From the NCBI GenBank assembly GCA_902788175.1, contig CADAJF010000013.1, positions 1-55,152 of the forward strand: a DNA stretch of 55,152 nt. The letters are read 5' to 3'. The notes below the pieces were generated by a model. That model searched no databases and was not told the origin of the DNA. It saw only the letters and a program-made list of their open reading frames with translations. The translations under genes and the position numbers were made by a program. This stretch comes from an uncultured Bacteroidia bacterium. Its GTDB lineage: Bacteria > Bacteroidota > Bacteroidia > Bacteroidales > UBA932. Shown in pieces: positions 1 through 55,152 of the stretch; within the stretch, counting starts at the first letter, position 1, and each line of letters opens with the position of its first letter.

Positions 1-1253
1 CCGAAGAGCTTCCAGGCAGTGTCCAGCATTTCCGTAATGCCGATATTCACGTCGATGGCCAGCAGTTCCCTGGCGTAGTCCTTGGCGTAGTCCAGGCAGC
101 GGTGGTCGTAGTCCGAGAGGTCGAAGCCGTTCTCCAGCTTGGTTTTGGCGTTTTGGGCATCGGCGTACAGGCGCACGCTGGCATTCATCACCTGGGAGTG
201 GTCCTCGCGGGTTTTCTTGCCCTGTACCAGCTGCTTGAGGCGGCTCAGGGAGCGGAAGGGGTCGATGATGACTTTGCCGGTGTCTGTATCGGCCTTCAGG
301 TACAGCTGGCCTTCGGTGATGTAGCCGGTGTTGTCCGGGATGGCGTGGGTGATGTCGCCGTCGTTGAGCGTGGTGACGGCGATGATGGTGATGGAGCCGC
401 CGGTGGGCAGCTGCACGGCCTTTTCGTAGATTTTGGCCAGGTCACTGTACAGCGAGCCGGGCATGGAATCCTTCGAGGGAATCTGGTCCATGCGGTTGGA
501 GACGATGGAAAGGGCATCGGCGTACAAGGTCATGTCCGTCAGGAGCACCAGCACTTTCTCGTTTTTGTCCACGGCAAAGTATTCTGCCGCGGTAAGGGCC
601 ATATCCGGCACCAGGAGGCGCTCTACGGGCGGATTCTCCGTGGTGTTGATAAAGCAGATGATCTTTTCCAGGGCGCCTGCCTGCTCGAAGCTGCCGCGGA
701 AGAAGAGATAGTCGTCGTTGGAAAGGCCCATGCCGCCCAAGATGATCTTGTCGACGTCTGCGCGGAGCGCTACATCGGCCATAACCTGGTTATAGGGCTG
801 GTCGGGGTCAGCGAAGAAGGGAATCTTCTGGCCGGAGACCAGGGTATTGTTGAGGTCGATGCCGGCAATGCCCGTGGGGATGAGCTGCGAGGGCTGGCGT
901 CGCTTGTAGGGATTCACGGAAGGGCCGCCGATCTGGCGCTCCTGTCCGTCAATCTCCGGGCCTCCGTCGATGGGATGGCCGTAGGCGTCGAAAAAGCGCC
1001 CTGCCAGCTGGTCCGAGACCTTCAGTACCGGAGGTTCTCCCATGAACACCACCTCTGCGTTGGTGGGGATGCCCTCTGTGCCTGCAAACACCTGGAGGGT
1101 AATCATTTCCCCCTTGGTGCGCACCACCTGGGCCAGGCGGCCGTCCACTACGGCCAGTTCTTCGTTGCTCACACCCTTTGCGCGCAGGGAAACGGTGGCT
1201 TTGGTAATGCCTTCCAGCCGGGTATAAATCTTTTGGTATGCTTTGCTTGCCAT
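1..1253 (-). CDS. ntpB: V/A-type ATPase subunit B (3' end cut by window edge)
   Basis: Non-catalytic nucleotide-binding subunit of the membrane V/A-type ATPase (V1 head), which couples ATP turnover to H+ or Na+ movement. The visible 417 residues start MASKAYQKIYTRLEGI and include the beta-barrel domain, a GGPEIDG segment, the IPTGIAGID segment before the nucleotide-binding core, and the MPGSLYSDLA motif typical of B subunits. No Walker A motif is visible, as expected for B. The ATG at 1253 lies 3 nt after the stop of subunit A, so the two are co-transcribed. The reading frame is open to position 1 (last residues KLF), so the C-terminus and any D, I and K subunit genes lie outside the window. 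Family assignment is secure; the coupling ion cannot be told. Confidence 0.95.
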   Translation of the reverse strand, partial: MASKAYQKIYTRLEGITKATVSLRAKGVSNEELAVVDGRLAQVVRTKGEMITLQVFAGTEGIPTNAEVVFMGEPPVLKVSDQLAGRFFDAYGHPIDGGPEIDGQERQIGGPSVNPYKRRQPSQLIPTGIAGIDLNNTLVSGQKIPFFADPDQPYNQVMADVALRADVDKIILGGMGLSNDDYLFFRGSFEQAGALEKIICFINTTENPPVERLLVPDMALTAAEYFAVDKNEKVLVLLTDMTLYADALSIVSNRMDQIPSKDSMPGSLYSDLAKIYEKAVQLPTGGSITIIAVTTLNDGDITHAIPDNTGYITEGQLYLKADTDTGKVIIDPFRSLSRLKQLVQGKKTREDHSQVMNASVRLYADAQNAKTKLENGFDLSDYDHRCLDYAKDYARELLAIDVNIGITEMLDTAWKLF

Positions 1254-1256
1254 AGT

Positions 1257-2999
1257 CTATGCAGTCATTTTCTTAACGGATTCGTTGTAGGCCCAGAATT
1301 GCTCGCCTTCATAAGGGGAGTAGTTCATCTGGCGGAGTTCGTTGATGAGGGTCTTGAAGAACTCCCGGCATTTTTCGTAGTCTTCGAACTTGTAGTCTTT
1401 GTCGCAGATTTCCAGTACCAGGTCCAGCATGAAGCGCTGGCGCTCCAGCGGGCACAGGGCGTCGATGGCATCGAAGGCATCCTGCTGAAGGATCACAAAA
1501 TCAATGAGTTCGCTCTTCCAGTAGTTGACGTGGTAGCCCATGGGGACGCCGTCGTCTCCCAGGATGTTGATCTGTTCTGCCGCTTCCTTGCCGCGACGGA
1601 TAAGGTTCTTGGCGTGGAGCACTTTGTCCACCCAGCCTTTTTCGATGGTCTGGTCCAGGTAAGAGCGGATTTCCGGGTAATCCAGGTATTTGGAATAAGA
1701 CTCCAGGGGGCCTACTGCGGGGTAGCGTTTTTGGTCTGCCCGGTTCTGTTCCAGGGCGTAGAAGCAGCGGGCGGCCTTTTTGGTGCTCTCCGTAACGGGC
1801 TCCTTGAGGTTGCCGCCGGCAGGGGATACCGTGCCGATAAAAGTGACGGCGCCCGTTTCCCCGTTATTCAGCACCACCATGCCCGCGCGGGCGTAGAAGC
1901 TGGAAATGATGGCCGACAGGTCCACGGGGAAGGCGTCTGCGCCGGGGAGTTCCTCCATGCGGTTGCTCATCTCGCGGAGGGCCTGGGCCCAGCGGGAGGT
2001 GGAGTCTGCCAGGAGGAGGCATTTCAGGCCCATGGCCCTGTAGTACTCGCACAGGGTCATGGCGGTATAGACGGAGGCCTCACGTGCGGCGACGGGCATG
2101 TTGGAGGTGTTGCAGATGATGGTGGTACGCTCCATCAGGTGACGGCCGGTGTGGGGATCAATGAGTTCCGGGAACTCCGAGAAGATTTCCACCACCTCGT
2201 TGGCGCGTTCGCCGCAGGCGGCCATCACGATGACATCGGCGTCTCCCTGCTTGGCTATGGCGTGCTGCAGCACGGTTTTGCCGCAGCCGAAGGGGCCGGG
2301 GATAAAGCCGGTACCGCCTTCCGCGATGGGATTGAGCGTATCTATCACGCGTACGCCCGTTTCCATAATCTTATTGGGACGCGGTTTCTCCCGGTATCCC
2401 TTGACGGCTACCTTCACGGGCCATTTCTGGGTCATGGTAACGGGAACTTCCTCTCCGGCGGCGTTAAGGAGCACTGCGATAACCGTGTCCACGTTGTACT
2501 GACCGGCTTCCTTGACCGATTTCACGGTATATTCTCCCTGGAAGGAGAAGGGAACCATGATCTTGTGGGGGAGCCAGCCTTCCTTCACCTCTCCCAGCCA
2601 GTCTGCGGCCGCCACCTTGTCTCCGGGGGCGGCCAGCGGGGTAAAGTCCCACAGTTTCCGGCGGTCCAGGGGGTCTGTGTATTCGCCGCGCTGGAGGAAC
2701 ACGTTTTCCATGGTGGCCAGGTTGTTCTGGAGACCGTCGTACACGCTGGAGAGCAGGCCGGGTCCCAGCTGGATTTCCAGCATGTGGCCCTCGAACTCCA
2801 CGGTGTCGCCGCCTTTGAGGCCGCGGGTGCTTTCGAACACCTGCACGGAGGCGGTATCTCCGCTCACCTTGATTACCTCTGCCATCATCTTTACGCCTTG
2901 GAGGTCGATGTAGCAGATTTCATTCTCCGCAACGGGGCCGTCCACCTTCACGGTGACCAGGTTGCTCACAATACCGGTAACTATACCTTTTGTCTTCAT
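1257..2999 (-). CDS. ntpA: V/A-type ATPase catalytic subunit A
   Basis: Catalytic ATP-hydrolysing or ATP-synthesising subunit of the V1 head. The protein has 580 residues, the usual length for Bacteroidota subunit A. The Walker A motif GPFGCGKT is at about residues 235-242, preceded by the bulge domain characteristic of A subunits; LLADSTSRWAQALREMS follows in the core. I chose the ATG at 2999 (MKTKGIVTG); a TTG six bases upstream is in frame but would overlap the stop of the DUF2764 gene and adds only two residues. The stop is 2 nt from subunit B on one side, and the DUF2764 stop is 2 nt upstream, so this is one operon. All key catalytic motifs are intact. Confidence 0.96.
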   Translation of the reverse strand: MKTKGIVTGIVSNLVTVKVDGPVAENEICYIDLQGVKMMAEVIKVSGDTASVQVFESTRGLKGGDTVEFEGHMLEIQLGPGLLSSVYDGLQNNLATMENVFLQRGEYTDPLDRRKLWDFTPLAAPGDKVAAADWLGEVKEGWLPHKIMVPFSFQGEYTVKSVKEAGQYNVDTVIAVLLNAAGEEVPVTMTQKWPVKVAVKGYREKPRPNKIMETGVRVIDTLNPIAEGGTGFIPGPFGCGKTVLQHAIAKQGDADVIVMAACGERANEVVEIFSEFPELIDPHTGRHLMERTTIICNTSNMPVAAREASVYTAMTLCEYYRAMGLKCLLLADSTSRWAQALREMSNRMEELPGADAFPVDLSAIISSFYARAGMVVLNNGETGAVTFIGTVSPAGGNLKEPVTESTKKAARCFYALEQNRADQKRYPAVGPLESYSKYLDYPEIRSYLDQTIEKGWVDKVLHAKNLIRRGKEAAEQINILGDDGVPMGYHVNYWKSELIDFVILQQDAFDAIDALCPLERQRFMLDLVLEICDKDYKFEDYEKCREFFKTLINELRQMNYSPYEGEQFWAYNESVKKMTA

Positions 3000-3001
3000 G
3001 A

Positions 3002-3652
3002 TCAATCTTCTTTATATTCCACACCTTTGAAAGTGCCTTTTACTTCTCTTACCAGCTGGCGGAAGAGTTCGCGGCCCTTGGACTCATCCAGGGCCAGCCA
3101 GCGGTTCACTATGTGGAGCTTGGCTACGTATGCCAGGACGGCGGTAAGGTCAAAGTAATGGAAGGTTTCCAGCTCTGACACTTTTTCCCAGCAGACATCG
3201 TCCAGGGCTTTCTCCCGCTCCAGCAGGCTTTCCTGGGCAAGGGCCAGCTGGACCGTGGCCTCTTCCGTGAACTCTCCGCCGCGGAAGCGGTAGCCGTCAA
3301 TGTCCAGGTCCTGGTCTTCCTCCGTGCCTTCCCCGGTGAGAAGGTCCTGCTCTTCCGGGCGGCCCAGTTCCAGGTTCAGGAAGCGGACCTTGGCGTTGCG
3401 AAGATTCAGGTCAAAGCGGAAGTATTCCCTCAGGAAGGGGAGGGGATGCGCCAGCGCCCGGGCATAGAAATCCGGGCACAGCTTATCCGGGTCCAGGCCT
3501 TCCAGGAGAAAATCCAGCGCTGCGCTGTCTTTTTCCGAAAGGTCCTGGCGGATTTCCTCCAGGACATGGGAAAAGCCCTGACCCTCTTTCTCATAGCGGA
3601 AATCTGCGGTAAGGAAGGGGAGGCTGGAGATGATGTACTCGTAGTTGCTCAT
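3002..3652 (-). CDS. DUF2764 family protein of the V-ATPase operon
   Basis: A 216-residue protein starting MSNYEYIISSLPFL. It is recognised as the DUF2764 family, which in Bacteroidota sits between the E and A genes of V-type ATPase operons. No signal peptide or membrane span is visible, so it should be cytoplasmic. It is acidic around residues 100-125 (LTGEGTEEDQDLDIDG) and helical and charged towards the C-terminus. It occupies the place where other V/A-ATPase operons encode a C or F type stalk subunit, so a structural or assembly role in the stalk is possible. That is inference from position only; I see no sequence motif for it. It starts 3 nt after the E gene and ends 2 nt before A. Confidence 0.8.
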   Translation of the reverse strand: MSNYEYIISSLPFLTADFRYEKEGQGFSHVLEEIRQDLSEKDSAALDFLLEGLDPDKLCPDFYARALAHPLPFLREYFRFDLNLRNAKVRFLNLELGRPEEQDLLTGEGTEEDQDLDIDGYRFRGGEFTEEATVQLALAQESLLEREKALDDVCWEKVSELETFHYFDLTAVLAYVAKLHIVNRWLALDESKGRELFRQLVREVKGTFKGVEYKED

Positions 3653-3655
3653 TAT

Positions 3656-4258
3656 CTATCCGAAGAGGATTTTTTTGGTGGCGGGGCGGAGGTAGTCTCC
3701 AATCAGTTCACGGAAACTCTCGTCCGTGAGGCTGATAAAGTAGCTGCCGTCCTTGGGGCCTATCCTGAGGCCGCCGCCCAGCTTCTTGGAGAAGGAGGCC
3801 TGTACGCCTTTCCCCAGCGTTTTAGCCAGTTCTCCCTGCAGGAAGGGTTCCAGCTGCGCGCGGAGTTTCTCCGGAAGGAGCAGCGCGATGTCCGTGCTCT
3901 CCTGCGTGCTGAAACGCTGGGCTACGGTAAGGATAACCTCCTTGAGGAAGGAAGGATCCTCCAGGGCTGCGCCCACGGGAGCGTCCACGGCTTTGGCGAT
4001 GATGAGTTTCTCGATGCCCTCACGGGTTGCCTGGAGCGCCTGCGTAGAAGCGGTTTTTACGTCTCCCTCCACTTTGGTACGGTAATCCTGGGCTTCCCTG
4101 TGGGCCTGCGCCAGAATGGCTTCCGCCTCTTCCTTTGCCTGTTTTACAATGACTTCGGCCTGCTCTTTTGCTTTGGCAAGCAGGGCCTCGCCTTCTTCCT
4201 TTCCTTTTGAAAGACCCTCGTTGTAGAGCTTTTGGGTCAGTTCCTGGAGTTTGTCCAT
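3656..4258 (-). CDS. ntpE: V/A-type ATPase subunit E (peripheral stalk)
   Basis: Peripheral-stalk subunit that holds the V1 head against rotation. It has 200 residues. The N-terminal half is a long charged Lys/Glu/Ala-rich helix (LSKGKEEGEALLAKAKEQAE and onward to about residue 85), and the C-terminal half is a globular domain with GGGLRIGPKDGSYFISLTD (about 160-178), both typical of subunit E. It is the first gene of the visible operon. A TATATTTG box upstream on the minus strand (4304 down to 4297) gives a leader of about 38 nt. The G/H partner of subunit E is not visible in the window. Confidence 0.92.
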   Translation of the reverse strand: MDKLQELTQKLYNEGLSKGKEEGEALLAKAKEQAEVIVKQAKEEAEAILAQAHREAQDYRTKVEGDVKTASTQALQATREGIEKLIIAKAVDAPVGAALEDPSFLKEVILTVAQRFSTQESTDIALLLPEKLRAQLEPFLQGELAKTLGKGVQASFSKKLGGGLRIGPKDGSYFISLTDESFRELIGDYLRPATKKILFG

Positions 4259-4296
4259 ATTCCTTGCGTTAATACAATAATTCTAGTGTCAAGAGA

Positions 4297-4304
4297 CAAA
4301 TATA
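4297..4304 (-). promoter_or_regulatory. -7 box of the V-ATPase operon promoter
   Basis: On the minus strand the sequence is TATATTTG, a match to the Bacteroidota -7 consensus TAnnTTTG, 38 nt before the subunit E start. No convincing TTTG is found 19-21 bp further upstream, so the -33 element is weak or absent. The whole 4259-4411 gap holds only this box and the outward promoter of the next gene. Confidence 0.6.
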
Positions 4305-4357
4305 GTAAATTCCCGCAAAAAAAGAAAGGCCGCTTGGGCAAATGCATGCGCCCTGCA

Positions 4358-4389
4358 TTTGGAGCGGTCTGGAAAATTCCTTAGATTTG
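4358..4389 (+). promoter_or_regulatory. Consensus promoter of the PUL regulator gene
   Basis: TTTG at 4358-4361, a 20-bp spacer, then TAGATTTG at 4382-4389: a full match to the Bacteroidota promoter TTTG-N19-21-TAnnTTTG. The start codon at 4412 follows after 22 nt. The regulator therefore has its own promoter, separate from the glycan genes it probably controls. Confidence 0.75.
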
Positions 4390-4411
4390 CAGAATACGGG
4401 ACTATTAGAGT

Positions 4412-7204
4412 ATGAACCGGAAGCTAGGGAGTATCATAACGGGACTGCTTTTGCTGTGCACTTCACTGCATGCACAGGAGTTTACCCCCGTTGTACAAGC
4501 TTTTTCCAAAGCGGACTACGGCGCCGACAGTCAGAACTGGGCCATCGAGACGGACCTGGCCGGCATCCTCTATGTGGGCAACAACCGGGGCCTTCTCACA
4601 TTCGACGGCTTTGGCTGGGACCTGTACACCCTTCCCAAAAGCATGACCGTCCGCAGCCTTCTTTGCCACGAAGACAGGGTCTATGTAGGCGGCTTCGAGG
4701 AATTTGGCTATTTCCAAAGAGGCAAAGACGGCCGCCTGGCGTATACCTCCCTGTCGGCCTCCCTGGAAGGCTACACCATGCAGAACGACGAGATCTGGCG
4801 CATCCTTTCCCTGGACGGCCGCATCGTCTTCCAGGCCTTCCGAAGCTGGTTCATCCTGGACCAGGAGAAACTTACCCCCGTCCGCAGCCAGTCCTTCGTA
4901 GAGTTCTTTTCCCTCTGCGGCGGGGAGGTCTATGCCCGCTCGGAGCAGCATGGCTTTTCCCGCGTGAACCTGGAAGACGGAACGCTGGAGCCAGTCAAAG
5001 GTACGCCTTTCACCAGTCCCTGCATAGACATCCTTCCTTACGCAGAAGATGTCCAGCTACTGGTCACTTACGCCGATGGCCTTTTCCTGATGGGACCGGA
5101 CGGCTTCTCCCGCCTCCCTACAGAGGCAGATACGATTCTCCGCAAAGCGCAGGTGAACGTGGCCATAGCGGGCGGGGAGGGGAAAATCCTTGTAGGAACG
5201 CGCCTGGACGGTGCACTCTGCCTGGACCGGGAGGGGCACTTGCTCTGGCACATCAATTCCGCCAACGTGCTGCCGGGCAATACGGTGCTGGATATGAAGG
5301 CCGGGCCGGACGGGAACCTCTGGATGGCCCTGGGCAGCGGAGTGGCCATGGTCAACCTGTATTCCAGTCTCAGGCTGGTGAGCCGCCTGCAGCCCAGCGT
5401 AGGAGACATCTACACCGCCGCCTGGTTGGAACCCTACCTGTATCTGGGCACCAGCCAGGGCCTGTTCCGTGCCGTCAAAAGCGGTGACAGGATTGCCGAT
5501 ATCCGCATCAATCCCCTGGTCAACGGCCATGTCCAGGACCTCACCTTCGTGGACGGGCAGCTCTTTGCCGGAACAGGCGGCCCCACCTTCGAGCTGCTGG
5601 AACCTTCCCGCGTCAAGGAAGTCTCCCCAGTGACCGGCGGCTCGTGCATGGCCAAAGGAGTCATTCATGGTCAGGAAGTACTGGTGCAGGGAACCTATAC
5701 CCAGCTGTGCGTGTATCTCAAAAAGGGAGGAAAATGGGCTTTCAGCCATGCCGTGCAGGGTTTTATGGAGCCGGTGGGCAGTATCAAGATCGATTATAAG
5801 GGAACCATCTGGGCCGGGCACCTGCATGAGGGTTTTTACGGCATCCGCCTCTCCTCGGACCTTCGGGAAGTGGCCTCCATAGAGCGCTACGAGTCCCTGG
5901 ACGGGGAACACCCGCTACCTGTCAAAGTGCTCTCCTTTGGCTCCCGGGTGGTGTTTACGGACGGTGCGTCCGGTTTCCATACCTACGATGATTTGCAGGG
6001 CCGCCTGGTCCCCTTCGAGGAGCTGAACAGCGCGGTGGCGGGCTTCTCTCCCTTCCACGGCATCACGCAGGCCTCTCCGGATTCCTACTGGTTCATCTCC
6101 GAACGGGAGGCCGTGCTCATGCAGTGGGATGCGGCGCAGGCTCGCTGCCTGGACATGGTCCCATACCGCCTGTTGGGCGGACGCACGGTGGACTCGGGGC
6201 AGCGGATCCTTCCCCTGGGAAGCGGAGAATACCTTTTTACCCTGGAGAATGCCCTTGCCACGTACAAGCCCATGGGGGAGAATCTGACCAGACGCAATCC
6301 CGTCATGGAACCGGTCACCATCAAAATCAGCGACCGTAGCAAAGCCGCAGCGGACAGCCTGCTTCCCCTTACGCTCAAGGCTCCCAGGATACCTTACAGA
6401 TACAGGAACATCTCCTTCCGCATGGCCTATCCAGTAACCGGTCTGTTGCAGAATGTGCGTTTCCAGGCCCGTCTGGAGGGGTTGGATCCTGACTGGATGG
6501 AACTGTCCGGCGCTCCGGAGGTCACTTACAATTACCTTCCTTCCGGCAGCTACCTTTTCCATATCCGGGCCATCGCCTACGACGGCTCTGTCCTTTCCCA
6601 GTGGGAGTGGCCTTTTTCCGTTCGTCCTCCTCGGTGGCGTTCAGCCTGGGCCATCGTGTTGTACACGCTGCTGCTGGCCGCTGCGGTGGTCTCGGTGGTC
6701 TTTTACTTCATGGCAAGACACCGCAAGCAGCTGGAGCGCCTGGAAAGGGAAAAACTGGAAGAAGAAGTGAAACTCAAAAGCAAGGAGCTGGCTTCTACCA
6801 TCATGGGAAGTATCCGCAAACGGGAGGTCCTGACAGATATCCGGGAGGAACTCTCGGCCCAGAAGGCTGCGCTGGGGAAGGATTATCCGGACAAATACTA
6901 CCAAAAAATTTGCTCCATCATTGATTCACAGCTGGGCTCGGAGGCGGATTGGAAGGCCTTTGAATCCAACTTCGACAACATTCACTCCAATTTCTTCTCC
7001 ACTCTCCGTGAACGCTATCCCGCTCTTACGGATACGGATCTCCGTTTCTGCGCCTACCTTCATCTGAACCTTACATCCAAGGACATCGCTTCCCTTATGA
7101 ATATTTCCTTAAAGGGAGTTGAAGCTGCCCGCAGTAGGATTCGCAAAAAGATTCAATTGCCTCAGAATCAGTCTCTCACCTCCTTTATGATAGACCTCAA
7201 GTAG
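4412..7204 (+). CDS. Membrane-anchored PUL sensor/regulator: propeller, Y_Y_Y, HTH
   Basis: A 930-residue one-piece signal-transduction protein. Order: signal peptide (residues 1-22, ending LHAQ), a periplasmic region made of two-component-regulator propeller repeats (recurring blade motifs such as GNLWMALGSG and GTIWAGHLHEG), a triple-tyrosine Y_Y_Y domain (about 665-740, with TYNYLPSGSYLFHIRA), one membrane span (about 743-766), a cytoplasmic coiled coil (about 770-800), and a C-terminal LuxR-like helix-turn-helix (about 870-920, with LTSKDIASLMNISLKGVEAARS). There is no histidine kinase or receiver domain, so it is not a full hybrid two-component system. It probably senses a glycan fragment in the periplasm and controls the downstream operon (inference from position and architecture). 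A GC hairpin with a T-run follows the stop. Confidence 0.85.
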   Translation: MNRKLGSIITGLLLLCTSLHAQEFTPVVQAFSKADYGADSQNWAIETDLAGILYVGNNRGLLTFDGFGWDLYTLPKSMTVRSLLCHEDRVYVGGFEEFGYFQRGKDGRLAYTSLSASLEGYTMQNDEIWRILSLDGRIVFQAFRSWFILDQEKLTPVRSQSFVEFFSLCGGEVYARSEQHGFSRVNLEDGTLEPVKGTPFTSPCIDILPYAEDVQLLVTYADGLFLMGPDGFSRLPTEADTILRKAQVNVAIAGGEGKILVGTRLDGALCLDREGHLLWHINSANVLPGNTVLDMKAGPDGNLWMALGSGVAMVNLYSSLRLVSRLQPSVGDIYTAAWLEPYLYLGTSQGLFRAVKSGDRIADIRINPLVNGHVQDLTFVDGQLFAGTGGPTFELLEPSRVKEVSPVTGGSCMAKGVIHGQEVLVQGTYTQLCVYLKKGGKWAFSHAVQGFMEPVGSIKIDYKGTIWAGHLHEGFYGIRLSSDLREVASIERYESLDGEHPLPVKVLSFGSRVVFTDGASGFHTYDDLQGRLVPFEELNSAVAGFSPFHGITQASPDSYWFISEREAVLMQWDAAQARCLDMVPYRLLGGRTVDSGQRILPLGSGEYLFTLENALATYKPMGENLTRRNPVMEPVTIKISDRSKAAADSLLPLTLKAPRIPYRYRNISFRMAYPVTGLLQNVRFQARLEGLDPDWMELSGAPEVTYNYLPSGSYLFHIRAIAYDGSVLSQWEWPFSVRPPRWRSAWAIVLYTLLLAAAVVSVVFYFMARHRKQLERLEREKLEEEVKLKSKELASTIMGSIRKREVLTDIREELSAQKAALGKDYPDKYYQKICSIIDSQLGSEADWKAFESNFDNIHSNFFSTLRERYPALTDTDLRFCAYLHLNLTSKDIASLMNISLKGVEAARSRIRKKIQLPQNQSLTSFMIDLK

Positions 7205-7227
7205 GGGAAAAATAGGGGTGGCTCACA

Positions 7228-7271
7228 GGCCCCCAAACGGGTGATAGTGTTTTAGTGGGGCCGCTTTTTTT
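7228..7271 (+). terminator. Probable terminator after the regulator gene
   Basis: GGCCCC at 7228-7233 pairs with GGGGCC at 7257-7262, with a long loop of 23 nt, and a run of seven T follows at 7265-7271. The T-run also supplies the TTTG of the next promoter, so stop signal and start signal overlap. The long loop lowers confidence. Confidence 0.45.
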
Positions 7272-7300
7272 GCATTTCTGCGCTCCTGTGGTCATATTTG
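7269..7300 (+). promoter_or_regulatory. Probable promoter of the glycan-utilisation operon
   Basis: TTTG at 7269-7272, a 20-bp spacer, then CATATTTG at 7293-7300. This fits TTTG-N20-TAnnTTTG with one mismatch (C for the first T). A weak -7 box is consistent with a promoter needing an activator such as the neighbouring regulator. The GH3 start at 7325 follows after 24 nt. Confidence 0.6.
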
Positions 7301-7324
7301 TCGCAGAACACAAAGAGACCACGG

Positions 7325-9487
7325 ATGAAAAAACTAGTTTTACCCTGCGTAATCGCGCTGATAACCATTTCCTGCTCTCCCAGACAGGCCAAAACTGCAT
7401 CCCACCCCAAGGTGGATTCCCTCATGAGGGTGATGACCCTGGAAGAAAAGATCGGGCAAACCGTCCTTTTTACCAGCGACTGGTCTGTAACCGGCCCTTC
7501 CATGCGGGACAATTACCTGGAAGATATCCGCGCCGGCCGTTGCGGTAACCTCCTGAACGCCTATACAGCAGACTTTACCCGCGAAATCCAGCGCATAGCC
7601 GTGGAGGAAACCCGTCTGGGTATCCCCATTCTCTTTGGTTATGATGTCATCCATGGTTTCCGGACCATCTTCCCCATCAATCTGGGCATGAGTGCCTCCT
7701 GGGACATAGAGGCCATTCAGGAAAGCGCTCGCATAGCTGCCAGCGAGGCGGCCGCCGCTGGCCTGCACTGGACCTACAGCCCCATGTGCGATATCTCCGT
7801 GGAACCGCGTTGGGGCCGTATCAGCGAAGGTTCTGGGGAAGACCCCTACCTGGGCAGCCTCATTGCCGCCGCCATGGTGCGCGGATACCAGGGAGATGAC
7901 CTCTCGGCAGACCATACCCTCCTTTCCTGCGTGAAGCATTTTGCCGCTTATGGCGCGCCCCAGGCAGGAAGGGACTACAATACCGTGGACATGTCGGAGC
8001 GCTGGCTCCGGGAGTTTTACCTGCCTCCTTACAAGGCAGCCGTGGATGCAGGCGCTCTTAGCGTGATGGCCTCCTTCAACGAGCTGGACGGCATCCCCGC
8101 CCACGCCAATGCACACCTGATGAACGAAATTCTCCGCGAAGAGTGGGGCTTCCAGGGCTTTGTGGTAAGCGACTATACCGGTATCATGGAAATGATCCAC
8201 CACGGCTACGCAGAAGATCTCGCAGATGCCGGCCGCCTTTCCATCAATGCCGGCGTGGACATGGATATGATGAGCTCTTCCTACATGGACCACATGAAGG
8301 AACTGGTAGAGAGCGGGAAAGTATCCATGGAAACCCTGGACAACGCCGTGCGGCGCATCCTGAACCTGAAGGCCGCCCTGGGCCTTTTCGAGGACCCCTA
8401 CCGCTATTGCAACCCGGAGCGGGAAAAAGCGCGCACGCTTACTCCGGAGAACAAGGCCTTTGCCCGCAGTTTCGCAGCAGAGAGCATGGTCCTTTTGAAA
8501 AACAGCGGTGTCCTGCCGCTGCGAAAAGGCGAAGTAGTGGCCGTTACAGGGCCGCTGGCCCAGTCCAAAGACGACTTCCTGGGCAGCTGGAGGGGTGCCG
8601 GGCAGGTAGAAAGCGTTCCCGTGAGCATCCAGGAGGCCGTTGGGGAAGTGACGCCGCTATCGGCAGGCGCCTCCAAGGTGATCCTGGTGGCAGGGGAGCC
8701 CTGGCACTGGACGGGGGAAGCCGCTTCCCGCAGCAGTATACGCCTCCCGGAGGAGCAAACCCAGCTGCTCAAAAAGCTTAAGAAGGAAGGGAAGACCGTA
8801 GTCCTTGTGCTTCTGAACGGCCGTCCGCTGGATCTGAGCGAAGAAAGCGAACTCGCTGATGCCATCCTGGAAGCCTGGTATCCCGGCACCATGGGCGGCT
8901 ATGCCGTGGCCGATGTCCTTTTTGGCGACGTGAACCCCTCCGGAAAACTTCCGGTCACCTTCCCCCGCAACCTGGGCCAGGTTCCCATTTATTATTACGC
9001 GAAGAATACCGGCCGTCCCTATGTGCACCCGGATGCCAAGTACGAATCCCGCTACCTGGATGTCCCCAACGAGCCTCTTTACGCTTTCGGCCACGGGCTC
9101 AGCTATACCACCTTTGATTATTCGGAGATTATGCTGGAGGGTGGTCACAGCCAGTCCGGGCAGGGAGTGACCTTGAGCGGGGACGGAACCCTTAAGGCTT
9201 GTGTAACCGTCACCAACACAGGTGCTTGCGAGGGTACGGAGACTGTCCAGCTGTATATCCGGGATCTGGTAGGCAGCGTTACCCGCCCCGTGAAACAGCT
9301 GAAGGGCTTCGAGCGCATAACCCTTGCCCCCGGGGAGTCCCGTATCGTGGAATTCACCCTGGACAAGGAAACGCTTTCCTTCTGGAGGCAGGACATGAGC
9401 TGGGGCCCGGAAAGCGGAGATTTCCAAATTTTCATTGGCGGTGCATCAAATCAGGTCAAAAAAGCATCTTTTAAGTATGCGCTGTAG
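7325..9487 (+). CDS. GH3 family beta-glucosidase, lipoprotein
   Basis: Exo-acting beta-glucosidase that releases glucose from the non-reducing end of oligosaccharides. It has 720 residues from the ATG at 7325; an upstream in-frame TTG lies within the promoter and is rejected. Residues 1-17 form a lipoprotein signal (ALITISC, Cys17). The catalytic nucleophile is Asp283 in GFVVSDYTG, followed by the alpha/beta sandwich domain (GRPLDLSEESELADAILEAW, GKLPVTFPRNLGQVP) and a C-terminal fibronectin-III-like domain from about 615. It is the first gene of the operon and overlaps the next by 11 bases. Its neighbours are GH144-type enzymes, so the natural substrate is probably sophorose or longer beta-1,2-gluco-oligosaccharides (inference; GH3 enzymes accept many linkages). 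It is probably periplasmic. Confidence 0.92.
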   Translation: MKKLVLPCVIALITISCSPRQAKTASHPKVDSLMRVMTLEEKIGQTVLFTSDWSVTGPSMRDNYLEDIRAGRCGNLLNAYTADFTREIQRIAVEETRLGIPILFGYDVIHGFRTIFPINLGMSASWDIEAIQESARIAASEAAAAGLHWTYSPMCDISVEPRWGRISEGSGEDPYLGSLIAAAMVRGYQGDDLSADHTLLSCVKHFAAYGAPQAGRDYNTVDMSERWLREFYLPPYKAAVDAGALSVMASFNELDGIPAHANAHLMNEILREEWGFQGFVVSDYTGIMEMIHHGYAEDLADAGRLSINAGVDMDMMSSSYMDHMKELVESGKVSMETLDNAVRRILNLKAALGLFEDPYRYCNPEREKARTLTPENKAFARSFAAESMVLLKNSGVLPLRKGEVVAVTGPLAQSKDDFLGSWRGAGQVESVPVSIQEAVGEVTPLSAGASKVILVAGEPWHWTGEAASRSSIRLPEEQTQLLKKLKKEGKTVVLVLLNGRPLDLSEESELADAILEAWYPGTMGGYAVADVLFGDVNPSGKLPVTFPRNLGQVPIYYYAKNTGRPYVHPDAKYESRYLDVPNEPLYAFGHGLSYTTFDYSEIMLEGGHSQSGQGVTLSGDGTLKACVTVTNTGACEGTETVQLYIRDLVGSVTRPVKQLKGFERITLAPGESRIVEFTLDKETLSFWRQDMSWGPESGDFQIFIGGASNQVKKASFKYAL

Positions 9488-10751
9488 TTTAAGCTGGGCT
9501 GTGGGGCTGCTTGTCGTCTGCACCCAGGCCTGCCAAATAAGCGACGATAAACTGCTGGACCGCGTGGAGCAGGCCACCATTGGCTATTTCACCCAGTTCG
9601 CAGACCCTTCCACCGGCCTTGCCCGCGAACGGGAGAAGGACCGGAACGGCAACATCGTCACCACCGGCGGCTCCGGCTTTGGCCTGATGGCTGTTATCGC
9701 CGGCGCGGAGCGGGGCTACTTTCCCCGGCAAGAAGGCGTGGAGCGAATTGCCAGGATGGTAGGGTCGCTGGAAACGCTGGAGCGCTTCCATGGCGCCTGG
9801 GCCCACTGGTACGACGCGGATTCCATGCAACCATTTTCCTTCTCCCGCTTCGACGACGGCGGAGACCTGGTGGAAACTGCTTTCCTGGTCCAGGGCCTGC
9901 TGACGGCGCGGGAGTGGCTCAAAGGAGATCACCCGGAGCTGGCGGCACGCTGCAACCGCCTGTGGGAAGAAGTGGAATGGGACTGGTACACGCAGGGTAC
10001 GGATTCCCTGTACTGGCACTGGTCCAAAAACCACGGTTTCAAGATGAACCACCGTATCAAGGGATACGACGAGACCCTTATCACCTATGTGCTGGCGGCC
10101 TCTTCCCCCACGCACCCCATTACCCGGGAATGCTATGAGGCCTCTTACAAAACCTCCGATTACTATTACAACGGCAAGGAGTATTACGGCATTAAGCTGC
10201 CCCTTGGCATGGAGCTGGGCGGCCCGCTCTTCTTCTGCCACTACTCCTTCCTGGGCCTGGACCCGCGGGGCCTCAGCGACGGTCACACCAACTATTTCCA
10301 GCGCAACAAGGCCCATACGCTCATCCACCGCGCCTATGCCATGGACAATCCTAAAGGCTACCGGGGCTATGGAGAGCGCTTCTGGGGTTTCTCTTCCTCG
10401 GATGACCCATACCTGGGCTATTGCTCCCACCATCCCGGAACAGAGAGTGAAAACGGCACAGTGAGCCCTACGGCGGCCATTTCCTCCATAGTCTATACCC
10501 CGGAGGAGTCCTTGCAGGTGATGCGTTACCTGTACCGGGATGTTCCGGAGAGTTTCGGCCCTTATGGTTTTTACGATGCCGTGAACCTTGGCTGCGAACC
10601 TCCCGTGCTGGACCACTACCTGGCCATCGACCAGGGACCGCAGGCCGTGATGATAGAAAACTACCGCAGCGGCCTGCTGTGGAAACTCTTCATGCAGGCA
10701 CCGGAAATCAGGCAGGGCCTAGATAAGCTGGGCTTTTATTATGAAAACTAA
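9477..10751 (+). CDS. GH144-type glucanase (glucoamylase-like fold), lipoprotein
   Basis: Probable endo-beta-1,2-glucanase of the (alpha/alpha)6-barrel type. It has 424 residues. A lipoprotein signal ends near Cys19 (CTQAC). Family signatures are TTGGSGFGLMAVIAG, DDGGDLVETAFLVQGLL, EVEWDWYT, LYWHWSKNHGFKMN, LAASSPTHPI, FCHYSFLGLDPRGLSDG and YLAIDQGPQAVMIEN. The ATG at 9477 is chosen over an upstream TTG because it gives a clean signal peptide; it overlaps the GH3 stop by 11 bases, implying translational coupling. Characterised GH144 enzymes of Bacteroidota cut beta-1,2-glucan, and the GH3 neighbour fits that. GH144 membership is from recalled family sequence, so the exact family number could be wrong while the fold would not. 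Confidence 0.82.
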   Translation: MRCSLSWAVGLLVVCTQACQISDDKLLDRVEQATIGYFTQFADPSTGLAREREKDRNGNIVTTGGSGFGLMAVIAGAERGYFPRQEGVERIARMVGSLETLERFHGAWAHWYDADSMQPFSFSRFDDGGDLVETAFLVQGLLTAREWLKGDHPELAARCNRLWEEVEWDWYTQGTDSLYWHWSKNHGFKMNHRIKGYDETLITYVLAASSPTHPITRECYEASYKTSDYYYNGKEYYGIKLPLGMELGGPLFFCHYSFLGLDPRGLSDGHTNYFQRNKAHTLIHRAYAMDNPKGYRGYGERFWGFSSSDDPYLGYCSHHPGTESENGTVSPTAAISSIVYTPEESLQVMRYLYRDVPESFGPYGFYDAVNLGCEPPVLDHYLAIDQGPQAVMIENYRSGLLWKLFMQAPEIRQGLDKLGFYYEN

Positions 10752-10761
10752 ATCCTAAGAT

Positions 10762-13700
10762 ATGAAACGATTCCTAAGCATTCTATTCCTCTTTGCGCTG
10801 GGCCTTACGGCCTTGGCGCAGGGATACCAGGTGAAGGGTGTTGTGGAAGATGCCCTGGGCCCCGTCGTCGGCGCTACGGTGATGGAGGCAGGCACTTCCA
10901 ACGGCACTTCCACCGGCTTGGACGGGGAGTTCACCCTGGTGGTCTCCGGTCCCGGCGCCCGGGTGGACGTGAGCTGTATCGGCTACGCCGTGCAGTCCTT
11001 TACCGCTTCCAGCCTTCCTGCCGTCATCCGCCTGCAGGAAGACAGCAACTTCCTGGACGAGGTAGTGGTAGTGGGTTACGGCACCCAGAAAGCCAAAGAC
11101 CTCACCGCCCCTATTGTCAATGTGAAAGGGGACGAACTGGCCAAGCAGACTGCCGCCAATCCCATGAGTGCCCTCCAGGGCATGGTGAGCGGCGTACAGA
11201 TTACCCAGAGCGGCGCTCCCGGCGCCGGCCCGTCCGTCAAAATCCGTGGCGTAGGTTCCATCGGTGACTATGCCAGCCCGCTCTATGTGGTGGACGGTGC
11301 CTTCATGGACAACATCGACTTCCTCTCCTCCAATGACATCGAGTCCCTGACGGTGCTCAAGGATGCATCGGCGGCAGCCATTTACGGTGTGAGGGCCGCC
11401 AACGGCGTTATCCTGGTTACCACCAAGAAGGGTATCAGCGGCAAGGTGCGCGTGACCTACGACGGCTACGGCGGCGTGCAGGTGCCCACCAATATCATGA
11501 AGCTGGCCAATACGGAGCAGTACGTGGAGATGTACAATCTGGCCTATCCAGAGAGCACACCCAAGAGTGCATCCAGCTACAGCGGGGTAAGCACGGACTG
11601 GTACAGGGAACTGGTGCATCCGGCCCTTACGCACAGCCATTCGCTGGATCTGTCGGGCGGTACGGAAAAGACCAATTATTCCGTGGGCCTCAGCTATTTC
11701 TTCCAGGACGGTATCATGAACTATACCACCAACAACTACAATCGCCTGAATTTCCGTGCCCGCCTGGACCAGAGTATGACTTCCTGGCTTAAAGTGGGTG
11801 TGAATACGGTGATTTCGCGTTACGGGAAGCACAATCCCAATTCCGGTGTTTACTACCAGGCCTTTGTGAATCCGCCCGTTTATGGCGTGTACAGCGATGC
11901 CAACACGGATGCCTATCCGGAGCTTTTCGACTCCCCGCAGCGCTACGGTTACAGCAACGCTTACGGGAACCCGGCGGCATCGGCCTACTATCACAACAGC
12001 AAGGAGGACGGCATCAAGACCGTTTTCAGCGCTTACGCAGAGGCGACCATCCTGCCCAAACTCAAGTTCAAGACCTCTTATAATCTGGACTTCTACTTCG
12101 CGGACCAGCAGTCCTACACTCCGGAGCATTTTGTAGGCGGCTCGCAGGGCACATCGGTTTCCAGCCTGTCCAAGACTTATACTTACGGAACCTACCAGAT
12201 CCTGGACAACACCCTTACTTACCAGGATCAGCTGGGTGCCCACAACTTCACGGCCATGCTGGGCCAGTCCACGCGCATGCAGTACAACGCATGGCTCAAC
12301 GGTCGGGCCAGCAGCGTTCCGGACTACGACGACGCCTCCCGCTATCTGGTGAACGGTTCTTACCGCAACCAGAGCACCACGGACGGTGCCGGTCGTTACA
12401 ACGGCCTTTCCTTCTTTGCCAGAGGCACTTACAGCTACCGCGAGAAATACCTCGCCACCCTCACCTTCCGGGCCGACGGCAGCTCGAAGTACCAGGATAA
12501 ATGGGGCTTCTTCCCTTCGCTGGGTCTGGGTTGGAACATCTCCGACGAAGACTTCATGAAGGGGCAGCGGGTATTCGATTACCTGAAGCTCCGCGCCAGC
12601 TGGGGCATGCTGGGCAACGACAATGTCCCCGCCAATGACATCAACATCGCCGGCTCTTCCGGCGTGGATTCCTCGGCCGTTTTCGGCGACACTCTGGTGG
12701 ACGGCATGGGTGCCCAGACGGTATACCAGAACTACCTCAAGTGGGAGGTGGTGACGGAGGCCAACGTGGGCGCGGACTTCGCCTTCCTTGGTAGCCGCCT
12801 CAGCGGAGACATCGACTTCTATCACCGCGTGACGGACAGGGTAGTCTTCCATGCGCCCATCGCCACCGGCGGCGGCGTGGCTTCGCTCCTGGCCAACAAC
12901 GGCAAAGTCCTGAACATGGGCGTGGAACTCTCCCTCAAATGGGCCGATACCATTGGTCAGGATTTCAATTATAACCTGGGCATGAACGCTACCGTGAACC
13001 GCAACCGGGTGCTGGCCCTGGAAGGCCGCGAGACCATTCCCGGTGCCCTCACCAACGGCGCCTATGCCACCATGACGCAGGTGGGCTATCCTATCGGCGC
13101 GTTCTGGGGCTATCAGGTGGACGGCATTTTCCAAACGGAGTACGATGCCCAGATGTCCGATGTAGCCCAGCTTTCCACCGGCGCCGGCTACTTCCGCTAC
13201 CACGATTTTGCCGGTAACGAAGACGGCACGCCGGACGGCAAAATAACGGAGGCAGACCGCGTTTACCTGGGCTCTCCGCTCCCTTGGCTCATGCTGGGCA
13301 TGAACCTGGGCTTCGAGTGGAAGGGCTTTGACTTCTCGATGGTCATGAATGCCAATATCGGCAATAAAATCTTCAATGCCAAGCGTTTGAACAAGCAGGT
13401 ATTCCCGGACGGAAACTACGACTATGACTTTTATCTCAACGCCTGGCGCAAAGACGCCCCTTCCACCACCTATCCCACGCCCCGCGTGCTCACGGAACAG
13501 CTGATGGCCCAGAGCAACAGCTTCTTCGTGGAGGACGGTTCCATGTTCCGTATCCAGAACGTGCAGCTTGGCTACACCCTGCGCGGCCTGTTTGGGAAGG
13601 GGAGCAGCCTGCGCCTGTACCTCTCGGCCCAGCGTCCGCTGTCCCTGTTCCGCTACAACGGTTTCACCACCGAGATTGGCGGCTCTCCCATTGCTACGGG

Positions 13701-13767
13701 CATCGACGGTTCTTCCGTCTATCCCATGCAGTCCATCTATACCTTCGGCGTCAACCTCAATCTGTAG
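10762..13767 (+). CDS. SusC/RagA-type TonB-dependent outer-membrane transporter
   Basis: Outer-membrane beta-barrel that imports oligosaccharides using TonB energy. It has 1001 residues: signal peptide (1-20, ending ALAQ), a carboxypeptidase-regulatory-like domain (about 22-95, GVVEDALGPVVGATV and SCIGYAV), the SusC signature DEVVVVGYGTQ (about 99-109), a plug domain with PMSALQGMVSGVQI and VKIRGVGSI, then the barrel ending in the aromatic/hydrophobic strand FGVNLNL. It follows the GH144-type gene after 10 nt and precedes SusD by 4 nt. The cargo is inferred from neighbouring enzymes to be beta-1,2-linked gluco-oligosaccharide. Confidence 0.95.
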   Translation: MKRFLSILFLFALGLTALAQGYQVKGVVEDALGPVVGATVMEAGTSNGTSTGLDGEFTLVVSGPGARVDVSCIGYAVQSFTASSLPAVIRLQEDSNFLDEVVVVGYGTQKAKDLTAPIVNVKGDELAKQTAANPMSALQGMVSGVQITQSGAPGAGPSVKIRGVGSIGDYASPLYVVDGAFMDNIDFLSSNDIESLTVLKDASAAAIYGVRAANGVILVTTKKGISGKVRVTYDGYGGVQVPTNIMKLANTEQYVEMYNLAYPESTPKSASSYSGVSTDWYRELVHPALTHSHSLDLSGGTEKTNYSVGLSYFFQDGIMNYTTNNYNRLNFRARLDQSMTSWLKVGVNTVISRYGKHNPNSGVYYQAFVNPPVYGVYSDANTDAYPELFDSPQRYGYSNAYGNPAASAYYHNSKEDGIKTVFSAYAEATILPKLKFKTSYNLDFYFADQQSYTPEHFVGGSQGTSVSSLSKTYTYGTYQILDNTLTYQDQLGAHNFTAMLGQSTRMQYNAWLNGRASSVPDYDDASRYLVNGSYRNQSTTDGAGRYNGLSFFARGTYSYREKYLATLTFRADGSSKYQDKWGFFPSLGLGWNISDEDFMKGQRVFDYLKLRASWGMLGNDNVPANDINIAGSSGVDSSAVFGDTLVDGMGAQTVYQNYLKWEVVTEANVGADFAFLGSRLSGDIDFYHRVTDRVVFHAPIATGGGVASLLANNGKVLNMGVELSLKWADTIGQDFNYNLGMNATVNRNRVLALEGRETIPGALTNGAYATMTQVGYPIGAFWGYQVDGIFQTEYDAQMSDVAQLSTGAGYFRYHDFAGNEDGTPDGKITEADRVYLGSPLPWLMLGMNLGFEWKGFDFSMVMNANIGNKIFNAKRLNKQVFPDGNYDYDFYLNAWRKDAPSTTYPTPRVLTEQLMAQSNSFFVEDGSMFRIQNVQLGYTLRGLFGKGSSLRLYLSAQRPLSLFRYNGFTTEIGGSPIATGIDGSSVYPMQSIYTFGVNLNL

Positions 13768-13771
13768 GAGT

Positions 13772-15250
13772 ATGAAAGCTAGAATCATTCTTTTCGCAGC
13801 AGCCGCCCTGGCGGTGGTTTCCTGCTCCAAGTTCCTGGATATCCGTATGGAGGCTACCATGCCTTCGGCCGGTATAGACTATTCCAAGACGGACAATATC
13901 TTCCTTCCCGTAAGCGCTGCATATGCCAGCATGCGCCTCAGTGAAGGGCGTGCGCAGAACTATGTGGGCGTAATGGAGATTGTTTCCGATGACGCCGACA
14001 AAGGCTCCTCCGAGAGTGATGGTCCCACCGTGGCCCAGCTGGACAATTTCACCTACGGTCCGGACAATGTGCATGTGGAGCAGATGTGGAATTACTACTA
14101 CGACATCTCGTCGGCCGCCAATTATGCCATCGAGTCCATGGACCTCTTCACGGAGGCCATCACCTCTGAAAGCGGGCAGCAGATGGTGGCCGAATGCCGC
14201 GGAGAAGCCAAGATTATCCGTGCCTACGCCTATTTCAACCTGGTCCGCCTTTTTGGCCGCGTTCCCATCATCGATCGCAGCATGAGCGCAGCGGAATTGG
14301 CCTCCATGCAGGTATCTTCGGTGGAGAGCATCTATGACTTTGTCTATAATGACCTGGATGCCGCCATCGCTGTCGTGCCGGAAAGCCATACGGACTATAA
14401 AGGCCGGTACAACAAGTACACGGCTATGGCGCTGAAGGCCAAGGTGGCCCTCTACCGCAAAGACTGGACGGAAGCCGCCCGCCTCACGGACGCCATCATC
14501 GCCAGCGGCCGTTTTTCCCTCATGAGCCGCTTCAAGGACGCCTTCAACGTGGAAAACGAGTACGGCTCCGAGTCACTCATGGAGGTTGGCAGCTCGGACC
14601 TTGGGCAATCCACCGGCGGCATGCCGCTTTGCTATTACGCCTTTATCCAGGGGCCGCGCGGTAACAAGGAACCCTTCCAGGGATGGGGCTACAAAGTACC
14701 CAGCCAGCGCCTGGTGGATTTCCTGGACGCCCGCGGGGACCACGTCCGCAAGGCCGTAACCCTGCTGGTTCGCGGGGAAACCACCCCCGAAGGCGACTTT
14801 ATTGACCCGGGCTGTGCCAACCCCTATTATAATGGCAAGGTCTATGTCCCCACCCGCCTGAACAACCGCTCCTACAACGCCTATGGCCTGGACCACAATA
14901 TGCGCCTGCTTCGTTACGCAGACGTGCTGCTGATGCACGCAGAGGCCATGGCCCAGGGCGCTGCCATCAGCCCGGCTTCCGGCTACTCGGCCACTATGGC
15001 CCTGAATGAAGTGCGCAGCCGTGCCGGCCTGCCCGCTGCGGAGGCCACCCTGGAGAATATCTACGAGGAGCGCCGCGCAGAACTGGCCCTCGAGGAGAAC
15101 CGTTTCTTTGACCTGGTGCGCTGGGGCCTTGCCCCTCAGGTGTTGGGCCGCCTGGGATTCCAGGCCGGAAAGAATGAGGTGTTCCCCATCCCTTCTGCCC
15201 AGCGGGAACTGAATCCCAATCTTCCCGCCACTCCCGGATATACGTATTAA
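13772..15250 (+). CDS. SusD/RagB-type glycan-binding lipoprotein
   Basis: Surface lipoprotein that caps the SusC barrel and captures glycan. It has 492 residues; the lipobox is VVSC with Cys18. The SusD fold is indicated by the TPR-like helices (AECRGEAKIIRAYAYFNLVR, YNKYTAMALKAKVALYRKDW) and the C-terminal segment LENIYEERRAELALEENRFF followed by DLVRWG. The true start is the ATG at 13772, 4 nt after the SusC stop; the frame stays open upstream inside susC, but that part has no signal peptide and reads as shadow. The last residues LNPNLPATPGYTY are typical of the family. Confidence 0.95.
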   Translation: MKARIILFAAAALAVVSCSKFLDIRMEATMPSAGIDYSKTDNIFLPVSAAYASMRLSEGRAQNYVGVMEIVSDDADKGSSESDGPTVAQLDNFTYGPDNVHVEQMWNYYYDISSAANYAIESMDLFTEAITSESGQQMVAECRGEAKIIRAYAYFNLVRLFGRVPIIDRSMSAAELASMQVSSVESIYDFVYNDLDAAIAVVPESHTDYKGRYNKYTAMALKAKVALYRKDWTEAARLTDAIIASGRFSLMSRFKDAFNVENEYGSESLMEVGSSDLGQSTGGMPLCYYAFIQGPRGNKEPFQGWGYKVPSQRLVDFLDARGDHVRKAVTLLVRGETTPEGDFIDPGCANPYYNGKVYVPTRLNNRSYNAYGLDHNMRLLRYADVLLMHAEAMAQGAAISPASGYSATMALNEVRSRAGLPAAEATLENIYEERRAELALEENRFFDLVRWGLAPQVLGRLGFQAGKNEVFPIPSAQRELNPNLPATPGYTY

Positions 15251-15293
15251 AGCTTAAACACATATTTATTAACCATTTATCAAACAAAAAGTT

Positions 15294-16166
15294 ATGAAGA
15301 AATTCTTTGTTCTGGCAGCTGCCGCTGCGCTGGTTCTTGTCTCTTGCAAGAAGAAAGATGTCCCCGTCCCTGAGCCCGAGAAACCCGAGGCCAAGACTGC
15401 CATCGAAAACCTGGTAGCCTATTTCCCGCTGGAATCCGCCACCGAGGCCGTCAAGGTCGGTGAAGGTGTCTCCTACGAAACCAAGGGCGGTGCCGGTAAC
15501 TTCGGTGCCGGTTATATCGGCCAGGGTTATGTGAATACCGCCGGCAACAACAACGAGGCCTTCCTCAAGCTCAAGCTCGCTTCCAACAACGCCCTTGCCA
15601 AGTTGCAGGATGTCACCTTCACCGCATGGGTGAAAAACCCTGAGGATTTCCAGAAGGGTGCCCTGATCTCCGTGAACGGAAAGAACTTCCCTACCCAGGA
15701 CTGGCCTTCCATGATTGCCTATTTTGACAACAAGGGTACGGATGAGGAAACCGGCGTCAAGAAACAGCAGGTAAACGGCCGCTTCATGTTCAAAAACGCA
15801 GAAGGCGCCGAGACCAACCTGTGGCTGGATACCTGGGATCCCGCTTTCGCCGTGTATGGCAAGTGGTTCCAGTTCGCTTTCACCTATCAGGCTTCCAGCG
15901 GTGCCTGGGCCCTGTATGTGGACGGCGTGAAGGTCCGTGAAGCAGAGTACGGAGACAAGATGCCCTTTGGCAAGTGCATTCCCGCCGACGCCAGCGCCAT
16001 TTACGTAGGCGGCTGGTCCTCCTTCATCGAGAAGTATCCCGGTGCCGCCGAATGGCAGATGTACTTTGGTGGCAGCATCGACGAGATCCGCTTCTACAAC
16101 AAGCCCCTCACCGAGGCCGAGATTCAGTCTCTCCGCAAGGAAGAAGTGGCCATCGCCCTTTCCTAA
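15294..16166 (+). CDS. LamG-like (concanavalin A fold) surface lipoprotein
   Basis: A 290-residue lipoprotein: signal 1-17, Cys18 followed by KKKD and a Pro/Glu-rich linker (VPVPEPEKPE), then one jelly-roll domain of LamG/concanavalin-A type (about 40-285) with recurring features such as LVAYFPLESATEAVKVGEG, VTFTAWVKNPEDF, FAFTYQASSGAWALYVDG and SIDEIRFYNKPLTEAEI. No catalytic residues were recognised, so it is most likely a surface glycan-binding protein in the position of SusE/SusF-type proteins. The 43-nt gap before it is AT-rich without a clear promoter. Confidence 0.75.
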   Translation: MKKFFVLAAAAALVLVSCKKKDVPVPEPEKPEAKTAIENLVAYFPLESATEAVKVGEGVSYETKGGAGNFGAGYIGQGYVNTAGNNNEAFLKLKLASNNALAKLQDVTFTAWVKNPEDFQKGALISVNGKNFPTQDWPSMIAYFDNKGTDEETGVKKQQVNGRFMFKNAEGAETNLWLDTWDPAFAVYGKWFQFAFTYQASSGAWALYVDGVKVREAEYGDKMPFGKCIPADASAIYVGGWSSFIEKYPGAAEWQMYFGGSIDEIRFYNKPLTEAEIQSLRKEEVAIALS

Positions 16167-16211
16167 TTGCTCTTTTACGGCGGCAGGGGGAGGAATCTCC
16201 CTGCTGTTGCC

Positions 16212-17795
16212 ATGAAACATTATTTGCTTTTTCTGGGCATTCTTCTGGCCCTTTTTTCCTGCGGGCAAACCCCTCAGTCGCCTCATGCCCCGAAGGCGAT
16301 GGTGCTGATGGTGAAAGTGGACGGCGTGGCCGTTCCCAACGACGGTTCTCTGGGGGATGTGTCGCTTACTCCCCGTATCTGCCTGGAATTCTCCCGGGAG
16401 ATAGCCCTGGACAAGCTTTCCCTTGCCTCGCTGGCTTATTCCGGAGGGGAGTTGACGGCCAGGGTGACGGACGGAACAGTCCTGGAACTGACGCCCGCGG
16501 AACCGCTGGCTCCTTCTACTCGCTACCGCCTGGGGATAGCAGCCGGAGAATCTTTTGGCATAGACTTGATGGAGGGTTTCGTATTCTCCTTCACCACGGC
16601 ATACGACCCCTCCGACAAGTTTCCGCGCATCAGCGATGAAGACCTCCTCACCAAGGTCCAGGAGCAGACTTTTGCTTACTTCTGGGACTATGCACATCCC
16701 GGCTCCGGCATGGCGCGGGAGCGCCTGGGTTCCGGGAACACGGTAACTTCCGGCGGTTCCGGCTTTGGCATCATGTGCCTCCCCGTCGGCGTGGAAAGGG
16801 GTTTTGTCTCGCGCGAGGCTGCAGCGGAGCGCATGCGTAAGATACTCCGTTTCCTGGCCACGGCTGACCGTTTTCACGGCGTTTATCCGCACTGGATGAA
16901 CGGGGATACGGGGAAAGTGATACCTTTCTCCTCCAAGGACAATGGGGGAGATCTGGTGGAAACCGCCTTCCTCATGCAGGGCCTCCTAAGCGCGCAGGTT
17001 TACTTCGACCAGCCCGAAGAAGCGGATATCCGCGCTGCCATCGACCAGCTCTGGCGGGAGGTGGAATGGGACTGGTACACCCGGGGCGGGCAGAAGGTGC
17101 TTTATTGGCACTGGTCTCCCTCGGACGGCTGGGCCATGAACATGAAGATTACAGGCTGGAACGAAGCCCTCATTGTTTACGTGCTGGCGGCGGCTTCTCC
17201 CACGCATCCGGTCCCGGCCGATGCATACCACGAGGGCTGGGCCCAGTCACGCAAGATGAAGCCTTCTGTCAATGGGCCGCTCTTCTTTGCCCATTATTCC
17301 TTCCTGGGGCTGGACCCCCGAGGTCTCTCGGACGCCTATTGCGAGGATTATTTCGCGCACAACGTGGCGCACGCCCGCTACAATTATGAGTACTGCGTCC
17401 GCAATCCCGGGCACCATGCCGGCTACTCTGCTGCCAGCTGGGGGCTGACCGCCTCTGATATCCCCGGCGGCTATACGGCCAGTTCCCCTTCCAATGACAA
17501 AGGCGTGATTGCCCCCACGGCTGCAGTAGCTTCCCTGCCGTATGTGAGGGAAGAAAGCATGGAGGCCATCCGCACCTTCTACTATATCTATGGGGACCGA
17601 CTCTGGGGAGAGTACGGCTTCCGCGATGCTTTCTCGCTTGACAACAATTGGTTTGCCTCCTCCTACATTGCCATAGACCAGGGGCCCATTGTGGTGATGA
17701 TAGAAAATGCCCGCACAGGCCTGCTCTGGCAGCTTTTCATGCAAAACGAGGATGTTCTCCGCGGCCTTTCCGCCCTGGGCTTCTCCCGCCAATAA
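16212..17795 (+). CDS. Second GH144-type glucanase with N-terminal Ig-like domain
   Basis: A 527-residue lipoprotein (LLALFSC, Cys17). Residues about 28-125 form an SbsA/Big_5-type Ig-like domain (LTPRICLEFSREIALDKLSL, LAPSTRYRLGIAAG, FVFSFTTAYDP), and about 140-527 are the catalytic domain sharing its landmarks with the other glucanase of this operon: TSGGSGFGIMCLPVGVERGF, NGGDLVETAFLMQGLL, EVEWDWYTRGG, VLYWHWSPSDGWAMN, AAASPTHPV, FAHYSFLGLDPRGLSDA, YIAIDQGPIVVMIEN. The ATG at 16212 is preferred over an upstream TTG because only it begins a clean lipoprotein signal. The Ig spacer suggests it stands off the outer membrane surface and makes the first cuts, while the Ig-free enzyme may act deeper; that division is inference. 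Confidence 0.83.
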   Translation: MKHYLLFLGILLALFSCGQTPQSPHAPKAMVLMVKVDGVAVPNDGSLGDVSLTPRICLEFSREIALDKLSLASLAYSGGELTARVTDGTVLELTPAEPLAPSTRYRLGIAAGESFGIDLMEGFVFSFTTAYDPSDKFPRISDEDLLTKVQEQTFAYFWDYAHPGSGMARERLGSGNTVTSGGSGFGIMCLPVGVERGFVSREAAAERMRKILRFLATADRFHGVYPHWMNGDTGKVIPFSSKDNGGDLVETAFLMQGLLSAQVYFDQPEEADIRAAIDQLWREVEWDWYTRGGQKVLYWHWSPSDGWAMNMKITGWNEALIVYVLAAASPTHPVPADAYHEGWAQSRKMKPSVNGPLFFAHYSFLGLDPRGLSDAYCEDYFAHNVAHARYNYEYCVRNPGHHAGYSAASWGLTASDIPGGYTASSPSNDKGVIAPTAAVASLPYVREESMEAIRTFYYIYGDRLWGEYGFRDAFSLDNNWFASSYIAIDQGPIVVMIENARTGLLWQLFMQNEDVLRGLSALGFSRQ

Positions 17796-17842
17796 AGCCC
17801 CTCGGCCCGTATCCTAACTCGCTGACATACAGCCGTTTCCAG

Positions 17843-17875
17843 AAATCAATCGTTGCAATTTGCAACGATTGATTT
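17843..17875. terminator. Perfect palindrome, probable bidirectional terminator
   Basis: Two 16-bp arms (17843-17858 and 17860-17875) are perfect reverse complements around one base. As RNA it folds to a 14-bp stem with a five-base loop AATTT; it begins with AAA and ends with TTTT, so it has a T-tract on either strand. It lies between the 3' ends of two convergent genes (stops at 17795 and 17925), which fits a shared terminator. Its symmetry could also be an operator, but no promoter adjoins it. Confidence 0.65.
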
Positions 17876-17924
17876 TAGTAACTGCCTCAGGTTCAGGCGG
17901 TTGCGTATCGGGCGAAACCGGGGT

Positions 17925-18833
17925 TCAGGCTTCGAGGATGAGGCCGTCGTGGGCAGGTTGGACGAGGGAGCGGATGCCGCGTTCCCGGCACAGGCCCTGC
18001 AGCTGTTCGCAGAAGGCGGGATGGGAGGGGAAGGCGTGGCTCAGGTGGGTGAGCCAAGTATGCGTGGCTTCTATGCGAGCGGCCAGTTCGAGGGCCTCCT
18101 CCAGCGAAAAGTGAGAATGGTGCGGATGATAGCTTACCGTATTGAGCGTTAAGTGCTTAAGACCTTTTAGCTTAGGGAATTCCTCTTCCGGAAGGGAGCT
18201 CATGTCGGTCAGGTAGGCGATGTCCCCGAAACGGAATCCCAGCACGGGCATCTTGTCGTGGAAGCCGCGGATGGGAATCACGTTGGGTTGCTCCCTGGAA
18301 GCTTCCACCACCGCATTGTCCGAGGGCTTGAGGCTGCCGTCCGGCTGGCGGTAAAAATAGCCCACGTCATGCACCCATTCCAGCTCTCCTGCGCCCTGCA
18401 GGCTTTCTACACGGAACGGCCGATCATCTATCAGGTGTACGTGCCACTCCGGCGAGCCGGGATACTTGTGCTCTGCGAAGGCGTAGGCGTAGTCATTCCG
18501 CAGGGTGCGGAGCACGCGCTCCTCGCAGAAAATCTCTGCCGCTTTGCGGTCTATGTAATTGAGGGAGCGGACATCGTCCAGGCCGCCCGTATGGTCCTTG
18601 TGGTTGTGGGTAAGGAGAATGGCGTCCAGGTGTCTGACGCCCTGCGAGAGCAGCTGGGTGCGAAAATCCGGCCCGGCATCTACCAGTATCGTCAGTCCCT
18701 CGTGCTCCACCAGGGCCGATGAGCGCAAACGCTTGTCTCTTGGGTCCCGGTACCGGCAAACCGCACATTGGCAGCCGATGATGGGCACCCCCTGCGACGT
18801 TCCCGTCCCGAGAAAAGTCAGTTTGGTGCTCAT
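17925..18833 (-). CDS. PhnP/RNase Z-like metallo-beta-lactamase-fold hydrolase
   Basis: A 302-residue cytoplasmic metal-dependent phosphodiesterase-like protein. It starts MSTKLTFLGTGTSQGVPIIG and has a Cys cluster GCQCAVC (20-26) as in PhnP-type phosphoribosyl cyclic phosphodiesterases, the metal motif THNHKDH at 75-81, and later metal-ligand segments (YLTDMSSLP, HHSHFS, THLSHAFPSHP). The ATG at 18833 overlaps the mtaB stop by 4 bases (ATGA), so it is the last gene of the tamB-rsmI-like-mtaB chain. The substrate is unknown; PhnP-like cyclic phosphodiesterase is the closest named activity, RNase Z-like nuclease the main alternative. Confidence 0.8.
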   Translation of the reverse strand: MSTKLTFLGTGTSQGVPIIGCQCAVCRYRDPRDKRLRSSALVEHEGLTILVDAGPDFRTQLLSQGVRHLDAILLTHNHKDHTGGLDDVRSLNYIDRKAAEIFCEERVLRTLRNDYAYAFAEHKYPGSPEWHVHLIDDRPFRVESLQGAGELEWVHDVGYFYRQPDGSLKPSDNAVVEASREQPNVIPIRGFHDKMPVLGFRFGDIAYLTDMSSLPEEEFPKLKGLKHLTLNTVSYHPHHSHFSLEEALELAARIEATHTWLTHLSHAFPSHPAFCEQLQGLCRERGIRSLVQPAHDGLILEA

Positions 18834-20167
18834 AGCACAATCTCCTCCAATTGGTTGATGCGCGCGGGATCGAAGGGACGCTCCACGCGGATGTAATTGC
18901 CGGTGTAACCGGCCATAAGGCCGCTGTGCTCCGAGGACTCCCAAAGCACGGTTTCCGGAATGCCGATATGTTCCTCCACGAAACTTTGGTGCAGCTGCTG
19001 GCAAAGGGCCTCCAGGGCAGCCACACGCTCCGTTTTGATGCGCTCAGGCACCTGGTCTTTCCACGTGGCCGCACGGGTGCCGGGCCGCCGGGAGTAGGGG
19101 AATACATGGATAAAGGCCGGCCGAATACGCTCTTTGAGGAAGTCGTAGGTCTGAAGGAAAAGCTCTTCCGTCTCTCCGGGCAGCCCTACAATGACATCGA
19201 TCCCCAGAAATACACGCGGCTCCCCGGGGCGTTCCATGGCAGTTCGGATGTAATCTATGCGGGAGGCAAACAGCGCGGTGTCGTAGCGGCGGCCCACCCG
19301 CTGGAGCAGCTTGTCGCTGCCGCTTTGCAGGGGAATGTGGAAATGCCGCTGGAACTTGGTTCCGGAGGCAATCCAGTCAATGATTTCCGGCGTGATCAGG
19401 TTGGGCTCGATGGAGGAAATCCGGTAACGCTCAATGCCCTCTACGGCATTCAGGGCTTTTAGCAGGTCCAGGAAAGACTCTCCGCTGCTGCGGCCGAAAT
19501 CTCCGGTATTCACCCCCGTGAGCACCACCTCTTTGATGCCCTTGGCAGCAATGTCCTGCGCCATTTTTACCGCCTCGCAGACAGGTATGCTCCGGCTGCG
19601 CCCCCTGGCAAAAGGCACCGTGCAGTAAGCGCAGAAATTATCACACCCGTCCTGCACCTTCAGGAAGGACCGCGTCCGCTCCCCGCTGCTGTATGCACCA
19701 AATACGCTTTTTTGAGCTTCGGAGGGTATTGCTTTGGAAACCGCCTCCGCTTCGCTCCGGCCCCTCCCACCGCCAGAGGCGGCGGGCCCCTCCCTCTTAT
19801 CCGGCCGAGGGTGGCCAGAGGTTTCCGAAGCAATACCCTCCGAAGCTACCAGGAGAATGTCCTTTTTTTCATCGGCCCCGAAGACTTTCCAGACGCCTTC
19901 CATTTGCAGGAGCTGTTCCCGGCGAAGCTGGGCATAGCAGCCGGTAACCATAATCCTGGCCTCCGGGGCAGTGCGGTGCGCCCGGCGAATGAGGTTGCGG
20001 GACTTTTTCTCTGCCGTTTCAGTGACTGCGCAGGTGTTGATCAGGTAAACGTCGGCGGGCTGCGTCCAGGGAACCACCTCCCAGCCGGAGGCGGAGTAGC
20101 CTCGCTCGTAGGTGGATGTCTCGGCGTAATTGAGCTTGCAGCCCAGCGTTGTGAAGGCTATTTTCAT
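18830..20167 (-). CDS. mtaB: tRNA t6A37 methylthiotransferase MtaB
   Basis: Radical-SAM enzyme that adds a methylthio group to t6A37 in tRNAs reading ANN codons. It has 445 residues. The UPF0004 domain carries the auxiliary-cluster cysteines Cys10 (LGCKLN), Cys46 (NTCAVT) and Cys77 (TGCYAQ). The radical-SAM triad is Cys175, Cys179 and Cys182 (DGCDNFCAYC). A TRAM-like tail follows to the end. The linker between the two domains (about 107-151) is unusual: it is Gly/Pro/Ser/Arg-rich and is encoded by an inverted-repeat element (19715-19847) read in frame. The linker looks about 20 residues longer than I recall for relatives. The ATG at 20167 overlaps the upstream methylase stop by 4 bases. The catalytic core is intact, so the enzyme is probably active. 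Confidence 0.93.
   Translation of the reverse strand: MKIAFTTLGCKLNYAETSTYERGYSASGWEVVPWTQPADVYLINTCAVTETAEKKSRNLIRRAHRTAPEARIMVTGCYAQLRREQLLQMEGVWKVFGADEKKDILLVASEGIASETSGHPRPDKREGPAASGGGRGRSEAEAVSKAIPSEAQKSVFGAYSSGERTRSFLKVQDGCDNFCAYCTVPFARGRSRSIPVCEAVKMAQDIAAKGIKEVVLTGVNTGDFGRSSGESFLDLLKALNAVEGIERYRISSIEPNLITPEIIDWIASGTKFQRHFHIPLQSGSDKLLQRVGRRYDTALFASRIDYIRTAMERPGEPRVFLGIDVIVGLPGETEELFLQTYDFLKERIRPAFIHVFPYSRRPGTRAATWKDQVPERIKTERVAALEALCQQLHQSFVEEHIGIPETVLWESSEHSGLMAGYTGNYIRVERPFDPARINQLEEIVL
19715..19847. repeat. Palindromic element inserted in frame within mtaB
   Basis: Outer arms of 28 bp (19715-19742 and 19820-19847) are reverse complements with one mismatch. The 77-bp interior is GC-rich and has its own small hairpin (CCGCC-AGA-GGCGG). 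The element keeps the mtaB frame open and encodes residues 107-151 in the linker between the UPF0004 and radical-SAM domains. Size, symmetry and in-frame location resemble the palindromic elements of Rickettsia that insert within genes; homology to those is not claimed. The composition of the encoded peptide differs sharply from the rest of the protein. Confidence 0.75.
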
Positions 20168-20871
20168 GCGAGAAGAAGGAAAACACAGGGACGTTTGCCG
20201 ATACTTACCGGCGCAGCCTTCCACTGCGCCACGGTGCGGGTGCGGATGAAGGCGTCCGGGCAGGTGAGGTTGGCGGCGATGCAAAGCCGTGTTCCAGGCC
20301 CCAGGCACTGGAGCATATCCGCCAGAAGGGCGTCGTTGCGGTAAGGGGTTTCTATCAGGATTTGCGTCTGGAGGGCAGTGGCAGAGCGTTTCTCCAGGGC
20401 TTTCAGGGCGTTGCGGCGTTCATCGGCCTTGGCGGGGATGTAGCCCACAAAGGCGAAGGACTGGCCGTTGAGACCGGAGCTCATCAGGGCCAGCATCAGC
20501 GACGAAGGGCCCACCAGGGGCACCACTTCAATCCCGTGCCTGTGACAAAGGGCTACCAGCAGGGAACCGGGGTCCGCCACGGCGGGAAGCCCCGCCTCCG
20601 AAAGCAGGCCCACGGAGCGCCCGCCGTTGAAAAGCTGCAGGTATTCCTCCACCTGGGCGGGAGGGGTATGCTCGTTGAGCTGGTGGAATTCCAGCCCCTC
20701 TATATGGCCTTTGAGGCCCGCCTGTGAAAGAAAGCGGCGGGCGGTGCGCACTTCCTCCACCACAAAGCACTGCAGGCTGGGCAGCAGCTCCAGAACCGGT
20801 GCAGGCAGTACATCGGCGGGGTTCCCTTCACCCAGCGGGGTGGGGATCAGGTATAGTTTTCCGTAGCTCAT
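20164..20871 (-). CDS. RsmI-like SAM-dependent methyltransferase (tetrapyrrole methylase fold)
   Basis: A 235-residue protein of the tetrapyrrole-methylase superfamily, closest to RsmI, the 16S rRNA C1402 2'-O-methyltransferase. Recognisable parts: the N-terminal strand KLYLIPTPLGEGNPADVLP, LLSEAGLPAVADPGSLLV (binding-loop region), VVPLVGPSSLMLALMSSG and FAFVGYIPAKADERRNAL, and the ETPYRNDALLADML segment. It lacks the GNLEDIT-type opening of classical RsmI, replaced by GEGNPADVL, so it is probably the divergent RsmI paralogue found in Bacteroidota, whose target is uncertain. It overlaps tamB upstream and mtaB downstream by 4 bases each. Confidence 0.8.
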   Translation of the reverse strand: MSYGKLYLIPTPLGEGNPADVLPAPVLELLPSLQCFVVEEVRTARRFLSQAGLKGHIEGLEFHQLNEHTPPAQVEEYLQLFNGGRSVGLLSEAGLPAVADPGSLLVALCHRHGIEVVPLVGPSSLMLALMSSGLNGQSFAFVGYIPAKADERRNALKALEKRSATALQTQILIETPYRNDALLADMLQCLGPGTRLCIAANLTCPDAFIRTRTVAQWKAAPVSIGKRPCVFLLLA

Positions 20872-23800
20872 TTGCGGGTGAGTTTTCCGTCCGGTTCCAC
20901 TTCCAGGACTACGCTGCGGGCGGCATCGGCGGCCTGCTGGCGCGAAGCGTTCTCCCGTGCCTGCGAAGGGGCGAAAAGGCTGCGGAAAAGCTCCCGGAAG
21001 GTGTTGAAGTCCCTCTGGAAGGAGATACCGCCGCCATGGCGCTGGCTGTTGTCCAGGTAGGAAGTGTATTGGTCGGCCGAGTGGGTGAAAAGTTTCATGC
21101 GCAGCGACCCGCTGCGGTTCAGTTTGACCTCTATGTCCATGTCCCCGGCAACCTCGTTGGTGGAGGTGCCGCCCAGCATCTGCTTGTTGCCCACAGTGCC
21201 GTTCACAATGACACGGTTGTTGAACAGCTGGGTGCTCAGGGCCACGTCGAAGATATTGCTGCCGGTCTGGGTGGTGGCATAGTTGAGTCCCATGTCCAGC
21301 GGGATGTCCAGCTTCTGGAAGATGTTGTTGATCTGCCCGGACATGATACTGGACATGTTGGAGAAGAGGGCATCGCTGCCGCTGGAGGTGATGCCGGACT
21401 CTTCGGCGGGCAGGAAGTTGCCGGCAAGGAGCAGGTACACAAACTGTTTCTGCACCTTGTCCACCGTGTTCAGGGCTCCGTCCACCTGGGCCTGCGTGGC
21501 AGGGTTCAGGTCTGGGACGTCGATGGAGAAATTGACCTCCGGATTGCTCAGGCGGCCCTTGATGTTGATGCCGCAGTTGACGGTGCGGCGGCTTACGGCG
21601 GTTTCGTCGGCGATCAGGCCCGAGAGGCTGGCCTTGGTGGTGTAGAGGCCCTTCACGTCCAGATCCGTGTCCCAGACGTCTCCGTTGAAGCGGATGGCGC
21701 TGCCATCCTGGATGGTGAATTTGCGCGTTACTAGGTTCATGGCGCTGAACAGGAAGCTGCCCTGGGAGATGTTGTAGTCGCCGCCCATGCCAAAGTTGTC
21801 CCGCTTGTATTCCAGCTCGATGGTGCCGCTGCCGCTGGCATTGAGCGAGGATTCGTCCACGTCTATGTTCACCTGCATGTCCTGCGTGGCGCGGATGCGC
21901 AGCTTCACTTCCAGGTCTGTTCCCTGGGAGTCTTCCTGCGTGGCGGCGGCCATCATGACTTCGTAGGGGTCCTCCTCTGCCTGGGTGTCTGCTTCGGTGA
22001 ATGTGAGCATCTCCCGGGAAGAGCCGTCCGAGGACGATCCAAGGGTAAGGTGCAGGTCTCCGGGGCCGGAGGTGGAGGCGTTGATATTGAGCAGAATCTT
22101 GCTCAGGGAACCGGTAATGTCGGCCCGGCCTGAGGCGACGGCAGTGCCGTACATCAAATTATTCACCCCGCGCGGAAGATCCAGCACTTTCATGCCTGTA
22201 ATCTGAACATGCGTATCCAGGCCGATATCCTTGAACCCACCCAATAGGATGCTTCCGTCTATGTTTCCTTTACCGCCCAGGCCGTCCGTGAGGCTGACCT
22301 TGCGGAAGAAAAGGCCTTCGTCGTTGAGCTCCAGCGGGCCTTCTATCCGGTAGGGTACGCGCGTATAATCCAGTGTGAGCAGACCTTCTTCTATACGAAG
22401 GTCCTGGCTGGAGAGGTGGAATTTGTCCAGGGTTCCGTCCAGGGCCACCTGGCCGCTGAGCCCGCCGCCAAATTGATAAAAGAGGGAGCTCAGGAAAGGT
22501 GCGGCGTAGCCAAGGTTCAGCCTGTCCAGCCGGGCCGATGCATGGACGGCGCGGGACTTGGGCTGATAGAAAGCTTCTACGTCCAGATTCTTCTTTCCGT
22601 CCAGCTGGTTCCTGACGCTGGCATTGAAGCGTTGGTTGGGCTCGTCCCAGACGCTGGAAAGCTGAAGCTGTCCCATCCGCTCTCCGGCCACATAAGTGGA
22701 ATCGCAGGTGACGGATACCAGAAGGCCCATAGTGGGCTCTGTGGGGGAAATGAGCATGGCCTGGCCTGTGGCATGGCCCTCTATGGTGGGAAGGTCCCCG
22801 CCGAGGGTATTCAACAGGCCGATGTCAAATTTCTCCATCCGGACCGAGAGGGTGTCGGGGCGGGTGGGGGAGTAGCCGCCCTGGACCAGCAGGGTTTCGT
22901 CGTTGTGGCGGGCCAGGAAGTTGCCTATCCGAAGCTCTCCGCCGCGATAGGAGATTTCCTCCGACGAGAGCCCCCAGCCGTTCCCCTTGTAATAAAGGTT
23001 GGAAGGAAGGGTGCGGGCGCTTACCAGAAGGCCTTCCTGGTCCCGGGAGAGCTCCCCGGACAGGTACAGCTGGGCGTGGGTGTCCATCTCCTCCCCGTTG
23101 TCGAAGGTGTAGCCTATTCCGAACTGGTTGTCGTCGGCGAAAAGGGTGATGTCACTGGCCAGTATCTGGGCGCCGGAAAGGGATATCTGCCCGCCGGTGA
23201 TGGAGGCGTTCTGGACCCCGGATGCATTGTTGAGGCTGAACTTGAGGTCCTTGATGAACTTGTCTTCGTAAGCCAGGCGGCCGGAGCGCAGGGAAGCGGT
23301 GAGGAGGCTGTCCTGGGGGGTCACTTTCAGCGTTAAGGTGGTGTTTCTCTCTACGTACAGGCCGGGAACAAGGAAAGAGAGCAGGTCCTGGGCCTTTTTC
23401 ACCTTGAGAGTGAGGTCATAGCCGGCGCCGCTCCAGGGCTGGACTTCCTCTTCCAACAGGGCGGGGAGGTCCCTCCCTATTACCAGTGCCTTTAAGTCGC
23501 TGATGAAAGTGCCCGGCCCTGCATCTCCCACAAAGCTGCCCTCCAGGAAGGAGGATTCTATGCTGATGCGGTTGACATCGTCGTTGGAGTGGGAACGGAT
23601 GAGCACGTCCCCGATCTGGTGGTGGCCAGTGTCGCTTTCCAGGGAAACGCCGGAAAGGGTGATGTCTCCCAGCAAATCCTGCTTGTCCGTGCGGATGAAA
23701 TTGGACGATGCCTGAAAACTCACTTTGGAGCGTTCGCGGCTGTCCAGGTGCAGGGCGTGGAGGTCTGCGTAGCCCAGCGAGGCGAAGAAACGGTACTGGG

Positions 23801-25415
23801 CGTTGCGGGTGTTGCCGGAGAGGTTGAAGGTGCCCTGGAAGAGGAAATTGAGGTTGGGGTCTGCGGCGATGATGCGGCCGTCGAAGGCATCTCCGCGGTA
23901 GGTACCCACGGCGCTGATGCCGGAGTAGTCATAGTCCATGGCGCGCAGGCGGCTTATCTGCAGGGTGTCCAGGCGCACCTGCATGTCCCCGCCGCGCGGG
24001 AAGGTGGCTTCCGCTACCGTACGCATGGTCAGCGGCCCCAGGGAGTTGTTGCCCAGGATGCGCCCCAGGTCCAGGTTCTCCGTCCTTATCTTTCCGCCGA
24101 TGACGATAGGAGCGGGCTTGCCCACAGCTCCTGTGAGGTTGACATCGGCCTGGGCAGCGCCTACGGAGGAGGTAATGTCTCCCTGCACGTGCAAGTGGTT
24201 CAACTGCCCGCTGATCCTGCCCTGGAAGTGGAAATCCTCTCCTTTGGCCATATCGGAGAGGTCCAGTCCGGTGCCCGGTGCCCAGGCCTCTACGAAATCT
24301 CCCAGGCGGTCCAGGCCAAAATCCAGCTCCCGTACCTGGAAGTCCATCTGGGTGAGGCTGGTGTCCGGAAGGCCTTTCATGCGGCCGCTGAGGGCGGCGC
24401 GAACGCCGTTCTCCCGGTCTTCGACGAGCAGGTTGTCCAGTTTGAAGTCGTTGACGTAGCCATGCAGCTGTCCCTGGAGGTTCCCGCTGAAACTGATGCC
24501 TTCCAGACCGTCGCTGAAGCAGCGGAGGTTGGGGAGGCTGAGGTAGGAGCCGGGGCGGATATCGGCGTCCAGCCAGATACGGTCCACGAAATCTCCGTAG
24601 TCGCTCATGGGGCCGTCCATGATGAAGTGGTTCAGGTACACGTCGCTGTCCCCGACCGCCAGGCGAAGCCCCTCTATGCTGGCCTTTTCTTCCCCTACAT
24701 CCACCTTTTTGGCCGACACCTCCCGTGCCGTGAAACCGGTGGTTTTTTCGCGGAAACTGAGGCGCTCCACGGTGCCGGTGACATGGCTGTCCGCGACCTC
24801 CAGCTGGGTGGCCAGCAGTTCCTGGACGTGGACGCCGAAGTTGTTCCAATCCACTTCCCCTTCACCGTAACTGCGGCCTTCCAGGGCCATTTCTTCCGCG
24901 CTGTCCGGATTGGCCATGCTAAAGTGGAAGTCTTTGATTTCCAGCAGTCTTGCGCTTAGAAGCTTGCCCCATTGCGTTTTCTCCCCGGAGGATTCTTTGT
25001 CCTCGATGCCCAGGACGCGGTAGATGTTCATGGTGGAACCGTCCGGGGGTTCGAAGGTCAGGTTGAAACGCCCGCCGTCCAGTTTGAGGCGCCTGACGTG
25101 GACACCGTCTTTTCTGAAAAGCCCGCTAAGGGAGAATTTGGCGGTAAGATTGCGCACGTACGCTACCGTGTCCATGCCTTCCACGTAGGGGTTGGGATCT
25201 TTCAGGAGGACGTCTTCCAGCACCAGGGCGTCGAAGGGACGGACAGTGAGCCGGCCCACAGAAACATCTGCGGGCAGGCTTTTTTCCAGCCTTCCGGTGA
25301 CCATCCGGGCCAGTGCCGTCTGCACCTTGGGGGACTGGACCACCACCATCCCGGCAAGCAGCAGCAGGAGGAGAAAGCCCAGGACCCAGGCCAGTATTTT
25401 GAGAAAACGTCTCAC
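20868..25415 (-). CDS. tamB: TamB-like translocation/assembly protein (AsmA/DUF490)
   Basis: A giant 1515-residue envelope protein. One N-terminal membrane anchor (about residues 4-28, FLKILAWVLGFLLLLLLAG), then an AsmA-like region (TGRLEKSLPADVSVGRL) and a very long repetitive beta-strand body, ending in a TamB/DUF490 C-terminal domain (about 1150-1460, with GSGTIELEYKRDNFGMGG, NLVTRKFTIQDGSAIRF and DMGLNYATTQTGSNIFDVAL). Proteins of this class span the periplasm and help outer-membrane protein assembly or lipid transport. The start is a GTG at 25415, directly after a promoter. It heads a four-gene chain of 4-base overlaps. Bacteroidota lack an obvious TamA partner next to it, and none is seen here. 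Confidence 0.88.
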   Translation of the reverse strand: MRRFLKILAWVLGFLLLLLLAGMVVVQSPKVQTALARMVTGRLEKSLPADVSVGRLTVRPFDALVLEDVLLKDPNPYVEGMDTVAYVRNLTAKFSLSGLFRKDGVHVRRLKLDGGRFNLTFEPPDGSTMNIYRVLGIEDKESSGEKTQWGKLLSARLLEIKDFHFSMANPDSAEEMALEGRSYGEGEVDWNNFGVHVQELLATQLEVADSHVTGTVERLSFREKTTGFTAREVSAKKVDVGEEKASIEGLRLAVGDSDVYLNHFIMDGPMSDYGDFVDRIWLDADIRPGSYLSLPNLRCFSDGLEGISFSGNLQGQLHGYVNDFKLDNLLVEDRENGVRAALSGRMKGLPDTSLTQMDFQVRELDFGLDRLGDFVEAWAPGTGLDLSDMAKGEDFHFQGRISGQLNHLHVQGDITSSVGAAQADVNLTGAVGKPAPIVIGGKIRTENLDLGRILGNNSLGPLTMRTVAEATFPRGGDMQVRLDTLQISRLRAMDYDYSGISAVGTYRGDAFDGRIIAADPNLNFLFQGTFNLSGNTRNAQYRFFASLGYADLHALHLDSRERSKVSFQASSNFIRTDKQDLLGDITLSGVSLESDTGHHQIGDVLIRSHSNDDVNRISIESSFLEGSFVGDAGPGTFISDLKALVIGRDLPALLEEEVQPWSGAGYDLTLKVKKAQDLLSFLVPGLYVERNTTLTLKVTPQDSLLTASLRSGRLAYEDKFIKDLKFSLNNASGVQNASITGGQISLSGAQILASDITLFADDNQFGIGYTFDNGEEMDTHAQLYLSGELSRDQEGLLVSARTLPSNLYYKGNGWGLSSEEISYRGGELRIGNFLARHNDETLLVQGGYSPTRPDTLSVRMEKFDIGLLNTLGGDLPTIEGHATGQAMLISPTEPTMGLLVSVTCDSTYVAGERMGQLQLSSVWDEPNQRFNASVRNQLDGKKNLDVEAFYQPKSRAVHASARLDRLNLGYAAPFLSSLFYQFGGGLSGQVALDGTLDKFHLSSQDLRIEEGLLTLDYTRVPYRIEGPLELNDEGLFFRKVSLTDGLGGKGNIDGSILLGGFKDIGLDTHVQITGMKVLDLPRGVNNLMYGTAVASGRADITGSLSKILLNINASTSGPGDLHLTLGSSSDGSSREMLTFTEADTQAEEDPYEVMMAAATQEDSQGTDLEVKLRIRATQDMQVNIDVDESSLNASGSGTIELEYKRDNFGMGGDYNISQGSFLFSAMNLVTRKFTIQDGSAIRFNGDVWDTDLDVKGLYTTKASLSGLIADETAVSRRTVNCGINIKGRLSNPEVNFSIDVPDLNPATQAQVDGALNTVDKVQKQFVYLLLAGNFLPAEESGITSSGSDALFSNMSSIMSGQINNIFQKLDIPLDMGLNYATTQTGSNIFDVALSTQLFNNRVIVNGTVGNKQMLGGTSTNEVAGDMDIEVKLNRSGSLRMKLFTHSADQYTSYLDNSQRHGGGISFQRDFNTFRELFRSLFAPSQARENASRQQAADAARSVVLEVEPDGKLTRK

Positions 25416-25435
25416 GATTCTTTGCCTACAACTTA

Positions 25436-25463
25436 CAAAAGTAGCAATTTATTGCTACCTTTG
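25436..25463. promoter_or_regulatory. Palindromic divergent promoter, tamB / tsaD
   Basis: Two -7 boxes face outward: TACTTTTG on the minus strand (25443 down to 25436) for tamB and TACCTTTG on the plus strand (25456-25463) for tsaD, 12 bp apart. The whole 28-bp segment is a palindrome with 13-bp arms, one mismatch and a TT centre; the core GTAGCAAT-TT-ATTGCTAC is perfect. Leaders are 20 nt to the tamB GTG and 22 nt to the favoured tsaD ATG. Clear -33 elements are missing. Confidence 0.65.
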
Positions 25464-25485
25464 CAATTGATTTATGCACAAAAGC

Positions 25486-26508
25486 ATGGCAGACTATATT
25501 CTGGGCATAGAATCCTCCTGCGACGACACCTCGGCGGCTGTCATCGCAGACGGCGTGCTGCTCTCGAATGTGATAGCCTCTCAGCAGGTCCACAAGGACT
25601 TTGGCGGCGTAGTGCCGGAGCTGGCATCCCGGGCGCATGAAAAGAATATCGTCCCGGTTGTGTCGGAGGCCCTGAAAAGGGCGGGTATATCGGCCCGGGA
25701 ACTGACGGCCATTGCTTTTACGCGCGGGCCGGGCCTGCTGGGCTCGCTGCTGGTGGGCACTTCTTTTGCCAAGGCGCTTTCCCTGTCGCTGGACATTCCG
25801 CTGGTGATGGTGAACCACCTGCAGGGGCATGTGCTGGCAGGTTTTATCCGGCAGCCGGACGTGCCTGTGCGGGAACCTTCCTTCCCCTATCTTTGCCTGC
25901 TGGTTTCCGGCGGCAATTCCCAGATTGTGCGCGTGAACGGGCCGCTCTCCTATGAAATCCTGGGCCAGACCATCGACGACGCCGTGGGAGAGGCCTTCGA
26001 CAAATGCTCCAAAATGCTGGGGCTGGGTTATCCCGGCGGTCCCGTCATAGACAGGCTGGCCCGGCAGGGCAATCCGGAGCGTTTCCATTTTGCCAAGCCC
26101 AATATTCCGGGGCTGGACTACAGTTTCAGCGGCGTTAAAACCTCGCTTTTGTACTTTGTGAGGGATCAGATGGCCCAGGACCCGGATTTTCTGGAAAAGA
26201 ACAAGGAGGACCTCTGCGCCAGCTTCCAGAAAACCCTCATAGACGTTCTCATGGGAAAACTGATCCGCGCAGCCAAGGAAACCCGCATCCGGGAAATCAC
26301 CATCGGCGGCGGGGTGTCGGCCAACAGCGGCCTGCGGGAAAGGATCGTGGCGGAAGGGGAGAAGCGCCACTGGAACACCTACCTGCCGGAATTCAAGTTT
26401 ACCACGGACAATGCCGCCATGATAGCCATTGCCGGCTGGTTCCAGTACAAGGCGGGCATCCGCACCCCGCTGGATGTGGCCCCCGTTTCCCGTTTGGCAG
26501 ATTTTTAA
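25486..26508 (+). CDS. tsaD: tRNA N6-threonylcarbamoyladenosine transferase TsaD
   Basis: Catalytic subunit that transfers threonylcarbamoyl to A37 of ANN-decoding tRNAs (t6A). It has 340 residues from the ATG at 25486 (MADYILGIESSCDDTS), which matches the family N-terminus; an ATG 12 bases earlier would add MHKS and lies only 10 nt from the -7 box. Metal-binding His111 and His115 are in NHLQGH; other landmarks are GGVVPELASR, ITRGPGLLGSL-like TRGPGLLGSLLVG, LLVSGGNSQIV, GGGVSANSGLR and TDNAAM. Its 3' end overlaps the convergent FAD gene by 4 bases. It supplies the substrate of MtaB and TcdA, both encoded nearby. Confidence 0.96.
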   Translation: MADYILGIESSCDDTSAAVIADGVLLSNVIASQQVHKDFGGVVPELASRAHEKNIVPVVSEALKRAGISARELTAIAFTRGPGLLGSLLVGTSFAKALSLSLDIPLVMVNHLQGHVLAGFIRQPDVPVREPSFPYLCLLVSGGNSQIVRVNGPLSYEILGQTIDDAVGEAFDKCSKMLGLGYPGGPVIDRLARQGNPERFHFAKPNIPGLDYSFSGVKTSLLYFVRDQMAQDPDFLEKNKEDLCASFQKTLIDVLMGKLIRAAKETRIREITIGGGVSANSGLRERIVAEGEKRHWNTYLPEFKFTTDNAAMIAIAGWFQYKAGIRTPLDVAPVSRLADF

Positions 26509-28052
26509 AGGGCAGCCGCCTGGGCGCACTGGATGCCGTCCAAGGCCGACGACACGATGCCCCCGGCATAACCGGCACCTTCCCCGCAAGGGTAGAGGCC
26601 GGGCACGTCCAGGTGCTCCAGCGTCTGAGGGTTCCGGGGCAGCCGAACGGGCGAAGAAGTGCGGGATTCCACACCCAGCAGCAGGGCATCGTTGGTGTAA
26701 TAGCCCCGCATGGAGCGCTCTACCTGCGGAAATACCTTTCTAAGCCGCGAAGCCACATGCTCCGGCAGCAATTCATGCAGCGGGGCCGATACCACCCCGG
26801 GGTGGTAGGAAGTCTTGGGTAAGTCCTTGGAAACCAAGCCTCTGCAAAAGTCTTTCATGCGCTGGCCAGGAGCCGTGAAAGGATGCCTGGCGCCATGCTC
26901 CCGGGCGTAACGGTACATGGCCCGTTCTACGTCCCGCTGGAAATCCATGAGGGCGAAGGGACCGGAGTAGCCGGCAGGCTGGTCTCCGGGTTCTATCTGC
27001 ACCACCACGCCGGCGTTGGCCCATTTGGAATTGCGCGCGGCGTTGGACATGCCGTTGAGCACCACGGTGTCCGGCTCCGTGGAAGAGGGGACCAGGATGC
27101 CGCCGGGGCACATGCAGAAAGAGAAGACGCCCCGTCCATCCACCTGCTGTACAAAGGCGTACTCTGCCGTGGGCATAAACGGCTGGTACTTACCGTGATA
27201 GCGGATTTGATTCAGGAGCCACTGGGGGTGTTCCACCCGTACGCCCATAGCAAAGCCCTTGGCCTCCAGCGCCCAGCCCCTGGCCTGGAAAAGTTCATAG
27301 ATATCCCGCGCCGAATGTCCGGTAGCCAGAATGACCCGATTGGCCCTGTAAACACTTGTCCCGCAGTGCACTTCAAACGCCCTGTCCGGTCCTTTCCGGA
27401 CGATGTCCGTCACGCGCGAGTCAAAGTGGTACTCCCCGCCATGCTCCTCAATGCAGCGGCGGATGTTTTTCACCACCTCCGGCAGGCGGTCCGTGCCAAT
27501 ATGCGGGTGCGCGTCGATGAGGATGTCCGGGTGCGCGCCGAAAGCCACCAGCTGGTGCAGCACCTCCCGGATATCGCCCCGTTTGGAGGAGCGGGTAAAG
27601 AGTTTTCCGTCCGAGAAAGCCCCGGCGCCGCCCTCCCCGTAGCAATAATTGGAATCCGGATGCAGGACGCCTTCTACCGAGAGCCGCGCCATGTCCACCT
27701 TACGCCGCTCCACGTCTTTTCCGCGCTCCAGCACAATGGGACGGCGCCCCAGCTGCAGCAGCTTGAGGGCGGCAAACAGGCCGGCCGGCCCGGCACCCAC
27801 CACAATCACGGGCTCTGCCCCGTGAACGTCCTGGTAGGGCGCAACGCGGTAAGGCTCAAAAGCTTCCCCTTCCCTGTAGGCCTGAACGCGGTAGCGGTAC
27901 AGGATGTCCTGCCGGGCGTCTATGCTGCGGCGCACAACCTCCACCCGTCCCACTTTTTCCGGCCTCACGCCCAAGGCTTTGGCCGCAGCCTCCTTCAGCT
28001 GTGCCTCCGTGAGCTCCTTGCCTATGCGCAAGGCTAACTCGAATTCTTTCAT
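26505..28052 (-). CDS. Uncharacterised FAD-dependent dehydrogenase (COG2509-like)
   Basis: A 515-residue cytoplasmic flavoprotein. Residues 1-75 form a small N-terminal domain. A dinucleotide-binding motif VVGAGPAGLFAAL lies at about 84-96, followed by ERGKDVERRKVD and a conserved block NYCYGEGGAGAFSDGKLFTR, then VILATGHSARDIYELF and the C-terminal FAD contact LYPCGEGAGYAGGIVSSALD. This pattern belongs to widespread uncharacterised FAD dehydrogenases. The substrate is unknown. It is the second gene of an operon with the ROK protein (4-nt gap) and overlaps tsaD by 4 bases tail to tail. Confidence 0.88.
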   Translation of the reverse strand: MKEFELALRIGKELTEAQLKEAAAKALGVRPEKVGRVEVVRRSIDARQDILYRYRVQAYREGEAFEPYRVAPYQDVHGAEPVIVVGAGPAGLFAALKLLQLGRRPIVLERGKDVERRKVDMARLSVEGVLHPDSNYCYGEGGAGAFSDGKLFTRSSKRGDIREVLHQLVAFGAHPDILIDAHPHIGTDRLPEVVKNIRRCIEEHGGEYHFDSRVTDIVRKGPDRAFEVHCGTSVYRANRVILATGHSARDIYELFQARGWALEAKGFAMGVRVEHPQWLLNQIRYHGKYQPFMPTAEYAFVQQVDGRGVFSFCMCPGGILVPSSTEPDTVVLNGMSNAARNSKWANAGVVVQIEPGDQPAGYSGPFALMDFQRDVERAMYRYAREHGARHPFTAPGQRMKDFCRGLVSKDLPKTSYHPGVVSAPLHELLPEHVASRLRKVFPQVERSMRGYYTNDALLLGVESRTSSPVRLPRNPQTLEHLDVPGLYPCGEGAGYAGGIVSSALDGIQCAQAAAL

Positions 28053-28056
28053 CGCG

Positions 28057-29172
28057 TTAACTGGCGCAGCTGTCCAACTGGGCTAATGCAAAGTCATAGG
28101 CGCCCACGGAGATGGCCGTAGAGGTGCCAATCTTGTCGATAATCACGCCAATGCGTTTCTGAGGATCGTAGGTGACGGTTTTTTCCGTGCCGTAAATCTT
28201 GAGCTCGCGGGCATCGCCTTTGGCAAAGGCGGCGAATTCTGCTTCGTCGTCCAGGTTGTACACCTTCATCTGCAGCCGCTGCAGGGTATCTCCGGAGAGG
28301 GTACGGACAGTGCCGCGCATCTCTTCCAGCAGCGCCGGCATGAAGAATTTGGCCGATGCCGATATACCGCCGCCAATGACCACCAGTCCGTCCATCAGCT
28401 GGGCGGCCTGGGCGATGGCCTGGCCGGCAACACGTCCCAGCTGCTCGAAGGCGGCCAGGGCGGCCTTGCGGTCTCCGGGGCGCTGGCCATCGGCGATCTC
28501 ATAGATGTCCTTGGGGGTGAGGGAAGCATCCTGCACGCCGGATTGCTCTGCGTACACGCGCTTGACGGCACGGATGGCGATGCTGTCCTCCAGGATGACG
28601 CCGCTGATCTGCGGATTGGGCAGGCAGTAGGTTTCCACGCAGGAATTGTCCCCGCGGTTGAGTTCCCCGCCAATGACGCAGCCAATGCCGCAGCCCGTAC
28701 CGAAGGTGTAGCCTATGAGGTTGCGGAAACGCTTGGCGCTGCCCGCTGCGGCCAGTTTCTCGTTCACCTGGGGCAGGGCGCCGCTGAGGGCTTCTCCGTA
28801 AGCGAAGAGGTCTCCGTCGTTGTTGATGAACACGGGGATACCGAACACTTCCTTCAGGTAAGGGCCCAGCGCCACGCCTTCACGGAAAGAAGGGAAGTTG
28901 GGCAGATAGCCGCCGATAATGCCGGCGGGATAGTCCGCCGGGCCGGGGAAGGCAAAGCTGATGGCTTCCGGCTTAACGTCTCCCAGCAGGTTGATGACGG
29001 TTTTGAAGCCGGTGACCATGCTTTGCAGGCAAAGGTCCAGGTTGTTGGCGTTGGAGGGGAGGGTGATGGTTTCCAGGATGAATTCCTCTCCCCGCATGGC
29101 ATTGAAACGCAGCGAGTTGCCGCCCGCATCGAGGGTGAGCACCACCCGCTTGTCATTGATGTATTTTCCCAT
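28057..29172 (-). CDS. ROK-family protein, probable sugar kinase
   Basis: A 371-residue protein of the ROK/hexokinase fold. Visible: the phosphate-binding start VVLTLDAGGNSLRFNA, AFPGPADYPAG, the catalytic-Asp region INNDGDLFAYGE, GYTFGTGCGIGCVIGGE, and the adenosine-binding LVVIGGGISASAKFF. The usual ROK zinc motif CxCGxxGCxE is not seen; the region reads NRGDNSCVETYC, so the metal site is altered or absent. There is no N-terminal HTH, so it is not a ROK repressor. A TATTTTTG box lies 34 nt upstream. Substrate unknown; an N-acetylmannosamine- or glucose-type sugar is a guess only. Confidence 0.8.
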   Translation of the reverse strand: MGKYINDKRVVLTLDAGGNSLRFNAMRGEEFILETITLPSNANNLDLCLQSMVTGFKTVINLLGDVKPEAISFAFPGPADYPAGIIGGYLPNFPSFREGVALGPYLKEVFGIPVFINNDGDLFAYGEALSGALPQVNEKLAAAGSAKRFRNLIGYTFGTGCGIGCVIGGELNRGDNSCVETYCLPNPQISGVILEDSIAIRAVKRVYAEQSGVQDASLTPKDIYEIADGQRPGDRKAALAAFEQLGRVAGQAIAQAAQLMDGLVVIGGGISASAKFFMPALLEEMRGTVRTLSGDTLQRLQMKVYNLDDEAEFAAFAKGDARELKIYGTEKTVTYDPQKRIGVIIDKIGTSTAISVGAYDFALAQLDSCAS

Positions 29173-29206
29173 AGGTATGCAGTTTTGTTTTATTCAGGTA
29201 TTAGTG

Positions 29207-29234
29207 CAAAAATACACAAAATTTCTTACCTTTG
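29207..29234. promoter_or_regulatory. Divergent promoter pair, ROK gene / S9 peptidase
   Basis: TATTTTTG on the minus strand (29214 down to 29207) faces the ROK gene and TACCTTTG on the plus strand (29227-29234) faces the peptidase. The two boxes point outward and are 12 bp apart. The leader is 34 nt to the ROK start and 44 nt to the peptidase start. -33 elements are not clear. Confidence 0.6.
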
Positions 29235-29278
29235 CGCATCAAGCTCCCAAAAAGCCTTGAACAAAGCACTACAACTAT

Positions 29279-31492
29279 ATGAAAATCCAACTTTTTGCGA
29301 TGGCGGCCACGGTGATGGCCCTCATCGCCTGCAACAGCAACCGTGAGATGACTCCCCAGGAAGGTTACATCGGCCCCTCCGATATCCAGATTACGGACGG
29401 GCACATGAGCCCGGAGGTTCTCCTCTCGCTGGGCCGCGTCAGTGATCCCCAGCTGTCCCCGGATGCCAAAACCATCCTTTACGGCGTAAGCTACACCTCC
29501 ATCCAGGAAAACCGCAGCGTGCGCAACCTTTTCACCATCCCGGTAGAAGGCGGAGACCCCGTGCAGCTCACCATGGACGGCAAAAGCATATCCGCCGCTC
29601 GCTGGAGCCCGGACGGGGAGGTCATCTACTTCCTCCAGGGCGGCCAGCTGTACAAGGCTCCTTACCGGGAAGGCCGGCTGGGAGCGCGTGAGCAGCTCAC
29701 GGACATCCCCTCCGGCGTGGAGGATTATGCCCTTTCCCCGGATGCTTCCCAGCTGATGTACGTTACTTCCGTGCACAGCGCCGTAGAGGTCCCCTCAGAC
29801 TCGGACCCCATGCTGGACAAGGCCCAGGCCTATGCCACGGAAGACCTGATGTACCGCCACTGGGACCACTGGATGACGGAAATTCCCCACACCTATGTGG
29901 CTGCGCTGGGTAACGGCATCATCAAGGAAGGCGTGGATATCCTGGGCGGGCCGGAGTTCCTGTACCAGCTGCCCAACGGCCCCTTCCCGGACATCGCAGA
30001 CCTTGCCTGGAGCCCGGACGGCCGCTATATCGCCTACGCCTGTAAAAAGCTGGAAGGCAAGGAGTATGCCTTCTCCACCAATACCTGCATCTATATCTAT
30101 TGCCCCCTCACCGGAGAAACCACCCAGGTCACCTTCGAGGGCGGCTATGACACGCATCCTGTCTGGAGCCCGGACGGCAGCCGCCTGGCCTGGCTCTCGA
30201 TGGAGCGGGACGGTTATGAAGCCGACAAAGTGCGCCTGATGGTGGGAGACGTCCACTATGACGCCGTTCCCGAAGGACAGGCCGCCGGCCCTATGGTGGA
30301 CAATATCCGTGACCTTACGGCCGCCTTCAAGTACAACGCAGACGGCCCCGTATGGGCCGAAGACGGCAAGTCCCTCTACTTCGCTGCCCTGGCAGAGGGG
30401 GTGGAAGGCATCTTCAACGTGGTGCCGGAGCAGGAACCCGTGATTGTGCGCCTCACCGCAGACAATCTCTGGTTTGACTTTGGTTCTCCCTTTGGCGTGC
30501 TGCAGGACGGCACCCTCCTGACCACCTTCACTTCCATGGATTTCCCCACGGAACTGGTGGCCGTCAATGACAATGCCATCCGCCAGATCACCTATGAGAA
30601 CCAGCACATCCTGGACCAGCTGGACAAGCACGAGACAGAGGCCCGCTGGCTCAAGACCGTGGACGGCCAGGAGATGCTTACGTGGGTGCTGTTCCCGCCC
30701 AAGTTTGACCCCGCCAAGACCTACCCGGCCATCGAAATCTGCCTGGGAGGCCCCCAGGGCACCCTTTCCCAGGGCTGGAGCTACCGCTGGAATTACCTCA
30801 TGATGTGCCATCAGGGCTATGTGGTGGTGCTGCCCAACCGGCGCGGTACCACGGCCTTCGGCCAGCCCTGGTGCGAGCAAATCTCCGGTGACTATGTGGG
30901 CCTGAACATGCAGGATTACCTTACCGCGGCGCGGAATATCAAGGCAGAGCCTTATGTGAGCGGCGTGGCTGCCTGCGGCGCCTCATATGGCGGTTTCAGC
31001 GTGTACTACCTGGCCGGGATCCACAAGGACGTGTACGACTGCTTCATCGCCCATGCCGGCATTTTCAACGAGGAGCACATGTACATGACCACCGAGGAAA
31101 TGTGGTTCCCCAACTGGGACAACGGCGGCCTGCATGAGTACGCTTACGAAGAAGGGGAAACCGGCCCCGGCGGCGATGGCATCACCTTCGGCGGCATCAA
31201 GCAGGGCGGTTCCCCCTGGAGCAACCTGCCCAAGGCCAAGCGCCACTACGACAACTCCCCGCACAAGCTGGTGCGTAACTGGAATACGCCCATTCTTTGC
31301 ATGCACGGCGGCATGGACTTCCGTGTCCCCGTAGATGAAGGCATGGCCGCCTTCAACGCCGCCCAGATGATGGGTGTCCCTTCCAAGCTCATTGTCTTCC
31401 CCGGAGAAAACCACTGGATCCTGAAGCCGCAGAATGCCCTCTACTGGCACCGCAGCTACTTTGACTGGCTGGACCGCTGGATGAAGGACTAA
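29279..31492 (+). CDS. S9-family prolyl-oligopeptidase-like peptidase, lipoprotein
   Basis: A 737-residue lipoprotein (ALIAC, Cys18) with an N-terminal beta-propeller (repeats such as LSPDAKTILYG, WSPDGEVIYF, WSPDGRYIAYA, WSPDGSRLAWL) and a C-terminal alpha/beta hydrolase domain. The catalytic triad is Ser569 (GASYGG), Asp680 (MDFRVP) and His712 (GENHW); spacing and order are normal for S9. It resembles periplasmic dipeptidyl-peptidases such as DPP5 of oral Bacteroidota, releasing dipeptides for uptake; the exact specificity is not readable. It converges on recG with a 4-base overlap of stop codons. Confidence 0.92.
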   Translation: MKIQLFAMAATVMALIACNSNREMTPQEGYIGPSDIQITDGHMSPEVLLSLGRVSDPQLSPDAKTILYGVSYTSIQENRSVRNLFTIPVEGGDPVQLTMDGKSISAARWSPDGEVIYFLQGGQLYKAPYREGRLGAREQLTDIPSGVEDYALSPDASQLMYVTSVHSAVEVPSDSDPMLDKAQAYATEDLMYRHWDHWMTEIPHTYVAALGNGIIKEGVDILGGPEFLYQLPNGPFPDIADLAWSPDGRYIAYACKKLEGKEYAFSTNTCIYIYCPLTGETTQVTFEGGYDTHPVWSPDGSRLAWLSMERDGYEADKVRLMVGDVHYDAVPEGQAAGPMVDNIRDLTAAFKYNADGPVWAEDGKSLYFAALAEGVEGIFNVVPEQEPVIVRLTADNLWFDFGSPFGVLQDGTLLTTFTSMDFPTELVAVNDNAIRQITYENQHILDQLDKHETEARWLKTVDGQEMLTWVLFPPKFDPAKTYPAIEICLGGPQGTLSQGWSYRWNYLMMCHQGYVVVLPNRRGTTAFGQPWCEQISGDYVGLNMQDYLTAARNIKAEPYVSGVAACGASYGGFSVYYLAGIHKDVYDCFIAHAGIFNEEHMYMTTEEMWFPNWDNGGLHEYAYEEGETGPGGDGITFGGIKQGGSPWSNLPKAKRHYDNSPHKLVRNWNTPILCMHGGMDFRVPVDEGMAAFNAAQMMGVPSKLIVFPGENHWILKPQNALYWHRSYFDWLDRWMKD

Positions 31493-33618
31493 GAGATCCG
31501 CGAATAATCTTTGGAGACGTAACGGTCTTTTTTAAGCTCGGCTGCCAGGATGGCATTGCCGGGCTTTTCCAATGTGGGATCCTGGTCCAGGATGTGCTGG
31601 GCGTAGGCGCGGGCATCGGAGAGGATGAGGCCGTCCTTGGCCAGCGAGGCTATGTTCAGGGAGATGGGAAGGCCGCTTTGCATGGTGCCTTCCAGGTCCC
31701 CGGGGCCGCGCATCTTGAGGTCTTCCTCTGCCAGTTCGAAGCCGTTTTCCGTGGCGCAGAGAAGGTCCAGGCGCTTTTGCGACTCCTTGGATACCTTCAC
31801 GCCTTTCATGAGGATGCAGAAGGAGCTTTCTGCGCCCCGTCCTACGCGGCCGCGCAGCTGGTGCAGCTGGCTAAGGCCAAAACGTTCTGCGCTCTCGATC
31901 ACCATCACGGATGCGTTGGGGACATCTACGCCCACCTCGATGACGGTGGTGGATACCAGGATATGGGCCCTGCCGGCCACAAAGGCGTCCATGTTGAAGG
32001 CTTTTTCCTGGGGCGTCTGCTTCCCGTGCACGATAGCCACCTTGTAATCCGGCAGCGGGAAGGCCTTGACAATTTCCTCGTAGCCCAGTTCCAGGTTTTT
32101 GTAGTCCAGTTTCTCGCTTTCGAAGATGAGCGGGTACACGATGAAGGCCTGGCGGCCCTTGGCTATCTGCTCCCGGATAAAGTTGTGCATGGCGTGCCGT
32201 TTCCCTTCTCCCACGCACAGCGTCTGGATGGGTTTGCGGCCGGGGGGCATCTCGTCGATGACGGAAACGTCCAGGTCTCCGTACAGGGTCATGGCCAGGG
32301 TGCGGGGGATGGGCGTGGCTGTCATGACCAGCACATGCGGCGGTGTCCCTTGCCACCCTTTGTTCCAAAGCCGGGCGCGCTGCTCTACGCCAAAGCGGTG
32401 CTGCTCATCTACGATGGCCAGCCCCAGAGCCTTGAAATGCACCGTATCTTCAATGAGGGCATGCGTTCCTATCAGTACGCCTATGCTTCCGTCCTGCAGC
32501 CCGGCATGGATTTCCCGCCGGGCGGCGGCGCCGGTGTTCCCGGTAAGGAGCGCAACCCCTACGCCAGTTGGCTGCAGATACTTGGAGACATTGGCAAAGT
32601 GCTGCTGGGCAAGTACTTCCGTAGGGGCCATCAGGCAGGCCTGGTAACCGTTTCCCACGGCAATCAGGGCCGACAGCACCGCCACCATGGTTTTTCCGGA
32701 GCCGACATCTCCCTGCAGGAGGCGGTTCATCTGGTGGCCGCTGCGCATGTCTTCCCGGATTTCCCGGATTACGCGCTTCTGGGCGCCGGTAAGTTCATAG
32801 GGAAGGGCCTTGTAGCAGGCGTTGAAGGCTTCTCCCACCACCGGCATCTTCAAGCCCACGGCATTGCGGCTGCGGACAAACTTTTGCTTCAGGAGCGACA
32901 GCTGCAGGAGGAAAAGTTCCTCGAATTTGAGCCTGTAAGTGGCCTTGGCCAGCGCTGCCTTGTCCAGCGGGAAGTGGATTTGGCGCAGGGCATAACTGAG
33001 GGGCACCAGCCCTTTTTCTTTCAGGATATACTCCGGCAGGCTTTCCTGCAGCCCGGGCAAAATCCCCTCCAGTGCAGTGCCGATAAGCTTGACCATCACC
33101 TTCCCGGTGATACCGGAGGTTTTCAGTTTCTCGGTGGAGGTATAGACGCCGGTGAGCACGCCGGTAGTGGCGGCATCCGGGGCATCCACCTCCGGGTGTA
33201 CCATGTTCAGGCGACTGCCAAATACCGCAGGCTTGCCGAAAAAGATGAAGGTGCTGCCGGGCCGAAGCCGTGCGTGCATCCATTTGCAGCCTTTGAAAAA
33301 GACCATCTCCATCTCTCCGCTCTGGTCTGCCACCAGGGCGCTGAGACGGTTGACCATATTGTATTTGATCTGCTCCGGAGGAAGCTCCGCGCCGTTTTTG
33401 GCGAACAGGCGCACCCGCATGACCGTGGCCCGCACCTGCACCTGGGCGAGTTCCGGCTGCAAGTCCGCGATGCGCACGATGCTGCTGCGGTCTATGTAAC
33501 GGAAGGGAAAGGTGCGCAACAGGTCTCCTACCGTGCTGATGCCCAGTTCGGATTCCAGCAGCTGCGCCCGTTTGGGCCCTACCCCCGGCAAATACTGTAT
33601 GGCCGTATCCAGTGTCAT
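31489..33618 (-). CDS. recG: ATP-dependent DNA helicase RecG
   Basis: Helicase that remodels stalled replication forks and Holliday junctions. It has 709 residues. The N-terminal wedge/OB domain begins at LPGVGPKRAQLL, the Walker A motif GDVGSGKT is at 303-310, the DEQH box reads VDEQHRFGVEQRARLW, MTATPIPRTLAMTLYG follows, and the helicase C part includes VSTTVIEVGVDVPNASVM and QLHQLRGRVGRG. I chose ATG at 33618 over a TTG 9 bases upstream, which lies within the -7 box. The ATG is 6 nt from TATATTTG, so the mRNA has practically no leader. Confidence 0.97.
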   Translation of the reverse strand: MTLDTAIQYLPGVGPKRAQLLESELGISTVGDLLRTFPFRYIDRSSIVRIADLQPELAQVQVRATVMRVRLFAKNGAELPPEQIKYNMVNRLSALVADQSGEMEMVFFKGCKWMHARLRPGSTFIFFGKPAVFGSRLNMVHPEVDAPDAATTGVLTGVYTSTEKLKTSGITGKVMVKLIGTALEGILPGLQESLPEYILKEKGLVPLSYALRQIHFPLDKAALAKATYRLKFEELFLLQLSLLKQKFVRSRNAVGLKMPVVGEAFNACYKALPYELTGAQKRVIREIREDMRSGHQMNRLLQGDVGSGKTMVAVLSALIAVGNGYQACLMAPTEVLAQQHFANVSKYLQPTGVGVALLTGNTGAAARREIHAGLQDGSIGVLIGTHALIEDTVHFKALGLAIVDEQHRFGVEQRARLWNKGWQGTPPHVLVMTATPIPRTLAMTLYGDLDVSVIDEMPPGRKPIQTLCVGEGKRHAMHNFIREQIAKGRQAFIVYPLIFESEKLDYKNLELGYEEIVKAFPLPDYKVAIVHGKQTPQEKAFNMDAFVAGRAHILVSTTVIEVGVDVPNASVMVIESAERFGLSQLHQLRGRVGRGAESSFCILMKGVKVSKESQKRLDLLCATENGFELAEEDLKMRGPGDLEGTMQSGLPISLNIASLAKDGLILSDARAYAQHILDQDPTLEKPGNAILAAELKKDRYVSKDYSRIS

Positions 33619-33624
33619 GCACCA

Positions 33625-33651
33625 CAAATATATGAAAAAAAGCTATATTTG
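33625..33651. promoter_or_regulatory. Divergent promoter pair, recG / lactonase
   Basis: Identical TATATTTG boxes on opposite strands face outward: minus strand 33632 down to 33625 for recG, plus strand 33644-33651 for the lactonase gene. They are 11 bp apart. Start codons follow at 6 nt (recG) and 4 nt (lactonase). No TTTG -33 element is found for either. The whole intergenic gap is 37 bp. Confidence 0.65.
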
Positions 33652-33655
33652 CGCT

Positions 33656-34723
33656 ATGAAACGGGTATTTATTCTGCTGGCCATCCTGGCGTCGGTGTGC
33701 GCCTGCGGAAGGCGTGACGTACACACTTTGTTTGTAGGAACCTATTCGGACGGCTTCTACGCGTTTGACTTCGACCTTGCAAAAGGGGAAATCGTAGCGG
33801 CCGGGGAGGAGTTTGGCGCAGTGGCTAAGGCCCCTATGCCCAACCCCTCGTTTCTGGCCGTCGAAGGCAATAAGGTGTATGCGGTGAGCGAGATGCCGGA
33901 TTCATCGGCCGCGGTTTATGCCTGGCGCTATGGCGGCGGGGGCTTCGAACTGGTGGGAAAACAGCCCAGCGGCCTGCCGGAGGGCGGGGAAGACCCCTGC
34001 TATGTGTCCACCAACGGGCAGCTGCTGGCGCTGGCCAATTACGGCGGCGGCACCCTCTCCGTTTTCAAGCTGCGCAGCGATGGCAGCATAGCCCCGCTGG
34101 ATTCGCTGATTTACAGCAGCGCGGGCGGTCCGGACCTGGAGCGCCAGGGCAGCCCGCATGTGCACTGCGCCCTCTTTACGCCGGATAACAAACTGCTTTT
34201 CAGCGAGTTCAGCGCAGATGCCATCGGCGCGGTGGACATCACTCCTGCCGGTGTCAGCCATTACAGGAGAGTGGCCCAGCTGCCCGCAGACTTCGGCCCG
34301 CGGCACCTTCTCCTTAAAGGTAATACGCTCTATTGTATAGGAGAACTCTCCGGCGACGTGGCCGTTTACACCTACCCTGAAATGCAGCTGCGTCAGGTAG
34401 TGAAGGCCGATGAGTCCGGCGCCCGCGGCGCGGCAGACATCCACCTGAGTCCGGACGGGAAGTTCCTCTATGCCAGCCTGCGCCTGAGGCAGGACGGCCT
34501 GGCTGTCTTCCGGGTGCAGCCGGACGGAAACCTGGTCAAATGCGGCTACCAGCTCACCGGGACGCATCCCCGCAACTTCACGGTGCTGGAAAAATGGGTG
34601 CTGGTCGCCTGCCGGGACACCGGCCAGATAGAAGTCTATGCCCGGAATACAGAAAACGGCAGCCTGCAGGATACAGGCCGCCGCATAAACGTTCCCAAAC
34701 CGGTATTTGTCCTTAGCCTTTAA
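33656..34723 (+). CDS. Lactonase-family beta-propeller protein (6-phosphogluconolactonase-like)
   Basis: A 355-residue seven-bladed propeller of the YbhE/Pgl lactonase family with a lipoprotein-type signal (ASVCACG, Cys17 favoured), so it acts in the periplasm or on the membrane, not in the cytosolic pentose-phosphate pathway. Landmarks: TLFVGTYSDGFYAFDFD, VSTNGQLLALANYGGGTLSV, RQGSPHVHCALFTPDN, DFGPRHLLL, LSPDGKFLYASLRLR and GTHPRNFTV. The substrate is unknown; lipoprotein members may open sugar lactones outside the cytoplasm. It starts only 4 nt after the -7 box. Its 3' end overlaps pdxA on the other strand by 11 bases. Confidence 0.85.
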   Translation: MKRVFILLAILASVCACGRRDVHTLFVGTYSDGFYAFDFDLAKGEIVAAGEEFGAVAKAPMPNPSFLAVEGNKVYAVSEMPDSSAAVYAWRYGGGGFELVGKQPSGLPEGGEDPCYVSTNGQLLALANYGGGTLSVFKLRSDGSIAPLDSLIYSSAGGPDLERQGSPHVHCALFTPDNKLLFSEFSADAIGAVDITPAGVSHYRRVAQLPADFGPRHLLLKGNTLYCIGELSGDVAVYTYPEMQLRQVVKADESGARGAADIHLSPDGKFLYASLRLRQDGLAVFRVQPDGNLVKCGYQLTGTHPRNFTVLEKWVLVACRDTGQIEVYARNTENGSLQDTGRRINVPKPVFVLSL

Positions 34724-35750
34724 GCCTTCCTTCCTGCAGGGAGTCGTACTGGAGACGCTTGCGGAAGATGTCGATGGCCGTGTAGATGGCGCTCATCATG
34801 GAATGGGGGTCTGCTTCGTCGCGGCCGGCCATTTCGAAGGCTGTGCCGTGGTCCGGGGAGGTGCGGACTACCGGCAGCCCTGCGGTGAAATTGACTCCGT
34901 CGGCGAAAGCGAGGGCCTTGAAGGGAGCCAGGCCCTGGTCATGGTACATGGCAAGGGTGGCATCGTAGCGGCTGTAATTGCCCAGGCCGAAGAATCCGTC
35001 GGGGGAGTAGGGACCAAATGCCTGGATACCTTCCTGCCGGGCCTGCTGGATGGCCGGCAGGATGATGTTCTGCTCTTCGTCTCCGAGCAGGCCGCCGTCC
35101 CCGCAGTGGGGATTCAGGCCCAGGACGGCAATCTTGGGATCCGGGATGCCGAAATCCCTTTCCAGCGAAGCCTTCATGATGCGCAGTTTCCCCAGGATGT
35201 TTTCCTGGGAAATGCGGCCGGGGACCTCTCGCAGGGGGATGTGGCCCGTTACTACACCCACTTTGAGCTGCTCGCTGACCATGAACATGGTAACGTCCCT
35301 GGCATCGAATTGCTGCTGGAGATAATCGGTGTGTCCCGTATGGGAAAAGCCCTCCGAGTTCATTGCCCGTTTGTTGATGGGCCCCGTGACCAGCACGTCA
35401 ATCTGGCCTTCCTTGAGGTCCCGTACGGCAACCTCCAGCGCAGTGATGGCGTTCTGGGCGCTCTCCGGGGTGCTTTGGCCGGGCTCTGCGTAGATGTTGT
35501 CCGGCAGGCAGTTGACCAGGTTGATTTTGCGCATCCGGGCATCGGCCGCGGAGGAAATCACGTTCACATCCATGGGGCCGATGTTGTGGATGGTTTTGCG
35601 GTAGAAGCCCATGAGCTTGGACGAGCCGTAAACCACCGGCGTGAAGCTGTCCAGGATGCGCTCGTCTGCCAGGGATTTGATAATTACTTCGTATCCTATT
35701 CCGTTGCTGTCCCCTTGGGTAATGCCAACGACTAATTTTGGGAGTGCCAT
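34713..35750 (-). CDS. pdxA: 4-hydroxythreonine-4-phosphate dehydrogenase PdxA
   Basis: NAD-dependent oxidative decarboxylase of the DXP-dependent vitamin B6 pathway. It has 345 residues. Metal and substrate motifs: GITQGDSNGIGYEV at the N-terminus, VTGPINKRA, GHTDYLQQQF, GLNPHCGDGG, MYHDQGLAPFKALAF and VRTSPDHGTAFEMAG. The ATG at 35750 (MALPKLVVGITQGD) is preferred to a TTG nine bases upstream. It lies 70 nt downstream of rnhA on the same strand, with a small repeat element in between, so it may be co-transcribed. No clear -7 box was seen directly upstream. Confidence 0.95.
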   Translation of the reverse strand: MALPKLVVGITQGDSNGIGYEVIIKSLADERILDSFTPVVYGSSKLMGFYRKTIHNIGPMDVNVISSAADARMRKINLVNCLPDNIYAEPGQSTPESAQNAITALEVAVRDLKEGQIDVLVTGPINKRAMNSEGFSHTGHTDYLQQQFDARDVTMFMVSEQLKVGVVTGHIPLREVPGRISQENILGKLRIMKASLERDFGIPDPKIAVLGLNPHCGDGGLLGDEEQNIILPAIQQARQEGIQAFGPYSPDGFFGLGNYSRYDATLAMYHDQGLAPFKALAFADGVNFTAGLPVVRTSPDHGTAFEMAGRDEADPHSMMSAIYTAIDIFRKRLQYDSLQEGRLKG

Positions 35751-35788
35751 AAAATTCAACTGTATCTTTTCAATTCAACTTTTATAAA

Positions 35789-35887
35789 TATCGCACAGGC
35801 CTGCCCTGCGACATTTCACGTTACCCCCTCCCGAAACCCCTCCCCTCGGGGGAGGGACTTAAAACGAGGGGTTGAGTCTCTGCGATA
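35789..35887. repeat. Palindromic element overlapping the rnhA 3' end
   Basis: Outer arms TATCGCACAG (35789-35798) and CTCTGCGATA (35878-35887) are reverse complements with one mismatch. Inside is a GC hairpin of CCCTCCCC (35838-35845) and GGGGAGGG (35849-35856) with a 3-base loop, and an alternative pairing of AACCCCTC (35835-35842) with GAGGGGTT (35866-35873). The element encodes the last residues of RNase HI (ending PSPEGRGFGRG) and its stop, then extends into the gap before pdxA. Arg/Gly/Pro-Ser tails of this kind come from small GC-rich palindromic repeats in many bacteria. Confidence 0.65.
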
Positions 35888-36342
35888 TACCCTATATCTT
35901 CCGGGAGGGAGGGCTGATGGTACGCTTCTACGGCCAGGTGGTCGCAGCGCTCGTTTTCCGGGTGGCCGGCGTGGCCTTTTATCCAGTGGAAGGCTACGCG
36001 GTGGCGCTGGTAGGCGGCATCGAAGCGGAGCCACAGGTCCACATTCTTTTTGCCCTTGAAGCCCGTGCGCTTCCACTTTTCCAGCCAGCCCTCGTTGAGC
36101 GCCTTCACTACATAGGAGGAGTCGCTCCAGACGTGGACTTCTGCGTTTTCCCAGCGTATCTGTTCCAGGCCCAGGATGACGGCCAGCAGTTCCATACGGT
36201 TGTTGGTGGTGCAGGCGAAACCGCCCGAGAGCTCTTTTTCGTAGGTGCCGCAGCGAAGCACCACCCCATAGCCGCCCGGGCCGGGGTTGCCGCTGGCTGC
36301 TCCGTCCGTGTACAGGAAGATGGGTGGTTTCTTGTCCGTCAT
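35821..36342 (-). CDS. rnhA: Ribonuclease HI with repeat-encoded C-terminal tail
   Basis: Cuts RNA in RNA-DNA hybrids (primer and R-loop removal). It has 173 residues. The four acidic active-site residues are Asp13 (YTDGAASGNPG), Glu51 (NNRMELLA), Asp74 (VWSDSSYVV) and Asp134 (ERCDHLAV), with His124 in IKGHAGHPENE. All are present. After about residue 151 the protein continues as ETQPLVLSPSPEGRGFGRG, which is encoded by a palindromic element and has no counterpart in normal RNase HI. The ATG at 36342 is 6 nt from a consensus promoter. The enzyme should be active because the added tail lies beyond the fold. Confidence 0.95.
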   Translation of the reverse strand: MTDKKPPIFLYTDGAASGNPGPGGYGVVLRCGTYEKELSGGFACTTNNRMELLAVILGLEQIRWENAEVHVWSDSSYVVKALNEGWLEKWKRTGFKGKKNVDLWLRFDAAYQRHRVAFHWIKGHAGHPENERCDHLAVEAYHQPSLPEDIGYIAETQPLVLSPSPEGRGFGRG

Positions 36343-36348
36343 ATCATG

Positions 36349-36380
36349 CAAAAGTACGGATTTTATGTTATCTTTGCAAA
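36349..36380. promoter_or_regulatory. Interlocked divergent promoters, rnhA / gmhA
   Basis: On the minus strand TTTG (36380 down to 36377), a 20-bp spacer and TACTTTTG (36356 down to 36349) form a full promoter for rnhA, whose ATG follows after 6 nt. On the plus strand TATCTTTG (36369-36376) serves gmhA, whose ATG also follows after 6 nt. The two boxes are 12 bp apart and the rnhA -33 element sits right after the gmhA box, so both promoters occupy the same 40-bp gap. Confidence 0.72.
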
Positions 36381-36382
36381 CT

Positions 36383-36979
36383 ATGGAAAGTACGATTGCA
36401 AGAGTAAAAGGGCAGGTCGGGGAATCGGCCCGCGTGAAGGAGGCCCTCCTGCAGGATGCAGGTACCCTGGAAACCATTGCCCATGTGTCCGGCCTTCTGG
36501 TGGAAACATACCGGCGGGGCGGTAAAAGCCTTTGGGCCGGGAACGGCGGCTCTGCGGCGGATGCCCAGCACATGGCGGCGGAACTGGTGAACAAATTCCG
36601 CCTTAACCGTTCCGGCCTGCCGGCCATGGCCCTTACGGTGGACACCTCCATCCTCACGGCTATCGGCAACGACTATGGCTATGAGCAGGTGTTTGCCCGC
36701 CAGATAGAGGCTTGCGGTGCGCCCGGAGACGTTTTTGTGGGCATTTCCACTTCCGGGGGATCGGCCAATCTCCTTGCCGCCCTGGAGGTTTGCCGGAAAA
36801 AAGGGATTGTCACGGTGGCGCTTGTGGGGGCGGCCCCTTGCCCCATGGACGCGTATGACCACGTGATCCACATTCCCTCCACCGACACCCCCCGCATCCA
36901 GGAGTGCCAGACCCTGATCGGCCATATTTTCTGCGATGAGGTGGAGCAGGCCCTTTTCGGCGCACGGCCACAGAAATAA
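36383..36979 (+). CDS. gmhA: Sedoheptulose-7-phosphate isomerase GmhA
   Basis: SIS-domain enzyme converting sedoheptulose 7-phosphate to D-glycero-D-manno-heptose 7-phosphate, the first step toward heptose of LPS or surface glycans. It has 198 residues. Landmarks: SLWAGNGGSAADAQHMAAEL, the metal/active-site segment TAIGNDYGYEQVFARQIEA, GISTSGGSANLLAALE and IPSTDTPRIQECQTLIGHI. Length and motifs match GmhA and not a longer SIS sugar isomerase. No other heptose genes lie beside it. A short AT-rich stretch follows the stop, without a strong terminator. Confidence 0.92.
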   Translation: MESTIARVKGQVGESARVKEALLQDAGTLETIAHVSGLLVETYRRGGKSLWAGNGGSAADAQHMAAELVNKFRLNRSGLPAMALTVDTSILTAIGNDYGYEQVFARQIEACGAPGDVFVGISTSGGSANLLAALEVCRKKGIVTVALVGAAPCPMDAYDHVIHIPSTDTPRIQECQTLIGHIFCDEVEQALFGARPQK

Positions 36980-37027
36980 AATTTTTTAAAAATTGCGGAA
37001 ACTCTGTGATTTCATCGATTTTTTTTG

Positions 37028-37035
37028 TAACTTTG
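37028..37035 (+). promoter_or_regulatory. -7 box of the gap promoter
   Basis: TAACTTTG, a TAnnTTTG match, lies 53 nt before the gap start codon, giving one of the longer leaders in the window. A TCTG at 37003-37006, 21 bp upstream, is a weak -33 candidate. The leader is AT-rich and unstructured to the eye, as for highly expressed Bacteroidota genes. Confidence 0.6.
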
Positions 37036-37064
37036 CGCCGCTTCAAATAAGAATTAATGTTTAA

Positions 37065-38087
<1,023 letters not shown>

Positions 38088-38110
38088 TTCCTTCCCCTGC
38101 TTTTTTATAG

Positions 38111-38140
38111 AACCCGGCTTTTCAACTGCCGGGTTTTTTT
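38111..38140 (+). terminator. Intrinsic terminator of gap
   Basis: AACCCGGC (38111-38118) pairs perfectly with GCCGGGTT (38128-38135) across a 9-nt loop, followed by a T-run to 38140. The T-run ends one base before the -7 box of surE. Confidence 0.9.
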
Positions 38141-38141
38141 G

Positions 38142-38149
38142 TAACTTTG
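38142..38149 (+). promoter_or_regulatory. -7 box of the surE-lpxB operon
   Basis: TAACTTTG directly abuts the T-run of the gap terminator and is only 4 nt before the surE ATG. The expected -33 region falls within the terminator loop (TTTTC at 38119-38123) and is not a good TTTG match. Predicted mRNA start coincides with the start codon. Confidence 0.6.
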
Positions 38150-38153
38150 TGGC

Positions 38154-38978
38154 ATGAGAATTCTCCTTTCCAACGACGACGGCTACAAAGCGCCCGGCCT
38201 GCACGCCCTCTCACGCGTGATGGCGCAGTTCGGGAGCGTTACCGTAGTGGCGCCCAAGCACCACCAGAGCGCCATGTCGGCGGCTGTTTCCCTGGGCGTA
38301 AAACAATTGGCATACAAGGATTTACCGGAGGAAGGCCCCGGCCAGTGGGCTTATCTGGACGCTACGCCCGTCTCCTGCGTCAAATTTGCCCTGCAGTACA
38401 AGTATGAGGCCCGCAACCCGGACCTGGTGGTCTCTGGCGTGAACCACGGCAGCAATGCCTCTACCGGGGCCAATTACAGCGCTACTATAGGCGCAGCGGA
38501 GGAAGGCGCTATCAACGGCATCAAGGCGGTGGGGGTTTCCATCGACACCCACAGCCCGGATGCAGACCTTTCTGCCGTGGAGGCCCTCCTGCCTTCCATC
38601 ATGCAGCACTTGCTGGAGCATTGGCCCGAGCAGAAGGGGATTTACTACAACATCAATTTCCCCAACCTCCCCCTGGAGAGAATCAAGGGTGTCCGCTTCA
38701 CCCGCCAGGGCGCCGGCTTCTGGATCAGGGAATTCGAACCCTGGAACGAGGAACGCCTCAATCAGCTGGGCCTTACGCACGCCTTCCTGTGGCGCCACCA
38801 GCACGTGGAAGCGGAAGAAGGGGAGAGCCTGTACTTTATGACGGGAGAGTTCGTGAGCATGGACGATGACCCGGACCAGGCAGACCACCTTCTCATGAAA
38901 GAGGGCTGGGTAACCATCGTTCCCTGCCGCGCAGACCTGACCGACTACTCAGAACTGCAAAGGCAGCTTGCCCTGTAA
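38154..38978 (+). CDS. surE: 5'/3'-nucleotidase SurE
   Basis: Metal-dependent nucleoside-monophosphate phosphatase. It has 274 residues. Metal ligands Asp8 and Asp9 (LLSNDDGYKAPG), Ser39 (HHQSAMSAA) and Asn97 (SGVNHGSN) match the family. The C-terminal region is somewhat extended relative to short bacterial SurE proteins. It is followed after 3 nt by lpxB, a gene pair commonly seen in Bacteroidota; the reason for that linkage is not known to me. Confidence 0.95.
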   Translation: MRILLSNDDGYKAPGLHALSRVMAQFGSVTVVAPKHHQSAMSAAVSLGVKQLAYKDLPEEGPGQWAYLDATPVSCVKFALQYKYEARNPDLVVSGVNHGSNASTGANYSATIGAAEEGAINGIKAVGVSIDTHSPDADLSAVEALLPSIMQHLLEHWPEQKGIYYNINFPNLPLERIKGVRFTRQGAGFWIREFEPWNEERLNQLGLTHAFLWRHQHVEAEEGESLYFMTGEFVSMDDDPDQADHLLMKEGWVTIVPCRADLTDYSELQRQLAL

Positions 38979-38981
38979 GCC

Positions 38982-40148
38982 ATGAAATATTACATCATCG
39001 CCGGCGAGGCTTCCGGTGACCTGCACGGAAGCAACCTCATGAAGGGCCTGTATGCGCAGGACCCGGGGGCCGATATCCGCTTCTGGGGCGGTCCGCTGAT
39101 GGACGGTGTGTTCCGGCAAAACCAGCAGGGGACAGGCCTGGTAAAAGATTACCGGGAGGGCGCCGTGATGGGCTTTTGGGAAGTGCTGATGAAGGGCTTC
39201 ACCGTCCTTGGAAATCTGCGGCGGTGCAAGGCCGACATCCTTGCCTGGAAACCGGATGCGGTGATCCTGATAGACTATCCCGGTTTTAATTTTCGCATTG
39301 CTGAGTTTGCCCACCGGATGGGCTTCAAGGTGTATTATTACATCGCTCCCAAGGTGTGGGCTTCCAGGGAAGGGCGCATCCGCAAGCTCAAGGCCTGGGT
39401 GGATCGCCTTTTCATCGTTTTCCCCTTCGAGCAGGAGTATTTCCGCTCCAAGGACGTGCCTTTTACCTATGTGGGCAATCCGCTGCTGGACGCGATAGAC
39501 CAGAGCCCGGCCCTGCAGGAGCCCCGGGAGGCCTTTTGCCGGCGTTGCTGCCAGGGGGATGAGGCCCCGTACATAGCACTGCTGGCCGGCTCCCGGAAGA
39601 TGGAAATAGACAGCATGATGCCCGTATTCATGGCCTTCGCCGACAATTGGCACACGCTGCACCCCGAATGCCGGTTTGTGGTGGCTGCCGCCCCCTCGCG
39701 GAGTCTGGAGGACTATGCCCCTTATCTGGGGGAAAGGCCCTATGTGTCAGTTCTTTTTGGGGAAACCTATGGGGTGCTGCGCCATGCCCGGGCCGCTGTC
39801 ATCAATTCCGGAACGGCCTCGCTGGAAGCGGCTCTGATTGGCACGCCGCAAATGGTGGCGTACAGAATGGCTGCGCTAACGGCCTTTATTGCCCGGCGCA
39901 TCATCAAGGTCCCCTATGTCTCGCTGGCCAACCTTATCCTGGGACGCCTGGCTTTCAAAGAGTTCCTGCAGGAGGACTTTACCCTGGGGAACCTGGTGCA
40001 GGAGATGCAGCGCCTGTGGGAGGACGGCCCTTACCGCCAGGCCATGACGGCCGATTATTCCCGCGTACGGGAGCTTCTTGGCGGCTCCGGCGCTTCGCTT
40101 GCAGTAGCCAAGGCCCTGATAGAAGAAATTAATACAAATAAATTATGA
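38982..40148 (+). CDS. lpxB: Lipid-A-disaccharide synthase LpxB
   Basis: GT19 glycosyltransferase joining UDP-diacylglucosamine and lipid X to give the lipid A disaccharide; a peripheral inner-membrane enzyme. It has 388 residues. Landmarks: IIAGEASGDLHGSNL at the N-terminus, ILIDYPGFNFRIAEFA, VYYYIAPKVWASREGRI, FPFEQEYF, TYVGNPLLD, LLAGSRKMEI and INSGTASLEAALIGTPQMV. The stop overlaps the start of the next gene by 4 bases (ATGA). Confidence 0.96.
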   Translation: MKYYIIAGEASGDLHGSNLMKGLYAQDPGADIRFWGGPLMDGVFRQNQQGTGLVKDYREGAVMGFWEVLMKGFTVLGNLRRCKADILAWKPDAVILIDYPGFNFRIAEFAHRMGFKVYYYIAPKVWASREGRIRKLKAWVDRLFIVFPFEQEYFRSKDVPFTYVGNPLLDAIDQSPALQEPREAFCRRCCQGDEAPYIALLAGSRKMEIDSMMPVFMAFADNWHTLHPECRFVVAAAPSRSLEDYAPYLGERPYVSVLFGETYGVLRHARAAVINSGTASLEAALIGTPQMVAYRMAALTAFIARRIIKVPYVSLANLILGRLAFKEFLQEDFTLGNLVQEMQRLWEDGPYRQAMTADYSRVRELLGGSGASLAVAKALIEEINTNKL

Positions 40149-41338
40149 TCAGACGTATCCTTTTTGCCCCTGTGGCCATCATGCTGCTCGCTTCTTGCGG
40201 CGCCTGTTCCAAAGACACCCCTCCTGCCCCGCCTGCCACGCCCACCATCCCTGTCATCGACAAAGTGCTGGCCAAAGCCGAAGTTTCGGCTTATGCTGCA
40301 GAACTTACCGCGCAGTGGAAAGACTCCGTGCGCTATGCCCTGCAAGGCCAGTTTGATGCGAAGGCGCTCAATATCAGTTCCAAGACCATGCGACTCTGGT
40401 GGGCCCAGTATGGCAGTAAGCCTGCCGCCGGACGTTCCCTGTATATCTCCCTGCACGGCGGCGGAGGTACTACGCCCGATGTGAACGACGGGCAGTGGGA
40501 GAACCAGAAAAAGCTGTACAAGCCTGCAGAGGGCATCTATCTGGCCCCCCGCGCCATCACCAATACCTGGGACCTGCACTTTGTCCCGGAGGCGGACGCC
40601 TTCTATGAGCGCATCATTCAGATGGCCGTCACTTTCCTGGACGTGGATCCTGACAAGGTGTACCTGATGGGTTATTCGGCCGGAGGAGACGGCGTGTGGC
40701 GCCTTGCTCCCCGCATGGCAGACCACTGGGCCGCCGCCTCCATGATGGCCGGCCATCCCGGCGACGTATCGCTGCTGAGCCTTCGCAATACACCCTTCAT
40801 GATCTGGTGCGGAGCGGAGGACAGCGCTTACAAGCGTAACGAGGAATGCGCCAAGCGCATAGAGGAGATGGACGCCCTGCAGGCCGAAGACCCCTCCGGC
40901 TATGTCCATGAGGGTCATATCGTTCAGGGTAAGGGCCACTGGATGGACCTGGAGGATGCCGCCGCCGTTCCGTGGATGGCTTCATTCAGGCGCAATCCCT
41001 TCCCGGAGCGCATAGTCTGGTGCCAGGAGGAAGTAAACAAGGACCATTTCTACTGGCTGGGCGTTCCGAAGTCCCAGACCAGCAAGGGCAAGCTCCTGAC
41101 GGCCGTTCTTGACAAGGGAAACAACGCCATTGTCATCGAAAAAAGCGATTTTACCCGCGTTACGCTTTACCTGAATGACACCATGCTGGATCTGGACAAG
41201 CCCGTGAAGGTGCTTTACGGGGAGCGGGAGCTCTTCAACGCCAAAGTGGAGCGCAACGCCAACACCATGCGCAAAACCCTCATCGAGCGCGGAGACCCTT
41301 CCTATATCTTTTCATCCGTAATTGAAGTCGCCCTGTGA
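40145..41338 (+). CDS. Alpha/beta-hydrolase lipoprotein (esterase/depolymerase-like)
   Basis: A 397-residue lipoprotein (LLASC, Cys18 favoured). It has the serine-hydrolase layout of the PHB-depolymerase/esterase group: LYISLHGGGGTTP (oxyanion region), the nucleophile Ser178 in GYSAGGDGVW, a WCGAEDSAYKRN segment holding the probable Asp, and His265 in GKGHWMDLED. The C-terminal 100 residues add a small beta domain (VIEKSDFTRVTLYLNDTMLD). The substrate is unknown; location is periplasmic or surface. Overlaps of 4 bases with lpxB and with the M28 gene tie it into the surE-lpxB operon. Confidence 0.75.
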   Translation: MIRRILFAPVAIMLLASCGACSKDTPPAPPATPTIPVIDKVLAKAEVSAYAAELTAQWKDSVRYALQGQFDAKALNISSKTMRLWWAQYGSKPAAGRSLYISLHGGGGTTPDVNDGQWENQKKLYKPAEGIYLAPRAITNTWDLHFVPEADAFYERIIQMAVTFLDVDPDKVYLMGYSAGGDGVWRLAPRMADHWAAASMMAGHPGDVSLLSLRNTPFMIWCGAEDSAYKRNEECAKRIEEMDALQAEDPSGYVHEGHIVQGKGHWMDLEDAAAVPWMASFRRNPFPERIVWCQEEVNKDHFYWLGVPKSQTSKGKLLTAVLDKGNNAIVIEKSDFTRVTLYLNDTMLDLDKPVKVLYGERELFNAKVERNANTMRKTLIERGDPSYIFSSVIEVAL

Positions 41339-42900
41339 GAAAAGTAGCCCTTACCCTTGCAGCCAGCCTTCTGCCGCTGCTTGCTTTTGCCCAGCCGCAG
41401 CAGAGACCCTCCGACGAGCATCTCCTCCGGGACTGGATCCGCACCATGGCCTCCGATGATTTCGGCGGCCGCAAACCCATGACCCCCTATGAGGACAAAA
41501 CGGTGGAATACCTCTCCGGCCAGATGGCGCAGATGGGGCTCCAGCCGGCGTTTGACGGCAGCTGGTACCAGCCTTTCGGGATGATTGCCGTTACTGCCAA
41601 GCCCCTGAAAAACCAGGTGCAGGTGAAGGGACGCAGGCGCGCCACTCTCAAGTACCCGGAGGATCTGGTTATCTGGACGGCGCGTGCCACGGACAAGGTG
41701 GAACTGCCCGCTGCGGAGTTTGTCTTCTGCGGTTTTGGCATCCATGCGCCGGAATACGGCTGGGACGATTTCGAGGGCGTGGACGTGAAGGGGAAAATCA
41801 TCGTGGCCATGGTCAACGACCCCGGCTACTACGATGCCTCCCTTTTCCGGGGCCGCAACATGACCTATTACGGCCGCTGGATCTATAAATTTGAAGAAGC
41901 GCGCCGAAGGGGAGCGGCCGGCTGCCTGGTGCTGCACAACACGGAAGCGGCCAGTTACGGCTGGCACGTGTGCATGAACGGCCACCTGGAGGACAATCTG
42001 GCCATCTACAATCCCGAAACCGCCAACGCCGATGAGCTGGCCGTCAAAGGCTGGCTGCACGAGGATGGCGCCCGCAAGCTTTTCGAGGCGGCCGGCATGG
42101 ACCTGGAAGCGGCGCTCGCCGCTGCCAAGCGCCCGGGATTCAAGAGCTTTCCGCTGAAGGTAAAAGGCGATGTGCGGATGGACGTGCGTTATGACATCCA
42201 GCAGACGCGCAACGTGGCCGGCATCCTGCCCGGCACCGGCGACAACGGGGAAGTGGTAGTTGTGAGCGCACACTGGGACCACCTGGGTTTTGGTACCCCC
42301 GACGAGACCGGCGACAATATCTACAACGGTGCCGCCGACAACGCCTCCAGCATGGCAGGCGCACTGCTGCTGGCCAAAAAGCTTACGGAGCAGCCGCTGC
42401 GCCCGCGCCGCTCCATCCTCTTCCTTTTCCCCTCCTCTGAGGAGAGCGGCCTCTTCGGCTCGGAGTATTACTGCGCGCATCCGGCCGTTCCCATGGAAAA
42501 GACGGTGGCGTGCCTGAACCTGGAATCCATCGGCCCGGCGGAGCTTACCCACGACGTGGTGATCCTGGGCGGGGGAGCCAGCAGCCTGGACCGCTATTAT
42601 GAGGCCGCCGCCGCTGCCCAGGGGCGTTACATCTTTTACGACGACGACAACTCCGACGGCTGGTTCTTCCGCTCCGACCATTACAATTTTGTCAAAAAGG
42701 GCGTGCCCGCCGTGGTGATGGAAAACGGCCTGCATCCCGTAGATCCGTCCCGTCCCAACCGTTATCCCTTCCAGAAATGGTATCACAAACCCTCGGACGA
42801 ATACCGGGAAGACTGGGACCTGGAAGGGACGCTGGCCAACCTGAACCTGGTGCTGGGCGTGGCCCTCTCGCTGGCCCACTCCAGCGGCGGCCTGGACTAA
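41335..42900 (+). CDS. M28-family zinc aminopeptidase with PA domain
   Basis: A secreted 521-residue metallopeptidase. It has a signal peptide 1-20 (LAFAQ), an N-terminal region with a protease-associated insert (about 110-215: FCGFGIHAPEYGWDDFEGVD, GAAGCLVLHN), and the M28 core from about 285 with metal-ligand motifs SAHWDHLGFG, NGAADNASSMAG, PSSEESGLFGSEYY and RSDHYNFVKKGVPAV. All five ligand regions are present. The start is GTG at 41335, whose last two bases plus the next A form the stop of the preceding gene (GTGA). It probably trims peptides in the periplasm. It is the last gene of the surE operon. Confidence 0.9.
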   Translation: MRKVALTLAASLLPLLAFAQPQQRPSDEHLLRDWIRTMASDDFGGRKPMTPYEDKTVEYLSGQMAQMGLQPAFDGSWYQPFGMIAVTAKPLKNQVQVKGRRRATLKYPEDLVIWTARATDKVELPAAEFVFCGFGIHAPEYGWDDFEGVDVKGKIIVAMVNDPGYYDASLFRGRNMTYYGRWIYKFEEARRRGAAGCLVLHNTEAASYGWHVCMNGHLEDNLAIYNPETANADELAVKGWLHEDGARKLFEAAGMDLEAALAAAKRPGFKSFPLKVKGDVRMDVRYDIQQTRNVAGILPGTGDNGEVVVVSAHWDHLGFGTPDETGDNIYNGAADNASSMAGALLLAKKLTEQPLRPRRSILFLFPSSEESGLFGSEYYCAHPAVPMEKTVACLNLESIGPAELTHDVVILGGGASSLDRYYEAAAAAQGRYIFYDDDNSDGWFFRSDHYNFVKKGVPAVVMENGLHPVDPSRPNRYPFQKWYHKPSDEYREDWDLEGTLANLNLVLGVALSLAHSSGGLD

Positions 42901-42904
42901 ATAG

Positions 42905-42936
42905 TTTGTTTCGCTCAAAAACTTTGTTTACCTTTG
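42905..42936 (+). promoter_or_regulatory. Consensus promoter of the CapD-like gene
   Basis: TTTG at 42905-42908, a 20-bp spacer and TACCTTTG at 42929-42936: a full match to the Bacteroidota promoter. The favoured GTG start at 42962 follows after 25 nt. Confidence 0.75.
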
Positions 42937-42961
42937 TACCATAACCGTAAATACAGGTAGG

Positions 42962-44977
42962 GTGAATATACTTAAACGAATGTCTTCCTGGTATTTCAGC
43001 AAGAATGTGCTGCCTTACTGGGTGATCCTTGTGGCCGATACGTTATTTGTATTCGTCTGCAGCATCATTTCCTTTTGGATTATTAACGGAGGACAGTTTA
43101 CCGCTGCCAACCTGGAAAGCGTACTTCTCTCCTCTTTGTTCTATGCCATCCTCAGCTGGGTAGGCGCCCGCATTTACAAGACCTACGCCGGTATCCTGCG
43201 CTATACCAGCTTCGTGGACCTGCTCAAGCTCACCTATGCCAATCTGGTGAGCATGGGGCTGGCCGTTCTCTGCTGCGTTTTGTTTCATTCCCAGGGATGG
43301 ACGCTGCTCTCGGCCCATTCCATCCTGAGCACCTGTCTGGTATTTGCGTTTTCCACCATGGCCATGTGGCTGTTCCGCATGCTGGTGAAAACCCTCTATG
43401 AGACAGCTACCTCCAAATCCAAGGCCACCCGTGTGCTCATCTACGGTGCCCTGAACGGAGGAATCGGCCTGGCCAATAACATCCGCTCCGAGGATCCCCT
43501 CAAATACGACCTTCGCGGCTTCATCACCCACGAAAAACGCATCAAGGACATGAAGCTGCTGGGCGTGCCCGTCTATACGGCGGACCAGGACTTTGGCGCC
43601 ATTGTCAGGCGGGAGCGGATCAAGGGCGTACTGGTTACCCCTTCCTGCCTGGAAGAGTTCCGCGCCAACCAGCGAATCCAGGACGAGTTCATCAACAACG
43701 GCGCCCATATCTTCATGGTCCATGCCGCCCAGGAGGCCGTTTTGAAAGATGGGATGCTGGTAGAGAACAACGAGAACAAGGTCCAGATCCAGGAAGTGAG
43801 CGTAGAAGACCTGCTGCCCCGCTCGGAGATTCGCGTGGACCTGAAATCCGTGGGTGAGCAGCTGGCCGGCAAACGCGTGCTCATTACCGGGTCGGCGGGT
43901 TCCATCGGCATGGAAATCGTTCGGCAGGTAGCGCATTTCAATGTAGAGAAGCTGATGCTCATAGACCAGGCCGAAACTCCCCAGCACGATGTGCGTCTGA
44001 TGATGGCCCGGGAATTCCCCCATGTCCCCTGCGAGGTAGTGGTGGCCTCTATCAGCCGCCGCACGCGCATGGAATATGTCTTCCGCTACTTCCGCCCGGA
44101 CTATGTGTTCCACGCAGCCGCTTACAAGCATGTGCCCATGATGGAGGACAACCCCAGCGAGGCAGTCCTCAATAATGTATATGGTACCAAGGTTATCGCA
44201 GACATGTCCGTCAAATACGGCGCCCGCAAATTTGTGATGGTTTCCACGGACAAGGCGGTGAACCCCACCAACGTGATGGGCTGCAGCAAGCGCATCAGCG
44301 AGATTTATGTCCAGAGCCTGGACCGCAAGCTCAAGATGGAGGCCATGGCTGCTGCCAAGGGCAAGGACGGCCCCCTGGAAGAACGCACCCAGTTTATGAC
44401 CACCCGTTTCGGCAACGTGCTGGGCAGCAACGGTTCCGTGATTCCCCTTTTCCGGGAACAGATCAAGCGCGGCGGCCCCGTGACAGTTACCGACGAAAGG
44501 ATTGTCCGCTACTTCATGCTCATTCCGGAAGCCTGCAAACTGGTCCTGGAAGCCGGCACCAAGGGTAACGGCGGAGAGATCTTCGTCTTCGACATGGGCG
44601 CTCCCGTCAAAATCGCAGACCTTGCCAAGCGCATGATCGCCATGTCCGGCGCCAGGAACGTCAAAATCGAGTACACCGGTCTGCGGGATGGAGAAAAACT
44701 CTATGAAGAGGTACTGGGAGCCATGGAAGGCACCAAGCCCACTTTCCATGAGAAGATTCGCATTGCCCAGGTCCGTGAGTATGACTATGATGCCGTGAGC
44801 AAGGAAATCGAAGAGCTCACGGACGTGGCCAAACTCTTCGACAACATGGAGACAGTCCGCAAAATGAAGCGGATAGTGCCCGAATATAAAAGCAACAACT
44901 CTGTTTACGAGCAATTAGACGCGGAAATGGACCAAAATGGGGGGGGGGTAGATAAAAATGCTCATTTATTAAGTTAA
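42962..44977 (+). CDS. CapD/WbpM-like nucleotide-sugar 4,6-dehydratase, membrane-bound
   Basis: Membrane-bound NDP-sugar dehydratase/epimerase for capsule, O-antigen or glycoprotein sugars. It has 671 residues: four membrane helices within about 15-140, a second nucleotide-binding-like domain (about 150-290), then the catalytic SDR domain with GSAGSIG at 310-316 and Asp430/Lys431 in VSTDKAVNPTNVMGCSK. TTRFGNVLGSNGSVIPLF and YTGLRDGEKLYEEV follow. The start is GTG at 42962; an ATG at 42980 is a possible alternative. Near the 3' end ten consecutive G encode Gly-Gly-Gly; loss or gain of one G would end the protein almost at once. Product and acceptor sugar are unknown. Confidence 0.9.
   Translation: MNILKRMSSWYFSKNVLPYWVILVADTLFVFVCSIISFWIINGGQFTAANLESVLLSSLFYAILSWVGARIYKTYAGILRYTSFVDLLKLTYANLVSMGLAVLCCVLFHSQGWTLLSAHSILSTCLVFAFSTMAMWLFRMLVKTLYETATSKSKATRVLIYGALNGGIGLANNIRSEDPLKYDLRGFITHEKRIKDMKLLGVPVYTADQDFGAIVRRERIKGVLVTPSCLEEFRANQRIQDEFINNGAHIFMVHAAQEAVLKDGMLVENNENKVQIQEVSVEDLLPRSEIRVDLKSVGEQLAGKRVLITGSAGSIGMEIVRQVAHFNVEKLMLIDQAETPQHDVRLMMAREFPHVPCEVVVASISRRTRMEYVFRYFRPDYVFHAAAYKHVPMMEDNPSEAVLNNVYGTKVIADMSVKYGARKFVMVSTDKAVNPTNVMGCSKRISEIYVQSLDRKLKMEAMAAAKGKDGPLEERTQFMTTRFGNVLGSNGSVIPLFREQIKRGGPVTVTDERIVRYFMLIPEACKLVLEAGTKGNGGEIFVFDMGAPVKIADLAKRMIAMSGARNVKIEYTGLRDGEKLYEEVLGAMEGTKPTFHEKIRIAQVREYDYDAVSKEIEELTDVAKLFDNMETVRKMKRIVPEYKSNNSVYEQLDAEMDQNGGGVDKNAHLLS
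44939..44948 (+). repeat. G10 homopolymer near the 3' end of the CapD-like gene
   Basis: Ten consecutive G. In the printed frame they encode Gly-Gly-Gly and the first base of Val, with eight more residues before the stop. One G fewer gives TAG directly after Gly-Gly-Gly; one G more gives TAA two codons after the Gly run. Confidence 0.9.
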
Positions 44978-45041
44978 TAAAGTAAAAATATTTATTTTAT
45001 TGATTTTTTTCAGGGATAGTGCTTAATTTCATAAAAAGTGT

Positions 45042-45049
45042 TAACTTCG
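45042..45049 (+). promoter_or_regulatory. Imperfect -7 box before the arginine-catabolism genes
   Basis: TAACTTCG, one mismatch to TAnnTTTG, 21 nt before the ATG. It sits beside an inverted repeat: AAAGTGTT (45035-45042) and AACACTTT (45063-45070), 20 nt apart, the second arm ending right before the start codon. The gap 44978-45034 is AT-rich and may hold a weak terminator for the previous gene. Confidence 0.45.
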
Positions 45050-45070
45050 CCCTGTTTTGAAAAACACTTT

Positions 45071-45985
45071 ATGAAACTGCACGTTACCTCGGAAACTAGC
45101 CGCCTTAGGGCAGTGGTACTGGGCCTCCCTTATTCTCCCGGTCCCACCCCCTCATTGGAAGATACCTTCGACAGCAAATCCTACGAATCTGTCCTGCACG
45201 GAGTGTACCCCGTGGAGGAAGATATCGTGCGCGAGATGGGCGCTTTCGAAAAGATCCTGAAAAAGTACGATGTGGACGTTTACCGTCCCCGTCCAGTACC
45301 CAACTGCAACCAGGTCTTTTCCCGGGACGTAGGCTTTGTAATTGACGACAAAATCATCGTCTCCAACATTATCCCGGACCGCCAGGAAGAGATTGACGCA
45401 TATGAGGATATCTACCGCCAAATCCATTACAAGCAAATCTACAACCTCCCGGAAGAGGTACACGTAGAAGGCGGGGACGTCATCCTGTACAAGAACTACA
45501 TCTTTGTGGGCCAGTACGACTTCCCGGACTACCGTCAGGTAAAGACCGCCCGCACCAACCGCCTTGCCGTGGAGTACCTGGGAATGATTTTCCCGGAGCG
45601 CACCATACTCCCGCTCAACCTCCTCAAGTCGGACACGGACCCCTATGAGGGCATCCTGCACCTGGACTGCACCTTCATGCCGGTGGGCCGGGACAAGGCC
45701 ATCATCTACAAGCGCGGCTTCATGAATCCCCGGGACGCAGACCATCTGATCGATATCTTCGGCAAGGAAAACGTGCTGGAGATTACCGCAGAGGAGATGT
45801 ACGCCATGAATCCCAACGTTTTCTCCATCAGCGAGGATGTGGTGGTGGTGGAAGAGCATTTCTGCCGCCTCATCCGCCATATGCGGGAAGTTTGGGGCAT
45901 GACGGTAGAGACAGTCCCGTACCGGGAAATCTCCAAGATGGGCGGCCTGCTGCGCTGCTCCACGCTGCCACTTACCAGAGACTAA
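45071..45985 (+). CDS. Arginine deiminase / amidinotransferase superfamily hydrolase
   Basis: A 304-residue guanidino-group-modifying enzyme. Superfamily motifs in order: VFSRDVGFVIDDKIIV (substrate Asp region), VEGGDVILYKNYIFVGQ, HLDCTFMP (catalytic His and Asp) and the C-terminal nucleophile Cys in GLLRCSTLPLTRD. The HLDCTFMP form is closer to amidinotransferases than to classical arginine deiminase, which reads HLDTVF. Downstream rocD, arcC and argF make arginine deiminase (arginine to citrulline) the best fit; citrulline hydrolysis or another guanidino compound remain possible. The start is the ATG at 45071; an upstream in-frame extension lacks family sequence. A TAACTTCG box lies at 45042-45049. 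Confidence 0.78.
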   Translation: MKLHVTSETSRLRAVVLGLPYSPGPTPSLEDTFDSKSYESVLHGVYPVEEDIVREMGAFEKILKKYDVDVYRPRPVPNCNQVFSRDVGFVIDDKIIVSNIIPDRQEEIDAYEDIYRQIHYKQIYNLPEEVHVEGGDVILYKNYIFVGQYDFPDYRQVKTARTNRLAVEYLGMIFPERTILPLNLLKSDTDPYEGILHLDCTFMPVGRDKAIIYKRGFMNPRDADHLIDIFGKENVLEITAEEMYAMNPNVFSISEDVVVVEEHFCRLIRHMREVWGMTVETVPYREISKMGGLLRCSTLPLTRD

Positions 45986-46023
45986 GTACAATAACCAATA
46001 ATTAACACACACTAAAACCAAGT

Positions 46024-47238
46024 ATGAAATCTGCAGATTACATTGCGCTGGAAGCCAAGTACGGCGCCCATAACTACCACCCGCTGCCGGTAGTGCTGGA
46101 AAAAGGTGAAGGCATCTTCGTCTGGGATGTAGAAGGCAAACGCTACTTCGACTTCCTGAGTGCCTATTCCGCTGTGAACCAGGGACATTGCCATCCCAAG
46201 ATTGTGAAGGCCCTGTGCGACCAGGCCCAGAAGCTGTGCCTGACCTCCCGCGCTTTCTATAATGACTGCCTGGGTCCCTATGAGAAGTTCGCCACGGAAT
46301 TCTTCGGCTATGACAAGCTCCTGCCCATGAACTCCGGCGCAGAGGCTGTGGAAACAGCCCTCAAGCTGGCCCGCCGCTGGGGTTACAAGGTGAAGGGCAT
46401 TCCTGAGAATGAGGCCCTTATCATCGTCTGCGAAGGCAACTTCCACGGACGTACCATCACCATCGTCACCATGTCCTCGGATCCGGAGAGCTACGGCCAG
46501 TACGGTCCCTTCACCCCGGGCTTTGTCCAGATTCCCTACAATGATACAGACGCCCTGGCCAAGGTGCTGGAAGAAAAGGGTGACAAGGTTTGCGCCATGA
46601 TCGTAGAGCCCATCCAGGGTGAAGCCGGCGTGTATGTCCCCAGCAACGGCTATATCAAGCAGTGCTATGACCTCTGCCACAAGCACAACGTCCTCTTCAT
46701 CGCCGATGAAGTACAGACCGGTATCGGCCGCACCGGCCGCATGTTCGCCTGCGACCATGAAGGCGTACGCCCGGACATGATTACCATCGGCAAGGCCCTC
46801 TCCGGCGGTGTCCTTCCCGTTTCTGCCGTCCTGGCAGACGACGAGGTGATGCTTACCATCGGCCCCGGCGAGCATGGCTCCACCTTCGGCGGCTTCCCGC
46901 TGGCTGCCAAAGTGGCCGTTGCCGCCCTGGAGGTGATCCGCGACGAAAAACTCACGGAGAATGCAGAGCGCCTGGGAGAAATCTTCCGCGCAGAGATGGC
47001 CAAGATCAAGAGCCCGTACTTCAAGTATGTGCGCGGCAAGGGTCTGCTGAATGCCGTTGTCACCGAACCCGGAGACAACTTCGAGGCCTGGGATATCTGC
47101 CTCAAACTCGCCGACAAAGGCCTGCTGGCAAAGCCCACGCACCGTCATATCATCCGCTTCGCCCCGCCGCTCGTAATTAACGAGAAAGAGCTGCTGGAAG
47201 CTTGCGCCATCATCAAGGAAGTCTTCGAGAGTCTATGA
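46024..47238 (+). CDS. rocD: Ornithine aminotransferase RocD
   Basis: PLP enzyme converting ornithine and 2-oxoglutarate to glutamate semialdehyde and glutamate. It has 404 residues, the usual length. The PLP lysine is Lys257 in TIGKALSGG; other landmarks are [60 protein letters not shown] and [15 protein letters not shown]. The [10 protein letters not shown] form separates it from acetylornithine aminotransferase. It lies 38 nt after the deiminase-like gene and overlaps arcC by 4 bases. Confidence 0.95.
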
Positions 47239-48155
47239 GCAAGCTGGCCATGATTGCATTCGGAGGCAACGCCCTGTTGCGCTCCGGGCAGAAAGGCACC
47301 TTCCAAGAACAAGTAGAGAACGTAGAACGCACCTGCGAGAATCTGGTTCCCCTCCTCAAACAGGGGTACCAGATTGTCATTGGCCACGGTAACGGCCCCC
47401 AGGTGGGTAACGGTCTTCTGCGCCATCAGGCTGGTGAGCTGGAGCATGCGCTTCCTGCCCAGCCCATGGATTTCTGCGGCGCCGAAACCCAAGGCTCCAT
47501 CGCCTATCTCATCGAGACGGGCATGGACCGCGTCCTCTCCCGTAACCAACTGGACAACAAGGTGGTATCCCTGGTCACCAGGGTAGAGGTAGCGGCCGAT
47601 GATCCCATGTTCCAGAACCCCACCAAGCCCGTTGGTCCCTTCTATGCGCAGAAGCCCCAGGACGGTGCCGTCTATAAGGAGGACCCCAAAGGCCGCGGCT
47701 GGCGCAAGGTGGTGGCTTCTCCGGTTCCCATCGGCATCCAGAACGTAGATCTGGTGGGCCGCCTTGCCCGCGAAGGCTACGTGGTGGTTACCGTTGGCGG
47801 CGGCGGCATTCCCGTTGTCCGCACCGAAAACGGCCTCAAGGGCGTGGAAGCTGTCATCGACAAGGACCTGGCATCGGCCCTTTGTGCCACCTGGATTGGC
47901 GCGGATGAATTCTACATCCTCACGGACGTGCCCAAGGTGTACATCAACTTCCGCAAGGAAGGGGAGATGGCCCTGGATACGCTCACCGTGGCCCAGGCCA
48001 AACAGTATCTCGCGGAGGGACAGTTCGCAGAGGGCTCGATGGCCCCGAAGGTGCGCGCCGGCATCCTGTTCATCGAAAACGGCGGAAAACAATGTATCAT
48101 CACCGAAGCAGGGGAGCTGGGTAATGCCTCCTGCGGAACAAGAATCGTTCAATAA
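47235..48155 (+). CDS. arcC: Carbamate kinase
   Basis: Makes ATP from carbamoyl phosphate and ADP, the last step of arginine or citrulline fermentation. It has 306 residues. Landmarks: [15 protein letters not shown] at the N-terminus, [67 protein letters not shown] and [15 protein letters not shown]. The ATG at 47235 overlaps the rocD stop by 4 bases; an in-frame upstream start inside rocD is rejected. It is followed by the carbamoyltransferase after 5 nt. Confidence 0.96.
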
Positions 48156-48160
48156 ACACT

Positions 48161-49162
48161 ATGGCTTACAACCTCAGAAACCGCAGTTTCCTCAAACTGC
48201 TCGATTTCTCCCCCAAGGAGATTCAGTACCTGCTGGACCTGGCCCGCGACCTCAAGCGCGCCAAATACACCGGCAACGAAGTTCCCCGCCTCAAGGGCAA
48301 GAACATTGCCCTCATCTTCGAGAAAACCTCTACCCGCACCCGTTGCGCCTTCGAGGTGGCTGCCTACGACCAGGGCGCCCATGTGACCTATCTGGGCCCT
48401 TCCGGCTCCCAGATCGGCATCAAGGAGACCATGAAGGACACCGCCCGCGTGCTGGGGCGCATGTACGACGGTATCGAATACCGCGGCTTTGCCCAGAAGA
48501 CGGTGGAAGAACTGGCCGAGTTCTCCGGTGTTCCCGTATGGAACGGCCTCACCAATGAGTTCCATCCCACCCAGATCCTGGCAGACCTCCTCACCATGAT
48601 GGAGCACACCGACAAGCCCCTGAACCAGGTTTCTTTCGCCTACCTGGGCGATGCCCGCTTCAACATGGGCAACTCCCTGCTGGTAGGCGGCGCCAAGATG
48701 GGCATGGACGTGCGCATAGTCGCTCCCAAGCAGCTGTGGCCCTCCGAGGAGCTTCAGGCCCAGTGCCGTGAGGTGGCCAAGGAGACCGGTGCCCGCATCA
48801 CCATCTCCGAAGATGTTGACGCCGGCGTGAAGGGCTGCGACTTCATTTACACGGACATCTGGGTATCCATGGGCGAACCCGACAGCGTGTGGAAAGAGCG
48901 CATCGAGATGCTCATGCCTTACCAGGTGAATGCCAAGCTCATGGAGCGCACCGGCAACCCTGCCTGCAAGTTCATGCACTGCCTGCCTTCCTACCACAAC
49001 CGGGACACCAAGGCCGGTGAGGAAGTGTACCAGAAGTTCGGCCTGGACGGCATCGAGGTCACCGAGGACGTGTTCGAGAGCAAGAGCAGCATTGTCTTCG
49101 ACGAAGCCGAGAACCGCATGCACACCATCAAGGCCGTGATGGTGGCCACGCTTGGAGATTAA
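48161..49162 (+). CDS. argF: Ornithine carbamoyltransferase (probably catabolic direction)
   Basis: Interconverts ornithine plus carbamoyl phosphate and citrulline. It has 333 residues. The carbamoyl-phosphate motif STRT is at 57-60, with [28 protein letters not shown], the ornithine-binding WVSMGE and the catalytic MHCLPSYHN. Length and motifs are of the classical ArgF/ArcB type, not the succinyl- or acetyl-ornithine enzyme that Bacteroidota use for arginine synthesis. Together with arcC this favours citrulline breakdown in vivo. Direction is inference; catabolic and anabolic forms cannot be told from motifs alone. Confidence 0.94.
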
Positions 49163-49174
49163 GGAATTATTGGC

Positions 49175-49182
49175 TATCTTGC
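49175..49182 (+). promoter_or_regulatory. Possible -7 box before cdd
   Basis: TATCTTGC resembles TAnnTTTG with two mismatches at the last bases and lies exactly 4 nt before the cdd ATG, the same spacing as at surE, the lactonase gene and the SRP RNA. The alternative is read-through from the arginine operon, since the gap is only 24 nt. Confidence 0.35.
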
Positions 49183-49186
49183 GCTC

Positions 49187-49672
49187 ATGAGTAGCAAAAG
49201 ACTTGTCATCGACTATGAGGAATTCTCCTCCGTCGATAAAATGAGCGCAGCAGACCAGGAGCTTGTCGCAAAGGCCCTCGAGGCCCAGGCAGGCTCCTAT
49301 TCTCCTTATTCCCAATTTCAGGTGGGAGCGGCTCTGCGCCTGGAGGATGGCACCATCATCAAGGGTGCCAACCAGGAAAACGCGGCCTATCCCGCCGGCC
49401 TTTGCGCGGAAAGGACAGCCCTCTTCGCTGCCGGCGCCAATTACCCGGACATAGCGCCGGAAACCCTGGCCGTTGCAGGCAGTGACCATGGCGTGCTCTG
49501 TGAAAGCCCCGTTTCCCCCTGCGGCAGTTGCCGGCAGGTAATGGCGGAATACCAGAAAAAACACGGGAAACCCCTCAAAATCATCCTGGTGGGCAGCAAG
49601 CGCATCCGCAAATTCCAGCGCGTAGAAGACATTTTACCCTTCATCTTCGACAGCTTGAAGATGGAGCAGTAG
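49187..49672 (+). CDS. cdd: Cytidine deaminase
   Basis: Zinc enzyme converting cytidine or deoxycytidine to uridine forms in pyrimidine salvage. It has 161 residues, the homotetrameric class. The catalytic Cys73-Ala74-Glu75 is in GLCAERTALF and the second zinc site is Cys112 and Cys115 in SPCGSCRQVM. The N-terminal SYSPYSQFQVGAAL is typical. Just after the stop, AGGAAAAG (49671-49678) and CTTTTCCT (49686-49693) form a short hairpin that runs into the SRP promoter; it may help end transcription. Confidence 0.95.
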   Translation: MSSKRLVIDYEEFSSVDKMSAADQELVAKALEAQAGSYSPYSQFQVGAALRLEDGTIIKGANQENAAYPAGLCAERTALFAAGANYPDIAPETLAVAGSDHGVLCESPVSPCGSCRQVMAEYQKKHGKPLKIILVGSKRIRKFQRVEDILPFIFDSLKMEQ

Positions 49673-49692
49673 GAAAAGCGGAAATCTTTTCC

Positions 49693-49700
49693 TACCTTTG
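49693..49700 (+). promoter_or_regulatory. -7 box of the SRP RNA promoter
   Basis: TACCTTTG, followed after exactly 4 nt (TATC) by the first base of the SRP RNA stem GGGAAAG. This fixes the box-to-start spacing in this genome at about 4 nt. Confidence 0.75.
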
Positions 49701-49704
49701 TATC

Positions 49705-49801
49705 GGGAAAGTCTTACACGACCAGCTCCCTCCGAACTCCCCCAGGACAGGAATGTAGCAAGGGTAGGAGGTCGTAGCGGTGCGATGTAAGGTGCTTTCC
49801 C
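49705..49801 (+). ncRNA. ffs: Signal recognition particle RNA (4.5S, small bacterial type)
   Basis: RNA core of the signal recognition particle, which with Ffh targets membrane proteins. The terminal stem pairs GGGAAAG (49705-49711) with CTTTCCC (49795-49801); the next helix pairs around CTTACA with TGTAAG, then CGACC with GGTCG. The conserved domain IV is visible: CCCAGGACAGGAATG (49741 onward), then AGCAAGGG, which form the symmetric and asymmetric internal loops and GGAA-type tip. A T7 run (49803-49809) follows as terminator. Length of about 97 nt fits the small SRP RNA. Confidence 0.9.
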
Positions 49802-49852
49802 TTTTTTTCTTTCTGCATATTGTCCGTTTTTCCTGAAAAATGAGTTAAAGAT

Positions 49853-51043
49853 ATGATAGCAGTTTATACCATTACCTCCGGCCTTCACGACGAGGCTTCT
49901 GTAGCGCAGCTCAGCGACGCATTCTTGCAAGCGGTTTTTCCCACCGGCGAATTCGACTTCCGAGGAGCCGATTTCAGTGACTTCGGCACGCATGTGCTGG
50001 ATCTCATTTATGTGCGTACAGGCGGTGCAGAGGGCATTTTCAAGGGCCTGCTGCCGGAGATGCTCGCAAAGGGGACGGAGCGCTTTTACCTGCTCACTTC
50101 CGGGAAAAGCAATTCCCTGGCGGCATCGCTGGAAATCCTCTCCTATCTTCAGCAGCAGGGGCTTAAGGGGGAGGTCCTGCATGGCGGCGCCGCCTATCTT
50201 CAGGAGCGGGTGCAGGTGCTGCACACTGTAGAGGAGGCGCGCAGGAAACTCTCCGGTACGCGCATTGGCGTAATAGGGGAGCCCTCGGACTGGCTCATTG
50301 CCAGTCACGCAGACCCTGTGGCCGTTCAGGAAAAACTGGGTGCCCGCATTGTCCCCATTCCCATGGAGGAACTTTTGCAGGAGATTCCCAAGGCGCTGCA
50401 AAACAACGCTCCCGCCGAAGAAAAGATGCTTCCACATGTGCGAAGGGCCTACCCTGGCGCCACGCAGATTTACCATGCGCTGGAAAAGCTGGTGGAGCGC
50501 CATCAGCTGGGCGCTTTTACCCTGCGCTGTTTTGACCTGCTCACGGCGGTAGGCAATACCGGCTGCCTGGCCCTGGCCTCTTTCAACGCGGACGGTATTC
50601 CGGCTTCTTGCGAGGGGGACGTCCCTGCGCTGCTGTCCATGATGATAGCCCAGGCGCTCACGGGAAAAACGGGCTTCCAGGCCAATCCCTCGCGCATTGA
50701 CGTGGAGAAGGGAGAGCTCCTGTTTGCCCACTGTACAGTTCCCTTCAATCTGGTTACGGACTGGCAGTTAGACACCCATTTCGAGTCAGGTATCGGCGTG
50801 GGTATCCATGGAAACCTGCCGGAAGGTCCTGTGACGGTATTCAAAGTTTCAGGTAAGCTGGACCGCTTCTTTGCGGCGGAAGGGGAGCTGCTCTACAACC
50901 AGTATGAGGATCATCTTTGCCGCACGCAGGTGGTGTTGCAGCTTGCCCCGCAGGATGCGCGCTATTTCCTGACCAGTCCTATCGGCAATCACCACATAAT
51001 TCTTCCCGGCCATTGCAAGGCCCTTTTGGAGGAACTGCTGTGA
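49853..51043 (+). CDS. L-fucose/L-arabinose isomerase-like protein (COG2407-like)
   Basis: A 396-residue cytoplasmic protein without signal peptide. The overall plan (N-terminal Rossmann-like halves with YLLTSGKSNSLAASLEIL and IGVIGEPSDWLIAS, then a C-terminal region with DLLTAVGNTGCLALASFNADGIPASCEGDVPALLSM in two adjoining parts) resembles FucI/AraA-type isomerases; CEGD in particular matches the metal/substrate region of that group. The substrate is unknown and some family ligands are not confidently placed, so isomerase activity is not certain. It starts 52 nt after the SRP RNA and its stop overlaps the Fur-family start (GTGA), so the two are translationally coupled. Confidence 0.6.
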   Translation: MIAVYTITSGLHDEASVAQLSDAFLQAVFPTGEFDFRGADFSDFGTHVLDLIYVRTGGAEGIFKGLLPEMLAKGTERFYLLTSGKSNSLAASLEILSYLQQQGLKGEVLHGGAAYLQERVQVLHTVEEARRKLSGTRIGVIGEPSDWLIASHADPVAVQEKLGARIVPIPMEELLQEIPKALQNNAPAEEKMLPHVRRAYPGATQIYHALEKLVERHQLGAFTLRCFDLLTAVGNTGCLALASFNADGIPASCEGDVPALLSMMIAQALTGKTGFQANPSRIDVEKGELLFAHCTVPFNLVTDWQLDTHFESGIGVGIHGNLPEGPVTVFKVSGKLDRFFAAEGELLYNQYEDHLCRTQVVLQLAPQDARYFLTSPIGNHHIILPGHCKALLEELL

Positions 51044-51435
51044 AAGCGTTTTTGGAGCAGCATGGCGTAAAGCCTACGCCCAATCGTCTCCTCATTGCCC
51101 GTGCGCTGGAGAAGGCCGGTTCTCCGCTGTCCCTGCTGGAGCTGGAGGCGCGGGTAGAGAGCATTGACAAGAGCAATATCTTCCGCACGCTCAATACTTT
51201 CCGGAAGGCGCACCTGGTGCATGTGCTGGAAGGGGAGGTGGTACGCTATGAGCTGTGCCACAGCACCCATGAGGACCACGACGATGACCTGCACGTGCAT
51301 TTTTACTGCGTGCTCTGTCACAAAACCATCTGTCTGGAGGATACACCGGTGCCGCCGGTGAAGGTTCCGCAGGGGTATCGGCCGCAGGCGCTTAGCTATC
51401 TGGTCAAAGGGGTGTGCCCGCAATGTGGCGGATAA
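51040..51435 (+). CDS. Fur-family metal-responsive regulator
   Basis: A 131-residue repressor of the Fur/Zur/PerR family. The winged-helix DNA-binding domain spans about 1-75 (VKPTPNRLLIARALEKAG, SNIFRTLNTFRKAHLV). The dimer/metal domain carries HSTHEDHDDDLHVHF and two structural zinc pairs, Cys90/Cys93 (CVLC) and Cys126/Cys129 (CPQC). The start is GTG at 51040, overlapping the preceding stop; no ATG nearby keeps the helix-turn-helix. The metal sensed cannot be assigned. Its last 32 bases overlap the 3' end of tcdA on the other strand. Confidence 0.9.
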   Translation: MKAFLEQHGVKPTPNRLLIARALEKAGSPLSLLELEARVESIDKSNIFRTLNTFRKAHLVHVLEGEVVRYELCHSTHEDHDDDLHVHFYCVLCHKTICLEDTPVPPVKVPQGYRPQALSYLVKGVCPQCGG

Positions 51436-52120
51436 CCAGCCCCGCCAGCGTAAATCCAAAAATACCCGTAATGTGGACCAGGGTGCCGTTGGCAATGGCT
51501 TTCCCCGGCCCGGGATCCATTTCTGGCCCCAGGTTGGGGAGGAGTTCGTCGTCGTAAACGCAGAGGAAGGGTTTGGCGGGAAGCGTGCCGGCGCGCCGCA
51601 TCTTTTTGCGCAGCGCAGAGCCCAGCGGACAGCCGCGCACCTCGAAGAATTCCGCCACGCGCACCTTCAAAGGGTCCATCTTGCAGGCCGCACCCATGGA
51701 AGAGAAGAGCGCCCCGGGGCAGGCCGATGCCTCCAGCAGCAGGTTCATCTTGTCCGTAAGTGAATCGATGGCGTCCACGATAACGTCGAATGTTCCCAGC
51801 TGAAAGTCCTTCCCCTGGGAATAACGGTCTTGCAGGGCAATGATTTCTGCGTCCGGATTGATTTCCAGCAGCCTCTCCTGCAGCACTTGTACTTTGGGCT
51901 GGCCCACCGTACGGGTGGTGGCGGGAAGCTGTCGGTTGATGTTGGTCTCGTCCACGCAGTCCGGATCTACCAGGGTGAGGTGGCCTAAGCCGCTGCGAAT
52001 CAGCGCTTCTGCGCACCAGCTGCCTACTCCGCCAACGCCGAAAAGGATCACGCGGGCTTCCTTCAGACAGCGGATACCTCCTTCTCCCAGCAGGCGTTCA
52101 GTTCTGGATAGCCGGCTCAT
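51404..52120 (-). CDS. tcdA: tRNA threonylcarbamoyladenosine dehydratase TcdA (CsdL)
   Basis: E1-like ATP-dependent enzyme that cyclises t6A37 to ct6A. It has 238 residues. The nucleotide motif is GVGGVGSW at about 28-35; others are DPDCVDETNINRQLPATTRTVG, DAIDSLTDKMNLL, and GTLVHITGIFGFTLAGLVI near the C-terminus. The family normally shows ThiF/MoeB-like sequence without the zinc CxxC pairs, as here. It is the last gene of a minus-strand operon and overlaps the lipase stop by 4 bases. Confidence 0.93.
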   Translation of the reverse strand: MSRLSRTERLLGEGGIRCLKEARVILFGVGGVGSWCAEALIRSGLGHLTLVDPDCVDETNINRQLPATTRTVGQPKVQVLQERLLEINPDAEIIALQDRYSQGKDFQLGTFDVIVDAIDSLTDKMNLLLEASACPGALFSSMGAACKMDPLKVRVAEFFEVRGCPLGSALRKKMRRAGTLPAKPFLCVYDDELLPNLGPEMDPGPGKAIANGTLVHITGIFGFTLAGLVIRHIAGTPL

Positions 52121-53016
52121 AGCCAGGTGCTTAAGATGGCTGCGACGTCGCGCCAGATTTCCTCTTTGCCCTGCTCATGCAGAATCTCGTGGCGAAGGCC
52201 AGGATACACCTGGCTGGTCACGGTCCGGTACCCGCGCGAGCGAAGGAAACTCACGGCCCGGGAGAACTTTTTCAGGGAGCCGATACAGGGGTCATCGGCG
52301 CCGGCGATAAAGTGTATGGGCATTTCCGGGTGGGAGAGGGTCCATGCGTCCGGGTCATAGGTGCGCTCCATCAGGTCCATCAGGGCTTTGTAGCCGTTGG
52401 CCGTGAAGCGGAAGCCGCAAAGCGGGTCTTCATTGTAGGCCTGGATGTTGGCCCTGTTGGTTGAAAGCCAGGCATTTTCCACGCCTTCTCCCTTGAATCT
52501 GCGCTGGAGGGAGCCGGTGGACATCTTTTCCAGCAAAGAGCTCCGGTAATGCGCCCCCCGGAAAAGGCCGATACAGCCAGCCAGTATCTTTCCCAGCCCT
52601 GCAGCCCCGTTTTTCGAGGGGGAGCCGCAGACTACCAGTCCGTCTATCTCAGTGTCATACTGCCTGGCCAGGCAGCGGACAATGAGCGAGCCCATGCTGT
52701 GCCCGAAGAGGAAAACTTTCTTCCCCGGGTATTGTTCGCGGGCCCAACGGACAACGCAGAGGGTGTCTTCCACCAGCATCCGGCTTCCTTTCTTGCCAAA
52801 ATAGCCCAGGTCTTCTGGCGTGGCTGCGCTGGCGCCATGGCCGCGCAGGTCTGTGATGATGCAGGCAAAGCCCTGCTCTGAGAGCCACGTCATGAAGGGC
52901 ACGTAACGCTCTTTGTGTTCTGCCATGCCGTGTACCAGGACTACGGCTGCCTTGGGATTGGCTGGGGCGATGACCTGCGCGGCAAGTTGCAGGCCGTCAG
53001 TGGCGGGAATGTTCAT
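52117..53016 (-). CDS. Alpha/beta hydrolase, monoacylglycerol-lipase/lysophospholipase-like
   Basis: A 299-residue cytoplasmic serine hydrolase. VVLVHGMAEHKERY (oxyanion region), the nucleophile Ser107 in FGHSMGSLIVR, an Asp in IAGADDPCIG and the His in GLRHEILHE form the usual triad of the monoglyceride-lipase group. DLRGHGASAATPEDLGYFG is also typical. Natural substrate unknown, probably a lipid ester. It overlaps the RluA-type gene and tcdA by 4 bases on each side. Confidence 0.88.
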   Translation of the reverse strand: MNIPATDGLQLAAQVIAPANPKAAVVLVHGMAEHKERYVPFMTWLSEQGFACIITDLRGHGASAATPEDLGYFGKKGSRMLVEDTLCVVRWAREQYPGKKVFLFGHSMGSLIVRCLARQYDTEIDGLVVCGSPSKNGAAGLGKILAGCIGLFRGAHYRSSLLEKMSTGSLQRRFKGEGVENAWLSTNRANIQAYNEDPLCGFRFTANGYKALMDLMERTYDPDAWTLSHPEMPIHFIAGADDPCIGSLKKFSRAVSFLRSRGYRTVTSQVYPGLRHEILHEQGKEEIWRDVAAILSTWL

Positions 53017-53975
53017 TTTGCCAAGCGTTCAAAGGATTCGGGTAGGGGAGAGGTGCAGCGCACCATTTTCTGGCTGTAGGGGTTGCGGAACACCAGCGTA
53101 TGGGCGTGCAGGGCAAGGCGGCGGAGAGGGTCTGTTTGGGCGCCGTATTTCTCGTCGCCGGCCACGGGGTGGCCCATCTGCGCCGCGTGGACACGGATCT
53201 GGTTCTTTCGGCCGGTCTCCAGGGAGAACTCGGCCTGGGTATAGTAGCGGCTGCGCCGGAGTACCTTGTAATGCGTGATGGCCAGCTGGCTGTCTTTCAC
53301 TTCCTGGGGGAAGGACATCATTTTCAGGGACTTGGGATTCTCTGCCAGCCAGCTCTGGATGGCGCCGCTGTCCTTTTCCACCTTACCTTCCAGCCAGGCC
53401 ACGTACTTGCGCTCTGCCACCAGTTCCTTCCACTTGCTTTGCAGGAGGTTTTTGGCCTGCTCCGTTTTGGCAAAGAGGACAACTCCGGAAGTCCCTTTGT
53501 CCAGGCGGTGGATAATCCAGACCTTGGCAGTGCTGCGGTCCGGTTCCTTCCCGCTCAGGAGGTCTTCCTTGCGCTGCATGCGGGCATTGACCTTGATATA
53601 GGCGTTCAGGAGGGCGTACAGGGTCTTTTCCTTGTGGCCGCTTTTGGCGCTGCTGCCGCGGGCGGTGGATACGCAAAGCATCCCGGAAGGCTTGTCCACT
53701 ACCAGGAAGAAGGCGTCTTCAAAAAGGATTTGGACGCCGGCTTTCAGGACTTCTTCCCGGGCGTCCGAGCGGATGGAACGGGCTATGGAGATGCCTTTGG
53801 GGAGGATGGTGAGTTTGTCGCCTTTTCGCAGCGGATGGTCGAAGGCTGTGACAGACTGACCGTTCACCTGCACCTGCCCCTTGGAAAGCATGTTCTTGAT
53901 ACTGGTGCGGGAGCGGGTGGGGAAGAGGGCAAAAAGGGAGGCCAGCAAGGCGCCGTCCTGCTCTATGGTATACAT
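53013..53975 (-). CDS. RluA-family pseudouridine synthase
   Basis: RNA pseudouridine synthase. It has 320 residues. An S4 RNA-binding domain covers about 12-60 (TRSRTSIKNMLSKGQVQVNG), and the catalytic domain has VVDKPSGMLCV and HRLDKGTSGVVLFAK with catalytic Asp159, later RKNQIRVHAAQMGHPVAGDE. A lysine-rich insert (about 108-150) is longer than in E. coli RluA/RluD. The RNA target (23S rRNA or tRNA position) cannot be read from motifs. It lies 3 nt after the upstream unknown gene. Confidence 0.92.
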   Translation of the reverse strand: MYTIEQDGALLASLFALFPTRSRTSIKNMLSKGQVQVNGQSVTAFDHPLRKGDKLTILPKGISIARSIRSDAREEVLKAGVQILFEDAFFLVVDKPSGMLCVSTARGSSAKSGHKEKTLYALLNAYIKVNARMQRKEDLLSGKEPDRSTAKVWIIHRLDKGTSGVVLFAKTEQAKNLLQSKWKELVAERKYVAWLEGKVEKDSGAIQSWLAENPKSLKMMSFPQEVKDSQLAITHYKVLRRSRYYTQAEFSLETGRKNQIRVHAAQMGHPVAGDEKYGAQTDPLRRLALHAHTLVFRNPYSQKMVRCTSPLPESFERLAK

Positions 53976-53978
53976 GGG

Positions 53979-54440
53979 CTAGAACGTCTTTACAAAGTCG
54001 ATGTCTTTCTTGAGCATCACCTTGGGTTCCATCTTGGACACTTTCTGGAAAAGCTTGAACTGGTATGCGGGGGAGAGATATACACGGTGTTCGTTCTTGC
54101 CTTTGCGCCACCATTTATAGAAGGCGATAGGGTCTGTGTCGTAGGGGATGCGGGCTTCTATCTCCGACGGGAAGCCGGGGAAGTCGATGATCATCTTAAG
54201 GCCGGTGATGCGCTTGTAATACTCATAATCTGCCCTGCGGAGCTTGGAGACAAGAGGGATAAACACCTCATACTGATCCACTTGCAGGACTTTTTCCTTG
54301 ATAATCATCCGGTGTATGCGTACGGGGTCCTTGTGGAGCCACTCGGTCATGGAGAGGGTGACCGGACCATCTTCGCAGTCCAGCGTGAGCATGTCCGAAC
54401 AGAAGTAAATCTTTTCGCTATCTAGAGGAAAATTCTCCAT
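53979..54440 (-). CDS. Conserved-looking hypothetical protein, 153 residues
   Basis: Not recognised. It starts MENFPLDSEKIYFCSDMLTL and ends KKDIDFVKTF. No signal peptide, membrane span or known metal motif; it is charged and aromatic-rich with a probable mixed alpha/beta fold (TEWLHKDPVRIHRMIIKEK, YEYYKRITGLKMIIDFPGFP, FYKWWRKGKNEHRVYLSP). It is real by context: it has its own -7 box (TATATTTG, 19-nt leader) and lies 3 nt before the RluA-type gene in the same operon. A role in RNA modification or translation is only a guess from neighbours. Confidence 0.75.
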   Translation of the reverse strand: MENFPLDSEKIYFCSDMLTLDCEDGPVTLSMTEWLHKDPVRIHRMIIKEKVLQVDQYEVFIPLVSKLRRADYEYYKRITGLKMIIDFPGFPSEIEARIPYDTDPIAFYKWWRKGKNEHRVYLSPAYQFKLFQKVSKMEPKVMLKKDIDFVKTF

Positions 54441-54459
54441 ATTTTCTCCGCATACTTTG

Positions 54460-54507
54460 CAAATATATGAATTTTTTTTCTTTTTTCCTTGTTTTTTTTT
54501 ATCTTTG
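54460..54507. promoter_or_regulatory. Divergent -7 boxes, hypothetical gene / DUF4332 gene
   Basis: TATATTTG on the minus strand (54467 down to 54460) faces the hypothetical gene; TATCTTTG on the plus strand (54500-54507) faces the DUF4332 gene. The boxes are 32 bp apart, separated by a T-rich stretch. Leaders are 19 and 41 nt. This pair does not share the 11-12 bp spacing of the four closer pairs. Confidence 0.55.
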
Positions 54508-54548
54508 AAGGGTTTAAAGGGAAATCAACTCTTCAAATTATTAATATT

Positions 54549-54956
54549 ATGGCTTACAAAATTATTGACATTCAGGGTATCGGCCCCGTGTATGCAGAGA
54601 AGCTCATCGCCATTGGCATTGAATCCGTAGACCAGCTCCTGGAAAAAGGCGCAGACCCTAAGGGCCGTCAGGCTCTGGAGGAAGCTACCGGCATCCGCCA
54701 TGACCTCATCCTCACCTGGGTAAACCACGCAGACCTCTTCCGTATCAAGGGCATCGGCCCTCAGTTCTCAGAGCTCCTGGAAGCCGCCGGCGTAGATACC
54801 GTCAAGGAACTCCGTAACCGCAATGCCGCCAACCTGGCCGCCAAGATGCTGGAAATCAACGAGGCCAAGCACCTGTGCAAGCGCACTCCCGTGGAGAAGG
54901 AAATCCAGAAATTCATCGATCTTGCCAAGGAACTGGAACCCAAGGTAACCTACTAG
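54549..54956 (+). CDS. DUF4332 helix-hairpin-helix protein
   Basis: A 135-residue protein built of two helix-hairpin-helix-like repeats: IQGIGPVYAEKLIAIGIESV at about 6-25 and IKGIGPQFSELLEAAGVDTV at about 61-80. This is the DUF4332 pattern, related to DNA-binding HhH modules, so nucleic-acid binding is likely but untested. The C-terminal helix is charged (TPVEKEIQKFIDLAKELE). The ATG at 54549 follows a -7 box by 41 nt; in-frame codons upstream are poly-Phe shadow. It is a single-gene unit with its own terminator. Confidence 0.85.
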   Translation: MAYKIIDIQGIGPVYAEKLIAIGIESVDQLLEKGADPKGRQALEEATGIRHDLILTWVNHADLFRIKGIGPQFSELLEAAGVDTVKELRNRNAANLAAKMLEINEAKHLCKRTPVEKEIQKFIDLAKELEPKVTY

Positions 54957-54978
54957 TCCCTTCGGTATGGAATGACAG

Positions 54979-55002
54979 TGGCTCCTCCGGGGCCATTTTT
55001 TT
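54979..55002 (+). terminator. Intrinsic terminator of the DUF4332 gene
   Basis: TGGCTCC (54979-54985) pairs with GGGGCCA (54989-54995), one G-U pair and a 3-nt loop, followed by seven T (54996-55002). Confidence 0.85.
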
Positions 55003-55035
55003 GTGCCGATTTTTGCAAAAAATTCTCCGGGATAC

Positions 55036-55065
55036 TTGCAGATTCAAAAATTGTTTGTACCTTTG
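55036..55065 (+). promoter_or_regulatory. Promoter of tRNA-Asp
   Basis: TACCTTTG at 55058-55065 with a TTG (55036-55038) 19 bp upstream. The mature tRNA begins at 55097, leaving a pre-tRNA leader of about 25-30 nt. Confidence 0.65.
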
Positions 55066-55096
55066 CAATCCCGAAAGGGAAGTTCACTGAAAACTT

Positions 55097-55152
55097 GGTG
55101 CGGTAGTTCAGTCGGTTTAGAATACCGGCCTGTCACGCCGGGGGTCGCGAGT
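55097..55152 (+). tRNA. tRNA-Asp (anticodon GTC), 3' end cut by window edge
   Basis: The sequence starts GGTGCGGTAGTTCAGTCGG, with acceptor 5' strand GGTGCGG, a D-arm GTTC...GAAT, anticodon stem CCGGC/GCCGG around CTGTCAC (anticodon GTC at 55132-55134) and the start of the variable and T arm (GGGTCGCGAGT). The T-loop and 3' acceptor strand lie beyond the window. Confidence 0.93.

Follow-up and report, generated by a model that had tools for sequence, protein, structure and literature searches.

Back-to-back TAnnTTTG boxes with stepped spacing at divergent genes of gut Bacteroidales suggest interlocked sigma-ABfr-type promoters

Bidirectional promoters are known from E. coli, Salmonella and other bacteria, where the accessible parts of the work of Warman and Grainger describe them as short, AT-rich, pseudo-symmetrical sequences (PMC12825309, PMC10268837). 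Promoters of the primary sigma factor of Bacteroidota, sigma-ABfr, consist, according to the accessible parts of PMC6847099 and PMC7366714, of a -33 TTTG and a -7 TAnnTTTG element. Transcription from a promoter of this type begins 4-5 nt beyond the -7 box. A fixed arrangement of two such boxes facing outward between divergent genes was not found described for Bacteroidota in searches of the open-access literature, including the accessible text of PMC6847099, PMC7366714 and PMC9723704; most subscription papers lay outside this scope.

In the window, which is the whole stretch of 55,152 nucleotides analysed here, a sequence-only reading had pointed to four outward TAnnTTTG pairs separated by 12, 12, 11, and 12 bp. 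All four were found as exact matches (Table 1), the -7 box of a sigma-ABfr-type promoter being exact in all 8 half-sites, and 100 dinucleotide shuffles of the window gave 0 such pairs, which agrees with the view that they exceed chance. The gene names proposed were confirmed by Pfam (TamB/TsaD, ROK/Peptidase_S9, RecG/Lactonase, and RNase_H/SIS), and the reported size of the divergent gaps, 37-106 bp, is correct with the start codons used here. These starts were taken either from a simple gene finder of our own or as the first ATG in the longest ORF; for individual genes they may be wrong. The gene finder put the lactonase start at 33599 (33656 in Table 1); the tsaD ORF could also begin at 25474, the start codon common to relatives being the ATG at 25486. 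Our gene finder agrees with the earlier count of six divergent pairs in the window, and the sixth divergent gap (4259-4411) contains no outward pair within 60 bp. The proportion of four in six does not extend to the genome, where the rate is lower: in 455 kb, window included, a pair with a gap of 11-13 bp is present in 8/50 called divergent gaps, and 3 further such pairs lie outside the divergent gaps called by the gene finder. Relative to these 455 kb, the window is a rich draw for pairs of this class.

Table 1. Outward box pairs of the window and the genes beside them
Feature	Position	Strand	Remark
-7-type box TACTTTTG toward tamB	25436-25443	-	exact match
12-bp shared interior, tamB/tsaD pair	25444-25455		pair 25436-25463
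-7-type box TACCTTTG toward tsaD	25456-25463	+	exact match
tamB, GTG start as called	20868-25415	-	Pfam TamB
tsaD	25486-26508	+	Pfam TsaD; start inferred from relatives
-7-type box TATTTTTG toward ROK gene	29207-29214	-	exact match
12-bp shared interior, ROK/S9 pair	29215-29226		pair 29207-29234
-7-type box TACCTTTG toward S9 peptidase gene	29227-29234	+	exact match
ROK family gene	28057-29172	-	Pfam
S9 prolyl oligopeptidase family gene	29279-31492	+	Pfam
-7-type box TATATTTG toward recG, ATG 6 nt downstream	33625-33632	-	exact match
11-bp shared interior, recG/lactonase pair	33633-33643		pair 33625-33651
-7-type box TATATTTG toward lactonase gene, ATG 4 nt downstream	33644-33651	+	exact match
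recG	31489-33618	-	Pfam, gene finder
lactonase-family gene	33656-34723	+	Pfam
-7-type box TACTTTTG toward rnhA, ATG 6 nt downstream	36349-36356	-	exact match
12-bp shared interior, rnhA/gmhA pair	36357-36368		pair 36349-36376
-7-type box TATCTTTG toward gmhA-like SIS gene, ATG 6 nt downstream	36369-36376	+	exact match
RNase H gene (rnhA)	35821-36342	-	Pfam
SIS-domain (gmhA-like) gene	36383-36979	+	Pfam
Fifth outward pair, gap 32 (favoured class)	54460-54507		divergent genes 53979-54392/54549-54956

The genome-wide scan proposed together with the original observation showed that the spacing distribution is not flat: the 2.09-Mb assembly contains 32 outward pairs at gaps of 11-13 bp (0 for the reversed-pattern control) versus 1 at 14-20. 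Over gaps of 0-30 bp there are 61 outward pairs versus 1 for the reversed pattern, and among the 50 listed of these 61, 17 have a gap of 12, 8 of 13, and 2 of 11 bp, with none at 8-10, 14, or 16-20. Gaps of 31-60 bp account for 49 outward pairs, 15/49 of them at 32-33. Instead of the single fixed spacing that had been claimed, the boxes occupy a series of steps, with favoured gaps of 2-5, 11-14, 21-24, and 31-34 bp. At the gap 11-13 sites of this genome (27 distinct sites out of 32), an ORF starts on both sides in 26/27, and the ORF start lies at most 44 nt from the box in 49/53 cases. Because ORF starts flank the sites on both sides, two divergent promoters are the natural reading.

We consider it probable that the pairs are interlocked divergent promoters of the sigma-ABfr type, in which each -7 box also acts as an AT motif for its partner, in phase with the helix. 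Two outward-facing TAnnTTTG boxes would each start one gene of a head-to-head pair, and the distance between them would be stepped, since the base pairs are shared and have to work for both promoters. In this genome a single promoter has AT-rich stretches approximately 6, 16, and, more weakly, 26 bp upstream of its box, at successive helical turns. At gaps of 11-13 bp each -7 box would fall on the second AT stretch of the other promoter, and the AT-rich interior would serve as the first AT stretch for both; at gaps of 21-24 and 31-34 bp the box would lie one or two turns further out, and at 14-20 and 25-30 bp the boxes, -33 elements, and AT stretches would be in conflict. In 87 unpaired promoters (of 145 in co-directional gaps, box-to-start distance 0-200), the A+T content has maxima near -4 to -10 and -14 to -19 and a weaker one at -22 to -28, and the interiors of gap 11-13 pairs are AT-rich; both show the AT-rich spacer, helix-phased in the unpaired promoters, of sigma-ABfr-type promoters.

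When the profile of these 87 promoters was superposed on its own inverse, the peaks and troughs of the observed spacing (the 50 listed pairs of 61 at gaps 0-30, plus the 49 at 31-60) were broadly predicted, with a Spearman correlation of 0.54 for gaps 6-45 that 0/500 column shuffles reached; the model uses these 87 promoters, and its bootstrap ranges are wide. The score at gap 12 fell from 5.1 to 2.4 after removal of sequences with a degenerate partner (at most 2 mismatches, gaps 11-13), and when degenerate partners at all favoured gaps were removed, the 22 sequences left gave no gap-12 peak. The fit also fails at gap 13, which scores 1.7 although 8/50 listed pairs lie there, and at gap 5, which scores near gap 12 yet has 2 pairs versus 17 among the matches listed. 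Partial profiles correlate below the whole profile's 0.54 (A+T against G+C 0.17, -33 alone 0.21, spacer alone, the best, 0.42), so no single element accounts for the steps. One might propose instead that both promoters must face the same side of the helix, through bending or upstream contacts and beyond any sharing of bases. The favoured distances between box centres, approximately 10-13, 19-22, 29-32, and 39-42 bp (gap plus 8), are indeed near whole turns. However, since superposed unpaired promoters reproduce similar steps, no extra phasing constraint is needed, and we regard it as rather unlikely; by sequence alone it is inseparable from base sharing.

The -33 element is seldom present in the pairs. 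A TTTG contact had been placed just outside each partner box, which is not supported: in the window TTTG at a spacer of 19-21 occurs in 1/8 half-sites (36349, minus strand, spacer 20), with ATTG in place of TTTG in 1/8. TTTG at this spacer is found in 7/178 half-sites of gap 11-13 pairs (distinct core sequences only) versus 21/87 unpaired promoters, and according to PMC6847099 the -33 motif is weak in F. johnsoniae as well. The same reading saw in the pairs mutually exclusive, turn-taking promoters; on this view the spacing would be selected as a regulatory switch working by one-sided polymerase occupancy. At a gap of 12 bp the predicted start sites are approximately 37-39 bp apart, and starts some 38 bp apart would, with the footprint that we take polymerase to have, place each enzyme over the other's box, so that on steric grounds one polymerase may well exclude the other. 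As far as the available text of PMC12825309 goes, opposing polymerases cannot co-bind a bidirectional promoter of E. coli, and activating one direction strongly tends to repress the opposite one. However, exclusion is expected at any short gap, and the under-use of gaps 14-20 and 25-30 is therefore left unexplained by turn-taking. Moreover, tamB/tsaD or recG/lactonase would seem to have no evident need for opposition, and five E. coli bidirectional promoters tested in the same source were, at their basal activity, not strong enough for competition. Turn-taking therefore lacks support and is in our view unlikely; some effect of interlocking on expression may nevertheless exist.

Short divergent gaps and leaders might also crowd the boxes together, which would make the spacing peak a by-product of lengths, and both are short in this genome (median of 50 divergent gaps in 455 kb, 145.5 bp). 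However, re-pairing with gap and leader lengths kept (33/56 pairs, gaps <200 bp, 103 divergent gaps) yields 1.1 expected pairs at 11-13 bp, where 10 are seen and 0/5000 permutations reach 10, and 1.5 at 31-34 bp, where 7 are seen, a number reached in 4/5000; taken singly, neither the 21-24 class nor either trough is significant. On this test we reject packing alone, which we hold to be very unlikely, and chance is rejected on the same test together with the reversed-pattern counts and the window shuffles. The claim that boxes at divergent genes have a preferred spacing not due to chance therefore holds across the genome, and it holds among relatives as well.

Comparison of the tamB/tsaD locus among relatives showed 41 outward pairs at gaps of 11-14 bp and none at 6-10 or 15-20 bp in 80 named TsaD loci, whereas inward-facing control boxes gave 2 pairs at any gap from 0 to 60. 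With the window added, 39/45 gap 11-14 pairs sit in divergent gaps. An exact partner box lies within 60 bp at 54/59 loci called divergent, while at loci called co-directional the tsaD box is kept at 8/16 and the partner box is present at 0/8. These calls were made with the simple gene finder, and at least one locus (L025) is apparently miscalled. At this orthologous gap the box distances fall into classes of 11-14, 21-24, 31-34, and 48-49 bp, with no sampled locus at 15-20 or 25-30. One clade has the 48-49 spacing, outside a simple 10-bp series. The tree contains the 59 tsaD loci called divergent among the 81 that were examined; a further 6 loci are 'far' or sit at the edge of a contig. On it, the class label, which takes six values including 'none' and 'other', changes at least 18 times; tree support is often weak, and the starred branches alone force 6 changes of the 11-14 label, not 14. 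A dyad operator, in which the palindrome CAAAnnTA-N12-TAnnTTTG would be a regulator binding site, is most improbable even though some sites, such as 25436-25463, are near-perfect palindromes: it is disfavoured by arm spacing that varies within one genome (11-13) and across these classes at one orthologous gap, and by the gene-start context, with start codons at most 9 nt past the box in 22/53 cases, and further opposed by half-sites identical to the -7 box of unpaired promoters and by the missing partner at tsaD boxes with a co-directional neighbour.

In 59 genomes of the family, the number of pairs per gap value after subtraction of the control is 368 at 11-13, 64 at 14-20, 197 at 21-24, 75 at 25-30, and 188 at 31-34 bp, the favoured class being counted here as 11-13 with gap 14 in the 14-20 bin. 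The 11-13 excess reaches p below 1e-4 individually in 34/59 genomes and is absent in 4/59. The excess of outward pairs varies by degrees within the order, is slight at the level of the class, and disappears beyond it. Contrary to a phylum-wide geometry, a phylum sample gave 434 matches versus 329 in the control for 70 genomes of the same class, and no excess in 223 genomes of other classes (401 versus 472). One genome of this sample was conspicuous (22 matches versus 2 for the control); its family, of the same phylum, was examined for this reason and set aside, as its raw counts show no 11-13 excess over 14-20 (higher in 14/40 genomes). The back-to-back arrangement of boxes is genuine, and it is widespread among a set of gut Bacteroidales whose genomes are compact.

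It is possible, though we say so tentatively, that across much of the order the interlocked pair is the standard start of head-to-head genes, that its grammar quantises the distance between them, and that polymerase competition couples their expression. If so, recG/lactonase and rnhA/gmhA would be the smallest cases, with the whole intergenic region of 37-40 bp forming one pair that would start two leaderless mRNAs. If both boxes are used, the promoter grammar would set the distance of divergent genes in increments close to one turn of the helix, the pairs would offer a sequence-only readout of the upstream motifs used by the unusual Bacteroidota sigma factor (phased AT, not -33), and they would form an extensive natural collection in which competition of polymerases at adjacent genes could be tested.

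Compared with the sigma-ABfr promoters of PMC6847099 and PMC7366714, in their accessible text, each half likewise combines a -7 box with AT-rich sequence upstream; those promoters are described as one-way, whereas here they are paired and the -33 TTTG is rare. The bidirectional promoters of Warman and Grainger, as far as the available text goes, share with the pairs a short, AT-rich, pseudo-symmetrical sequence, and they have two starts on opposite strands, as is predicted here, and opposing polymerases that cannot co-bind, which by analogy may hold here too. In those promoters, however, a -10 element is shared and the starts, flanking it or located inside it, are mostly 18 (also 10 or 23) bp apart, whereas the gap 11-13 pairs have neither feature: two whole, separate boxes stand back to back, spanning 27-29 bp, with predicted starts approximately 38 bp or more apart. 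The sigma class also differs, and the spacing here moves in steps of roughly a helical turn. The interlocked pairs are thus related to the bidirectional promoters of E. coli, with a different geometry.

The sequence-only reading had placed four outward pairs of -7 boxes (CAAAnnTA-gap-TAnnTTTG) between divergent genes, and had interpreted them as mutually exclusive, turn-taking promoters of fixed spacing. All four pairs were found as claimed, gaps (bp between the boxes) included, and Pfam bore out the names of the flanking genes. None of 100 shuffles of the window yielded even one such pair. The -33 part of the claim proved weak: TTTG at a spacer of 19-21 bp is present in 1 of the 8 half-sites. 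The only further outward pair of the window with a gap of up to 60 bp belongs to another favoured spacing class and likewise sits between divergent genes.

Outward box pairs in the window and in its own assembly
Location	Flanking genes	Coordinates	Gap (bp)	Stretch with start codon up to 9 nt past box
Window	tamB/tsaD	25436-25463	12	
Window	ROK/S9	29207-29234	12	
Window	recG/lactonase	33625-33651	11	33625-33656
Window	rnhA/gmhA	36349-36376	12	36349-36383
Window		54460-54507	32	
Own assembly		C5:8646-8709	48	
Own assembly		C5:12914-12977	48	

A genome-wide scan gave a spacing distribution that is not flat. In the window's own assembly (2,089,295 bases, 84.5% complete), the complete count was 32 pairs at gaps of 11-13 versus 1 at 14-20, with none in either range for the control, a reversed box pattern. 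At gaps of 0-30 there were 61 outward pairs against 1 for the control; the 50 pairs listed include 27 with gaps of 11-13 (17 of exactly 12 bp) and none with gaps of 8-10, 14 or 16-20. At gaps of 31-60 we counted 49 pairs against 4 for the control, and 15 of the 49 have a gap of 32-33.

Matches at 11-13 occur in all 59 genomes sampled from the organism's family, and the rate per gap value exceeds that at 14-20 in 55 of them (p below 1e-4 taken singly in 34), the excess being missing in G007, G020, G038 and G056. Family totals per gap value, net of control, were 368 at 11-13, 64 at 14-20, 197 at 21-24, 75 at 25-30 and 188 at 31-34. One member, G013, has 48 pairs at 21-24 versus 11 at 11-13, unlike its kin; this surplus may be a dispersed repeat. 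In single genomes from 117 other families of the order, net rates were 192 at 11-13 and 61 at 14-20, with 11-13 higher in 87 and lower in 28 (control: 59 and 56); 6 reached p below 1e-4, most strongly G488 (30 vs 4). Of the 296 genomes in the phylum sample, 188 contain matches at 11-13. Within the class but outside the order, 70 genomes gave 434 matches versus 329 for the control (41 higher, 16 lower), the other classes (223 genomes) showed no excess (401 versus 472; 54 higher, 94 lower), and neither did f33, another family of the phylum. In 125 kb of G488 (L181-L188), outward gaps group at 11-13 (11, 13, 13, 13) and at 35-39 (35, 36, 37, 37, 39), and the second spacing class may thus be shifted in its family, f150.

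Outward pairs concentrate between divergent genes. The window and 80 named loci together hold 117 pairs with gaps of 0-60, of which 93 sit between divergent genes, 16 between co-directional genes and 8 elsewhere; for gaps of 11-14 the divergent share is 39 of 45. By a loose rule that may misjudge single cases (an ORF of 80 codons or more that begins with ATG no further than 250 nt away), 26 of 27 distinct 11-13 sites examined in the window's assembly and 18 of 20 in G010, another sampled genome, are flanked on both sides. A start codon follows the box within 9 nt in 22 of 53 cases among own-genome 11-13 pairs, 9 of 38 in G010 and 14 of 87 unpaired promoters. These many close start codons predict leaderless mRNAs; published shares are 3.7% in B. 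thetaiotaomicron (leaders under 10 nt; PMC7366714) and 5.5% in F. psychrophilum (PMC9723704). Own-genome box-to-start distances seem two-peaked (2-12 and 17-36). The two gap-48 pairs of this assembly, near-identical, 4.3 kb apart and each with an inner palindrome, are a duplicated regulatory region.

The tamB/tsaD gap was followed through 81 loci, where the upstream neighbour was called divergent in 59 and co-directional in 16. An exact partner box lies within 60 bp in 54 of the 59 divergent loci, at gaps of 11-14 (25), 21-24 (12), 31-34 (8), 48-49 (7) or others (2); none of the sampled loci falls at 15-20 or 25-30. The tsaD box (up to 1 mismatch) is kept in 8 of the 16 co-directional loci, none of which has a partner box, the other 8 lacking a box to count from. 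Assigning the loci one of six class labels (including "none" and "other") requires at least 18 changes along the TsaD tree against a shuffled mean of 31.1, although many branches are weak and the starred branches alone force fewer. Within the limits of tree and calls, the partner box accompanies a divergent neighbour and spacing shifts are seen only in certain steps. In L046, L048, L050, L056, L059 and L063 the likely tsaD box is TAnnTTCG, and the partner, where present, remains CAAAnnTA. Among named genomes, each of the best 80 TsaD matches carries the title of an uncultured Bacteroidales or Bacteroidia assembly, mostly, where a source is given, from rumen, reticulum, omasum or other ruminant material, with some from horse faeces.

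Short gaps as the cause of the spacing were addressed with the window and L081-L140, 61 stretches in all, in which 56 of 103 divergent gaps called by a gene finder hold an exact outward pair. Leaders of the 33 pairs in gaps below 200 bp were permuted 5000 times, retaining gap and leader lengths. Pairs at 11-13 numbered 10 against 1.1 expected (reached by 0 of 5000 permutations) and at 31-34, 7 against 1.5 (4 of 5000). The 3 pairs at 21-24 were not significant (485 of 5000), nor, in this small set, were the troughs by themselves at 14-20 (1 observed, matched or undercut in 857 of 5000) and 25-30 (0 observed, 1135 of 5000). In all, 28 of the 31 pairs with gaps of 8-37 in these divergent gaps sit in 11-14, 21-24 or 31-34.

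A base-preference profile was built from 87 promoters in co-directional gaps without an exact partner box, a small set with wide bootstrap ranges, and laid on its own inverse at each gap to score how well one sequence serves both promoters. Scores were highest at gaps of 2-5, 12 and 32-33 and slightly elevated at 21-22, with low values at 14-19, 25-30 and 35-40. At gaps 6-45 the rank correlation of the score with the own-genome counts (pairs listed) is 0.54, reached by none of 500 column-shuffled profiles; the value is 0.43 without the -33 element, 0.42 for the spacer alone, 0.21 for -33 alone and 0.17 for A+T content alone. Counted from the box, AT-rich stretches lie at about -4 to -10 and -14 to -19, with a fainter one at about -22 to -28. 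They agree with the AT-rich motifs reported for F. johnsoniae, which stand out more than any -33 motif and occupy -18 and -28 relative to the start, at consecutive helical turns from the -7 element (PMC6847099); that box begins at -12, so the motifs lie at -6 and -16 in box-based numbering. Since the opposite -7 box coincides with AT-rich stretches when the gap is about 1-2, 11-13, 21-23 or 31-33, we propose interlocked promoters, in which each -7 box would also act as a phased AT motif of the opposite promoter. Part of the fit may stem from decayed partner boxes, because dropping sequences with degenerate partners lowers the gap-12 score from 5.1 to 2.4, and the peak is gone after the harshest removal (22 sequences left).

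From the box sequence, the gene starts and predicted starts about 38 bp apart, we infer that both boxes would be used and that the polymerases would exclude each other. Double occupancy is reported to be excluded at E. coli bidirectional promoters, yet the five tested had basal activity too weak for competition (PMC12825309), so the candidate pairs might take turns. Overlapping divergent promoters as such are already known (PMC12825309; PMC10268837), and we found no description of back-to-back Bacteroidota boxes with stepped spacing in the open-access literature searched. The commonest E. coli arrangement described in those sources is a shared -10 element with starts 18 bp apart, whereas the boxes described here stand back to back.
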